This document shows positions 1 to 48,609 of a DNA stretch of 48,609 bases, piece by piece. This DNA comes from Bacteroidales bacterium. Its GTDB lineage: Bacteria > Bacteroidota > Bacteroidia > Bacteroidales > VadinHA17. The notes under the pieces are model-generated. The model was not told where the DNA came from and ran no database searches. It saw nothing but the letters and a program-made list of their open reading frames with translations. Within the stretch, counting starts at the first letter, position 1. Every line of letters begins with the position of its first letter. Both the position numbers and the translations under genes were made by a program. The DNA is taken from NCBI GenBank assembly GCA_012514255.1, contig JAAZAP010000244.1, forward strand, positions 1-48,609. The letters are read 5' to 3'.

Positions 1-1
1 C

Positions 2-1120
2 GGCCAGGTTGTTGTTGCCGGCGAGGTCAAAACAAGAACCTATGTTGACGTTCAGACAATAATTCGCGAGGTCATCAACCGCATCGGCTACACAAAAGCC
101 GAATACATGTTTGATGGCAACTCCTGTGGCATCTTCTCGGCAATACATGAACAATCGCCTGACATCACCATGGGCGTGGAACGCATGAAGAAGGAGGAAC
201 AGGGCGCGGGCGACCAGGGGATGATGTTCGGCTATGCCATCAATGAGACAAAAAACTACCTCCCCCTCTCACTCGATATTGCTCATGAGCTTGTCTACCA
301 GTTGGCCGAGATACGCCGCGAAGGAAAACAAATGAAATACCTGAGGCCCGACTCCAAGAGCCAGGTCACCATTGAATACAATGACAACGGCACACCAAAG
401 AGAGTACATACAATAGTCGTTTCCACCCAGCACGACGACTTTGACAGGGACGAAAAAAAGATGCTGGAGACCATTAAAAAAGATGTTATCAATATCCTCG
501 TTCCAAGGGTTAAGGCGCAGTTCGGCAAAGAGGTACAGAAGCTCTTTGATGGCAAGATCAAATACCATGTCAACCCCACCGGCAAGTTCGTGATCGGCGG
601 GCCTCACGGCGACAGCGGCCTGACAGGACGCAAGATCATCGTAGACACCTATGGCGGTCGCGGAGCCCATGGCGGTGGCGCCTTCTCGGGCAAGGACCCC
701 TCAAAGGTAGATCGTTCGGCAGCCTATGCAGCACGCCATATTGCCAAGAACATGGTTGCTGCCGGCGTGGCACACGAGATGCTGGTGCAGGTCTCATACG
801 CCATCGGCGTGGCCGAACCGGTGGGCATCTTCGTGAATACCTTCGGCACCTCGAAGGTGAAGCAGAGCGACAGTGAGATTGCCAGGATCATCGGGAAGAT
901 GTTTGATCTTCGCCCTGCGATGATAGAGAAGGAGTACAGCCTGCGCAAGCCCATCTACAGTGAGACTGCCGCCTACGGACACATGGGCCGCGAACCACGC
1001 ACCGTTGAGAAAACATTCAGATCATTCAACGGCATGCCTGACAAGAAAATGAAAGTCAGCCTCTTCAAGTGGGAGGAACTTAATAAGGTAAACGCCATTA
1101 AGAAGGCTTTTGGTCTTTAA
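2..1120 (+). CDS. metK: S-adenosylmethionine synthetase, 5'-truncated by window edge
   Basis: Makes S-adenosylmethionine from methionine and ATP in the cytosol. The frame is open from base 2, so the start lies upstream of the window; the ATG at 107 is internal and not the gene start. About 372 residues are visible. Family signatures are clear: the [12 protein letters not shown] stretch with IIVDTYGG (about nt 598-655) and [19 protein letters not shown] (about nt 670-727), which form the ATP/methionine/metal site in known MetK enzymes. The protein ends at TAA 1118-1120. It converges on metF-metH, so enzymes making methionine and using it are neighbours. The N-terminal HPDK-type region cannot be checked. 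Identification is secure. Confidence 0.97.
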
Positions 1121-1251
1121 AGACTTTCCCGGTAACAGGTGCCGGGTAGGCCGCCATTCGTATGGTACAGAACCGGGTGTAAACTCCCTGTTAAAGTCCT
1201 GCCTCTGGAATGAGTTTTTGATACAAAATGCAACACGCTTGCTGACAGCCT
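1121..1251. other. metK/metF convergent intergenic region
   Basis: 131 bp between the stop codons of metK (+) and metF (-). It holds one modest inverted repeat (CCCGG at 1128-1132 with CCGGG at 1142-1146) but no T-run that would make a convincing intrinsic terminator. I see no gene or riboswitch here. Confidence 0.4.
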
Positions 1252-2214
1252 CTAGAATGATGCTTTCACAATCCGTGCAATGTTATCCGATCTGCCAAGG
1301 GTATAGTAATGTATCCCCGGCACTTCGTTTTTAAGGAGATCGCGGCTCTGCGCTGCAGTCCATTCTATACCCACCTCCCTCGCATCCTCATCAGTGCGGC
1401 ATTTTGAGAGCTCATGCACCAGCTGCTCGGGCATGTCAATATGGAAAGTCTGGGGCAGCAGGTTCACATCGGTCATGGCAGAGACCGGCTTGATGCCGGG
1501 AATGAGAGGCACGGTGATACCCATAGCCCTTATTGCATCACGGAACGCGTAGAACTTCGCATTGTCAAAAAACATCTGGGTGACAATGTAGCTGGCCCCC
1601 GCATCCACCTTGCGCTTCAGGCTGGCCATATCACTGGTCATGTTCGGAGCCTCAAAATGTTTCTCCGGATAGGCGGCAACACCTATGCAAAAGGATGTAG
1701 CCGAACTGTTTTTCAGATCAGGATCAAGATAACGCCCCTGGTTCATGTCAGTTATCTGCTGCACCAGCTCGTTGGTGTTGCGGTGGCCCCCGGTATTGGG
1801 AATAAAGACACGGCTGCCGCGGGGCGGATCGCCGCGCAGAGCCAGCACATCATTGATACCCAGAAAATTCATCTCTATCAGGGCATTCTCCGTCTCTTCC
1901 CTTGTGAACCCGCCGCAGAGGATATGCGGTACCACGTTGACATTATACTTATACTTCACCGCAGCAGCCAGGGCGATGGTACCCGGACGCTTGCGCGTGA
2001 CACGCCTCTCCAGCAGCCCGTCAGGCCTCTCCATGAGCACCTCCTCATTGCGGTGCGAGGTGAAATTGATATAGGCTGGCTCATACTCCAGCAACGACTC
2101 AATAGTCCTGTATATGCGTTCTATGCTGTGCCCCTTCAGCGGCGGCAACAGCTCAAAGGTGAACAGCGGCTTTTCCGAGTTCCTGATAAGATCAATTACT
2201 GTCGTTTTCTCCAT
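1252..2214 (-). CDS. metF: 5,10-methylenetetrahydrofolate reductase
   Basis: Reduces 5,10-methylene-THF to 5-methyl-THF, the methyl donor for MetH. The 320-residue length fits the bacterial MTHFR family (about 290-320). The N-terminus carries the FTFELLPPLKG motif with the conserved Glu. Further family landmarks are ALRGDPP (about residue 127), the YPEKH motif (about 190) and the KRKVDAGASYIVTQMFFD segment (about 205-222), the typical TIM-barrel FAD/folate features. The start is ATG at 2212-2214, and the gene begins only 9 bp after the metH stop codon, so the two are almost certainly one transcript. The pairing supplies both the methyl donor and the acceptor step. No oddities seen. Confidence 0.96.
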   Translation of the reverse strand: MEKTTVIDLIRNSEKPLFTFELLPPLKGHSIERIYRTIESLLEYEPAYINFTSHRNEEVLMERPDGLLERRVTRKRPGTIALAAAVKYKYNVNVVPHILCGGFTREETENALIEMNFLGINDVLALRGDPPRGSRVFIPNTGGHRNTNELVQQITDMNQGRYLDPDLKNSSATSFCIGVAAYPEKHFEAPNMTSDMASLKRKVDAGASYIVTQMFFDNAKFYAFRDAIRAMGITVPLIPGIKPVSAMTDVNLLPQTFHIDMPEQLVHELSKCRTDEDAREVGIEWTAAQSRDLLKNEVPGIHYYTLGRSDNIARIVKASF

Positions 2215-2223
2215 TATACAAAT

Positions 2224-5200
2224 CTAAAGATTCGGGGCCAGCCATCTGGCGGCTTCCTCAGCAGTGATGCCGCACCTGGAGGCATAGTCCTCAAGCTGAT
2301 CCCTCCCTATTGTTCCTACATTGAAATATGATGATCCGGGCGATGCAAATATATAACCGCAAACCGAGGAAACAGGCACCATCACATAACCTTCCGTCAG
2401 CGTAACGCCAATCGTCTCCGGCACCCTGAGGATGTCAAAGATCACCTGCTTGCCTGTATGGTCAGGACAGGCCGGATAACCAGGTGCCGGCCTGATGCCC
2501 TGGTACTTCACTTTGAACATCTCCATTGCCGTGAGCTTCTCATCAGCAGCATAGCCCCAGTGCCTGACCCTTATCTCGCGGTGAAGCCATTCGGCTGCCG
2601 CCTCGGCGAAGCGGTCGGCAAGTATCCTTACCATGATCGTACTATAGTCATCTCCCGCGATGTCTGCCGGTAACGGGTCAACTGTCTTCACTGACACCAC
2701 GAAGAGGCCTGCGTGATCATCCTTCTCTGCCACGAAATCGGCCAGGCAGAGGTTGTACTGCCCGGGCTCCTTCTCTTCCTGGTTGCGCAGGAAGCGAAGC
2801 CTGGCTTCGCCGGCGGCGGTTCCTGTGACAGCGTTCATGCCAGAACCAGGGATTGTCTGTTGGGCCATGTTGCCGGGGATTGTCTGTTGGGCCATGTTGC
2901 CGGGGATTGTCTCTACGGGCATGCCTCCGGGAATGGCTGACCCGCCTGATTCTGACCTGCCCATGCCGCCACCCGTAATCAGCCTCACATCATCCCCGTG
3001 GCGCTCTGCCGGGAAGATCCCCGAGAGAGCCTCGGCCACCATCAGGCCGTCAGCAATTATGAGCTCAATCATCTCCAGAGCATCATCATACAGCTTCTTC
3101 GCCTCTGCGCCCTTGACGGGATCATTGAAGATATCCGGATACTTGCCGTTGATCTTCCACGCGAAGAAGAAAAAGGTCCAGTCTATATATTCAGCCAGAG
3201 TCCGCAGGCTTACCGGCCCGGAGTTGAGCACTCCCGGCATGGCAGGTGCAGGCATAGGCTGCCCGGTCTTCAGGCCGTTGGCCCTTGCGGCCGCCAGCGT
3301 AATCAGCCTCTTCTGCCTGCGCGAAGTCTCATGATCACCCCGCAGCTTCTCATACTTCTCCCTGATGCTGCCGGCCAGTGCGCCGTCAGCCGCTGTCAGT
3401 CCTGACATCACAGGCACAGCCCGCGATGCATCCTTCACATAAATAGTATTATATGAATAGACCGGTGCTATCCTGACCGCCGTGTGTATCTCAGAGGTGG
3501 TTGCTCCGCCGATCAGAAGGGGTATCTTCATGCCCCTCTCCTCCATCAGTGACGCTATATGCACCATCTCCTCGAGCGACGGGGTTATCAGTCCCGACAG
3601 CCCGATGAAGTCAACCTTCTCCTTTACCGCAGTGTCAAGTATCTTTTCTGCAGGCACCATCACACCCAGGTCAATCACTTCATAATTATTGCATGAGAGG
3701 ATGACGCCCACAATGTTCTTTCCTATATCATGCACGTCCCCCTTGACGGTGGCCAGCAACACCTTTCCGGCGGATGAGGCTTCGCCGCCCTGCATCTCCG
3801 CCTCTATGTACGGTGTCAGTTGTGCCACCGCCCTCTTCATCACCCTGGCGCTCTTGACCACCTGGGGCAGGAACATGCGTCCCGACCCGAACAGGTCGCC
3901 CACTTCGTTCATGCCATCCATCAGCGGACCTTCAATAATCCCCAGGGCCCTCTCATAGAGCGGCCGTGCCTCCTCAACATCATCTTCGATATATGTATCA
4001 ATGCCGTTAACCAGCGCATGTTTTATGCGGCTCACCACGTCGCCGTCACGCCACTCGAGATGTTTTGTTCCCTCTTCCAGCTTCGCGCCTTTCATCGTTG
4101 AAGCATACTGTAGCAGCCTGTCAGTGGCATCTTTCCTGCGGTTAAGGACCACATCCTCCGTCAGTTGCAGCAGCTCCGGCTCAATGGATGTATATACCCG
4201 GAGCAACCCAGGGTTGACTATACCCATATCCATGCCGGCTTTGATGGCATGATAGAGGAAGACGGCGTGCATCGCTTCCCTTACCGGGTCATTCCCGCGG
4301 AAAGAGAACGACAGGTTGCTAACCCCTCCGCTCACCCTTGCATAGGGCAGGCTGGTCTTTATATATTCAGTGCATTTAATATAGTCTACTGCGTAGTTGT
4401 TGTGCTCCTCTATCCCTGTGGCTATGGCAAGGATATTCGGGTCAATGAAGATATCTTCCGGAGGGAAACCTGCCTTCTCTGTCAGCAGGCGGTATGACCT
4501 TTCAGCTACTTTTCTTCTTCTTTCGATGGTTGCCGCCTGGCCCGCCTCATCAAAGAGCATCACCACGGCGGCGGCGCCATAACGGCGCACCAGCCGCGCC
4601 TTCTTCAGGAAATCCTCCTCTCCCTCTTTCAGGCTGATGGAGTTGACCACCGGCTTACCCTGTATGCACTGCAGCCCGGCCTCCAGCACCTCCCACTTTG
4701 ACGAGTCAACCATGATAGGCAGCTTCGCAATGTCAGGCTCGCTCATCAGGATATTGATGAACTTCTTCATTGCCGCGATGCCATCAATCATTGCATCATC
4801 CATGCATATGTCTATCACCTGTGCGCCGCCCTCCACCTGGTTGCGCGCCACATCAAGCGCCGCCGCGAAATTTCCTTCGCGTATCAGCCGGGCAAACTTC
4901 AGCGAGCCGGCAACGTTGGTACGCTCACCTATGTTGACAAAGTTGCTGTTGCGACGGATCACCAGCGGCTCGAGGCCTGCCAGGGCTGTGATGTGCTTCT
5001 TCTCCGGCACGATCCTAGGCTTCTGCCCTTCCGCCAGTGAGGCGATGACACTGATATGGTCAGGAGTGGTGCCGCAGCAGCCGCCAATGATGTTCACCCA
5101 GCCATTATGAATGAAGCTCTTTATGATGCTGCCCATGTATTCGGCCGATTGGTCGTATTCGGCGAACTCGTTAGGCAGCCCGGCATTGGGGTGCGCCGAG

Positions 5201-5994
5201 ACGAAGAAGGGCGCTTTTGCCGCCAGCTCCCCGATGAACGGCCTGAGCTGTTCAGCGCCGAGGGCGCAGTTCAATCCTATGCTCAACAGCGGATAGTGCG
5301 ACATGGTTATGAGGAAGGCCTCCAGCGTCTGCCCTGTCAGGGTACGGCCGCTGGCGTCGGTGATTGTGCCTGAGACCATCACGGGCAGGTCAACACCCTT
5401 CTCCTCCATGATCCCGCTGATGGCAAAGAGCGCCGCCTTGGCGTTTAGACCGTCAAAGACAGTCTCCACCAGAATGATATCAACGCCGCCATCAATCAGT
5501 CCGCGTACCTGTTCACCGTATGCCTCTGCAAGATCGGCAAATGTTACAGTGCGTGCTCCGGGATCATTCACGTCAGGTGACATTGAAGCAGTGCGGTTGG
5601 TGGGACCAACGGAGCCTGCCACCCAGGCCTCGCGGCCCGTTTCGTTGCAGTACTGCTCCGCCGCTTCCTGCGCCAGGCGGGCAGCAGCCACGTTCATATC
5701 ATACACAAGCAGCTCCATACCGTATTCGGCCATGGATATCCTGTTGGCATTGAAGGAGTTGGTGGTGATGATATCAGCGCCGGCCCTCAGGTATGCAAGG
5801 TGAATATCCCTGATGATCCCCGGCTGCGTGATCGAAAGAAGGTCGTTATTCCCCTTCAGCGACCGGGGATGGGCAGCATACTGTGTTCCGCGGTACTGCT
5901 CCTCGGTCAGCCGGTGGCGCTGTATCATGGTGCCCATGGCGCCGTCAAGGACAAGTATCCTCCCGGCAAGTGCCTCTCTGACGGATCTTTTCAA
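2224..5994 (-). CDS. metH: cobalamin-dependent methionine synthase with a repeat insertion
   Basis: Transfers a methyl group from 5-methyl-THF to homocysteine using cobalamin. At 1256 residues it has the full four-module layout. The homocysteine-binding barrel has zinc cysteines in GLNCALG (about residue 243) and GGCCGTTP (about 305). The pterin-binding barrel begins near [13 protein letters not shown] (about 350). The cap and B12 module have DVHDIGKN with the cobalt-ligand His (about 752). The AdoMet activation domain has [12 protein letters not shown] near the C-terminus. The start is TTG at 5992-5994: the next in-frame ATG lies inside the conserved LDGAMGTM motif, and an in-frame stop sits 12 bp upstream. 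The activation domain carries a Gly/Pro-rich insertion with four 9-residue repeats (nt 2827-2934). Confidence 0.97.
2827..2934 (-). repeat. four 27-bp tandem repeats inside metH
   Basis: Units of 27 bp (9 codons) run head to tail: 2908-2934 (IPGGMPVET), 2881-2907 and 2854-2880 (both IPGNMAQQT, identical at DNA level except for the first base pair of the proline region), and 2827-2853 (IPGSGMNAV). They lie in a loop of the activation domain between VRLIT and [11 protein letters not shown]. In E. coli MetH, from memory, the equivalent loop is much shorter. The repeat stays in frame and the domain continues normally after it. Confidence 0.9.
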
Positions 5995-6015
5995 TGTCTG
6001 GCTGTTTTAGTTCAG

Positions 6016-6023
6016 CAAAACTA
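6016..6023 (-). promoter_or_regulatory. metH -7 promoter element (TAnnTTTG)
   Basis: TAGTTTTG on the minus strand is a perfect match to the Bacteroidetes primary-sigma -7 consensus TAnnTTTG and ends 21 bp before the metH TTG start. I see no good -33 element at the usual spacing. The position supports a transcript separate from the upstream regulator gene and supports the TTG start. Confidence 0.5.
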
Positions 6024-6069
6024 ACCTAAAGTGACGAGATATGAAAGAAAGTCGAAAAGCCGGAAGGTC

Positions 6070-9000
6070 TCATCTTTCGCCACCGTTTCCCCCGGCTTCC
6101 CCGGCAGCCCTGGTATGGCTCTTTATGAACTCAACAGGGGTCATGCCAAACTGTTTCTGGAAACATTTGGAGAAGTATGAGGGATTGCGGAAACCCACCA
6201 TATAACATACCTCGCTTACAAGAAAGCGGTTCTCCAACATCAGTGCCGCCGCTTTCTTGAGCCGGATTATCTGTATCAGCTCGTTGGGAGTCACATCAAC
6301 AAGGGTCTTGATCTTGGCGAAAAAGCCAGACCTGCTGATAAACATTTGCCTGACGATAAAATCAACAGAGAGATCAGTGTTGGAGATGTTCTCTTCAATT
6401 ATGCTGTTGACCTTCATCAGGAACTCCTCATTGGAGGAGTTTGGGGCAACACCGCTGAGAGGCACAAGTGGCATCCTGGAGAATTTCTCTATCATGGCCT
6501 TGCGCATATCCAGGAGGTTTTTAATGCAGGCACTCAGATACTTTACTGAGAAAGGCTTCTCGATGAAGATATCAACTCCGGCTTCCATTCCCTCTATCTT
6601 GGCCCTGGTATCTGTTTTTGCAGTCAGCATCACAAAGGGAATATGGCTTATATACAGATTGCCCCGGATGGCCTTACAGAGTTCTATTCCATCCATCACC
6701 GGCATCATCCAGTCACACACAAGTATTGATATATCATTGGTCTTCATTACCTCCAGGGCTTCGGCCCCATTCCTTGCGGTAAGTACATTATAATCGCCTG
6801 ACAGGGTATCGTACAGAAAGACCATCATCTCCATATTGTCTTCCACGATCAGAAGTGAACACCGTCCATCTGAACAGCTGTGTGCTGACTCATCGTGCAG
6901 TATATCTTCCAGGCTGTCTGGCCTGTCTCCCTCCTTTTTCTCCGGCTGGCTCAGCGGTAGTGTAACCGTGAACCTGCTGCCCTGACCCGGATCGGAGTCT
7001 ACTGTTACCGATCCGTTATGCAGGCTTACAAGACTTTTTACAATACTCAGCCCGATACCAGTGCCTGACTTGTTTTCTGATATACGATAGAAGGGTTTGA
7101 AGATGTTTTCTATCTCGCTTTCAGGTATACCGCACCCGTCATCACTGACAATCATGCGGAAATTTTGCCCGGCCTGATCAACAACACATTTAAGCTCAAT
7201 CCGGCTTTGGGCGTACTTGGCAGCATTGGTCAGCAGGTTGCTCATTATCTTGGTAATTGCCTCAAGATCAACCTCAGCCTCAAAATCCTCCATTTCTGCC
7301 ACACTGACCTCCACATTATGCTGGGCCATATATGGTACATAGGTTTCCACTATCGAATTAAGGAGGCCGGGTATATTGCGCCGGGTGAAATAAAGGCTGA
7401 TGTCAGAGTCCTGGTCCATTTTCCTGAAATCCAGCAGCTGGTTCACAAGGGAGAGGAGCCGACGGCTGTTACGGTCAATTGTATTCAGATCATCACGTAT
7501 CTTCGTCACCCGACTGTCTGGCTTCATGAGGATCCGTTCCACAGGTGCTGTGATAAGTGACAGCGGGGTGCGTATCTCGTGAGCAATAACGGTAAAGAAT
7601 CTGATTTTATCGTCATATATCTCCTTCTCCCTCTGTTGATTCGACAACTCCATCTTCTGCCGGTGCTTCCGTTCCGACCTGCGAATGAGATAAACAAACA
7701 GCAGTATAAGAAGCAGTACCACCAGTACAACATAGAGCAGGATGAAGAAAGGTGAAAGCATCAGCGGCGGGTAAACATAGATCTGAATGCTCTTGTGGTC
7801 ATCCCCCCACTTGCCGTTGCCATTTGATGAACGTACCTGGAATTCATAACTTCCCGGAGACAGGTTCGTATAGGTAGCTGTCCTGTCGTTGGAAACATAA
7901 TTCCATTCCTCATCATAACCTTCCAGCCTGTAGGAGTAACTGATCTTTTCCGGAGCATAGTAGGAGATGGCAGAGTATGAAATGATTATATTGTTCTGGT
8001 CAGGATTCAATTCTATTCTTTCCTGGAAATTGATATCCTTCTGCAGAATGGATTTTTCATCCACCGGCACCTTTTCATTGTTCACGAGCAATCCCGTAAG
8101 CACCACATCCGGAATATTCTTGTCAATAATGATCCTGTGCGGCATGAAGGAATTGAAACCGTTCACTGATCCGAAATAGATACGGCCATCACTTGCTTTA
8201 TATCCTGATGAGGCAATGAAATGATCACTTTGCAAACCATCTGACTGTCCATATGCCGTACATTCGCCAGTGACAGGATCAAAGCGGAGCAACCCGTTAG
8301 TGGTGGAGAGCCAAAGTATATGGTTATCACCCTCTACACAGCATATGTGATCATCCTCCTCGCGAACAGCCACATACTCAAAGATGTCATTTATGCGGTT
8401 ATACCGGTATAATCCCCTGGAAGTTCCTGCCCATAGTGTCTTATTCTCGTCCGTGAACAGAGAGTTGACGATTTCCTCCGGATTATACGCACCGGTTCTT
8501 CGGGGAAGGTACTCCTTCCATTCATCCTTTTCCGGATTGTATCTCTGAAGCCCTCTGCCCAGTGTTGCAAACCAGATAAAGCCCTCCTGGTCCTGGCAGA
8601 TATCAACCACCGTAACACCCGTCTCCCTGACCTCAGTAAAACGATCGTTGTCACGGTCATAGACATTAATCCCGCCCATTGTTCCAATCCACATGGTTGA
8701 ATCACGGTCTTTGAATATTGAGTACGCACTCATATTTTCAAGACCCCCGTAATTACTGCCCCGGTAGACCTTGAACCTGCCGGTACGTGTATTGTAAATA
8801 TTGATACCCCCGGTGTAGGTGCCTATCCATAGTTCATCACCGTCGAAACAGAGAGCATGAATATTGTGGAATGATATGCTGTTCTGCCCGGGAACAGGCA
8901 TATAATGCCTGTGACTGCCATCAGAAGGCCTGTATCTGATCAATCCTTTATCATCGGTTCCTATCCATATATCTCCATCCTTACCTTCGCTGATGCAGCT

Positions 9001-10128
9001 TACAATGTTTCCGGATTTTGATCCTGTGAACTGAGAACAGCTATTGCCATGGAACAGCCCGTCATACGGTGATATATAATTTATCCCTCCATAATAGGTC
9101 CCGATCCAGAAGCCCCCCTCCCTGTCCATTGTTATTGGATAGACAAACTTGTCACTGATTGATGCGGGATCACTGTAATCAGGAATATAATACTCGTATC
9201 TGCCTGACAGAATATCAAACAGGATCATTCCTTCATCAGTTCCCACAAACAGTTTACCCGGTCTGTATTCGGAGATTGAATGGATGTGCATGACAGGCTC
9301 ACCTGTGGGATTGAAACACGTCCTGACACTCCCCGAATGCTTGTCAAACTCCTGGACACCCATCAGCCAGGTACCCAGCCACAACCGCCTGCTGCTGTCC
9401 TCAAAGATGGTCATGATGTCATCATCGCCCAGGGGATTATCATACTTTATCCTGACATACTCAAACCTGCCAGTAGTTTTATTCAGGCGCGCCAGCCTCT
9501 TCCCCTTCTCCCTGACAGCAGCCCAGACAATATTATCCGAATCCACAAAAACCTTGTCAACAAAATCTGAGGTGCCTTCAAAAGAAAATCTTTTCATGGT
9601 GGCTGTTTTAACATCATATTTTAATACTCCGTCACCATAGGTTGAGAACCATTTGTTCCCATCCCTGTCTTCAGCCACCGTATTTATTGAGGAGGTTATG
9701 CGCGTTCCGTCTTCAACTATCAGGCTTATTGCGGTATATCTCTGCCTCTCAATACTATAACTAAATATGCCGGCATTGGCTGCAATCCACAGGTCATTGT
9801 TCTCATCAATGATCATATAGTTCACATCCGAGATTCTGAACTCGCTGCCGGCCGGCGTACGGAGCCGTTCAAACCGGTCACCGCAGTACCGGTATATCCC
9901 GTCCCTTGTCCCGGCCCATATACAACCGCTTTTATCCACACATATGCTTGCTATCGAATTTGATCCCAGTCCATCTGCAGAGGTGAAGTGCCTGAAACGT
10001 ATGGGCTCGGGTCTTTCTGCCGCCGTGCCTGGCAATTCAGATATAAGAAATGTGGCAGTGAGGATGATGAGGATCAATACCTTCGACTGCGACAGGCCTG
10101 TTGCCTGTCTCCCGGGGGAATCAGTCAT
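6070..10128 (-). CDS. hybrid two-component system sensor/regulator (HTCS)
   Basis: A one-protein sensor and transcription factor that detects a glycan fragment in the periplasm and controls the neighbouring SusCD locus. Order: signal/membrane segment (KVLILIILTATFLISELP), long two-component-regulator beta-propeller with repeated W.GT..G motifs, Y_Y_Y domain (SYRLEGYDEEW), transmembrane segment (FFILLYVVLVVLLLILLFVY), His kinase H-box VIAHEIRTP (His codon at 7579-7581), HATPase (DDGCGIP, GTGIGLSIV), receiver with LVCDWMMP (Asp codon at 6712-6714), and C-terminal AraC-type helix-turn-helix (GFRNPSYFSKCFQKQFGMTP). I chose ATG 10128, which places a signal anchor near the N-terminus; an in-frame GTG at 10173 would add 15 residues. 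It follows susD by about 170 bp on the same strand. Confidence 0.95.
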   Translation of the reverse strand: MTDSPGRQATGLSQSKVLILIILTATFLISELPGTAAERPEPIRFRHFTSADGLGSNSIASICVDKSGCIWAGTRDGIYRYCGDRFERLRTPAGSEFRISDVNYMIIDENNDLWIAANAGIFSYSIERQRYTAISLIVEDGTRITSSINTVAEDRDGNKWFSTYGDGVLKYDVKTATMKRFSFEGTSDFVDKVFVDSDNIVWAAVREKGKRLARLNKTTGRFEYVRIKYDNPLGDDDIMTIFEDSSRRLWLGTWLMGVQEFDKHSGSVRTCFNPTGEPVMHIHSISEYRPGKLFVGTDEGMILFDILSGRYEYYIPDYSDPASISDKFVYPITMDREGGFWIGTYYGGINYISPYDGLFHGNSCSQFTGSKSGNIVSCISEGKDGDIWIGTDDKGLIRYRPSDGSHRHYMPVPGQNSISFHNIHALCFDGDELWIGTYTGGINIYNTRTGRFKVYRGSNYGGLENMSAYSIFKDRDSTMWIGTMGGINVYDRDNDRFTEVRETGVTVVDICQDQEGFIWFATLGRGLQRYNPEKDEWKEYLPRRTGAYNPEEIVNSLFTDENKTLWAGTSRGLYRYNRINDIFEYVAVREEDDHICCVEGDNHILWLSTTNGLLRFDPVTGECTAYGQSDGLQSDHFIASSGYKASDGRIYFGSVNGFNSFMPHRIIIDKNIPDVVLTGLLVNNEKVPVDEKSILQKDINFQERIELNPDQNNIIISYSAISYYAPEKISYSYRLEGYDEEWNYVSNDRTATYTNLSPGSYEFQVRSSNGNGKWGDDHKSIQIYVYPPLMLSPFFILLYVVLVVLLLILLFVYLIRRSERKHRQKMELSNQQREKEIYDDKIRFFTVIAHEIRTPLSLITAPVERILMKPDSRVTKIRDDLNTIDRNSRRLLSLVNQLLDFRKMDQDSDISLYFTRRNIPGLLNSIVETYVPYMAQHNVEVSVAEMEDFEAEVDLEAITKIMSNLLTNAAKYAQSRIELKCVVDQAGQNFRMIVSDDGCGIPESEIENIFKPFYRISENKSGTGIGLSIVKSLVSLHNGSVTVDSDPGQGSRFTVTLPLSQPEKKEGDRPDSLEDILHDESAHSCSDGRCSLLIVEDNMEMMVFLYDTLSGDYNVLTARNGAEALEVMKTNDISILVCDWMMPVMDGIELCKAIRGNLYISHIPFVMLTAKTDTRAKIEGMEAGVDIFIEKPFSVKYLSACIKNLLDMRKAMIEKFSRMPLVPLSGVAPNSSNEEFLMKVNSIIEENISNTDLSVDFIVRQMFISRSGFFAKIKTLVDVTPNELIQIIRLKKAAALMLENRFLVSEVCYMVGFRNPSYFSKCFQKQFGMTPVEFIKSHTRAAGEAGGNGGER

Positions 10129-10235
10129 CAGTTCATGGTTGTTAATATTCTTTTTCAGCAGCTCGTCCCGCACAACTAACTATTTCAAATAAAGGGGTAC
10201 AAGGTACAACTTCCTGAGCAACCCGGAAACAGCAG

Positions 10236-10260
10236 GAGGGTGCCCTTTTGAGACACCCTC
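10236..10260 (-). terminator. hairpin downstream of susD
   Basis: GAGGGTG (10236-10242) pairs with CACCCTC (10254-10260) around an 11-nt loop, about 40 bp after the susD stop codon in its transcription direction. There is no downstream T-run on the minus strand, so it may be an attenuator or an mRNA-stabilising 3' hairpin between susD and the regulator gene rather than a strong terminator. Confidence 0.5.
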
Positions 10261-10301
10261 TTACACGAATTCATTTCTTTATAATTACCGGGTTCCTGTT
10301 C

Positions 10302-11999
10302 TTAGTAGCCCGGGTTCTGCTGAAGGTTTGCATTGGAGTTCAGTGCATTCATCGGGATGGGGAACAGCTGGGTATGTCCGTCGGGGACAGCATCATGGTT
10401 GAACCAGCTTTTTGTGGAATATGTTCCGAAGCGTATCATCTGGAAACGACGCTGACCTTCACACGCAAACTCCCAGCCCCACTCGTCATACAGACCTCCA
10501 AGGGTCACTGATGAAGCATCAGTCCCGCTCTGTGACAGAGGCTGTGAATTCTCCAGGTCAGGCAGGTCAGCCCAGGTTATGACGCCGTCCTTGATATCCC
10601 TCCACTGCTGGAGTGTCAGGGACCCCCAGCCCAGCTTCCCATAACTGATCCTTGTATCTCCCGTCAGATCAGCAAGAGTGACAGGCGGTGCCGGATCAAC
10701 AGCACGCTGGCGCACTGTATTGACAGCTATGACGGCGTCACCCTCATCCTCCCCGAGGCGGAGCAGGCACTCAGCCTTGCTCAGGTAAGCCTCTGCAAGA
10801 CGGAAATATGGGAAATCATTGCTCCAGTAAAACTCTGTCTCCAGATCCTGCTCGAATTTATTGACCCTGTAACCAAAATCAATGCTTGTCATGGACTCAC
10901 CAGCATCATTCTTGCAGGTAAGTGAAGGCAGATAATTGATGGGTGTCCATATTAGTTCGGTGGGATCATCTTTGCCCATCTGCGGGCCTATCATCCAGGT
11001 TTTTTCCAGACGGGGATCGCCTTCAGCATAGCTCTTGATAAACTGAGGATTGGCGCAGCTTCCGCCCCATGTCTGATAATCCCATCCGAAATGGTTCTTG
11101 GCAACGGGAGGATACCATTTTGCACTCTGGCAGAAGGTCCTTGAATAATACTTCCCGTCATAGGGAACTGCAAAAATCACCTCGGGATTGGAAGGACCAA
11201 GCTCTACCTTGAAGTTATCAGAGTAGTCGGCAGCCAGGCTGTAAACACCTGAAGTAAGTACTGCATTGGCACAATCGAGAGCTGCCCTCCACTGAGCGGT
11301 ACCCGTATAGACTTCTGCGTTCATATAAACACGCATCAGTGCCATCATCACACCCCAGTGGTTGAGGCGTCCGTATGAGAGCATGTCCGCACTCTTGCTC
11401 AGACGCTCAGCGGCAAGGATATCAGTGAATTCAGATACAACAAAATCATATACCTGCTGACGGGTGGCCTGAAGAGGCAGTTCATCATTGAAGTTGGTCA
11501 CAATAGGCACATTCCCATGAGTGTCAAGCAGTATAGAATACCAGAGGGCGCGTATTGCACGTAGCTCATCAATCGTGGCGGCCTTAAGCTCCTCCTCCAT
11601 CTCATACTTTCCTGCCTCAATCTCGTCCTTGACGCTGTTGGCCCTGTTAATGCCAAAGAAACAGGTCTCATACGTATTCTGTGGCTGCCACTGCTCGGAG
11701 GTCCAGGTGTGCTTATGCATACGCTGGTAAGTACCGCCGTCATCCCATCCGTTGGGGCGTACGGGGGTGATGATAATATCCCCGGGTTCTTCCTGGCAAT
11801 CAAACAAGCCCTGCCAGTCCATTATAAACTGAAGTGGTACATATGCACCTCCCATAAGGGCAACAATATCTTCCTGTGATGCAGTGAATGACTCCTCGGT
11901 TATCTCGGAGTAAACCTCTTCATCCAGGTTGAAACAGCCTGTGCAGCAGAACACTGCTGCTGCTGTCATAATCAATAATCCTATCTTAAATTTTTTCAT
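10302..11999 (-). CDS. SusD/RagB-family glycan-binding lipoprotein
   Basis: Surface lipoprotein that forms the lid of the SusC transporter and binds the oligosaccharide or glycopeptide. It has 565 residues, normal for the family. A lipoprotein signal ends in FCCTGC with the acylated Cys at residue 22. Family features: the early NLDEEVYSEITEESF segment, the RAIRALWYSILLDTHGNVPIV TPR-like region, the FRLAEAYLSKAECLLRLGE helix pair, and a C-terminal QLFPIPMNALNSN...QNPGY ending, which is diagnostic. ATG start at 11997-11999, 13 bp after the susC stop codon. The substrate cannot be read from the sequence; context suggests an arabinose-containing ligand. Confidence 0.97.
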   Translation of the reverse strand: MKKFKIGLLIMTAAAVFCCTGCFNLDEEVYSEITEESFTASQEDIVALMGGAYVPLQFIMDWQGLFDCQEEPGDIIITPVRPNGWDDGGTYQRMHKHTWTSEQWQPQNTYETCFFGINRANSVKDEIEAGKYEMEEELKAATIDELRAIRALWYSILLDTHGNVPIVTNFNDELPLQATRQQVYDFVVSEFTDILAAERLSKSADMLSYGRLNHWGVMMALMRVYMNAEVYTGTAQWRAALDCANAVLTSGVYSLAADYSDNFKVELGPSNPEVIFAVPYDGKYYSRTFCQSAKWYPPVAKNHFGWDYQTWGGSCANPQFIKSYAEGDPRLEKTWMIGPQMGKDDPTELIWTPINYLPSLTCKNDAGESMTSIDFGYRVNKFEQDLETEFYWSNDFPYFRLAEAYLSKAECLLRLGEDEGDAVIAVNTVRQRAVDPAPPVTLADLTGDTRISYGKLGWGSLTLQQWRDIKDGVITWADLPDLENSQPLSQSGTDASSVTLGGLYDEWGWEFACEGQRRFQMIRFGTYSTKSWFNHDAVPDGHTQLFPIPMNALNSNANLQQNPGY

Positions 12000-12012
12000 A
12001 TTGCGGTCAGTT

Positions 12013-15000
12013 TTAGAAAGTCATGTTCACACCGAACGTAAATGAGCGTACGGTAGGATATTTGTCACGTGCATCCGTTCCGGGGTCAATGGCACCGCCT
12101 GATCCGTAAGTCATTCTTACTTCAGGGTCAAGACCCGTGTAACCGGTAAGGGTTGCCACATTGTATACGGACGCATAAATCCTGAGATTCTGTATGCTCC
12201 TGATATTTGAAGTATTGAATGTATAACCAAGAGTCACATTGTCCACCTTCCAGTAGTCGCCGTCTTCTATATAATAGCTCAGATAACGCTGTGAGTCACT
12301 GATCGTGGTTTTCTCCCCGGTTTTTTGACCGGTCTTCGGATCAACAATGTCAATCTCGTCAAAAGCGCTGTTAAGCAGGTTATACTGAATAGTGGGATTG
12401 CCGTAGTACATCTTCTGGTAGTTCAAAATCTGGAAAGCAAATGCTCCTCTCATGCTGACTGCCAGATCAAGACCCTTGTACTGGAAGTTGTTGTTCCAGT
12501 TGAGGAAGTACTTGGGAACACCGTTGCCGAGAATCTGCCAGTCCTCCTGCCCGGCATTCTCAGCCAGGTCATAATACTTGCTTACCGGAACGCCATCTTC
12601 ATAATTGTAGCGCTCAACCAGCCAGTAGCCTCCGGCATTGAGACCAACTGATCTCAGACCATAGAAGTTGCCAAGCGCCCAGCCTTCCTTTACACGATGG
12701 GTTGAGGTTTGTATGGGCTCACCGGTGTGGCCTGTGTCAAAATAGTCAGTGGTGAGCTGGAATTCCTCGTTCTGCAATGACAGAAGCTTGTTCTGGTTCG
12801 AGGAATAAGTCAGGCTGGTGTTCCAGTTGAAGTCAGCAGTCTGAACAGGTATGGCGTTGAGCATAACCTCCAGTCCACGGTTACGTATCTCACACACGTT
12901 GGCATACATGTACTTGTACTGATAGGGAGGAGAAGGCACTTCATAGTAGTAAATGCCGTCCTTGGTGTCCCGCTGATACACATCCACTGAACCGTTCAGC
13001 CTGTTGTTCAGCACACTGAAATCGAACCCCACATTGTACTCGTTCTTCCTTTCCCAGCGGAGGTTAGGGTTCGCATTGCGAACGGGTTCCAGCGTTTGGA
13101 TGTAATCACCATTATAGAAGAAATACTGGCTGTAGTCAAGTGATGCAAGCGACTCATAGTTGGATGATGCATCAATACCGGTTATACCAAAGCCTGCACG
13201 CAGCTTGAGGTTGTCAAGCCAGGTCACATCACTCATAAAATCCTCATTATTTATACGCCAGCCCACGGAAATACCCGGGAAGTTACCCCATTTGTTGTTG
13301 GCCCCGAACTTGGATGAACCCTCCCTGCGGAATGAAGCCATCAGCAGATAACGGTCATCAAAATTATAGGTGGCACGGGCAAACAACCCGATAAGCCTGG
13401 TATTGGACTTGGAGGAGGAGACCGAACCAAGACCTTCCTTTATTCCCAGGCCCCGACCCAGTGAGTTATAGGTATAACTGTCACTCGGGAAGTTCTTGTT
13501 TGAACCACCGAAACTCTCCCATGTGCTGTTCTCATAGTTATAACCCACAATAGTAGTAATATGATGATTGCCACCCAGTGTTTTGCTCCAGTTTGCGCTC
13601 AGCTCGGCCATGTCATAGATAAAATCCGAGGTATAGCGTGAAGCATAGCCGTTGTCACCACCTTCGGTATTGCTTACATCCTTCTTGGTGTAATAGTAGC
13701 CCGAGAGATAACTCTGGCCCTTGCGGGTGTACATAGCCTTGAATGTCAGAGCTTCCGTGGGTTTGTATTCCAGTCCCCCGGTTGCACGCAGGTTCCTCGA
13801 ACGGGTCATGCCTATGCGTTCATTCAGGTATGATACCGGATTGTCATAGAAATATACCGACCTTTCAACGTAATTGCCGTCAGCATCATATACGGGCTGC
13901 GTGGGATTCTGAATACAGGCCATGCGATAGATGTAATCATAATTGTTGGGCATGTCTGTCTTCGCCTCATTGGCTATAAGGGAGAAGTTGGCGCTCAGCT
14001 TGTCATCAAACATTGAATGGGCAACCTGAAGACGAGCGCGGATATTATCTGTTCCCGATGTCTTCATTGTGCCCTGTTTCTGATCATAGGTCAGCGTAGC
14101 CAGGTATCCGGTCTGGGTTGAGCCTCCCCTGAGTGTCAGGTTACTCACATGTGAAATGGCTGTACGGCTGATCTCATCCAGCCAGTTGACATCCGCCCCG
14201 AGATCAGCCTCGTTGGCGCCTGACCACGACATACCCTCAGCCCACTTCTCGCGCAGCTGTGTGGCACTCATAAAATCAGGCCTCTTCAGCCATGATGAGG
14301 TAGAGATGTATCCATTGTATTCTATAGTGGGCGCCTGATCTTTCTGCAGTCCCTTGGTGGTGATGATAATCACACCGTTGGTGCCTCGGGTACCATAAAT
14401 AGCAGTTGAGGACCCGTCTTTCAGAACATCAATTGATACAATATCTTCCGGAGCAACGGTCCCGAATGATCCGGGAACGCCATCCACCAGGATCAGGGGA
14501 TCGGTTGTTCCCGTAATGGTGGAAAAACCACGAAGCAGTACTGATGTGGTTGCCGTGGGGTTACCCGAAGGAAGACTGATCTGAAGTCCTGCCACCTTAC
14601 CCTGGACCAGTTGCCCGGCATCAAGGATGGCCCCCTTGTTGAATGCTTCGGTCTTGACACTGGCCACGGAACTGGTCACATCAGCCCTCTTCTGGGTTCC
14701 ATAGCCGATAACAACAATCTCATCCAGTACCGAAACATCCTCCTCAAGAACGATCCGGAAATCTCTTGTGCTGCCAACAGTCACCTCCCGGGTGCCATAG
14801 CCGAGGTAAGATATAACTATCACTGACTCCGGTCCGGCGACCTCAAGAGAGAACCTTCCGTTGAGGTCGGTGACAGTGCCATTCACTGTTCCCTTCTCAA
14901 TAACGTTCGCGCTTATTACAGGCTCCCCAGCCTCGTCAACAACGGTACCGGTAATTCTGACAGACGGGGCCATAGCTTCGCCCTGCGACGCACTGACATA

Positions 15001-15105
15001 ATCCCCGGTACAGATGAACAGGAGAATGCAGAGTGCTCCACTTAGCAGCCTTCTGCCGGTTTTCTCTTTTTTTAATTGCAGGAATACATTCATATTTCTC
15101 AACAT
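12013..15105 (-). CDS. SusC/RagA-family TonB-dependent outer-membrane transporter
   Basis: Outer-membrane transporter that imports the captured ligand with energy from TonB-ExbBD. It has 1030 residues. The N-terminus has a signal segment (LLSGALCILLFICTG), then a carboxypeptidase-regulatory-like domain (about 50-130: ITGTVVDEAGEPV, GTVNGTVTDLNGRFSLEV), a TonB-box/plug start (LDEIVVIGYGTQKRADVTSS), and the signature plug motif ILVDGVPGS...LKDGSSTAIYGTRG at about 205-240. The remainder is beta-barrel, ending in an aromatic residue (VNMTF), as outer-membrane proteins usually do. It starts 31 bp after the GH127 stop codon and I see no promoter box in that gap, so it is probably co-transcribed with GH127. 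Confidence 0.97.
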   Translation of the reverse strand: MLRNMNVFLQLKKEKTGRRLLSGALCILLFICTGDYVSASQGEAMAPSVRITGTVVDEAGEPVISANVIEKGTVNGTVTDLNGRFSLEVAGPESVIVISYLGYGTREVTVGSTRDFRIVLEEDVSVLDEIVVIGYGTQKRADVTSSVASVKTEAFNKGAILDAGQLVQGKVAGLQISLPSGNPTATTSVLLRGFSTITGTTDPLILVDGVPGSFGTVAPEDIVSIDVLKDGSSTAIYGTRGTNGVIIITTKGLQKDQAPTIEYNGYISTSSWLKRPDFMSATQLREKWAEGMSWSGANEADLGADVNWLDEISRTAISHVSNLTLRGGSTQTGYLATLTYDQKQGTMKTSGTDNIRARLQVAHSMFDDKLSANFSLIANEAKTDMPNNYDYIYRMACIQNPTQPVYDADGNYVERSVYFYDNPVSYLNERIGMTRSRNLRATGGLEYKPTEALTFKAMYTRKGQSYLSGYYYTKKDVSNTEGGDNGYASRYTSDFIYDMAELSANWSKTLGGNHHITTIVGYNYENSTWESFGGSNKNFPSDSYTYNSLGRGLGIKEGLGSVSSSKSNTRLIGLFARATYNFDDRYLLMASFRREGSSKFGANNKWGNFPGISVGWRINNEDFMSDVTWLDNLKLRAGFGITGIDASSNYESLASLDYSQYFFYNGDYIQTLEPVRNANPNLRWERKNEYNVGFDFSVLNNRLNGSVDVYQRDTKDGIYYYEVPSPPYQYKYMYANVCEIRNRGLEVMLNAIPVQTADFNWNTSLTYSSNQNKLLSLQNEEFQLTTDYFDTGHTGEPIQTSTHRVKEGWALGNFYGLRSVGLNAGGYWLVERYNYEDGVPVSKYYDLAENAGQEDWQILGNGVPKYFLNWNNNFQYKGLDLAVSMRGAFAFQILNYQKMYYGNPTIQYNLLNSAFDEIDIVDPKTGQKTGEKTTISDSQRYLSYYIEDGDYWKVDNVTLGYTFNTSNIRSIQNLRIYASVYNVATLTGYTGLDPEVRMTYGSGGAIDPGTDARDKYPTVRSFTFGVNMTF

Positions 15106-15136
15106 TTATTAGGTTATATTATTATGGTTTCCATGA

Positions 15137-17608
15137 TTATTTCACTTTCCATTCAATGATGCCGCCTGAAGCTCCCTGTTGCGGGCGGGCGGTTATCTTC
15201 AGACCTGCAGTAGTCACCGGCTTAAACTTCACCACGTTATATCTGTCCTTCTCTGCCGTGTAATCCCCTTCGTTATCAACTGGTTGCCACCGGCCCTCCC
15301 CGGTTAGGTAAAAGAGTTCCCAGGATTGCGGTACCCGGTAGTTAACATCATAGTGATCAAAATCGAGCCAATAAACCTCTGTTTCCGAGACTGTCTCCAC
15401 TGTGTCAAAGAGGTAAGCCACACTTTCATCCTGACCTCTGTTGCCAAACCAGCAATAGTAGGGCTTGCCTATATCAGATGAGCTCGCGGGCTCCCACTGG
15501 TCATTCACTCCCCAGACAGGGATGCCGGGCAGATCGGTACCTGCACTCTGATAGAGTGCCGCACTGTTGAAGCCCGGCCACCCGTTCTCCTTTTCATCCG
15601 GCTCCAGGGCACGTGCCCTTGATGCAATGGTGGATTCCGGGGAAGGATAGGCTCCGTCAGCGCTGGTGGGGAGCCATACGATCATCTGACCCGCTCCCCT
15701 GTTGCACCATGTAGAATATGGAATTGCAGTGCAGGTGTCTTCTGTTACACTACCTTCTTTATCAACCTGCCCTGCAATTCCAACCAACCTGATTACCCCA
15801 TTTAAGAAATCCTTATCATATATAGCTTCAAACTCCGTGTCTTCAGGTATGTATTTGTTGAAGACCATGCCGTCAGGCTGATCACAACCTTCAAGGCAAT
15901 AGACAACTGGTCCCCGTTCAATTGCCAGCTTTCCCGCATCAGCCTTTACATTGTCATGTGCCCTGACTCTTCTCACCTCCATCGGCAGATTCAGTTCAAC
16001 CAGGTCACCTGCGGTCCAGTTTCTTTCTATAGTCACATAGCCATCCTTCTGCCTGCCTCTGAATTTCTTACCGTTAACACTTATGGTTACAGACTTAGCA
16101 CCATCAGTATAGGTATAAAGATCGGTCCCCACCGGGTTATTGCGTGTCCATCCCGGAATACGGAATTTGACTGCAAACCTTCCTGGCTTTTCCGGGGTGA
16201 CAGCCATTGTAACGCCACCGTCCCATGGATATCTGGTAGTCTGCACTACGTCTATCCTGTTGTTGTCTGTCTCTATTGTTGCACGACCCCGCGCATACAT
16301 ATTAACATATATATCATCCCCCCTTACAGCATAAATATATCCCGGGACTGATGCCATGAAGCGGGTTACATTTCCCGGGCAACAGGCACATCCGAACCAT
16401 GGCTGACGTTCATGCTGCCCCATTGATTCCAGCGGATTGTCATAGAAAAACAGATCACCGCTGAGTGAGACCCCGGAGATGACTCCGTTGTACATGGCTC
16501 TCTCATATACGTCAACATACTTTGCATCGCCCGTGGCAAGGAACATCCTGTAATTCCAGTATACATTGGCTATCGAGGCACAGGTCTCACAGTAATTTTC
16601 CATATTATGGAGCTCATAGTCAGGCCCAAACCCTTCGCCCTGCGGGCGCGAACCTATTCCCCCGGTAATGTATAGTTTCCTGCCTGCCATATTCTCCCAT
16701 AACCGTGTGATGGCCCTCAGGTAATCATGATCGGCGGTGAGCATTGCCACATCAGCCACTCCGGAATAGAGGTATCCTGCACGAACGGCATGCCCAACAA
16801 TCTCCTTCTGTTCCAGGATGGGCATATGGTCCTGACTGTATTCACTCAGTTTGTGCCCGTCAGTTCCGCGACCTGTCTCCTCAATGAAGTACTGTGCCAG
16901 GTCAAGATATCTCTGTTCGCCGGTGACCTTATAAAGCTTGCTCAGTGCCATCTCTACGATAGGATGGCCCGAAGGAACATGCTTCTGTCCCTCACCGGGG
17001 CCGAACACCTCGCAGATCAGATCGGCATTCTTTCTGGCCACATCCAGCAGGCTGCGTTTGCCGGTGGCCTGATAGTGCGCAACGGCTGCCTCATACAGAT
17101 GCCCGGAATTATATAACTCGTGACTGTTGATTCTTTCCCATCTTGAGGAACCCCACCACCCTGACAGGCGTTCACACCTGTTCGTAACGCAGGTGGTGAG
17201 ATAGCCATCAGGCTCCTGCGCTGCGGCAATCAACCCGATAATGCTGTCAAGATAGCTGTCAAGCATGGGATCATAATGAGCAGCCAGTGAATATGAAGCT
17301 CCTTCAATTATCTTGTAGGGATCAGTGTCATCAAATGAGAAGTCGCCCTGATGCTCTCCCTCAATAAGCCCTGCAGCCAGGGCGAAATTGTCAAACCTGC
17401 CGTTCACTTCACACTGACGAAATGCAGAAGGGATACTTACCGTGCGATTGATCTCTATTCTGGGAGCCCAGAAGCTGTCAGTCAGCCGGACATTGGTGAA
17501 TGATACCTCTCTGATCGGCTGAATATCTGCCTCTCCATTGCATGAGCACAGGAGTGAGAACCCGGCAAGAACGGGAAAAAGAAAAAGATGAATTGCTTTG
17601 ACATGCAT
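15137..17608 (-). CDS. GH127-type beta-L-arabinofuranosidase lipoprotein (DUF1680)
   Basis: Predicted retaining beta-L-arabinofuranosidase acting in the periplasm or at the cell surface. The metal/nucleophile motifs known from GH127 (HypBA1) are visible: YCETCAS with Glu341 and Cys343, and GCACCPGN with Cys409 and Cys410. In HypBA1 the equivalent residues bind zinc and a Cys is the nucleophile. The C-terminal 90 residues or so look like a beta-sandwich accessory domain (VYWLDFDHYDVNYRVPQSWELF). The start is ATG 17606-17608, giving 823 residues and a lipoprotein signal (LFLFPVLAGFSLLCSC). The upstream in-frame start at 17653 would precede the promoter box at 17638-17645 and spoil the signal peptide. 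GH146 or a broader DUF1680 activity is the alternative. Confidence 0.92.
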   Translation of the reverse strand: MHVKAIHLFLFPVLAGFSLLCSCNGEADIQPIREVSFTNVRLTDSFWAPRIEINRTVSIPSAFRQCEVNGRFDNFALAAGLIEGEHQGDFSFDDTDPYKIIEGASYSLAAHYDPMLDSYLDSIIGLIAAAQEPDGYLTTCVTNRCERLSGWWGSSRWERINSHELYNSGHLYEAAVAHYQATGKRSLLDVARKNADLICEVFGPGEGQKHVPSGHPIVEMALSKLYKVTGEQRYLDLAQYFIEETGRGTDGHKLSEYSQDHMPILEQKEIVGHAVRAGYLYSGVADVAMLTADHDYLRAITRLWENMAGRKLYITGGIGSRPQGEGFGPDYELHNMENYCETCASIANVYWNYRMFLATGDAKYVDVYERAMYNGVISGVSLSGDLFFYDNPLESMGQHERQPWFGCACCPGNVTRFMASVPGYIYAVRGDDIYVNMYARGRATIETDNNRIDVVQTTRYPWDGGVTMAVTPEKPGRFAVKFRIPGWTRNNPVGTDLYTYTDGAKSVTISVNGKKFRGRQKDGYVTIERNWTAGDLVELNLPMEVRRVRAHDNVKADAGKLAIERGPVVYCLEGCDQPDGMVFNKYIPEDTEFEAIYDKDFLNGVIRLVGIAGQVDKEGSVTEDTCTAIPYSTWCNRGAGQMIVWLPTSADGAYPSPESTIASRARALEPDEKENGWPGFNSAALYQSAGTDLPGIPVWGVNDQWEPASSSDIGKPYYCWFGNRGQDESVAYLFDTVETVSETEVYWLDFDHYDVNYRVPQSWELFYLTGEGRWQPVDNEGDYTAEKDRYNVVKFKPVTTAGLKITARPQQGASGGIIEWKVK

Positions 17609-17879
17609 AATATTCAGTGGAACTAATTGTAGCAACTCAAAGGTATGGAACAAGAGTAAGCCGGGGTAGCAGCATTGTCCTTAATGCTGACAAAATTGTC
17701 CAACAATTGAAAAAAGTTTTCAGTCGCCTTATATCACTGTACTGGCACGTTTGTCCAAATTCATATTTGGATTATTGGTATAGTTTTTCGGACAATTGTT
17801 ACCGGTCGGTTTTCAAAATAGCATCTACTTTTATATCAATGAATCATCCGGAAAACAAAAGTTAAATCCAAAAAATAAA
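17609..17879. promoter_or_regulatory. divergent control region of the utilisation locus
   Basis: 271 bp between GH127 (-) and the four-repeat lipoprotein (+), AT-rich compared with its surroundings. The hexamer TTGTCC occurs at 17675-17680, 17696-17701 and 17751-17756, and inverted (GGACAA) at 17790-17795. The first two lie 21 bp apart, about two helical turns. The second is embedded in the palindrome AATTGTCCAACAATT (17694-17708); the fourth overlaps ACAATTGT (17792-17799). This is inferred to be the binding region for the AraC-type domain of the hybrid regulator. A rightward promoter is less clear: TACTTTTA at 17826-17833 is a 7/8 match. Confidence 0.55.
17638..17645 (-). promoter_or_regulatory. 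GH127-susCD -7 promoter element (TACCTTTG)
   Basis: Minus-strand TACCTTTG matches TAnnTTTG perfectly and ends 29 bp before the chosen GH127 ATG. The TTGTCC cluster lies upstream of it, as expected for activator sites. It places the transcription start downstream of the alternative 17653 start codon. Confidence 0.5.
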
Positions 17880-20165
17880 ATGATGAAAAAGATTTATGGA
17901 AATCTTCTGATTGTTATCATGATGTCATTTGCCCTGACCGGCTGTATCAAGTATGATGAGAACCCTGATGTACCCTGGGTTGAGCCCAAGGCAGTAGACC
18001 TGTCAGGAAGCGGCTCACTGAAGGTGGGATTCGGGGATGATGCCCTGACAACAAAGCACACTTACACATGGACGCTCAGCGAGACAACAATGCAGTTTGA
18101 TTTTACTGTTGATATTGATCAGTATGTGAATGGCGATGAAGTCATCGCTGGGGGCGCATGGGAGATTGGCAATTTCATACTTCCGCCAGCAGCGGTGAAT
18201 GAATTCACCGGGATTTTTGTTTCGGAACTTGATGAGACTACTTTTTATGCAGTTGAGCCTGACGGGACAGTTGTGGAGGAAATGACCTCATATAAACCCG
18301 GAATGTGGGTCGATGGCGAGGGTTACTCAGGAGGATATTCAACAAGCGCCATGTACTGGCAATGGTATATATGGGAGGGCAAAACCGACAAGGACGGTGA
18401 TGTTATAGGATATGACTACAGCTCCGAAGACTACGGGAACACAACTGGTTTGTTCATGATCGGCAGCAATCCGTCAAATGTGGCTGCCCAGGCAGGTAAG
18501 ACAGTTACCTCAAAGGCAAAGATAGTGGTCGGAGATGTTACTTATGACTGGATTGTAAATGTCACCTACGCCGGTGAAATATCCGAGAAGCTGGAAGATG
18601 AAGGAATGCTGATGCTCGGAATGGGAGATACAGCAGTGGAGACCGGAAGCTCCTATAAGTTGCTTGCCGATGAGGAGGGCATAGACCTGACATTTGAGGT
18701 AAACCTGCAGGAATTCATAGACAGCGAAGAGTGGCAGATAGGAGGATTTAAAATCGACCTCGAGGCTATCAATGAGTATTATGGGACTGATTTTGAGACC
18801 ACTACCATTACCAACTTCTACCCTGTTGAACCTTCCGGCACGGCAGGAACGGCATGGACATCCTATGCACCCGGACAATGGGTTACTGCTGATGGTACCG
18901 CTGCCGACAACTCAAGCGGAGCAATGTACTGGCAATGGTATCTGTATGCGACAACCGAATATGACTATGATCTTGAGGGCAATGAAGGATACTTCCTGCT
19001 GGGCGCCAATCCGGGTAATGCAGCATCACTCTCAGGTACATCAGTTGTATCCAATGCAAAGTTTGTTGTCGGAGATCAAACCTACAACTTTAAGGTGACG
19101 GTTAATTATGGCGAAGGGGCAGTGCCCGCCGAGAACTTCCCTGATGTGCCGCTTACAGGATCAGGCTATCCGTTCCCCTATAGCGCCGGAGTGTCAGAAG
19201 CAAACCAGTTCAGCTGGTACACTGATGAGAATGGCATTTATATCTTCGCTGACATTTATTCACCTACAGTAATAGATGCGGGCGCCTGGGAAATCATGGG
19301 CTTCGTTATCAATCCTGAAGAGCTTCAGACAGCCTTTGGAATTGAGGCAGGCACATGGGATATCTCCACCTTCTATCCTGTTGAGCCCTCCGGCACCGAA
19401 GGAACCGAATGGACATCTTATGCTCCCGGACAGTGGGTGGCAGCAGACGGCTCAGCAACCGACTGGAGCGGCGGGGCTATGTTCTGGCAATACCAGGTAG
19501 GAGGCACCTACTATGATGGCCACAGCACCGAAGGATTGCTCCTGATCGGTACAAACCCGGAAAATATTGCTGACCTCGACGGCCAGACCGTAGTATCAAA
19601 GGCAAAATTCTTTGGCAAGGACTGGATAGTATCGGTCAAATACCACAACACCTATCCCACCAGCGGCTCGGGTAACGTGGGAGCACATACATATACATGG
19701 GCCCTTACCGAGACAGGTGTGAACATAGTTGCAAACTGCTCCGCAGCCCTGACCGATGATTCATGGAACTGGTTCGGATTCCCGCTCAACGAGATCTATA
19801 TCAACAACTACTATGATATTACTATTGATGATCTCGCCGGAGCAATTGAATCAGGCCAGGCTACAGACGCCACTGACGGATTCTATCCGGTCGACTCAGA
19901 GGGTACGCGACTGGAAAAATGGACCAGCTATGCTCCGGGCATGTGGTTCGGCGCCGATGGTAATCCATGGGACTGGGGCTATGACTCATGGGGCAACTTC
20001 TGGCAGTACTATGCGGTTGCCACACATGATCATGCAATACCCAACCTGATGCTCTTCGGTAACTTTGGTGATGTGACCTACAATGCCCCCGGCACTACAG
20101 GCACCTCCAAATCCATCCTGAATGGCACATTGGAATGGAACGTAACAATTAATATTGTTGACTGA
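17880..20165 (+). CDS. surface lipoprotein of four related beta-rich repeats (DUF4859-like)
   Basis: 761 residues from the ATG at 17880, or 760 from the adjacent ATG at 17883; the upstream in-frame start at 17796 would bury the signal peptide. The lipobox is FALTGC with Cys22. The mature protein consists of four divergent repeats of about 165-200 residues. Each has a predicted beta-rich first half containing a WEI/WQI..GF-type strand, then FYPVEPSGT, WTSYAPGQW, a GAMYWQWY-type aromatic segment, and a LLIGTNP...VVSKAKF-type ending followed by a final strand. The repeats resemble DUF4859 as I remember it; that is unverified. Rich in Trp, Tyr and Asp, so a carbohydrate- or protein-binding surface role is plausible. 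It probably shares regulation with GH127 across the divergent region. Confidence 0.8.
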   Translation: MMKKIYGNLLIVIMMSFALTGCIKYDENPDVPWVEPKAVDLSGSGSLKVGFGDDALTTKHTYTWTLSETTMQFDFTVDIDQYVNGDEVIAGGAWEIGNFILPPAAVNEFTGIFVSELDETTFYAVEPDGTVVEEMTSYKPGMWVDGEGYSGGYSTSAMYWQWYIWEGKTDKDGDVIGYDYSSEDYGNTTGLFMIGSNPSNVAAQAGKTVTSKAKIVVGDVTYDWIVNVTYAGEISEKLEDEGMLMLGMGDTAVETGSSYKLLADEEGIDLTFEVNLQEFIDSEEWQIGGFKIDLEAINEYYGTDFETTTITNFYPVEPSGTAGTAWTSYAPGQWVTADGTAADNSSGAMYWQWYLYATTEYDYDLEGNEGYFLLGANPGNAASLSGTSVVSNAKFVVGDQTYNFKVTVNYGEGAVPAENFPDVPLTGSGYPFPYSAGVSEANQFSWYTDENGIYIFADIYSPTVIDAGAWEIMGFVINPEELQTAFGIEAGTWDISTFYPVEPSGTEGTEWTSYAPGQWVAADGSATDWSGGAMFWQYQVGGTYYDGHSTEGLLLIGTNPENIADLDGQTVVSKAKFFGKDWIVSVKYHNTYPTSGSGNVGAHTYTWALTETGVNIVANCSAALTDDSWNWFGFPLNEIYINNYYDITIDDLAGAIESGQATDATDGFYPVDSEGTRLEKWTSYAPGMWFGADGNPWDWGYDSWGNFWQYYAVATHDHAIPNLMLFGNFGDVTYNAPGTTGTSKSILNGTLEWNVTINIVD

Positions 20166-20183
20166 TAATTAATAAGTACTTCT

Positions 20184-20216
20184 GAGCTTACCGGCTGCGG
20201 CCGGTAAGCTCTTTTT
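20184..20216 (+). terminator. Rho-independent terminator after the four-repeat lipoprotein
   Basis: A perfect 12-bp GC-rich stem (20184-20195 with 20200-20211), 4-nt loop TGCG, then TTTTT. It lies 18 bp after the stop codon and 11 bp before the next ATG, so it should reduce but perhaps not abolish readthrough into the downstream metallopeptidase-like gene. Confidence 0.9.
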
Positions 20217-20227
20217 ATTTACTTCTC

Positions 20228-21775
20228 ATGAGAATCCGCCTGACAATACTGCTCGCAACCCTGCTCTCATTCTTCGCATGTACGGAGCCTGAACCGGATC
20301 TGCCCTTAATTGAGACAGATGAAAACGGACTGGCTGAAAATATGTTTACCGAATGGCCCGCCTATGATCCGGTTATCTCCTATAAATTCAGCGATGACTA
20401 TCCTGATTATGAGATGCCAACAAGGAATCTTCCATATACGGGAAGGAACCTCGACTGGACCATGCACGACGGCTGGTGGTCATTCTTTGCAGGGACAAAC
20501 GCCAACCCGCTGGTGACGGAAGAGGCAGTGCAGCCTATGCTTGAACGCCTGAACACTGACTTTGCCTATATACGTGACGTGATGGGCTGGCCTCCTGATA
20601 TGGCAGTGCAGAATGGGTACAGGAGCGCCGTGTTCCTGTACGGGTCAGGGCTCAGTACTGATGATGCCTCAAATACTGAAACAGGAGGATGGCAGAGCTG
20701 GGTCTCAATAAACAATACTGACTGGCCGGTAATCCTTATATCTTATTATCCGATCTACTGCTTTGACCCGGATTGCAATTACCAGGATATTGAATTTCAG
20801 ACTGATGCCGTGGTTCATGAGGGCATCCATACCATGTTCTCATCCATGCCCGGAAGGAATAACAAAGCCTGGTTTCATGAGGGCAGTAACTGCTGGCTGC
20901 AGGCCACCATGGAGCTTGACCGCTCCGGACTGACCGATTACAGCGGATTGAAATTCGGATGGCTGGCCGCAGGAAGCATCATTGCTCCTTTCATTCCCAT
21001 TGAATGCTATGGCGGCTGGCTGGCAGACGGATCTTTCGGAGGACCGAACTATGAAGGCCTGAATGACAATACCCGCCGCATACTGGGAGGAGTGCAGTAC
21101 AGTGAGGTATTCCCCACATTTCTTGCTGAATACCTTGGCTATTACAGCATCCCGTGGATATGGCAGAATTGCCGGGGCATGGTACTCTCAGGTATGGGAA
21201 CCGTTATGGGGGAGGAACAGATGAGACGGCTCATACAGGAGTACCGTGCCAGGCTCTGCCTTGCTGACCTGGGTCGATACGAGGCTGCGGTGATGAGGAT
21301 GTACAATGACAATATGGGAGTGCGCATCTATTCGGAGTTCAGCACCGCACCGGCAGAAGACTGGACCGCCACACCCTATGCAGCAACAATCCGTGATGAT
21401 GATGGCTGGCTTATCCCCGAAGAGAGGACTCTTCCCGGATGGACAGGTGCCAACATTGTTCCGTTGAAAGTTGAGGGTGAGAGCGTGACTGTGACCTTTG
21501 ATGCCATGAATAACAATATGTCCCTGCAGCTCTGCTACCGTACTGCTGACGGCAAGGCTGTCTATTGTGATCCGGTTACCGGAGGTGATTGCACCATTGT
21601 TACCAGAGAACTCAGGCCGGCCAATGATGTGGTTTTTGCTGTCATCACCAACCTTGATTATACCTATTCGGTCATCAACCAGCGCTCCCTGCATTATTCA
21701 TACCGGCTTAAACCCGGTAACGGAGTAAAAGCCACAGCTGATATTCATACTGACTGGTTCGACTGGACCCGCTAG
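20228..21775 (+). CDS. putative gluzincin-type metallopeptidase lipoprotein
   Basis: 515 residues with a short lipoprotein signal (LLSFFAC, Cys18). Residues 197-201 are HEGIH, a match to the zinc-protease HExxH motif, followed 17 residues later by WFHEG (215-219), which resembles the W..EG glutamate-ligand motif of gluzincins. The surrounding sequence (helical, aromatic-rich, ending in beta strands at about 400-515) fits a secreted zinc peptidase with a C-terminal beta domain. From memory it may belong with DUF6055-like proteins, unverified. The gene follows the four-repeat lipoprotein on the same strand beyond a terminator. Its stop codon overlaps the stop codon of the convergent HprK/S26 gene. 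Proteolytic activity is inferred from the motif alone. Confidence 0.65.
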   Translation: MRIRLTILLATLLSFFACTEPEPDLPLIETDENGLAENMFTEWPAYDPVISYKFSDDYPDYEMPTRNLPYTGRNLDWTMHDGWWSFFAGTNANPLVTEEAVQPMLERLNTDFAYIRDVMGWPPDMAVQNGYRSAVFLYGSGLSTDDASNTETGGWQSWVSINNTDWPVILISYYPIYCFDPDCNYQDIEFQTDAVVHEGIHTMFSSMPGRNNKAWFHEGSNCWLQATMELDRSGLTDYSGLKFGWLAAGSIIAPFIPIECYGGWLADGSFGGPNYEGLNDNTRRILGGVQYSEVFPTFLAEYLGYYSIPWIWQNCRGMVLSGMGTVMGEEQMRRLIQEYRARLCLADLGRYEAAVMRMYNDNMGVRIYSEFSTAPAEDWTATPYAATIRDDDGWLIPEERTLPGWTGANIVPLKVEGESVTVTFDAMNNNMSLQLCYRTADGKAVYCDPVTGGDCTIVTRELRPANDVVFAVITNLDYTYSVINQRSLHYSYRLKPGNGVKATADIHTDWFDWTR

Positions 21776-23427
21776 GCCTGTCTCCTCCTGACCCACCCGG
21801 CGACCATCGCTCCCATCCTGTTGATCCACCGGGGCAGGCGGCGGCGGGGAGCAGGGAGCTGCCGGCCCGAGCGGGTCACTGACAGCACCATGCCAATTAT
21901 TGTCTCCCGGCCGGCAGGCTCATCGGCGCGCACGGCGGCGTCACCGCAGGTGACAATACGCTTGCGACCGGAAACTTTCATCACCTTAATGATCCTGTGC
22001 AGAACGAAGCCGCCGTCGCGCCGCAACGCAACTATCTGCCCCGCCGCCGCCTGCCCCGCACCATGCGGGCTGATCACCACCATGTCGCCCGGCCTGATGG
22101 CGGGCCACATGCTGAAGCCCCCGGCAGTGACAGCCACAGTGCGCCCCTCGCCAAGCATCCCGATGACAGTTGCAGCGGCAAGCTGCTTCTCTTCCGTCTC
22201 ACGCAACATAAGGTAATCGCGTATGGTATCATCAGGCAGGAACGAAAGCCTGCTCACCCTCACCGTGGCTGCCAGGTCATCCGCCGCCGCCGCCAGCCTT
22301 GACGCGACCTCCCTGTCCCAGTTCTGCTGGATGCAGTTGGATAGTATCATTGCCACCGCCTCCGCCCCGGCAACAGGCTCGGACACGTTGGCGGCGCCAT
22401 GCCTGATGACCCACAGGTGGTCAAGGGGGGCCGAGCGGGGTTCATCATTGCGGTATACTGGGGTGTTATGCATCACCCAGCTGCCATCCTCAAGGCGCAG
22501 CACCAGCCTGTCGTCGTGTATGACCCTGTCGCCCACCCTGTCAAAGATCCTCGCCAGGGTGGTTTTGCCGCTGCCGGAGCGGCCCGTGAAGAGCCATCCC
22601 CTGCCGCCACACAACACCCCGGAGCCATGAATCATAATCTCTCCGGCCCGGGAGAAAAGAAAGTACAGAAGAAGGCCGTCAAGCGGCCAGGGAAGAGGAT
22701 CTACGGTAATGCCGGATGTGCGGGCGTTGCTATTATCAGCGGAAAGATCAGGAGCGTACCTGTCAGGGATAGGGCCGGTATGCGAATTTACTCCTGGTTT
22801 ATCACCACATGAATCCTGAGGCTGATCATCTGTAGCGTCAGGCCCTGGCAGAGTATCTTCAACGTCAGGCCCTGGCAGAGTATCTTCAGCGTCAAGCCCG
22901 GGCCTGGAACCTGAATCCGGCTTGCCGTGCGGGGTGTCTGAAAAGATCTTCCACCGTTTTTCGCCGTGAGGCATTACAAGCAGGGCCATCCTCTCCGGTT
23001 CCCTCAGGAACACCCGTGCACAGGTCACCCCCTCGCCTGAGAACACCTCCCAGAAGGGCTCACCCGAGTTACGCACCCCGCCCGGCACCTCCTCCATCAT
23101 CTGAGCATCAAACACCTTTTCCACCCCGTCAGGTATCTCACCCGCTCCCGGCTCGACCTCCACAACCAGGTCAGCCTCAGCAGCCAGATAAGACTCTGTT
23201 CCTGCCGCCGGGTCAGACACGGCCCCGGCAGTCCAAAAGGGAATGCCCGTGTCAATCATCCCGGTATCAGCATCGGTAAAAATGCCCGGAGCGGCATCAA
23301 TAAACATAATGTGCCGGTCATCAGATGGTACCTCAAAAGCCCTGAAACGCTCATCAGGCCGGATGGCCACATCCTCCCGCGAACAGAGCCTGATCCTCCT
23401 CCCGGCTATGACGAGATCAACAGTCAC
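21772..23427 (-). CDS. HprK-like kinase / S26 signal-peptidase-like fusion protein
   Basis: 551 residues in three parts. Residues 1 to about 180 are an acidic, poorly conserved region. A linker with three 9-residue repeats follows. From about 255 comes an HprK/PEP-carboxykinase-like P-loop domain with IMIHGSG and Walker A GRSGSGKTT (about 279-287). From about 430 to 520 there is an S24/S26 peptidase-like domain: GGFSMWPAIRPGDMVVI with the SMxP serine, then VLHRIIKV and TCGDA, a pattern like the SipW/ER-type signal peptidases that use a Ser-His dyad. No signal peptide or convincing membrane anchor is visible, which is odd for a signal peptidase. The GTG start overlaps the pqqD-like stop codon (GTGA), implying translational coupling. 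Substrate unknown. Confidence 0.8.
   Translation of the reverse strand: MTVDLVIAGRRIRLCSREDVAIRPDERFRAFEVPSDDRHIMFIDAAPGIFTDADTGMIDTGIPFWTAGAVSDPAAGTESYLAAEADLVVEVEPGAGEIPDGVEKVFDAQMMEEVPGGVRNSGEPFWEVFSGEGVTCARVFLREPERMALLVMPHGEKRWKIFSDTPHGKPDSGSRPGLDAEDTLPGPDVEDTLPGPDATDDQPQDSCGDKPGVNSHTGPIPDRYAPDLSADNSNARTSGITVDPLPWPLDGLLLYFLFSRAGEIMIHGSGVLCGGRGWLFTGRSGSGKTTLARIFDRVGDRVIHDDRLVLRLEDGSWVMHNTPVYRNDEPRSAPLDHLWVIRHGAANVSEPVAGAEAVAMILSNCIQQNWDREVASRLAAAADDLAATVRVSRLSFLPDDTIRDYLMLRETEEKQLAAATVIGMLGEGRTVAVTAGGFSMWPAIRPGDMVVISPHGAGQAAAGQIVALRRDGGFVLHRIIKVMKVSGRKRIVTCGDAAVRADEPAGRETIIGMVLSVTRSGRQLPAPRRRLPRWINRMGAMVAGWVRRRQA
22836..22916 (-). repeat. 27-bp tandem repeats inside the HprK/S26 gene
   Basis: Two nearly identical 27-bp units (22836-22862 and 22863-22889) and a diverged third (22890-22916). 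They encode repeats of the form GPDVEDTLP in the acidic linker before the kinase-like domain. The unit length equals that of the unrelated metH repeat. Confidence 0.85.
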
Positions 23428-23720
23428 GGCTCGCGGAACTGAAGAAATTCCTTTATCTCCCTGAAGAACTCCAGCGCATCTTTTTCGGCAACATCAGGTT
23501 CAACGTCGAACTCTTCCACTATCTTTGACGTTATATCACTGATGGCTCGCTTCCCGTCAATTTTCTCCCAGATAAATGCACCGGTCTCAGTAAGCCTGTA
23601 TAGTGAATCCATATCGGCTATATTGCCGGTCAGCGGTATCAGCAGATACTCGTCGTTGATCCTGCGATAAACAACCGCCGGCGAATGGGAAGGTATGGAA
23701 GAGAGAGTAATCATAATCAT
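23424..23720 (-). CDS. PqqD-family protein (RiPP recognition element-like)
   Basis: 98 residues. The family pattern is clear: a basic/aromatic beta hairpin (VVYRRINDEYLLIPLTG), then SLYRLTETGAFIWEKIDG, and a helix-rich end (ISDITSKIVEEFDVEPDVAEKDALEFFREIKEFLQ). This is the PqqD winged-helix fold, which in characterised systems binds the leader peptide of a ribosomally made, modified peptide; in other loci PqqD-like proteins accompany HprK-like kinases. Start ATG at 23718-23720; a second ATG 6 bp downstream is possible because the promoter box ends only 10 bp upstream. It overlaps the next gene by 4 bp. It is the first gene of a two-gene operon; no radical-SAM partner is visible. Confidence 0.85.
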   Translation of the reverse strand: MIMITLSSIPSHSPAVVYRRINDEYLLIPLTGNIADMDSLYRLTETGAFIWEKIDGKRAISDITSKIVEEFDVEPDVAEKDALEFFREIKEFLQFREP

Positions 23721-23730
23721 TCAATCAACT

Positions 23731-23738
23731 CAAAGATA
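23731..23738 (-). promoter_or_regulatory. pqqD-like operon -7 element (TATCTTTG)
   Basis: Perfect TAnnTTTG match on the minus strand. Its end is only 10 bp from the first possible ATG, so the mRNA would be almost leaderless or initiate at the second ATG (23714). It forms an inverted repeat with the rnr box. Confidence 0.5.
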
Positions 23739-23751
23739 GCCAATTTCGGCC

Positions 23752-23759
23752 TATCTTTG
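23752..23759 (+). promoter_or_regulatory. rnr -7 element (TATCTTTG)
   Basis: Perfect TAnnTTTG match on the plus strand, ending 23 bp before the rnr ATG. It is the mirror copy of the box at 23731-23738; the two are separated by 13 bp. Confidence 0.55.
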
Positions 23760-23782
23760 GAAATCTAAATTAAAGACCAGAA

Positions 23783-25927
23783 ATGTCAAGAAAAAAACAA
23801 CCCGCTAAAAACGGAATTGATCAGAAGAAACTTATTGAGCTCATCATCAAGGTGATGGCAAAGAATCCCAGGCAACCACTTAACTACAAACAGATAGCCT
23901 CACGCCTTCAGTTCACTGAGAAAGAGGAGAAGAGGGCCCTCTCCGATGCCCTCCTGAGGATGAAGAAGGACGGCACCGCCGAGGAGCGGGGCCACGGCAA
24001 GTATATCCTTAAAGCCGTCGGCGGTTATATCACAGGCACCATTGATCTCACCAAGTTCGGCTACGCCTTCGTTATAACTGATGAGATGGAAGATGATGTC
24101 TTTATCGCAGCGCGAAACCTTAACACCGCACTCCACGGTGACCAGGTGAAGGTGCTGCTCTATGCGCGCCACAAGGGCAAACGCCCCGAGGGCGAGGTGG
24201 TTGAGATCATCAGTCGGTCACGCGCCACCTTCGTCGGAACCATCGAACTGACAAAGCAATTCGCGTTCCTCATCCCTGACAACAAGAACATGCCCTTCGA
24301 CCTCTTCATACCCCTCTCCAAACTCAACGGGGCCAAACAGGGACAAAAAGCGGTGGCACGGATCGTGGAGTGGGATCAGCGTTCGCGAAACCCCGTGGGC
24401 GAGATTGTTGAGGTACTAGGCAACCCGGGAGAGAATGACACCGAGATGCACGCCATCCTGGCAGAGTTCGGCCTGCCCAACAGGTTCGAGCCGGAGATCG
24501 AAGCAGCTGCTGAAAAGATTCCCGCTGAGATAACCGCTGAGGATATCGCCGCGAGGCGTGACTTACGCGAAGTACCTACCTTCACCATTGACCCTGAGGA
24601 CGCGAAGGACTTTGACGACGCCCTGTCGGTTGTCAAACTGCCCAACGGCAATATGGAGGTAGGTGTCCACATTGCAGATGTGACCCACTATGTCAGGCCC
24701 GGCTCAGCCATAGAAAAGGTTGCCCAGGAGAGGGCTACCTCGGTCTACCTCGTTGACCGTACCATACCCATGCTGCCGGAGAGACTGTCAAACCATATCT
24801 GCTCCCTTAATCCAGGTGAGGACAAACTCACCTATTCTGCCGTCTTTGAGCTCGATGCTAAAGCCAACGTCATCAGCGAATGGTTCGGGCGAACAATCAT
24901 CAACTCAGACATGCGCTTCTCCTACTCCGAAGCCCAGCAGGTAATCGACACCGGCGAGGGCGAGATGAAGGAGCAGCTGCTGACCCTCCATAACCTGGCC
25001 CAGCTCCTTCGTAGTAAACGCTTCGCCGCAGGCTCATTCGCCTTTGAACGACTGGAGGTCAAGTTCAATCTCAGCGAGAAGGGCGTACCCCTGGGCATCC
25101 TCTTCCGTGAGTTCGGCACAGCCAACCAGCTGATAGAGGAGTTCATGCTCCTGGCCAACAAGCGGGTGGCGGAATTTGTAGGCAGGAAACTGAAGGGAAA
25201 AACATTCGTCTACCGTATCCATGACAAGCCCGATCCCGAGAAACTCAGTTCATTCAGCTACTTCATCAAGCGGTTCGGCTATGAGCTTGATACAGAGAAC
25301 GTAAAGGGCCTCCCGGCCGCCATGAACAAATTGATGGACGAAGTGGCCGGCAAGAAGGAACAGAATATTGTTGAGACCCTCGCCCTGCGCTCAATGGCCA
25401 AGGCGGTTTATTCAACGGATAATATTGGTCATTACGGCCTCGCTTTCAGCCACTACACCCATTTCACCTCACCCATACGCCGCTATCCTGACATGATGGT
25501 GCACCGCCTGCTGACAAAATACCTTGACAAACAGCCGGCACGCGACAATGACAAGTATGTAAAGCTGTGCGAGCACTCCTCAAGGATGGAACGCCTGGCT
25601 ACCGATGCGGAGAGGGCATCAATCAAATACAAGCAGGTGGAGTTCATGAGCGACAAGATAGGGAAGGTTTTTGAGGGAGTCATCTCGGGCGTGACCGAAT
25701 GGGGCATCTACGTTGAGATCATTGAGAACCAGTGCGAGGGAATGGTTGCCATCAGGGAGCTGCAGGACGACTACTTCGAGTACGACGAGGAGAACTATTG
25801 CATCCGCGGAAGGCACTCAGGCAAGGTATATATGCTGGGCGACAAGGTCAGCGTTGAGGTGGTGAAGGCCGACCTGCAGAAGCGGCAATTGGATTACAGG
25901 CTTGCCGACTCGTCTGAAGAGGATTAA
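23783..25927 (+). CDS. rnr: ribonuclease R
   Basis: Processive 3'-to-5' exoribonuclease that degrades structured RNA. 714 residues, in the family range. A basic N-terminus with winged-helix domain (about 10-70) is followed by cold-shock domains (about 75-220), the RNB catalytic domain with the metal-binding DPEDAKDFDDAL motif (about 270-281), HYGLAFSHYTHFTSPIRRYPD (about 550-570), and an S1 domain near the end (GKVFEGVISGVTEWGIYVEI). ATG start at 23783. It is transcribed divergently from the pqqD-like operon and converges on ispG. Confidence 0.96.
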   Translation: MSRKKQPAKNGIDQKKLIELIIKVMAKNPRQPLNYKQIASRLQFTEKEEKRALSDALLRMKKDGTAEERGHGKYILKAVGGYITGTIDLTKFGYAFVITDEMEDDVFIAARNLNTALHGDQVKVLLYARHKGKRPEGEVVEIISRSRATFVGTIELTKQFAFLIPDNKNMPFDLFIPLSKLNGAKQGQKAVARIVEWDQRSRNPVGEIVEVLGNPGENDTEMHAILAEFGLPNRFEPEIEAAAEKIPAEITAEDIAARRDLREVPTFTIDPEDAKDFDDALSVVKLPNGNMEVGVHIADVTHYVRPGSAIEKVAQERATSVYLVDRTIPMLPERLSNHICSLNPGEDKLTYSAVFELDAKANVISEWFGRTIINSDMRFSYSEAQQVIDTGEGEMKEQLLTLHNLAQLLRSKRFAAGSFAFERLEVKFNLSEKGVPLGILFREFGTANQLIEEFMLLANKRVAEFVGRKLKGKTFVYRIHDKPDPEKLSSFSYFIKRFGYELDTENVKGLPAAMNKLMDEVAGKKEQNIVETLALRSMAKAVYSTDNIGHYGLAFSHYTHFTSPIRRYPDMMVHRLLTKYLDKQPARDNDKYVKLCEHSSRMERLATDAERASIKYKQVEFMSDKIGKVFEGVISGVTEWGIYVEIIENQCEGMVAIRELQDDYFEYDEENYCIRGRHSGKVYMLGDKVSVEVVKADLQKRQLDYRLADSSEED

Positions 25928-25998
25928 CCGAATCTCTTGTCTGCCGACTCGTCTGAGACAAATCAGAAGTCGCGGCCTTCCAACCCGCCTGATGAGAA

Positions 25999-27651
25999 TT
26001 AGCTGGATTTCCTGCCGGCCTGGTCACTGCTGATCAGTTCCAGCAGCCTGTCCAGCGCCTCGGCCTCGGGAACATTTTTATATACCGGCTCGGTGCCGCG
26101 ATAGATGTGCACTTTCCCTTCAGCGGCGCCCACATAGCCATAATCGGCTCCCGCCATCTCGCCGGGACCGTTGACAACGCATCCCATGACAGCTATCTTC
26201 ATCCCCGTCAGGTGGGCGGTGGCAGCCTTGACCTTCTGCACAGCCTCCTGCAGGTTGAACTTCGTTCTCCCGCAGGTGGGGCATGAGATGTACCTGGTGC
26301 GGGTGATGCGTGCTTCCGTTGCCTGAAGAATGGAGAAAGCCAGCCTGCGAAGAGCTTCGCCCTGAACGGCCCCTTTATTACTTATACAGAGTCCTGCCGG
26401 ATGCCGTGCAATAAAGAATCTGCCAAGAAGGGTGGCCGCCTCTGTTGCCAGCTGCTCTGCATCATCACAGCTGAAGACCGGATTGAGAAGTTTGTCATAG
26501 GCCTGCATGCCTGCCTTAGTACGGAGCTCAACTGGTGAAACTATCAGGGCCTCACCGGTGAAAGCTGCGCCAGACTCATCTAAAAATTTCATATGAATCT
26601 CCCCGTCCAGGTTCCTGTAAGCACTGCTTTCTTCGGGCAGGCTCTTATCCCCGGGATTATCCCATGACCGACTACTTTCGGATAACTCCCCGGGAGTCTG
26701 CCCCGCAACTAAAGCAAATACCTGCGGGATCCAGCGTTCACCGGCTCTCTGCTGCTCCAGGGGCAGAACGGGATCCATCACCCTCCCTTTCTCCCCGGCT
26801 ATAGCGTTTATAATAGCATGTGCCACAGATATCTCTGCCTCGGGCGGTTCTGACAGCGAGACCCTTACCGTGTCACCTATACCCTCTGCCAGCAGCGTGC
26901 CGGTGCCGGCGGCGGAGATGATACGGCCGTCCTCACCCTCACCTGCCTCGGTGATGCCCAGGTGTACCGGGAAAAACATTCCCTCTTCAGCCATCATCTT
27001 CACCAGCAGCCTGTTAGCCATGACCATTGTGAGGGTGTCTGACGATTTCATTGAGACCACAATTCTCCTGAATCCTTCTCCCCTGAATATCTTCAGGAAC
27101 TCTATAGCCGAGACAGCCATCCCTTCGGGTGTATTCCCGTAGCGGGTCATGATGCGGTCAGAGAGCGATCCGTGGTTCACCCCAATGCGCACCGCAGTGC
27201 CGTATTCCGTACAAATCTTTATCAGCGGCAGCAGTCGCTCCCTGGTGCGCTCCAGCTCGGCCATCCACTCAGTTTCAGTCAGCTCCTGCCTGATGAATGA
27301 AGCCCGTTTGTCAGCGTAGTTGCCCGGGTTAATGCGTACCTTCTCCACGATGCGCGCCGCCGTTTCAGCAGCAGCAGGATTGAAATGAATGTCAGCACAC
27401 AGCGGCGTGTTAAATCCTGCCGCCCGCAGACCGCTCTTAATGGCCGCAAGGTTCTCCGCCTCACGTACTCCCTGCGCCGTCAGCCGCACCAGCTCCCCTC
27501 CCGCTTCAATTATCCGTATGCACTGGCTGACGCTGGCTGCTGTGTCCAGAGTATCGGTATTGGTCATGCTCTGAACGCGCACAGGCAGGTCGCCGCCCAT
27601 GGTGAGGGTGCCAACGCTAATTATATCAGATTTGTATTTCGTGACTTTCAT
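25999..27651 (-). CDS. ispG: 4-hydroxy-3-methylbut-2-enyl diphosphate synthase (long form)
   Basis: Penultimate enzyme of the MEP isoprenoid pathway; converts MEcPP to HMBPP with a [4Fe-4S] cluster. The N-terminal TIM barrel (GDLPVRVQSMTNTDT, LCADIHFNP, VRINPGNYA, RIGVNHGSLSDR) and the C-terminal cluster domain (SCPTCGRTKFNL and MGCVVNGPGE, giving the three Cys and the Glu ligand) are intact. At 550 residues it is the three-domain form seen in Bacteroidetes and plants, though I recall most Bacteroidetes homologues being somewhat longer. The central insert (about 290-400) is poorly conserved and contains a Ser/Glu-rich stretch. It lies 83 bp after cysS on the same strand with no promoter box, so it is likely co-transcribed. 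Confidence 0.95.
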   Translation of the reverse strand: MKVTKYKSDIISVGTLTMGGDLPVRVQSMTNTDTLDTAASVSQCIRIIEAGGELVRLTAQGVREAENLAAIKSGLRAAGFNTPLCADIHFNPAAAETAARIVEKVRINPGNYADKRASFIRQELTETEWMAELERTRERLLPLIKICTEYGTAVRIGVNHGSLSDRIMTRYGNTPEGMAVSAIEFLKIFRGEGFRRIVVSMKSSDTLTMVMANRLLVKMMAEEGMFFPVHLGITEAGEGEDGRIISAAGTGTLLAEGIGDTVRVSLSEPPEAEISVAHAIINAIAGEKGRVMDPVLPLEQQRAGERWIPQVFALVAGQTPGELSESSRSWDNPGDKSLPEESSAYRNLDGEIHMKFLDESGAAFTGEALIVSPVELRTKAGMQAYDKLLNPVFSCDDAEQLATEAATLLGRFFIARHPAGLCISNKGAVQGEALRRLAFSILQATEARITRTRYISCPTCGRTKFNLQEAVQKVKAATAHLTGMKIAVMGCVVNGPGEMAGADYGYVGAAEGKVHIYRGTEPVYKNVPEAEALDRLLELISSDQAGRKSS

Positions 27652-27734
27652 TTTATTAAGTCATTGCAGTGCCGGTGGGCTTCCATGATGAGATCTTTCC
27701 CGAGCTGTTCATCTGTGGCTCCGGGCACTGCCGC

Positions 27735-29204
27735 TCATGCCGTTATCTCCCAGTCGTACCCGTCCTTGCGGTCCTTGACGGTGATACCAAGCTCTGCAAG
27801 CCTGTCGCGTATGCGGTCAGAGACGCTCCACTCCTTCCTCGCCTTGGCCTCCTGCCTGATATCGAGCAAAAGCTTCAGCACCCCGTCAAGCCTTTCCGTA
27901 CCGGCCGATTCCTCAGCCCGGAGACCGAACAGGTCATGAATAAAGACCCTGAAGAGCTCCTGCAGGGACTCGATATCCGCCTTCATCAGCTTCTCCTTGC
28001 CGTCGTTGACCAGGTTGATTATCCTCACGGCGTCAAAGAGCTGCGCTATGGCCACGGGAGTGTTGAGGTCGTCGCTCATTGCCTCGCGGCACTTCGCGGC
28101 GATGCCGCTGACGTCAGCCGTGGAGCTCCCTGAAGGGGTCAGTCCTGCCAGGGTCTTCTCCGCGTTCATCAGCTTTTGCAGTCCCAGCGAGGCTGCCAGC
28201 AGGGCCTCATTGCTGAAGTCGAGTGTGCTGCGGTAGTGTGCCTGCAGCATGAAGAAGCGGATAGTCATGGGCGAGTAAGCTCTTGCCAGCAACTCATGTG
28301 ATCCGCTGTACATCTCCTCCAGGGTGATGAAGTTGCCCAGTGACCGCGCCATCTTCTGCCCGTTGATTGTCACCATGTTGTTATGCACCCAGTAACGTAC
28401 CGGCGCGTGGCCCTGTGCGGCGGTGCTCTGCGCTATCTCGCACTCATGGTGCGGGAAGATCAGGTCCATGCCCCCGCCATGGATATCAAAGGTCTCACCT
28501 AAATATTTTGTGCTCATCACCGAACACTCGAGGTGCCACCCCGGAAAACCCTCGCTCCACTTCGACGGCCATCTCATTATATGTCCCGGTGAGGCTTTCT
28601 TCCACAGGGCGAAATCGAACTGTCCCCGCTTCTCATCCTGTCCCTCCAGGGTGCGACTGTTGGCACGCATATCCTCCAGGATCCTTCCCGACAGGGTGCC
28701 GTAGTTGTGCTCCCTGTCATACTTCTCCACATCGAAATAGACGGAGCCGTTCACCTCATATGCATATCCGCTCCCGATAAGTCGTTCCACCATCTGCTGC
28801 TGCTCGATGATATGACCGGTGGCACGAGGCTCAATGGATGGCGGCAGGGTGTTCAGCTTCTCCATGGCATGATGATAGCTGTTCATGTACTTCTGCACTA
28901 TCTCCATCGGCTCAAGGTGCTCCTGCCTGGCGCGTCTGCTGATCTTGTCCTCACCGCTCTCTTCGGCTTCATTCTCCAGGTGGCCCACGTCGGTGATGTT
29001 GCGCACATAGCGAACCCTGTAGCCCAGGTGCATCAGGTACCTGTAGAGCACGTCGAAGGTGACAGCCGGACGGGCATGACCCAGGTGGGCCTCACTATAG
29101 ACCGTGGGGCCGCATACATACATGCCCGCGAATGGCGGGGACAGTGGTTCAAACAGCTCCTTCCTGCGTGAAAGGGTATTGTATAGATAAAGTGCACTTT
29201 TCAT
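27735..29204 (-). CDS. cysS: cysteinyl-tRNA synthetase
   Basis: Charges tRNA-Cys. 489 residues from the ATG at 29202-29204; a longer open frame to 29405 runs back into non-coding repeat sequence and is not the gene start. Class I motifs: HLGH (the HIGH signature, in [13 protein letters not shown]) and KMARS (the KMSKS signature, in KMARSLGNF). Zinc ligands are in [15 protein letters not shown] and HHECEIAQS. The DALR and anticodon-binding parts fill the C-terminal 150 residues. A promoter box lies 17 bp upstream of the start. First gene of a cysS-ispG unit. Confidence 0.97.
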
Positions 29205-29221
29205 TTCTGAGGCCGTTTGTG

Positions 29222-29229
29222 CAAAAGTA
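29222..29229 (-). promoter_or_regulatory. cysS -7 element (TACTTTTG)
   Basis: Perfect TAnnTTTG match on the minus strand, ending 17 bp before the cysS ATG. It supports 29204 rather than 29405 as the start. Confidence 0.55.
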
Positions 29230-29361
29230 ATGCTTTTAGAGCATAATGGTGTCACAAAACCATCAAGGGCCTCGCAGCGTGGCGGCCGGCGAAAGGAGGC
29301 AACTGGCAGGATTTGCGATCTGCGATTTGTGATTGCCGATTTATGGCCGCAGGTCAGGTTG

Positions 29362-29592
29362 TACAATTCTACCACCTCTACGAGGTGGGTGGGGGTTCCG
29401 GACATCCATGTACAATTCTTCCACCTCTGCGAGGTAGCTTACCTGCAGATTACATCCTATACATTGCCCGTAGGGCATAAAGCATTGTAGAACATTGCGT
29501 TCATGTGTAAGGGATGGCCGTAGGCCATCAAGAATTGTAAAAGCCCCGGGGGATAACCCCCGGGGCAGCGCCGCCGGGAGAAGTCCGGCGAC
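29362..29592. repeat. cluster of short hairpins with shared ACAATTCT-type flanks
   Basis: At least five hairpins occur in 230 bp: CCACCTC-tac-GAGGTGG (29372-29388); CCACCTC-tgc-GAGGTAG, imperfect (29421-29437, approximately); TGCCC-gta-GGGCA (29465-29477); GATGGCC-gta-GGCCATC (29513-29529); and a 10-bp GC stem with ATAA loop (29543-29566). A weaker CGCCGG/CCGGCG pair lies at about 29572-29590. TACAATTCT precedes the first two and its reverse complement AGAATTGTA follows the fourth; AGCATTGTAGAAC lies between. Stems differ while the 3-nt loop is TAC/TGC/GTA, which looks like an interspersed repeat family rather than one terminator. Confidence 0.75.
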
Positions 29593-29842
29593 AATCGCAA
29601 AAAGCGAGGCATCATGCAGCGAGACTGCGCTACTGAAGCGCTTTTTGCCCATTATACTCTAATTCATCTATGCTTTCAGACACGTAGTTTCCATCTCCGT
29701 AACATTAAAAAACCATTCATCTAAATAAACCCCAATTGCGACATCGACCAGGACAAAATTTTTGACTGATATAAATTTAACAAAATATATGGTTAGTCTC
29801 CAAATAAAATTGAAGATTTTTAGTAATAATTTTGACGAAATA

Positions 29843-31138
29843 TCAATCTTCCCGGCTTTTGCTTCCGCGAAGACCTAAAATCCATCCCAGCTTACCCAGC
29901 CTGTGAGGATAGAAAAGCACTGCTCTCAGGGCCGACCTGCAGCCGTACCTGCGCTTCATGAACCCTACGGAGGGGAAGATATCCCCGAGAATGAATATCA
30001 GCTTCTTGCCAGGGCTCCTGAGCGCTTCCAGGTTACGGGTGAACATCTCCCGCTGGCTGATCGATTCTATGGCCCCGGGATACATCAGGTCATTCATGAA
30101 CCCGGCAACAACAGCTTCACCGCTTTCAATTGCGGTCGTGTCATGTGCATCTGATTCACTTATCCGGCTTTCCCCCGGTGTGTCATCGCCTCGCCCCGGG
30201 CCATCCAAAAGTGATCTGATCACTGAGGGCATCTTCACTCCCCATACCTTCTCCATAACGGTAAGCACGGTCCCGGTCTCCTCGGCAATACCAGCTTCCT
30301 GCGCAGCAGCGGGAAGCTCCGGCGTAAGCACCCTGTCTCCATGCCTTGCAAGCAGCAGGTAAATATCCGTCCACAGCCTCATCTGGAACTCACCCTTGAT
30401 ACCGTGCTTGTAGATATGGCCCACCAGCGCGAGGAAAGCAATCATTGGAGGCAGTACCCGCAACGTACCCTTTCCGGCGGTGACTGTCTCCGAGTCAGCT
30501 ATTGCCCTTACAACCATCTCCTCCGCCTCCGGACCGAAGAGCCTGTAGTGCAAATCCACGGAGACACCTCCCCGGTGCAGCTCGGGCAGATGGTTGCCAA
30601 GATCAAGGATGATGTGTTTGTAGAGGGGAGATTTCAGGCGCATCGACCTGAACCCATCCCTGACAAGTATATCTCTGGCTCTCAGTGCATCAGAGGGAGC
30701 TACCAGCAGATCGGCGTCACTCATCTGGCGCAATCCTCTGGAACCGTAAACAGTGTGTTCCAGGGCAAGACCCTTCAGCGCCACCACCCTGATCCCCTCC
30801 CGCTCCAGCAGACCGCACACGGCAGTAGCAGCCTCTGTGATCCACGCCACCCTGGCAATCGATTTGAACCGTAACGCTTCCAGCATTGTCCTTTCTGTCT
30901 CCTGCACCCGGTCCTTCAGTCCAAGATCAGAGATATTCTGCCACACCAGGGCTGCCACACCGTGCCTGACCGCCAGAGAGGCAAAGAGCTGCCATGAGGT
31001 GAATGACTCAAACTCCCGGCTGATCCTCTGCCTTTCCCCGGCGGAAAAGTCTGTCCTGCCAAGCAGCAGAAGTAACCTGACCACCTTCAACAACTCAACG
31101 TTATCTTCAGTCAACAGTATCTCCGCAGGTTCATTCAT
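29843..31138 (-). CDS. NTP_transf_5-like nucleotidyltransferase
   Basis: 431 residues. The nucleotidyltransferase core is recognisable at residues 119-150: VALKGLALEHTVYGSRGLRQ followed by MSDADLLV, the family's LKG...Y....R..SDxDLLV pattern with the paired metal-binding Asp residues. The rest is helical. The family is uncharacterised biochemically as far as I know. From memory, its members occur near lasso-peptide and exopolysaccharide genes together with PqqD-like and HprK-like proteins, and such partners lie 6 kb away here. ATG start overlaps the ABC gene's stop by 4 bp (ATGA), so the two proteins are translationally coupled. Confidence 0.75.
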   Translation of the reverse strand: MNEPAEILLTEDNVELLKVVRLLLLLGRTDFSAGERQRISREFESFTSWQLFASLAVRHGVAALVWQNISDLGLKDRVQETERTMLEALRFKSIARVAWITEAATAVCGLLEREGIRVVALKGLALEHTVYGSRGLRQMSDADLLVAPSDALRARDILVRDGFRSMRLKSPLYKHIILDLGNHLPELHRGGVSVDLHYRLFGPEAEEMVVRAIADSETVTAGKGTLRVLPPMIAFLALVGHIYKHGIKGEFQMRLWTDIYLLLARHGDRVLTPELPAAAQEAGIAEETGTVLTVMEKVWGVKMPSVIRSLLDGPGRGDDTPGESRISESDAHDTTAIESGEAVVAGFMNDLMYPGAIESISQREMFTRNLEALRSPGKKLIFILGDIFPSVGFMKRRYGCRSALRAVLFYPHRLGKLGWILGLRGSKSRED

Positions 31139-33147
31139 CTGTACATCGATTTCTGCCTGGTGTACATATCGTAATATTTGCCTCCTGCTGCCATCAGCTC
31201 ATCATATGTGCCGGCCTCTGCGATCCTGCCGCCGTCAAGAACGATGATCCTATCGGCATCGCGCACATTTGACAGCCTGTGGCTGATGAAGATACAGGTA
31301 CGTCCCCCGGTGATGTTACTGAGATCAGAGAAGATCTCGTCTTCTGAATCGGCATCAAGTGATGAGGAAGGCTCATCGAGTATCAGCACGGGTGACTGGC
31401 GATAGACTGCCCGAGCTATGGCTATCCTCTGCCACTCGCCCCAGCTCAGCTCGCGCCCGCCTTCGGTGTGATGACCCAGCTGAGTATCATATCCCTCCGG
31501 GAGAGCCTCCAGCAGCTCCCGCAAACCTGTTGTTACAGCAGCTTTTCTTAACTCGTCCGAGACATTAGGGGAACTGTCATTTACGGGTTGTTCTGCTTCT
31601 TTCGCGGAACTGTTACTCCCTGGTCGCCCTGCGCGATCACTGCGATCACCTCCATCACCGCGATCACCTCCATCACCGCCGCCATCAGCGCCGTCATCAC
31701 TGCTCCCGAGCCTTATATTATCCCCGGCGCTCAAATAATAGAGCATGAAATTCTGGAACACCACTGAAAAAAGCCTTCGGTATGAGGCCGGGTCAACGGT
31801 GGTGACATCCGTACCGTTGACCATGACACGCCCATCGTCAGGGTCATACAGCCTGCAGAGCAGCTTGACCAGCGTGGTCTTGCCCGAGCCGTTGGGCCCC
31901 ACAATAGCCACCTTCTCTCCCTGTGTGATACGAAGAGTGATATCCTGCAGCGCCGGGCGGACGGCACCGGGATAAGTGAATGACAGCTTCTCTGTGGCAA
32001 TCTCGCTGAACGAGTCCGCCTCAGGCGCCCGCAGCTCACCTGTCATATCCGGCTCCAGGTCAAGGAAGGTGAAGAGATCGCGCAGGAAAATGCTGTTCTC
32101 CGCCAGTCCCGAGTAACCGCTGACAGCATCGCGCAGATACACCATTGCCTGCCTGAAGGCTACCAGGCACATTGCAAGCTCCCCGGCAGTGATTGATGAT
32201 CTGAGATACCCGGAAGTGGCATAGATGATCACCCCGGCAAAAGCCGCTACCTTGAGCAGGGAGGCCAGGCCTTCAGGCAGGATGTTTCTCTTCTCCGTCC
32301 TCAGTTCTGGTTCGCGCGAAGCACGGAAATGCTTCCTGAAGAGCCTGTCAAAGTATCCTCCTAGATCAAAGAGCTTCACCTCCCTGGCCGGCTTCTCGCC
32401 TGTGAGGAGCCAGCTGAAATAGGATGCTCTCCGCGAGTCGGATGTGACCGCTTTCCTTGTCTCATACATCCTTCGTGAATTGCGCACCCTGACAAGCATG
32501 ACGGGAATAAATACCAGGATCACTATTATCAGCGGTATGAGCCCGAAATTCCTCAGCACATAGGCCATGGCAAGAAAAGAGATCACCCCCCTGAGCAACA
32601 GTATGAAGTCAGATACCATTGCAGAGGGCCTCCACGAAATGTCCCTGGCAGCCCTCTCAAGCCTGTCGTGGAACAGCGGATCCTCAAAGAACCTCAGTCC
32701 CAGTCTGCCTGCGTGAGCATGTATCAGTGAGGAGATGTGCCCTTCCAGAAGATAAGAGTGTTTTCTTGTCAGGTACCTGCCAGCAGCGGCCATAAGGTCG
32801 TCGGCCAGCAATGCCAACACAATAGCCACCGTGAGCCAGATAAAAGCAAGCGGTAAAGGGCCGCTGCCGGGTATTCTACCTCCGGAGGAAAGGCCGTCAG
32901 TGCCTCTGTCTCCGGAGAGGCTGTTGGCGCCCCCGCCATCGGCCACACCGGCTATTGACTCACTTACTCCTACGCCAGGATCAGTCACCCCGGTTACCAG
33001 GTCAACATAGTGTCCGATCAGGAGCACTGCCACCAGGGGCAAAAAAGCCCTGACAATAAGTATGGCAGCGGTCATTACCGTCTCCCTGCGTGAGCTGTCT
33101 GCCAACAGCCCCAGGGCCCGCCTCAAGATGTTATTCTGTGATGTCAT
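31135..33147 (-). CDS. ABC transporter, fused permease and ATPase, exporter type
   Basis: 670 residues. The N-terminal exporter membrane domain (hydrophobic segments at about 25-50, 95-115, 185-220, 300-320) is followed by an ATPase domain: Walker A GPNGSGKTT (about 415-423), Q-loop VVFQNF, signature LSWGEWQR (LSGGQ variant with Trp), Walker B with LILDEPSSSLD, and the H-loop ISHR. No C39 peptidase domain is present. Two low-complexity insertions stand out: a Gly/Ser-rich loop between the first two membrane segments (about 53-90), and an Asp/Gly/Arg-rich stretch of about 50 residues in the ATPase helical subdomain (about 477-529). Coupled to the nucleotidyltransferase. Substrate unknown; a peptide is the inferred guess. 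Confidence 0.88.
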   Translation of the reverse strand: MTSQNNILRRALGLLADSSRRETVMTAAILIVRAFLPLVAVLLIGHYVDLVTGVTDPGVGVSESIAGVADGGGANSLSGDRGTDGLSSGGRIPGSGPLPLAFIWLTVAIVLALLADDLMAAAGRYLTRKHSYLLEGHISSLIHAHAGRLGLRFFEDPLFHDRLERAARDISWRPSAMVSDFILLLRGVISFLAMAYVLRNFGLIPLIIVILVFIPVMLVRVRNSRRMYETRKAVTSDSRRASYFSWLLTGEKPAREVKLFDLGGYFDRLFRKHFRASREPELRTEKRNILPEGLASLLKVAAFAGVIIYATSGYLRSSITAGELAMCLVAFRQAMVYLRDAVSGYSGLAENSIFLRDLFTFLDLEPDMTGELRAPEADSFSEIATEKLSFTYPGAVRPALQDITLRITQGEKVAIVGPNGSGKTTLVKLLCRLYDPDDGRVMVNGTDVTTVDPASYRRLFSVVFQNFMLYYLSAGDNIRLGSSDDGADGGGDGGDRGDGGDRSDRAGRPGSNSSAKEAEQPVNDSSPNVSDELRKAAVTTGLRELLEALPEGYDTQLGHHTEGGRELSWGEWQRIAIARAVYRQSPVLILDEPSSSLDADSEDEIFSDLSNITGGRTCIFISHRLSNVRDADRIIVLDGGRIAEAGTYDELMAAGGKYYDMYTRQKSMYR
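31620..31710 (-). repeat. 18-bp tandem repeat in the ABC ATPase gene
   Basis: CGATCACCTCCATCAC with a CG spacer repeats twice head to tail, with degenerate copies on both sides. It encodes the GGDRGDGGDRSDR-type insertion. A simple-sequence expansion kept in frame inside a nucleotide-binding domain. Confidence 0.75.
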
Positions 33148-33163
33148 TCAGCGGTGATATACA

Positions 33164-33171
33164 CAAAGATA
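33164..33171 (-). promoter_or_regulatory. ABC-nucleotidyltransferase operon -7 element (TATCTTTG)
   Basis: Perfect TAnnTTTG match on the minus strand, ending 16 bp before the ABC transporter ATG. It is the same octamer as the pqqD-like operon box and also implies a very short leader. Confidence 0.5.
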
Positions 33172-33228
33172 ACAAGAAGAGTCATCAAAATCCTGAATAG
33201 ACAAAATCTTATAAATGCAATATCGTCA

Positions 33229-33258
33229 TTGACATGATGCACTTTATTCTTACTTTTG
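33229..33258 (+). promoter_or_regulatory. promoter of the beta-helix gene (TTG-N19-TACTTTTG)
   Basis: A -33 TTG (33229-33231) and a -7 TACTTTTG (33251-33258) with exactly 19 bp between them, the textbook Bacteroidetes spacing. The leader to the ATG at 33346 would be about 80 nt. The best-formed promoter in the window. Confidence 0.65.
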
Positions 33259-33345
33259 TGATTAATAGTGTCTTTCCTCCGTTTAAATAGTTGGAATTCG
33301 AAACCTTTGAATACATAGGGCGTTAGATCAATTAAAATACCTGTC

Positions 33346-36066
33346 ATGAAAAGGACCCGTCTGCTATTGATAGTTTTATTGCTCATTGTGACCGAGATAC
33401 AGGCACAGATAAGTGGTAGTGGTACTCTCACTGATCCGTATCACGGTATTAATTCCGGCAACTTCACAATAAGCGGCATCAAATATTTCAATGCTAATAT
33501 CGGCGTTTCATCCGGAACACTGGAGCTTACACCGGGTTCCGTACTGATAAGCATTAACAGGATCGCATGCATAATTATCAGTGGAACAGGAGCGTTGGTT
33601 ATAAATGGTTCAGAAGCCAGTCCAGTAACTATTTCTGCAGACCCCGACCAGGATGGTATCATAGGGGAAAGCAGTGAATTCTGGGGAAATATTCAGCTTA
33701 ACTCAACCGGACAGAACACTATCAATCACGCCATCATCGAAAACGGACGTCGGGTACGTTTCGGCATATTGGGTGGAGGAATATATGCCACCTCAGGCAC
33801 ACTGAATATATCCAACACCACTATCAGGAACTGCTATGCCTTCAAGGGTGGGGGCATCTACATGCTGCCTGCTGCAACAATTAATATATCACAGACTTTT
33901 TTCGAGAACAACAGAGCCTATGAGCAGGGAGGTGCGTTGTTCCTTGAACCAGGTTCTGCCCCGGTGATCACTTCCTGTCTGTTCTACAACAACCAGGCGC
34001 AGTCAGCCACTCTCAAGGGAGGGGCAATCACCTCATTATCGTCATCTCCTGTTGTTGTTAACTGTACTTTTACAAATAATCAGTCTGCTGCGGCTGACGG
34101 AACTACCTTTTACCTTGAGAACTCACCTAGTGCAAAAATTGTAAATACGGTCATCTGGGGAGGTTCATCCCATATCGGACTTTCAGGTACTCCTTCAACA
34201 GTATTTGACCTCTGTGCCATAGAGGGCGTATCATACTCCGGGTGTCTCACCCTCAGCAGTATCAATACCGATCCTGACGGCCCAAATTTCACAGATCCCG
34301 CCAGCGGCGATTTTTCTCTGGCATTTGCCTCTCCGATGCGCGATTCCGGTACAGAAAGTTACCCGGGATTGGAGATACCGGAACTTGATATCCTGGGACG
34401 CGGCCGGGTGGGCGTTATTGACAGGGGAGCCTATGAGATGTTATACAGCCGTTGGCACGGAGGGAACATCTCATGGAGTGATCCCTCCAACTGGGATGCA
34501 GGGATTACACCCGGGTCAACCAGTATAATTATCCCTTCGGGTATGCCTACTTATCCGACCAATTCGCCGGGTCCTAATTTCATCCTTAATTCAGGATTGG
34601 AAATGATACTGTATCCCGGAGCAAAAGTAACCTTCAACTTTCTCTTTAATAACGGCAGGATAGACCTGCTCTCTGATGCCACAGGCATCTCTTCAATGAT
34701 CGTTGACAGATACACAGGTTTGTCAGGCAACCTAAACATCGACTTACACCTGACAGCAGGCCCGGCAGGCATCGACTGGTGGCATTACATCACAACCCCC
34801 ATTACAATGTCAAAAACGGTCTTCACGGATATCGAACCGGAAATGCTGGCACGTTATGACGAAACCAGGGTAATTACTGATGTTGTTGACGGCTGGCAGT
34901 GGCATGACGGTTACGGTGGCACTACCCCCTTCAGTGAACTGAAAGCAAAGGAGGGTTATGATGTGAGTGTTGCGACTGATGTGACAATGACCTTCAGGAA
35001 CCTCAAATCAATGCTTACCACCCTGGGTACTATTAACCTGCCATTCAGCGGATCCGGCGGTGATACAACCATTTACGGATATTCTCTCCTCGGTAACTCA
35101 CTAACATGTGGTATTAACTGGGACAGGGTAACCTACTCGCATGATCATACCTTGATCAGGCACGCCTACTATGTCAGAACAGCATCAGGTGAGGAGGCTT
35201 CTTATGTCGACGGTGTGGGAACCAACGGTGCCACAGCCCACATAGCTCCCTTGCAGGGGTTTTTCGTGCGCACAAGAGCAACAGGAACCTATATCACAAT
35301 CCCTCTCAACGCCCGCGAACACAATGCTGCCCCGAGATTCAAATCAGCAGACCAGATTTCCCTGGTCAGACTTGCCCTTTCATCAGCCGCAGCTCGTGAT
35401 GAGATGGTAATACGGTTTGAACCGGAAGCCACCTTTAGCTTCGACGGCCTTCTTGATGCAGGTAAACCATTCAGCCACCAGACAGGGCAACTGAAGATTT
35501 ATTCATTGATGAAAGGTGAGGATTATTCAATCAATACAATCCCCTGGCCATCAACAAAGACGAGAATCCCTCTCGTCCTCCATACTCCTGAAGCAGGGAC
35601 ATATAATATTACCCGGAGCCAACTGCAGAACACTGGCGAAACCGGAATCTTTCTTACTGATCACCTCACCGGCAGCAGTATTGACCTGACTGCAACCGAC
35701 TCCTACACATTTTCTGCGCTTCAGGGAACAATCACAGGCCGGTTTGCCCTGACCATTATCCCTGCAGAGAAGAGTGTGGCCGCTGCCCCGGCAGAGACAC
35801 CTGAGACAGATGATGTCAACCTGCTTAAGATCTATGCCGCCCAGGGAAGGGTATGTATCCTGCCGCAGGGAAACGACTGGGATGGTGTCAGGGGAAAGGT
35901 CAGGATATTCGATATAACCGGAAGAATTATACTAGTATCCGAATATGAGCGTTTTAACTCAGGGGAACTGAAAGAATTTTACCCCGGTGATTCCGGAAAC
36001 CTCCTTATTGTTGAGGTGACCGCAGGAGATAAAAGATACCTTGAAAAGGTAGTGCTGTCAAGGTGA
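33346..36066 (+). CDS. secreted beta-helix protein with T9SS type A C-terminal domain
   Basis: 906 residues. Signal peptide at 1-22 (LLLIVLLLIVTEIQA). Residues about 60-290 form a right-handed parallel beta-helix (repeated GGGIY/GGALF turns with ISNTTIRNC, INISQTFFENN, NCTFTNN). A choice-of-anchor-Q-like ending follows (FTDPASGDFSLAFASPMRDSG ... VIDRGAYE). A long beta-rich middle is typical of T9SS cargo. The last 80 residues or so resemble a type A sorting domain (VRIFDITGRIILVSEYERF ... LIVEVTAGDKRYLEKVVLSR). Exported to the periplasm by Sec and then across the outer membrane by T9SS, probably with removal of the tail. Polysaccharide lyase or adhesin roles are both possible; I see no catalytic motif. 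It has its own promoter and diverges from the ABC operon. Confidence 0.85.
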   Translation: MKRTRLLLIVLLLIVTEIQAQISGSGTLTDPYHGINSGNFTISGIKYFNANIGVSSGTLELTPGSVLISINRIACIIISGTGALVINGSEASPVTISADPDQDGIIGESSEFWGNIQLNSTGQNTINHAIIENGRRVRFGILGGGIYATSGTLNISNTTIRNCYAFKGGGIYMLPAATINISQTFFENNRAYEQGGALFLEPGSAPVITSCLFYNNQAQSATLKGGAITSLSSSPVVVNCTFTNNQSAAADGTTFYLENSPSAKIVNTVIWGGSSHIGLSGTPSTVFDLCAIEGVSYSGCLTLSSINTDPDGPNFTDPASGDFSLAFASPMRDSGTESYPGLEIPELDILGRGRVGVIDRGAYEMLYSRWHGGNISWSDPSNWDAGITPGSTSIIIPSGMPTYPTNSPGPNFILNSGLEMILYPGAKVTFNFLFNNGRIDLLSDATGISSMIVDRYTGLSGNLNIDLHLTAGPAGIDWWHYITTPITMSKTVFTDIEPEMLARYDETRVITDVVDGWQWHDGYGGTTPFSELKAKEGYDVSVATDVTMTFRNLKSMLTTLGTINLPFSGSGGDTTIYGYSLLGNSLTCGINWDRVTYSHDHTLIRHAYYVRTASGEEASYVDGVGTNGATAHIAPLQGFFVRTRATGTYITIPLNAREHNAAPRFKSADQISLVRLALSSAAARDEMVIRFEPEATFSFDGLLDAGKPFSHQTGQLKIYSLMKGEDYSINTIPWPSTKTRIPLVLHTPEAGTYNITRSQLQNTGETGIFLTDHLTGSSIDLTATDSYTFSALQGTITGRFALTIIPAEKSVAAAPAETPETDDVNLLKIYAAQGRVCILPQGNDWDGVRGKVRIFDITGRIILVSEYERFNSGELKEFYPGDSGNLLIVEVTAGDKRYLEKVVLSR

Positions 36067-36132
36067 CCGTTAATGTGGATAACGAAACAATGACGGTTGA
36101 AAAATGTTTAAGCTGGTAAAGATCAAAGAGAT

Positions 36133-36140
36133 TATATTTG
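36133..36140 (+). promoter_or_regulatory. -7 element of the small gene (TATATTTG)
   Basis: Perfect TAnnTTTG match ending 21 bp before the ATG at 36162. The in-frame TTG at 36138 lies inside this box, which argues against it as a start codon. No clear -33 element. Confidence 0.45.
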
Positions 36141-36161
36141 AGCCGCAACAGATCAGAATCA

Positions 36162-36341
36162 ATGAGGGGAAAGAAGAGAAGATACGTCAGGCCTGCAGTT
36201 ATACGCATTGAGCTTGACAACTCTGTCTCCCTGGTCATGATGACCGCCGCACCGCCTCATCCTCCAGGCAGGAGAAGAGGGGGCGACAGCCAACCTGACA
36301 GCCCGTTCTCCTCACCCTTCTCCGACAAACCATTCAGTTAG
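36162..36341 (+). CDS. small basic protein of unknown function, 59 residues
   Basis: Not recognised as a named family. The N-terminus is very basic (MRGKKRRYVRPAVIRIELD), then NSVSLVMMTAAPPHPPGRRRGG, and a C-terminus with repeated PF motifs (SPFSSPFSDKPFS). The layout, a charged YxxP-containing leader, a short hydrophobic turn, then a Pro/Gly/Ser/Phe-rich tail, reminds me of small conserved Bacteroidetes peptides that begin KKxYxxP; that memory is unverified. No signal peptide. A perfect -7 box lies 21 bp upstream and a hairpin with a short T-run follows the stop, so it looks like a stand-alone gene. A leader plus core arrangement, as in a modified-peptide precursor, is possible but unproven. 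Confidence 0.6.
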   Translation: MRGKKRRYVRPAVIRIELDNSVSLVMMTAAPPHPPGRRRGGDSQPDSPFSSPFSDKPFS

Positions 36342-36350
36342 ATAACACAG

Positions 36351-36373
36351 GAGAGGCCCGCAAGCCTCTCTTT
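36351..36373 (+). terminator. hairpin terminator after the small gene
   Basis: GAGAGGC (36351-36357) pairs with GCCTCTC (36364-36370) over a 6-nt loop, followed by TTT and a T-rich stretch. It lies 9 bp after the stop codon. Confidence 0.6.
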
Positions 36374-36375
36374 CT

Positions 36376-36500
36376 ATTCAAGCCTCCCTGTAACCAGGTC
36401 AGGGGGCTCGCTTTGCATTCAGGCCTCACAAGTAACCAGGCCCAGGGGCTCGCTTTGCATTCAGGCCTCTCCTGTAACCAGGCCCGCCGCCTCTCTTCGC
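36376..36500. repeat. three imperfect ~42-bp tandem repeats
   Basis: Units at 36376-36416, 36417-36458 and 36459-36500. Each begins ATTCA(A/G)GCCTC, has GTAACCAGG in the middle and ends in a GCTCGCTTTGC or related segment; the third is the most diverged. Non-coding, between the small gene and the giant surface protein gene. Confidence 0.8.
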
Positions 36501-36562
36501 GTTAAGCATCCTCCGGCATCTGATGCCATTGGCCATACCCCCCTGCCAGCTCCCTGAAATGA

Positions 36563-36590
36563 CAGGGACAGGTCACGCGACCTGTCCCTG
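36563..36590. terminator. strong hairpin between convergent genes
   Basis: A perfect 12-bp stem (CAGGGACAGGTC at 36563-36574 with its complement at 36579-36590) and a 4-nt loop. There is no T-run on either strand, so it is a candidate 3' end or processing hairpin for the giant gene transcript and a barrier to readthrough, rather than a standard intrinsic terminator. Confidence 0.5.
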
Positions 36591-36602
36591 AATCTGCTAT
36601 TT

Positions 36603-36668
36603 GCTTCGCCCTGCGGCGCTTTATGCTTCGCCCTGCGGTGCTTTATGCTTCGCCCTGCGGTGCTTTGT
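36603..36668. repeat. three 22-bp tandem repeats abutting the giant gene's stop codon
   Basis: GCTTCGCCCTGCGGYGCTTT plus AT or GT, three times (36603-36624, 36625-36646, 36647-36668). The last unit runs into the first base of the stop codon complement at 36668-36670. Units 2 and 3 differ only at the end. Confidence 0.9.
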
Positions 36669-36990
36669 CAGTGCAGCAACGTGATATCACCTGCCTTCTT
36701 GAACGGCCGCCCGTTGGCATACTTGCCATCCACGAGCCATACATAGACTCCCTGCTGGCATAGCTTGCCCTTGTAGTAACCGTTCCACGGCTTGTTGATG
36801 TCAAACGTCTCGAAGATCAGCGTACCCCACCTGTTGAAGATCTGCATGTGATACTCAAGCACCGTCTCCCTGATGGGCGGGAAGAAGAACATATCCATCG
36901 CTTCACCACTGTTGGGCAGCTCGTCTATCTCTATCGGACCTTCAAGATTTGGCTTGAAGACCGACGCAAACACCAGGTCGCCGAAGGGCT
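36668..36990 (-). other. T9SS type B (gliding-motility-associated) C-terminal domain
   Basis: The last 107 residues or so of the giant protein. They show the consensus of the CHU_C/TIGR04131 family: YHMQIFNRWGTLIFETFD, a W.GYYKGKLCQQGVYVW block and a final KAGDITLLH. Known members are secreted through T9SS and kept at the surface. It is distinct from the type A tail of the beta-helix neighbour. Confidence 0.9.
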
Positions 36991-39900
36991 CAACAGTCAC
37001 TCCAGGCGACATTACATAGGTGTCATAACAACCGTTCGCCGAGTACGCGTGCAGCGTGATGTCATAGATACCCTCCGTGGTGTACCGGTGGTACGGATCG
37101 CGCAGATGCGAAGTGTCACCGTCACCAAACTCCCAGATAAAGGTGTCACCGCCTTCGGTGAGGTTGAACAGCCTTACCTCCTCGTCATTGACATATACCT
37201 TCGGCGGCGAGACATCAAAGTAAGCCCTTGGCGAGGGATAGACATTAACCACCTGCGACTCAGAGTCTGTGCCGCCGGGACCGGTGACATACAGCGTAAC
37301 CAGGTAGGTTCCTGCCTGCACATAGGTGTAGTTCGGATTCATGGCGTTCGACGTATGTCCGTCACCAAAGTCCCAGTAATAGCTGGTGGCATAGAGCGAG
37401 GTGTTGTTGACTGAAACATTCCACGGCTGACAACCTGACGGTATGGAGTCAAAGGCGGCTATCGGAGGCGTGGGCAGTACCCTTACCGTGTTAACAACCG
37501 ATTCGGTACAGACGCCGTTGCTCACTGTCAGGCTTACGCCGAAGTCGCCGGGAGCAGCATAGGTATGCACCGGTGCCTCATCCGTTGAGGTGTCGCCGTC
37601 AGCGAAGTCCCACAACCAGGTCCAGTTGCCGGCATTGGTGTTGTTGGTGAAGCTGACGGTGGCATCAGGATAAACCTGCGAGGCCGGGATGGCAGTGAAG
37701 GCAGGCACCGGGGTGGGATAAACCACCAGCGGCATTGTCGTCTCACTGATACAGCCGAAGAACGACTCCGTCCTCAGCGTAACATCGTACGTCACCAGAT
37801 CAGTGCCTGTATTGTAGTAGACATGGCTGATCACGTTCGATCCTGATTCCATGTTGCCGTCGCCATAGGTCCAGTCATACCTGAACGCACCCGGCAGGGT
37901 TGAGAACATCACACTCTCACCCGAACAGATTGTGTCATCACTTATAACGAAGTCAGAGAGTATCTCCGGGTAAACGGTGATATTCTGTTCCATAGAAGAG
38001 ACGCATCCGTTGGCCGAGGTTACCTCCAGCCTTACGGTGTAGTAAGCCAGCGATGCGGTTGTATTGGGATAAGTATGTGACGTATTGACTTCCGTCGAGG
38101 TCTGTGTGTCGCCAAAGTCCCACAACACGGAGGTGTACCCCGTGGAGCCGTTGGTGAAGTTGACTGTCAGCGGCTGGCATCCGGAAGGAGCATCCACGGT
38201 GAACATAGCCACCGGTTTCTCAACCTGTACCACAAGTGTATCGAGGCCAACACAACCCTTGCTGTCGGTCACCTGGTAGATCAGCCTGTAATAGCCCTCC
38301 ATCGAGGTGTTGAACACCGGGTTCTCTATGTTGTACTGACTCAGCGGTCCAACATCGCCAAACCACCTGTGGGCGCTGTAAACACCTGATCCTCCTGCCG
38401 GGTTACCGTGCAGCTGCGTGGGCACGCCACCACAGACAAGCAGGGTATCAACAGGTTCGATCTGCGCCGTGGGCCATTCATTGACTGTCAGCAGTGCCTC
38501 CCGGGTGTAGTAGAGCCCGCACGGACCGGTGATCTCGAGCCGGTAGTGCCATCCGTTCATGGCGGTGGTGGCACTCATGATCACCAGCTGTGGGGTCTGT
38601 GTGCCCTGGTAGAGGGCGCCGTCACCCAGGTTATTCCATCCCGAACCTTCGTTCACCTGCCATATCGTGGTCTCTCCGGCACCGGTGTTGAACACCTGCG
38701 AGAAGAAGACCGCTCCGGCCTGGTCACACACCTCTGCATCAGCCGGCTCAGATATGATTGAAGGCTCCGCGTAAACCCTGAGAGGAGCAAACGAGCTGGT
38801 GACAGGAGGCTGACAGGTACCTGACACAACCACCCTTACAAGATAACCGTTCATCGACAGATCAAGGTTATTGATTGTAAGATCGGGGGTGGTGGTTCCT
38901 GAATAGGTTGCACCATCCGTCACGTCGACGAAGCCGGAGCCACTGTTCACCTGCCACTGGTAGGCCACGGTGGTGCCTGCAGCAAGTGCGCTGAAGGTGG
39001 CGCTGCCGCCGGGACAACCCCTGAACTCATCAGGATGATCAGAGAGCTCAGGTGCAGTGTATACGGTGAGAGCAGCCTCGTCAGAGACCAGGTCTGCCGA
39101 GCAGTCGCCGCCGATGATAACCCTGTACCGGGTGCCATCCATGGTACGCGACGGGCCGAAGACCATCAGCGTGGGCGTCTGAACTCCCATATAGATACCA
39201 CTATTGGTCAGGTTATCCCATGTGGTGCCGTCGAAGGCCTGCCACTGGTAACTCAGATTGGCACCGTCGGCAAGTGCTGTGAAGCTCGCGGTCATGAACT
39301 CGCATATGGCCGAGTCAGCAGGCTGTTGCGTGATGAGAGTCTCAATGGAGACATCCAGCTGCACCGTCTGAGAGACGGCTTTGGGCGTACATGTGCCTTC
39401 AATCTCTACACGGTAACGGTAGTTGTCATAGGTGCGAGGCACGGCTGTCAGCGTCAGCAGGTTCGTGGTGGCACCGGAATAGACTCCGTCGTCAGTGATA
39501 GCGTCAAAACCGAGGCCATCGCCCTTATCAACGTACCACTGGTACGTAAGGACAGTGCCCTGTGCCGACACGGTGAACGAGGTATTTGTGTTCTCGCATA
39601 TTGTTGCAGCAACAGGCTGTGCAAGTATCTCAGGCGCGGTGTCGACCGTCAGCAGGGCAGCCGCAGAGGTGTCAGGAGGCAGGCATGTGCCGCTTACTAT
39701 CACCCTGAACATGTCCCCGCTCATGGTGCGGTGTGTGCCGTTGACCTTGAGATTCATCGTCGAGACACCGAAGTAGGTGGCCGTCTCGGGGAGGTTGTTC
39801 CAGTTGGTGCCTCCGTCAATACTGCGCTGCCACCTGTAGATCGCACCGGTAGTGACACCGGCATCAACTATGAAGTCAGCTATGCCGTACTCACAGATCA

Positions 39901-42900
39901 CCACGTCATCAGGCTGGTCAACAATCTCCGGCAGCTCGTTCACTGTCAGGAAGGCCGGCATCGAGGTCAGGCTTGATCCGCAGGTGCTGCTGACCACAGC
40001 CCTGTAGGCCGTATTGTTGTCAGCCGTGGCCACTGCGGCAATTGTGTATGTCGATGCTGTCTCACCTGTGAGCGGCGTCCAGGTTGCGCCTCCGTCAAGG
40101 CTGCGCTCCCACTGGTACGACGGGTTCGTCGTCAGACCGGCATCAACGGTGAAGGTGGCCGTCTCGCCCTCGCAGAGGGTGAGGCTGGCAGGATGCTGCG
40201 TAATCTCCGCCTGACGCGTCACGGTAAGAGTGACAGGATCAGATTCAATATAAGGAGTACATGTTCCTGATACTCTGACCATATACTGGTATCCTGACAT
40301 CATCTCCAGCGCGCTGACCACGGTGAGCGTGGCAGTGTTGGCACCCTGGTAGCGGGCCCCGGTAGCCGGATTCCAGCCGCTGCCGGTATCAACAAACCAC
40401 TGGTAAAGCGGGCTTGTTGTGACACCTGCATCTACAGTGAAGACAGCATCCTCACCCGAGCATAATGTGACATCAGCAGGCTGCGCAATGATCTCAGGCT
40501 TCTCATTGACGGTGAGAGTAACTATATCCGACAGCACCGGCACGGGACAATCGCCCGAGATCTCAGCCTGGTACAGGTAACCGTTCATGGCACTGACTGC
40601 TGTCACACTGAGTGTGGCTGCGGTCTCACCCGGCATGAGCGTCATGCCGCTGCCGGTGTCAACAAACCACTGGTAAAGCGGATTGGTGGTGCCACCGGCG
40701 TCGGTGACGAAGGTTGCCACATCATCCTCGCAGACAGTCAGGCTGACAGGCTGGACAACAATCTCGGGAACCGTTTTGACGTCAATGGTTGCCGAGCCGG
40801 TAAGATCAGCATGAGGCGCCGCAACGGTACACCCGTTGTTATCAGTCACCGAGGTGATTGTATAGGTGGTTGTGACCATCGGGTTGACCGTTATCGGGTC
40901 GCCGCTGGCATAGTTGTTTACTGTTGTTCCGTCGCTGAGGACCACCGTGAAGGGTGCCTCACCGGTAGTGATTGTCACGGTCACCGTGGCGGCGTCACCC
41001 GGGCAGACGAATCCTGTTCCTGCTATTGATGCCACCGGCAGAGGATTGACGGTTACAACAACGGTGTCACTGTACGCGGGATCACATGCTGCCGAGTTGA
41101 CACGGCGACGGAAGTGGGTTGTCTGAAGTATGCCCGCGGGCGGATCGTATGATGCCATGTTGGCTCCTGATACGTCGCTCCAGTTAATGCCGCCGTCGAG
41201 ACTGCGCTCCCACTGGAAGAGTATCGTAGCCGGACCGCCTGACGGAGCCGTCACCTCACTGAGAGGCGTCGGGTCACCCTGGTAACACACTTCCTGGTCT
41301 CCGTCAATGGAACCCGGAAGCAGCTGCGGAGGCTGAGTGATCAGGATAGTAGCCTGTGCGTTGCAGCTGTTGGCATCAATAACCTGCACAGTAACCTCGC
41401 CTGCGGCGCCTCCCGTAAAGGAAGCCGATGTGCCGGTGAGATTCACCGTTGCTCCTGCAGTGTTGGTGATGACACTAAGAACATATGGCGACGTGCCGCC
41501 GGATACCGAGAAGGAACCGGTGGCTGTAGCATCGCCGAAGCATGCAAGCACAACATCCGGAGTCTTGCCAAGAGTCAGCACTGCCGGCTCAAGAAGCACG
41601 ACAGTGGTCGTCGATGTACAGTTGTTGGCATCGGTGACAGTGACACTGTAGGTGCCTGCCGCCAGACCGCTGATATCCTCAGTGATGGCTGTGTATCCGG
41701 CAGGACCGGTCCATTCGTATGCAAACGGAGCCTCGCCGCCGCTGACAACCAGGTCAATGGCGCCGTCAGTGCCTCCGTTGCATTTAATGTTATACCCGCC
41801 GGCATAGACAACCGGGGTGGTTGTCAGCACTATCGGCGGATTGACGGTGATGGTCACCTGGTCACTGGCAGTACAGCCGTTCCTGTCGGTGATGGTTACG
41901 GTATAGGTTGTTGTGGCTGCCGGCTTGGCAGTAGGACTGGCTACATTGGTGTAGTTGAGCCCGGCTGCAGGTGTCCAGTTGTATGTATAGTCTCCTGATA
42001 ACAGCAGCTCACCTCCGGCACCGACAGCCGTAAGATTGGCCACGGACGTCGGGCATGCGCCGATGATGTAGTCGTCGGCCGTGGCAGTGACTGTCAGCGG
42101 CGGCGCCACATTGACCTGCACCTGTGCGGTGGTAGTGCAACCGTTGGAATCGGTAACAAGAACTGTATAGAGTGTCGAGACCGCCGGCTTGGCAGTCGGG
42201 TTGGCCTTCGTGGCGTCATCAAGAGTCAGCGGGTTGTCCCAGAGATACGTATAACCGCCCTCGCCGCCGCTGACGGTGGTGCTCAGGTGAGCCACCGAGA
42301 GCGGACATTCGCCTATCGGGTCGTCATCAACGGCAGCCGTAGCCGTGAGCGGCGGGGCTATGTTGATGGTGACATCGGCAGTGACAGTACAACCGTTGGC
42401 GTCAGTGACAGTGACGGTATAGGTCGTATTGACCGTGGGTGAAGCAACAGGACTCTTGATATTCGGATCATCAAGTGATGCCGCCGGAGCCCAGCTGTAG
42501 GTGTAAAGCTCCTCTCCTCCGGTGACAGCCACATCAAGGGTGGTCGACTGCCCGGGACAGTCACCGATAAGGTAATCGGCAGCCGTGGCTATGGCTGCCA
42601 GCGGAGGACGCACTTCAATGGTTATGATATTGGTAGCGGTACATCCGTTGGCGTCAGTCACGGTCACCGTGTAAGTGGTGGTTGATGCGGGCTTGGCAAT
42701 CGGGTTGGGAATATCTGTTGCACTCAGGCCGGCTGAAGGAGCCCAGCTCCAGGTATAATCGCCGCCAGCAAGCTCCTCACCGCCGTTGGCTGTGGCAGTG
42801 ATCTGAGCCACCGAGGTGGGACAGGTGCTGAGGATATAATCGTCAGCCGTTGCTGAAACGGTCAGCTCAGGTGCAACAACAATCTCAATATCATCCGATG

Positions 42901-45900
42901 CCTGACAACCGTTGGCATCAGTCACAGTCACCGTATAGGTGGTGGTTGATGCGGGTTTGGCAATCGGATCACTAACGTTCGGGTTATTGAGACCCGTGAC
43001 AGGCGTCCAGCTATAGGTGTAACCTGCCTCGCCGCCGGTGACGGTTGCGCTCAGGTTCGACCTTGATGTCGGACATGTACCTATGAGCTGGTCATCAGCC
43101 ATGGCCGTGACAACAAGCTCGGGAAGAACTGTCACTGTAACAGGCGCCGTGGTCTGGCAGCCGTTATTGTCAGTCACCGTAACTGTATAGGTTGTGGTAA
43201 CATCCGGTTTGGCTGTCGGACTCTTGATCGCCGGATCACTTAGTCCTTCAACAGGCAGCCAGCTGTATGACACATATGGTGTCTCTCCGCCGTTGACTAT
43301 TACATCAAGCGTTGTCACTGATGACATGCAGGTGCCTATGTTCGGGTCACTCACCGTGGCCGTGGCCATCAGCTCTGGAGCTACCGTGATGGTCAGTGAG
43401 GTGGTGGCCGTACATCCGTTGATGTCAGTGACAAGAACAGTATACGTGGTTGTCACTGCAGGCTTGGCTGTCGGGTTGGCTACGTCTTCTGCACTGAGAC
43501 CGGTGGCAGGCGACCAGAGATAAGTGTATCCCGGCTCTCCGCCTGAAGCCGTTGCAGTAAGCTCTGCATCAGATGTGGGGCATGTGCCTATGTTATAATC
43601 ATCAGCTGCCACGGTAACATTAAGTACCGGTGCAACCATTACCTCTATGCTGGCAGTAGTCTGGCAGCCATTGGCATCAGTGACGGTGACAGTGTACAGG
43701 GTTGTTGCTGATGGCTTGGCCGTAGGCGTCTTGCTGTTCGGGTCACTCAGTCCGGCAACGGGAGCCCATAGATATGTGTACCCGGGTTCGCCGCCTGTGG
43801 CGGTAACATCGAGATGAGCTACCGAGGTGGGACAGGTGCCGATCAGGTTGTCATCAACGGTAGCTGTTGCAATAAGCTCGGGAGCTACCGTAACGGTGAC
43901 GTCGGCCGTGGCCGTACAGCCGTTGTTGTCGGTGACAGTAACGATGTAGGTGGTGGTTGTGGCCGGCTTGGCCAACGGCGTCTGTATCGAAGGATTATCA
44001 AGTCCGTCAACAGGCAGCCAGCTGTAGGTGTAACCCGGCTCGCCGCCAAGGGCCACCGCATTTAGAGTGGTCCTCGAATCCGGACAGGTGCCTATAAGCG
44101 GATCAGCTGCTGAGGCGGTGACAGTAAGCTCGGGCGCCACGTTAATTGTGATATCCCTCGAGACAGTACAGTCGTTCTGGTCAGTCACCGTGAGTGTGTA
44201 GGTTGTTGTGACGTCAGGCTTGGCCGTTGGGTTGGGACCAGTGTCGTTGTTCAGTCCCTCAGCCGGGGTCCACAGGTAAGTGTATCCCGGTTCGCCACCA
44301 CCGGCAGTGGAGGTGATATGTGCCTCCGAACCCGGACAGGTGCCTATCTGGCTGTCATCGACGGCCAGCGTCAGTGTCAGTGCCGGCTGAACGGTGATAA
44401 GGATGCTCGAGGTGGCCGTGCAGCCGTTGGCATCAGTGACGGTGACAGTGTAGGTTGTCGTTACTGCAGGCTTAGCCGTGGGTGTCTGGCTGTAGGCATC
44501 ATCAAGACCTGTAAGCGGGGCCCACCTGTAAGAATAAGGTCCTTCGCCGCCGATAACGGTAGCATCAAGATGCGAGACCGAGGTGGGGCATGTGCCAATG
44601 ATTTCATCATCCGCAGATGCAGTAACACCAAGATCAGGCGCAACATTAACTGTGACAGATGCCTGATCGGTACACCCGTTGGCGTCAGTGACGGTGACAG
44701 TGTAGACAGTGGTCACCGCAGGCTTCGCCGTAGGCGTGGGACTGGTGGCATCATTAAGCGTGCCGGCATTATCCCATAGATAGGTGTAGGCTCCCTCGCC
44801 GCCGGTGGCCGTGGCGCTGAGATGAGCCACTGAGGTGGGACAGGTGCCTATCAGGTTGTCATCAACCGTGGCTGTCACATCGAGCTCGGGCGCGACATTG
44901 ACTGTCACGTTCGCGGTGACGGTGCAACCGTTGGCGTCAATCACTGTAACAGTATAAGTGGTTGTAGCCACAGGCTTCGCCATGGGCTCCTGTACGGTCG
45001 CGTCACTCAGCCCCTCATCAGGCATCCAGCTGAAGCTGTAAGGAGCCTCGCCACCGTTAACGGTGACATGCAACTGTGTGTCCGATAACGGGCATGCACC
45101 GATGAGATTGTCATCAGCAAAAGCCACTGCCGTGAGCACCGGGGCAACATCAATGGTTACCGAACCGGTCTTGACACATCCGTTGGCGTCAGTGACAGTG
45201 ACGGTATAGGTGGTGGTCGAGGCCGGTGTTGCAACCGGGTTGGAGATATTGGCTGCACTCAGTCCTGCTGCAGGCGACCAACTGTAGAGATATCCTCCTG
45301 CGGGTTCAACACCGCCGGTAACGGTAGCCTCCAGCTGGGCTGATGAACATGTTCCGATCAGATTGTCATCAGCGGTCACAGTGACCACCAGGTCTGTCGG
45401 CTGTGTGATGGTCCATGAACCTTTGATATCGCATCCGTGAGCATCAGTGACGGTAAGGTCATAGGTGCCTGCTGTCAGTCCGCCCTGGTTCGGGGCGCCG
45501 GCAGTGATGCCGCTGCCGTCGGAGGTGGTCCATGCATATATATAAGGTGCGGTGCCACCGGTGACAGATGTAATGATGGTGCCATTGCTGCCGTCATAAC
45601 AGCTTACATTGGTAACCGTGGCCGTCAGGTTGAGAGCCGGCGGCTCGGTGACAATGATGGTAGCCTCTTCCGTGCAGCTGTGCGCATCGGTGACCTGCAC
45701 GGTGATGGTACCGCCACCGGCATCGGTGACGGCTACCGACGTAGCCGACGTCGTGAGGGTGGCCCCTGAGGTGTTCACCAGCGTGTTGAATGTGTAAGGC
45801 GCCGTTCCTCCGGCGACGGTGAAACTGCCGGCGCCCGTGGGATCACCATTGCAGATCAGTTCCATATTGCCTGTAGAGGAGAGCGTTAGCACATCGGGCT

Positions 45901-48609
45901 GGGTGACGGTTGCCTGACCACTGGCAATACAGCCGTCACTGCTGGTGACAGTCACATTGTAGAGGCCGGCCATCACTCCGGAAATATCCTCGGTGCCTGC
46001 CGTGAAGCCGTCAGGACCAAGCCATGCGAAGCTGTTCGAGGCAGAACCGGTCACTGTCAGATCAATCGCTCCGCTGTTGTCGCCATTGCATAACAGATCG
46101 GTGACAACAAAAGCCAGTATGGGCTGAGCATTGATGGTGACCGTTGCTGTGCCTGACAGGGTGCCGTCACAACCGTGGTTGTCCTCCATAGAGACAAGGG
46201 TATAGGTTACCGCTGCCGAAGGAGTTACGCTGAATGTATATATATTGACAGGATGATCGGTGACTGTCACCGGGGTCGTTCCGTCAGTATATATAAAGGT
46301 ATACGGTGCCGCACCGGTGAGCGCGATGGTTATCGTTGCGCTCTGGCCTGCACATACGGCCGTGGTGCCGCTGATAGTTGCTGAAGGAACAGGCCAGTAT
46401 GATACAGTTGCATTCCCTATGCCCGTATTGGTACAGCCGTTGTCGTCAGTTACACTTGTGATTGTATAATTACCAGCAGCCGTGGCATACAGTGTATACG
46501 GGCTGGCAGAGATGCCGCTGATCGCAGGCTGATCAACACCGTTGATTGCATAGACCACGCTCCACGGTGCGGCGCCTGTCAGCGTGATGTTCACAGGATG
46601 GGTGTCCTCAACACAGATCGTGCCACTGTTGCTGATGATCGCCGTAGGCAGGGGCCTGACAGTGACAGCCAGGGGGTGGTGGTTCGTGATACATCCTGCG
46701 GCGTTAACCTCGCGCACGGAGATGTTGCCACTGATGGTACCAAAGGTGACAGTGATGGATGCCGCCGAAGGATCGCCGATGAGGGCTGCTCCCGTCGGAA
46801 GAGTCCAGGTGTAGACTGATCCCGGATGATCCGGAACCGAATAGAAACCGGTCTCGAGGGCACATACTATATCGTCTCCTGTAATATCCGCCTGCGGCGA
46901 GGGGGCCATAACATCCACATCGAATGATCCGGCAGGACCGGTGCAGCCGAAGCTGTTGGTCTCGATGACGGTGATTGTGCCGCTGCCCGCCGATGAGGCT
47001 GCATTGATGATGATTGCATTAGAATTGGCATCAAATACCTTCGTGCCAACAGATGCCGGGACATCCCATGCATAGGATGATCCAGGTGTCAATGGCACGG
47101 TATAGATTATGTTCGTCTGGTTTGTGCAGAGCATGTCATCACCGGTGATCACCGGAGCGGCAGGCTCGGGATTGACGGTAATGACCACGTCAACGGGAGT
47201 GCCGGCGCAGTTATATGAACTGTAAGGCGTTACAGTGTATGTCGCTGTTATAAAATCAACACCGTAATTCTCGAAGGTATCGGTTATATGTGCCGTGCCT
47301 GCGGGATCAGCCTCTACATTGGCGCCCGCTGTGCCCTGGGTTGTTCCGTCAGACATAACGGGAAGAGGCCAGCTGAAATAACTATCGGCAGGCGTGTTTC
47401 CGGGCAGAAGCAATATCTCCAGCGAAGCAGGTACATTGGAACATACTGTCTGGTTCTGACCGGGAACTATCACCGGCTGCGGCCTGATGGTAACAACAAC
47501 ATCAACCCAGTCGCCAATACAGGTGGCTCCAAACACCGGCCGTACACGGTAGATGACCGTCCTGTCAAGACCTGTCTCATTGGTGAAACTGTCATTGGCA
47601 AGGTAGTTGAAATCAGTGACACCGTCCATAGCTGTGGCATTGTCGGCATCAGCCACCAGCCCTGCCTGAACAGTGATGGAGGCAATATCATAGAAGTCTG
47701 CAGGAGACGAAGTGGGCGCAACTGCCAGCACCAGTCCCGTGGGAACAGCGCTGCACGCGAACATATCCAGGTCACCAAGAACCGGCTGTGAACCTACTGT
47801 CACAACAATTTCTCTCGGTTCACCGACACAGCCGTTGTAAACGGGAGTGACAGTATAGATGGCCGTCTCAGCAAGTCCGGAGGTGTTAACGAAGGTGTCG
47901 GTCATGTCAGCCGACGAGGGATCCGTTCTGGCAGTACCGCCACTTAGTCCTCCGGAGAGTACAGGGGCAGGCCAGGTGAATGTTACGTTGTCGCCAGGAT
48001 TGACAAAGTTGTCGAGAAGTATATGATGTGTGAGCGACTCTCCCGAGCAGACTGCAGCGGACTGATCGGCGATGACCGGCTCAGGTTTGACATTGACCAC
48101 CACCTGCTGGGTGTTGATACAACCGTTGGCCGTCAGCAGGTATTCATATGTAACCGGAATGGTTGCAGAGGTAAAGTTGCGGAGAACATGGCTGATGCCG
48201 TCTGCCCCGGTTGCCGGCTCTGTGGTGGTAATGCCTGCAGCCGCCAGTCTCGTCCAGCTGAATGTTGTCCCTGCTGTCAGCGAGGTGGGGTTATATGTAA
48301 ATGAGGTATTACTGCATACGTCAGGCGGAGTGAGGTCACTATCGAGCGCCGGGGTGGGGTTGACTGTAACCGTCACAGTAAAGGTCAGACCGGTGCAGGT
48401 ACCTGACTGTGGTGTTATTGTGTAGGTTGCCGTGGCAGAAGCATTGGTGGTGTTGGTCAGTGCCTGGCTGATGCTTGTCTGGCCCGTCGCCTGGCCACTG
48501 CCACCGGTTATTGATCCTGCCGGCGATATCACCGGTGCAGTCCAGGTGTAGGTGGTGCCCGAAGGAACTATCTCTATGACTCCGTTAACAGGTGTGACTG
48601 TAAATGTGC
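36668..48609 (-). CDS. giant SprB/PKD/Ig-like repeat surface protein, T9SS type B, 5'-partial
   Basis: At least 3,979 residues; the frame stays open to the window edge, so the N-terminus is missing and the apparent start at 48532 is an internal GTG (Val). Order from N to C: PKD-like domains with TYTVTP...C pattern (about 46.1-48.6 kb); SprB-like repeats (LLCNGDNSGAIDLTVTG; about 45.4-46.1 kb); 14 tandem units of about 84 residues (41.83-45.4 kb); more SprB/PKD-like domains (40.8-41.8 kb); eight Ig-like domains (38.5-40.8 kb); five PKD domains with WDFGD motifs (37.0-38.2 kb); and a CHU_C/gliding-type type B sorting domain (YHMQIFNRWGTLIFE, QQGVYVWLVDG, KAGDITLLH) at the very end. Likely a cell-surface adhesin carried by T9SS, in the style of SprB. 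No frameshift in 12 kb. Confidence 0.93.
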   Translation of the reverse strand, partial: TFTVTPVNGVIEIVPSGTTYTWTAPVISPAGSITGGSGQATGQTSISQALTNTTNASATATYTITPQSGTCTGLTFTVTVTVNPTPALDSDLTPPDVCSNTSFTYNPTSLTAGTTFSWTRLAAAGITTTEPATGADGISHVLRNFTSATIPVTYEYLLTANGCINTQQVVVNVKPEPVIADQSAAVCSGESLTHHILLDNFVNPGDNVTFTWPAPVLSGGLSGGTARTDPSSADMTDTFVNTSGLAETAIYTVTPVYNGCVGEPREIVVTVGSQPVLGDLDMFACSAVPTGLVLAVAPTSSPADFYDIASITVQAGLVADADNATAMDGVTDFNYLANDSFTNETGLDRTVIYRVRPVFGATCIGDWVDVVVTIRPQPVIVPGQNQTVCSNVPASLEILLLPGNTPADSYFSWPLPVMSDGTTQGTAGANVEADPAGTAHITDTFENYGVDFITATYTVTPYSSYNCAGTPVDVVITVNPEPAAPVITGDDMLCTNQTNIIYTVPLTPGSSYAWDVPASVGTKVFDANSNAIIINAASSAGSGTITVIETNSFGCTGPAGSFDVDVMAPSPQADITGDDIVCALETGFYSVPDHPGSVYTWTLPTGAALIGDPSAASITVTFGTISGNISVREVNAAGCITNHHPLAVTVRPLPTAIISNSGTICVEDTHPVNITLTGAAPWSVVYAINGVDQPAISGISASPYTLYATAAGNYTITSVTDDNGCTNTGIGNATVSYWPVPSATISGTTAVCAGQSATITIALTGAAPYTFIYTDGTTPVTVTDHPVNIYTFSVTPSAAVTYTLVSMEDNHGCDGTLSGTATVTINAQPILAFVVTDLLCNGDNSGAIDLTVTGSASNSFAWLGPDGFTAGTEDISGVMAGLYNVTVTSSDGCIASGQATVTQPDVLTLSSTGNMELICNGDPTGAGSFTVAGGTAPYTFNTLVNTSGATLTTSATSVAVTDAGGGTITVQVTDAHSCTEEATIIVTEPPALNLTATVTNVSCYDGSNGTIITSVTGGTAPYIYAWTTSDGSGITAGAPNQGGLTAGTYDLTVTDAHGCDIKGSWTITQPTDLVVTVTADDNLIGTCSSAQLEATVTGGVEPAGGYLYSWSPAAGLSAANISNPVATPASTTTYTVTVTDANGCVKTGSVTIDVAPVLTAVAFADDNLIGACPLSDTQLHVTVNGGEAPYSFSWMPDEGLSDATVQEPMAKPVATTTYTVTVIDANGCTVTANVTVNVAPELDVTATVDDNLIGTCPTSVAHLSATATGGEGAYTYLWDNAGTLNDATSPTPTAKPAVTTVYTVTVTDANGCTDQASVTVNVAPDLGVTASADDEIIGTCPTSVSHLDATVIGGEGPYSYRWAPLTGLDDAYSQTPTAKPAVTTTYTVTVTDANGCTATSSILITVQPALTLTLAVDDSQIGTCPGSEAHITSTAGGGEPGYTYLWTPAEGLNNDTGPNPTAKPDVTTTYTLTVTDQNDCTVSRDITINVAPELTVTASAADPLIGTCPDSRTTLNAVALGGEPGYTYSWLPVDGLDNPSIQTPLAKPATTTTYIVTVTDNNGCTATADVTVTVAPELIATATVDDNLIGTCPTSVAHLDVTATGGEPGYTYLWAPVAGLSDPNSKTPTAKPSATTLYTVTVTDANGCQTTASIEVMVAPVLNVTVAADDYNIGTCPTSDAELTATASGGEPGYTYLWSPATGLSAEDVANPTAKPAVTTTYTVLVTDINGCTATTSLTITVAPELMATATVSDPNIGTCMSSVTTLDVIVNGGETPYVSYSWLPVEGLSDPAIKSPTAKPDVTTTYTVTVTDNNGCQTTAPVTVTVLPELVVTAMADDQLIGTCPTSRSNLSATVTGGEAGYTYSWTPVTGLNNPNVSDPIAKPASTTTYTVTVTDANGCQASDDIEIVVAPELTVSATADDYILSTCPTSVAQITATANGGEELAGGDYTWSWAPSAGLSATDIPNPIAKPASTTTYTVTVTDANGCTATNIITIEVRPPLAAIATAADYLIGDCPGQSTTLDVAVTGGEELYTYSWAPAASLDDPNIKSPVASPTVNTTYTVTVTDANGCTVTADVTINIAPPLTATAAVDDDPIGECPLSVAHLSTTVSGGEGGYTYLWDNPLTLDDATKANPTAKPAVSTLYTVLVTDSNGCTTTAQVQVNVAPPLTVTATADDYIIGACPTSVANLTAVGAGGELLLSGDYTYNWTPAAGLNYTNVASPTAKPAATTTYTVTITDRNGCTASDQVTITVNPPIVLTTTPVVYAGGYNIKCNGGTDGAIDLVVSGGEAPFAYEWTGPAGYTAITEDISGLAAGTYSVTVTDANNCTSTTTVVLLEPAVLTLGKTPDVVLACFGDATATGSFSVSGGTSPYVLSVITNTAGATVNLTGTSASFTGGAAGEVTVQVIDANSCNAQATILITQPPQLLPGSIDGDQEVCYQGDPTPLSEVTAPSGGPATILFQWERSLDGGINWSDVSGANMASYDPPAGILQTTHFRRRVNSAACDPAYSDTVVVTVNPLPVASIAGTGFVCPGDAATVTVTITTGEAPFTVVLSDGTTVNNYASGDPITVNPMVTTTYTITSVTDNNGCTVAAPHADLTGSATIDVKTVPEIVVQPVSLTVCEDDVATFVTDAGGTTNPLYQWFVDTGSGMTLMPGETAATLSVTAVSAMNGYLYQAEISGDCPVPVLSDIVTLTVNEKPEIIAQPADVTLCSGEDAVFTVDAGVTTSPLYQWFVDTGSGWNPATGARYQGANTATLTVVSALEMMSGYQYMVRVSGTCTPYIESDPVTLTVTRQAEITQHPASLTLCEGETATFTVDAGLTTNPSYQWERSLDGGATWTPLTGETASTYTIAAVATADNNTAYRAVVSSTCGSSLTSMPAFLTVNELPEIVDQPDDVVICEYGIADFIVDAGVTTGAIYRWQRSIDGGTNWNNLPETATYFGVSTMNLKVNGTHRTMSGDMFRVIVSGTCLPPDTSAAALLTVDTAPEILAQPVAATICENTNTSFTVSAQGTVLTYQWYVDKGDGLGFDAITDDGVYSGATTNLLTLTAVPRTYDNYRYRVEIEGTCTPKAVSQTVQLDVSIETLITQQPADSAICEFMTASFTALADGANLSYQWQAFDGTTWDNLTNSGIYMGVQTPTLMVFGPSRTMDGTRYRVIIGGDCSADLVSDEAALTVYTAPELSDHPDEFRGCPGGSATFSALAAGTTVAYQWQVNSGSGFVDVTDGATYSGTTTPDLTINNLDLSMNGYLVRVVVSGTCQPPVTSSFAPLRVYAEPSIISEPADAEVCDQAGAVFFSQVFNTGAGETTIWQVNEGSGWNNLGDGALYQGTQTPQLVIMSATTAMNGWHYRLEITGPCGLYYTREALLTVNEWPTAQIEPVDTLLVCGGVPTQLHGNPAGGSGVYSAHRWFGDVGPLSQYNIENPVFNTSMEGYYRLIYQVTDSKGCVGLDTLVVQVEKPVAMFTVDAPSGCQPLTVNFTNGSTGYTSVLWDFGDTQTSTEVNTSHTYPNTTASLAYYTVRLEVTSANGCVSSMEQNITVYPEILSDFVISDDTICSGESVMFSTLPGAFRYDWTYGDGNMESGSNVISHVYYNTGTDLVTYDVTLRTESFFGCISETTMPLVVYPTPVPAFTAIPASQVYPDATVSFTNNTNAGNWTWLWDFADGDTSTDEAPVHTYAAPGDFGVSLTVSNGVCTESVVNTVRVLPTPPIAAFDSIPSGCQPWNVSVNNTSLYATSYYWDFGDGHTSNAMNPNYTYVQAGTYLVTLYVTGPGGTDSESQVVNVYPSPRAYFDVSPPKVYVNDEEVRLFNLTEGGDTFIWEFGDGDTSHLRDPYHRYTTEGIYDITLHAYSANGCYDTYVMSPGVTVEPFGDLVFASVFKPNLEGPIEIDELPNSGEAMDMFFFPPIRETVLEYHMQIFNRWGTLIFETFDINKPWNGYYKGKLCQQGVYVWLVDGKYANGRPFKKAGDITLLH
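38478..40776 (-). repeat. eight tandem Ig-like domains in the giant protein
   Basis: Each unit is about 92-100 residues and begins with a pattern like PEIxxQPxxxxxCEGxxAxF, has a YQW core strand and ends SGTC....S....LTVNE. Two Cys per unit suggest the standard Ig disulfide. Diverged at DNA level, so not a recent expansion. Confidence 0.8.
41834..45395 (-). repeat. fourteen tandem ~84-residue units with paired cysteines
   Basis: Each unit follows ADDxLIGTCPTS, then a GGEPGYTYLW-type core, a NPTAKPxxTTTYTVTVTD segment and xNGCxxTxxVTVxVAPEL. Fourteen consecutive copies, each normally with one Cys near the start and one in the NGC motif. Some units carry small insertions (for example GGEELAGGDYTW, GGELLLSGDYTY). 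Confidence 0.85.

What the first reader, a model, noticed from the sequence alone, without database searches (positions are those of the whole stretch)
21772..33147. Split RiPP-like toolkit: PqqD-like, HprK-like/S26 fusion, NTP_transf_5 and ABC exporter
Seen: a PqqD-like gene coupled to an HprK-like/S26 fusion, and 6 kb away an ABC exporter coupled to a NTP_transf_5-like gene. The two blocks flank rnr and cysS-ispG, and both first genes share the same -7 octamer TATCTTTG with a very short leader. Known: in lasso-peptide and some exopolysaccharide/exosortase loci, PqqD-like, HprK-like, nucleotidyltransferase and ABC genes co-occur. Inference: the two blocks form one pathway that recognises, modifies, cleaves and exports a peptide or cell-surface component. 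There is no radical-SAM, lasso cyclase or transglutaminase-like protease here, so it would differ from described RiPP systems.
Basis: partly seen in the sequence, partly recalled or inferred. Interest (0 to 1): 0.75.

Follow-up and report, generated by a model that had tools for sequence, protein, structure and literature searches.

The report
Split Bacteroidota phospho-peptide (RiPP) pathway
Two separated gene blocks and a tiny gene 3 kb away look like one assembly line that recognises, phosphorylates, cuts and exports a small peptide, a kind of system so far reported from another bacterial phylum, and here it often sits beside genes for large secreted surface proteins.

Summary
The blocks encode a PqqD/RRE protein, an HprK-like kinase fused to a SipW-type peptidase, an MsbA-like exporter and an NTP_transf_5 enzyme: the five functions of the LPP (linear polyphosphorylated peptide) RiPPs published in May 2026 and said there to be restricted to Bacillota. 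In a bridging relative (L014) PqqD, kinase, peptidase, exporter and NTP_transf_5 are contiguous; in nine more distant loci the precursor lies between PqqD and kinase. Kinase and precursor co-occur: 20 and 20 of 198 genomes, 18 shared; the same 3 of 296 in a phylum sample. The peptidase is fused to the kinase here and to the exporter in two other genomes. The shared TATCTTTG is the general Bacteroidota -7 box (rnr has it too). Unexpectedly, 18 of 26 assessable precursor genes follow a gene for a type IX secretion cargo, and 6 of 6 in two genomes not used for training. Chemistry, cleavage site and role are inferred, not shown. New variant of a known kind.

The parts
23424..23720 (-). PqqD-family RRE protein, 98 aa (LppB-like)
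   Evidence: PF05402 E 8e-15; weak sequence matches to TbiB1, PbaB1 (9x90) and LppB (9x8z), E 0.003-0.03; the residue matching LppB D70 is D81, conserved in 14 of 15 rows; the one matching LppB N33 is T44 here and in 4 close relatives, N in the other 10
22192..23427 (-). HprK-like kinase part of the fusion (residues 1-412)
   Evidence: H267, K288, D305, D306 identical in 73 of 73 rows; AlphaFold2 model pLDDT 80, HprK/P best PDB matches
21868..22167 (-). S26/SipW-type peptidase part of the fusion (about residues 421-520)
   Evidence: PF00717 E 3e-6; SEC11 match; S439, H477, D502 in 72 of the 72 rows that reach them
21772..23427 (-). whole kinase-peptidase fusion gene, 551 aa, overlaps PqqD by 4 bases
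29843..31138 (-). NTP_transf_5 enzyme, 431 aa (LppN/PadeN-like)
   Evidence: PF14907 E 5e-42; D141 and D143 invariant in 11 rows; model pLDDT 87, weak PDB matches to pol-beta-type nucleotidyltransferases, best E 0.002
31135..33147 (-). MsbA-like ABC exporter, 670 aa
   Evidence: PF00005 E 8e-30; TIGR02203 MsbA is the best NCBIfam model but far below its cut-off (257 bits, cut-off 602)
36162..36341 (+). precursor peptide, 59 aa; leader KKRRYVRPAVIRIELDNSVSLVMMT, Pro-rich core ending SPFSSPFSDKPFS
33346..36066 (+). secreted 906-aa protein with type IX (T9SS) sorting-like C-terminus, 95 nt upstream of the precursor; may or may not belong to the system
   Evidence: TIGR04183 only sub-threshold in the window (17.2 bits, cut-off 23); orthologue L024 above it (27.2 bits); spacing
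23731..23738 (-). -7 box TATCTTTG of the PqqD block (general promoter element)
33164..33171 (-). -7 box TATCTTTG of the ABC block (general promoter element)
36133..36140 (+). possible -7 box TATATTTG of the precursor, 21 nt before its ATG
   Evidence: TAnnTTTG is not over-represented in the window (18 found, 14.8 expected)
23783..29405 (.). rnr (+), ispG (-), cysS (-): interposed genes, not part of the system; their order is kept in relatives

Best explanation
A dispersed, LPP-like RiPP pathway. The PqqD protein (RRE) binds the YVRPAV leader of the 59-aa precursor encoded at 36162-36341 and presents it to the fused kinase-peptidase. The HprK-like part phosphorylates a hydroxyl residue near the leader-core junction; the tethered S26 part then cuts off the leader, by the spacing known in LPP after S23 (Y+15), alternatively after T28 (Y+20). 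The NTP_transf_5 enzyme adds a further group and the ABC protein exports the product. Shown by sequence: the parts, their catalytic residues, the leader motif, the conserved arrangement, the co-occurrence. Inferred by analogy with LPP: RRE binding, phosphorylation, cleavage, export. Unknown: what NTP_transf_5 adds, the final structure, the role.
For: Unsplit operons in L014 (PqqD-kinase-peptidase-ABC-NTP_transf_5) and distant genomes; precursor between PqqD and kinase in nine loci (L056, L058, L062, L070, L072, L146, L148, L149, L159). Co-occurrence of kinase and precursor: 20 and 20 of 198 genomes, 18 shared (Fisher 2e-21); with the window peptide alone as query 14 of 16 (Fisher 4e-15); the same 3 of 296 in a phylum draw, one of them G001. 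Catalytic residues conserved. Peptidase fused to the kinase in the window clade and to the ABC exporter in L152 and L156. LPP precedent with the same five functions, experimentally shown to phosphorylate and cut a YxxP peptide.
Against: No experiment. The precursor gene is 3 kb from the exporter and 12 kb from PqqD here, and 4 of 15 relative genomes have no precursor match and 2 only chance-level ones (some are small bins). Beyond YxxPxV the leader differs from the LPP consensus (D at Y+11, ISLVMM[ST]). The residue matching LppB N33 is Thr in the window clade. HprK and signal-peptidase models match below their cut-offs, and the peptidase half has no match among the 50 PDB rows shown. Two kinase genomes (G053, G127) lack a precursor match and two precursor genomes (G138, G178) lack the kinase.
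Confidence: 0.82

Rival explanations
1. The kit phosphorylates and cuts another substrate (a protein or a lipid-linked surface component), and the 59-aa peptide is a regulator or companion.
For: In the window the peptide is not next to the kit; the NTP_transf_5 model has weak resemblance to FKRP, a transferase acting on glycans (function recalled). In half of the 18 shared genomes kinase and precursor are not adjacent (8 of 18).
Against: In nine distant loci the peptide lies between PqqD and kinase; the leader carries the RRE-binding motif; kinase and peptide are present and absent together.
Confidence: 0.09
2. A phosphorylated lasso-peptide (paeninodin-type) pathway whose cyclase and B2 protease are encoded elsewhere in the genome.
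For: Paeninodin-type clusters share HprK-like kinase, NTP transferase, B1/RRE and exporter (stated in PMC13381572).
Against: No cyclase or B2 gene was noticed in the window ORFs; the leader uses YxxP and the kit carries a SipW-type peptidase as in LPP; the 59-aa core is Pro-rich. The rest of the genome is not held and I did not search relatives for a cyclase.
Confidence: 0.05
3. An exosortase/exopolysaccharide-type HprK cassette (HprK_rel_A or B) acting on a surface polysaccharide system.
Against: 17.2 and 19.4 bits against cut-offs of 200; no exosortase or polysaccharide cluster seen beside the kit in the window; a dedicated YxxP peptide is present.
Confidence: 0.02
4. The two blocks are unrelated neighbours.
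For: They are separated by rnr, ispG and cysS, and the shared octamer is not specific.
Against: Contiguous in L014, L058, L072, L151 and L152.
Confidence: 0.02

Closest known systems
Linear polyphosphorylated peptides (LPP; lppAKBSDN of Paenibacillus alginolyticus DSM5050), PMC13381572 (sections 6, 7, 12 and passages read)
   Same: Discrete RRE, HprK-like kinase, archaeal/SipW-type peptidase, NTP transferase, MsbA-like exporter; YxxPxV leader; no cyclase. Peptidase S-H-D spacing 38/25 here, 39/25 in LppS.
   Different: Bacteroidota instead of Bacillota; kinase and peptidase fused and kit split in the window clade; leader with D at Y+11 and ISLVMM[ST]; Pro-rich, conserved core; precursor often beside a type IX secretion cargo gene; several precursors in some genomes. 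Common origin was not tested.
Paeninodin-type phosphorylated lasso peptides (recalled; summarised in PMC13381572)
   Same: HprK-like kinase, NTP transferase, B1/RRE protein and ABC exporter.
   Different: No lasso cyclase or B2 protease seen in the window; YxxP not WxxP leader; a SipW-type peptidase.
Peptidase-containing ABC transporters (PCAT, C39 type; recalled)
   Same: In L152 and L156 a leader-peptidase-like domain is fused to the front of the exporter.
   Different: The domain is S24/S26-type, not C39, and a separate kinase is present; in the window the peptidase is fused to the kinase instead.

Membership tests
LPP (PMC13381572) | Five core functions together: RRE, HprK-like kinase, SpI-type peptidase, NTP transferase, MsbA-like exporter | tested here: met
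   Window; contiguous in L014, L058, L072. Among the 20 kinase genomes of the order sample the fetched neighbourhood holds S26 in 17, PqqD in 15, ABC in 14, NTP_transf_5 in 9 (several contigs end early)
LPP (PMC13381572) | Peptidase triad (LppS S29, H68, D93) | tested here: met
   S439, H477, D502 in 72 of 72 rows reaching them; match of positions by spacing only
LPP (PMC13381572) | RRE leader-contact residues N33 and D70 of LppB | tested here: inconclusive
   D in 14 of 15 rows; N in 10 of 15, Thr in the window and 4 close relatives
LPP (PMC13381572) | Leader consensus YxxPxVLxHQxIxFETxxS | tested here: not met
   Only YxxPx[VIL] is shared; the rest is replaced by a Bacteroidota consensus
LPP (PMC13381572) | Polyphosphorylation of a core Ser and RRE-dependent cleavage | not testable with these tools
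   needs mass spectrometry
LPP (PMC13381572) | Common ancestry with the Bacillota LPP genes | not tested
   no Bacillota LPP gene set was fetched
Paeninodin-type lasso peptides | Macrolactam cyclase and B2 protease in the cluster | tested here: inconclusive
   none noticed among the window ORFs, but not all ORFs were profile-scanned and no whole genome was searched for them
HprK_rel_A / exosortase-type cassette | Kinase above the HprK_rel_A (TIGR04352) cut-off | tested here: not met
   17.2 bits, cut-off 200

The most novel reading that the evidence does not exclude
In Bacteroidota this kit makes cargo-paired phospho-peptides: a precursor is encoded with a particular type IX secretion cargo, and the modified, exported peptide serves that cargo, for example as a covalent or docking partner on the cell surface. 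It would be a RiPP whose job is finishing surface proteins rather than warfare or signalling. Basis: 18 of 26 assessable precursor genes in the order sample lie downstream, on the same strand, of a gene for a T9SS type A cargo (directly or past a PqqD gene), and 6 of 6 in two phylum genomes not used for training.
Probability: 0.3. Interest if true: 0.9.

Novelty: new variant of a known kind. Interest (0 to 1): 0.72.

Why it matters
It extends to Bacteroidota a RiPP type that its 2026 discoverers call restricted to Bacillota, and gives an unannotated peptide family (no Pfam or NCBIfam match for 20 members) a likely maker and a testable chemistry; a named strain with the kinase exists (Paludibacter propionicigenes WB4). 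Natural kinase-peptidase and peptidase-exporter fusions suggest that phosphorylation, cutting and export are coupled. If the link to type IX secretion cargo is functional, it raises a new question about how these surface proteins are finished.

Tried and rejected
Shared octamer as a link between the blocks: rejected; it is the general -7 element and also precedes rnr.

Lasso and exosortase readings: see rivals.

Cargo module: the cargoes share a domain of about 350 aa before the sorting domain. I tested whether it is confined to kit-bearing genomes; it is not (116 of 198 genomes), so it adds no support for the cargo link.

T9SS as a marker of kit genomes: all 20 genomes checked have T9SS sorting domains, including five (G017, G022, G025, G029, G031) in which neither kinase nor precursor profile matched. 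No discrimination.

Rows dropped: precursor matches at E 0.1 and worse (both places of G005, that of G008, and second places of G001, G002 and G006); kinase matches between 1e-10 and 1e-20 (11 of the 31 genomes). These 11 I take for other HprK-like proteins without having checked them.

Bias. Profile A5 was built largely from genomes of the same 198, so one search is not independent; others (window peptide alone; phylum draw sharing only G001) are cleaner. Related genomes are not independent events, so the Fisher values overstate certainty. The Y and P of the leader are invariant partly by construction: I picked peptides by a [YFW]..P or Y..P pattern; the G151 peptide has F in place of Y and was not in the 37. 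The binomial for the cargo link (18 of 26, 4e-12 at 11% background) rests on my own estimate of gene numbers and on the first-look counts. Of the 8 'no' cases 3 were profile-scanned and 5 judged by eye from the listed ORFs.

PqqD against the PDB also hit synthetic repeat proteins at similar or better E-values; PF05402 carries that assignment.

Papers: PMC13381572 sections 6, 7, 12 and passages, supplements not read; PMC10352776 passages only; PMC7366714 one passage; PMC12618676 abstract and outline. No paper on a Bacteroidota version of this kit showed up in the listings; most subscription journals and bioRxiv are not in that library.
Full report
WHAT IS THERE. The window holds PqqD (23424-23720, -), a 551-aa fusion (21772-23427, -), an ABC exporter (31135-33147, -) and an NTP_transf_5 protein (29843-31138, -) as described. 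Both pairs overlap by four bases. The fusion is an HprK-like kinase followed by a SipW/SEC11-type peptidase: a profile of 26 relatives matches SEC11 and HprK in the PDB, at weak E-values of 0.001 and 0.006, and the AlphaFold2 model (mean pLDDT 80) has HprK/P as its best PDB matches, followed by PEPCK; no signal peptidase is among the 50 rows shown. H267, K288, D305 and D306 are identical in 73 of 73 aligned relatives, and S439, H477 and D502 are present in the 72 of 72 rows that reach them. The most hydrophobic 19-residue stretch averages 1.2, too low for a membrane helix by the usual rule (recalled), so the peptidase is probably cytoplasmic.

THE BLOCKS ARE ONE SYSTEM. A genome scan gave 15 relative loci. 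In the 9 that span both blocks (L001, L002, L006-L011, L013; ABC cut by the contig end in L009 and L013) the order ABC, NTP_transf_5, cysS, ispG, rnr (reverse), PqqD, fusion is kept; five others are too short to tell. In the divergent L014, PqqD, kinase, peptidase (separate genes there), ABC and NTP_transf_5 follow one another right after cysS-ispG-rnr. The split is most simply a local rearrangement and the fusion a feature of this clade.

THE PRECURSOR. 39 database proteins match at E <= 1. In G001, G002, G006 and G007 it lies about 3 kb beyond ABC as in the window, judged from contig coordinates; the fetched stretch L074 confirms this for G006. Used alone against 198 genomes of the order it finds 16. 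In nine distant loci (L056, L058, L062, L070, L072, L146, L148, L149, L159) the peptide lies between PqqD and kinase. Over 37 distinct leaders, D at Y+11 is constant, Y+15 is S in 34 (A, N, M once each) and Y+20 is T (23) or S (14); Y and the P at Y+3 are constant too, but partly because I selected on them.

CO-OCCURRENCE. In the 198 genomes the kinase profile (E below 1e-40) is in 20 and the precursor profile in 20, 18 shared; precursor only G138, G178; kinase only G053, G127 (Fisher 2e-21). With the window peptide alone 14 of 16 have the kinase (Fisher 4e-15). In 10 of the 18, kinase and precursor are within about 0.6 kb. Among the 20 kinase genomes the neighbourhood examined holds the S26 domain in 17, PqqD in 15, ABC in 14 and NTP_transf_5 in 9 (several contigs end early, and one search lists ABC only below E 1e-40). 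A draw of 296 genomes of the phylum gives kinase in 3 and precursor in the same 3, one being G001 (without G001, 2 and 2 of 295, Fisher 2e-5). In the other two, PqqD, kinase and S26 are neighbours (L142, L145).

FUSIONS. In G027 (L152) and G053 (L156) the S26 domain is fused to the front of the ABC exporter. One domain fused to the kinase in one lineage and to the exporter in another argues that all three act on one substrate.

HOW IT WORKS. PMC13381572 (sections 6, 7 and 12 read; passages) reports LPPs in Bacillota: RRE LppB, kinase LppK, peptidase LppS, exporter LppD and NTP transferase LppN, with the leader motif YxxPxVLxHQxIxFETxxS, cleavage after the T that sits at Y+15, and phosphates on core Ser3 (Y+18). 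The present kit has the same five functions, nearly the same spacing of the peptidase triad (38/25 against 39/25) and the YxxPxV start. By analogy the RRE presents the leader, the kinase phosphorylates and the peptidase cuts, perhaps after S23, which sits at the LPP -1 position and is nearly always small; T28 is the alternative. The NTP_transf_5 model resembles nucleotidyltransferases, and more weakly FKRP (a glycan-modifying phosphotransferase, recalled); all matches are above E 0.001. Every chemical step here is inference.

TYPE IX SECRETION LINK. Of the 31 precursor places, 26 have a readable upstream side. 18 follow, on the same strand and within about 0.8 kb, directly or past a PqqD gene, a gene whose product ends in a T9SS type A sorting domain (TIGR04183, E at most 0.01): G001, G041, G044:C3, G100:C2, G027:C567, G158:C21, G144, G138, G042:C11, G042:C97, G050, G027:C134, G177, G207, G185, G151, G172, G105. 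Eight do not: G100:C158, G156:C86 and G178 (scanned: M23 peptidase, alkaline phosphatase, OmpA-like) and G042:C78, G044:C10, G156:C29, G158:C8 and G092 (judged by eye). Five end at contig edges. In G234 and G324, not used to build the profile, 6 of 6 do, although their cargoes include paralogues. The window's own cargo scores below the family cut-off (17.2 against 23 bits), its orthologue in L024 above it (27.2 bits). The ~350-aa cargo module is common in genomes without the kit too (116 of 198 genomes have it). The adjacency is far above chance, but its meaning is open.

NOVELTY. I found no report of this kit in Bacteroidota in the listings; a Bacteroidales RiPP-mining paper (PMC10352776) has no occurrence of HPr, signal peptidase or nucleotidyltransferase. 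PMC13381572 calls LPPs restricted to Bacillota, though it also says its hits are 'predominantly' from there, and its supplements were not read; the string 'bacteroid' does not occur in its main text. The full LPP leader motif is not met and common origin was not tested. I therefore say that it works like LPP and file it as a new variant of that kind.

Noticed in passing
window 6070-21775: A block with hybrid sensor, SusC/SusD-like, DUF1680-like and two secreted proteins lies between metH and the kinase-peptidase gene. L006 and L015 share its near end, whereas metH follows the kinase-peptidase gene directly in L005, L008, L010, L011, L012 and L013, so it looks like a lineage-specific insertion.
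   Followed up: partly
window 36668-48532 (-): A 3954-aa repetitive surface-protein ORF, converging on the precursor gene, whose C-terminus looks like a T9SS type B signal by eye; it starts near the window end and may be longer.
   Followed up: no
window 29360-29435: Two 27-nt copies (93% alike, 49 nt apart) of a hairpin-like intergenic element between cysS and NTP_transf_5; a similar copy lies in L016.
   Followed up: partly
L152:1710-3956 and L156:1176-3599: S24/S26-type peptidase fused to the N-terminus of an ABC exporter, reminiscent of peptidase-containing transporters but with another protease type.
   Followed up: partly
G100, G042, G027, G234 (places): Single genomes hold 3 to 5 precursor matches for one detected kinase, with differing cores.
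   Followed up: partly
window 27735-29405 (-): The cysS ORF as listed starts about 37-67 codons before the region aligned in most relatives, so its true start is probably downstream of 29405 on the minus strand.
   Followed up: no
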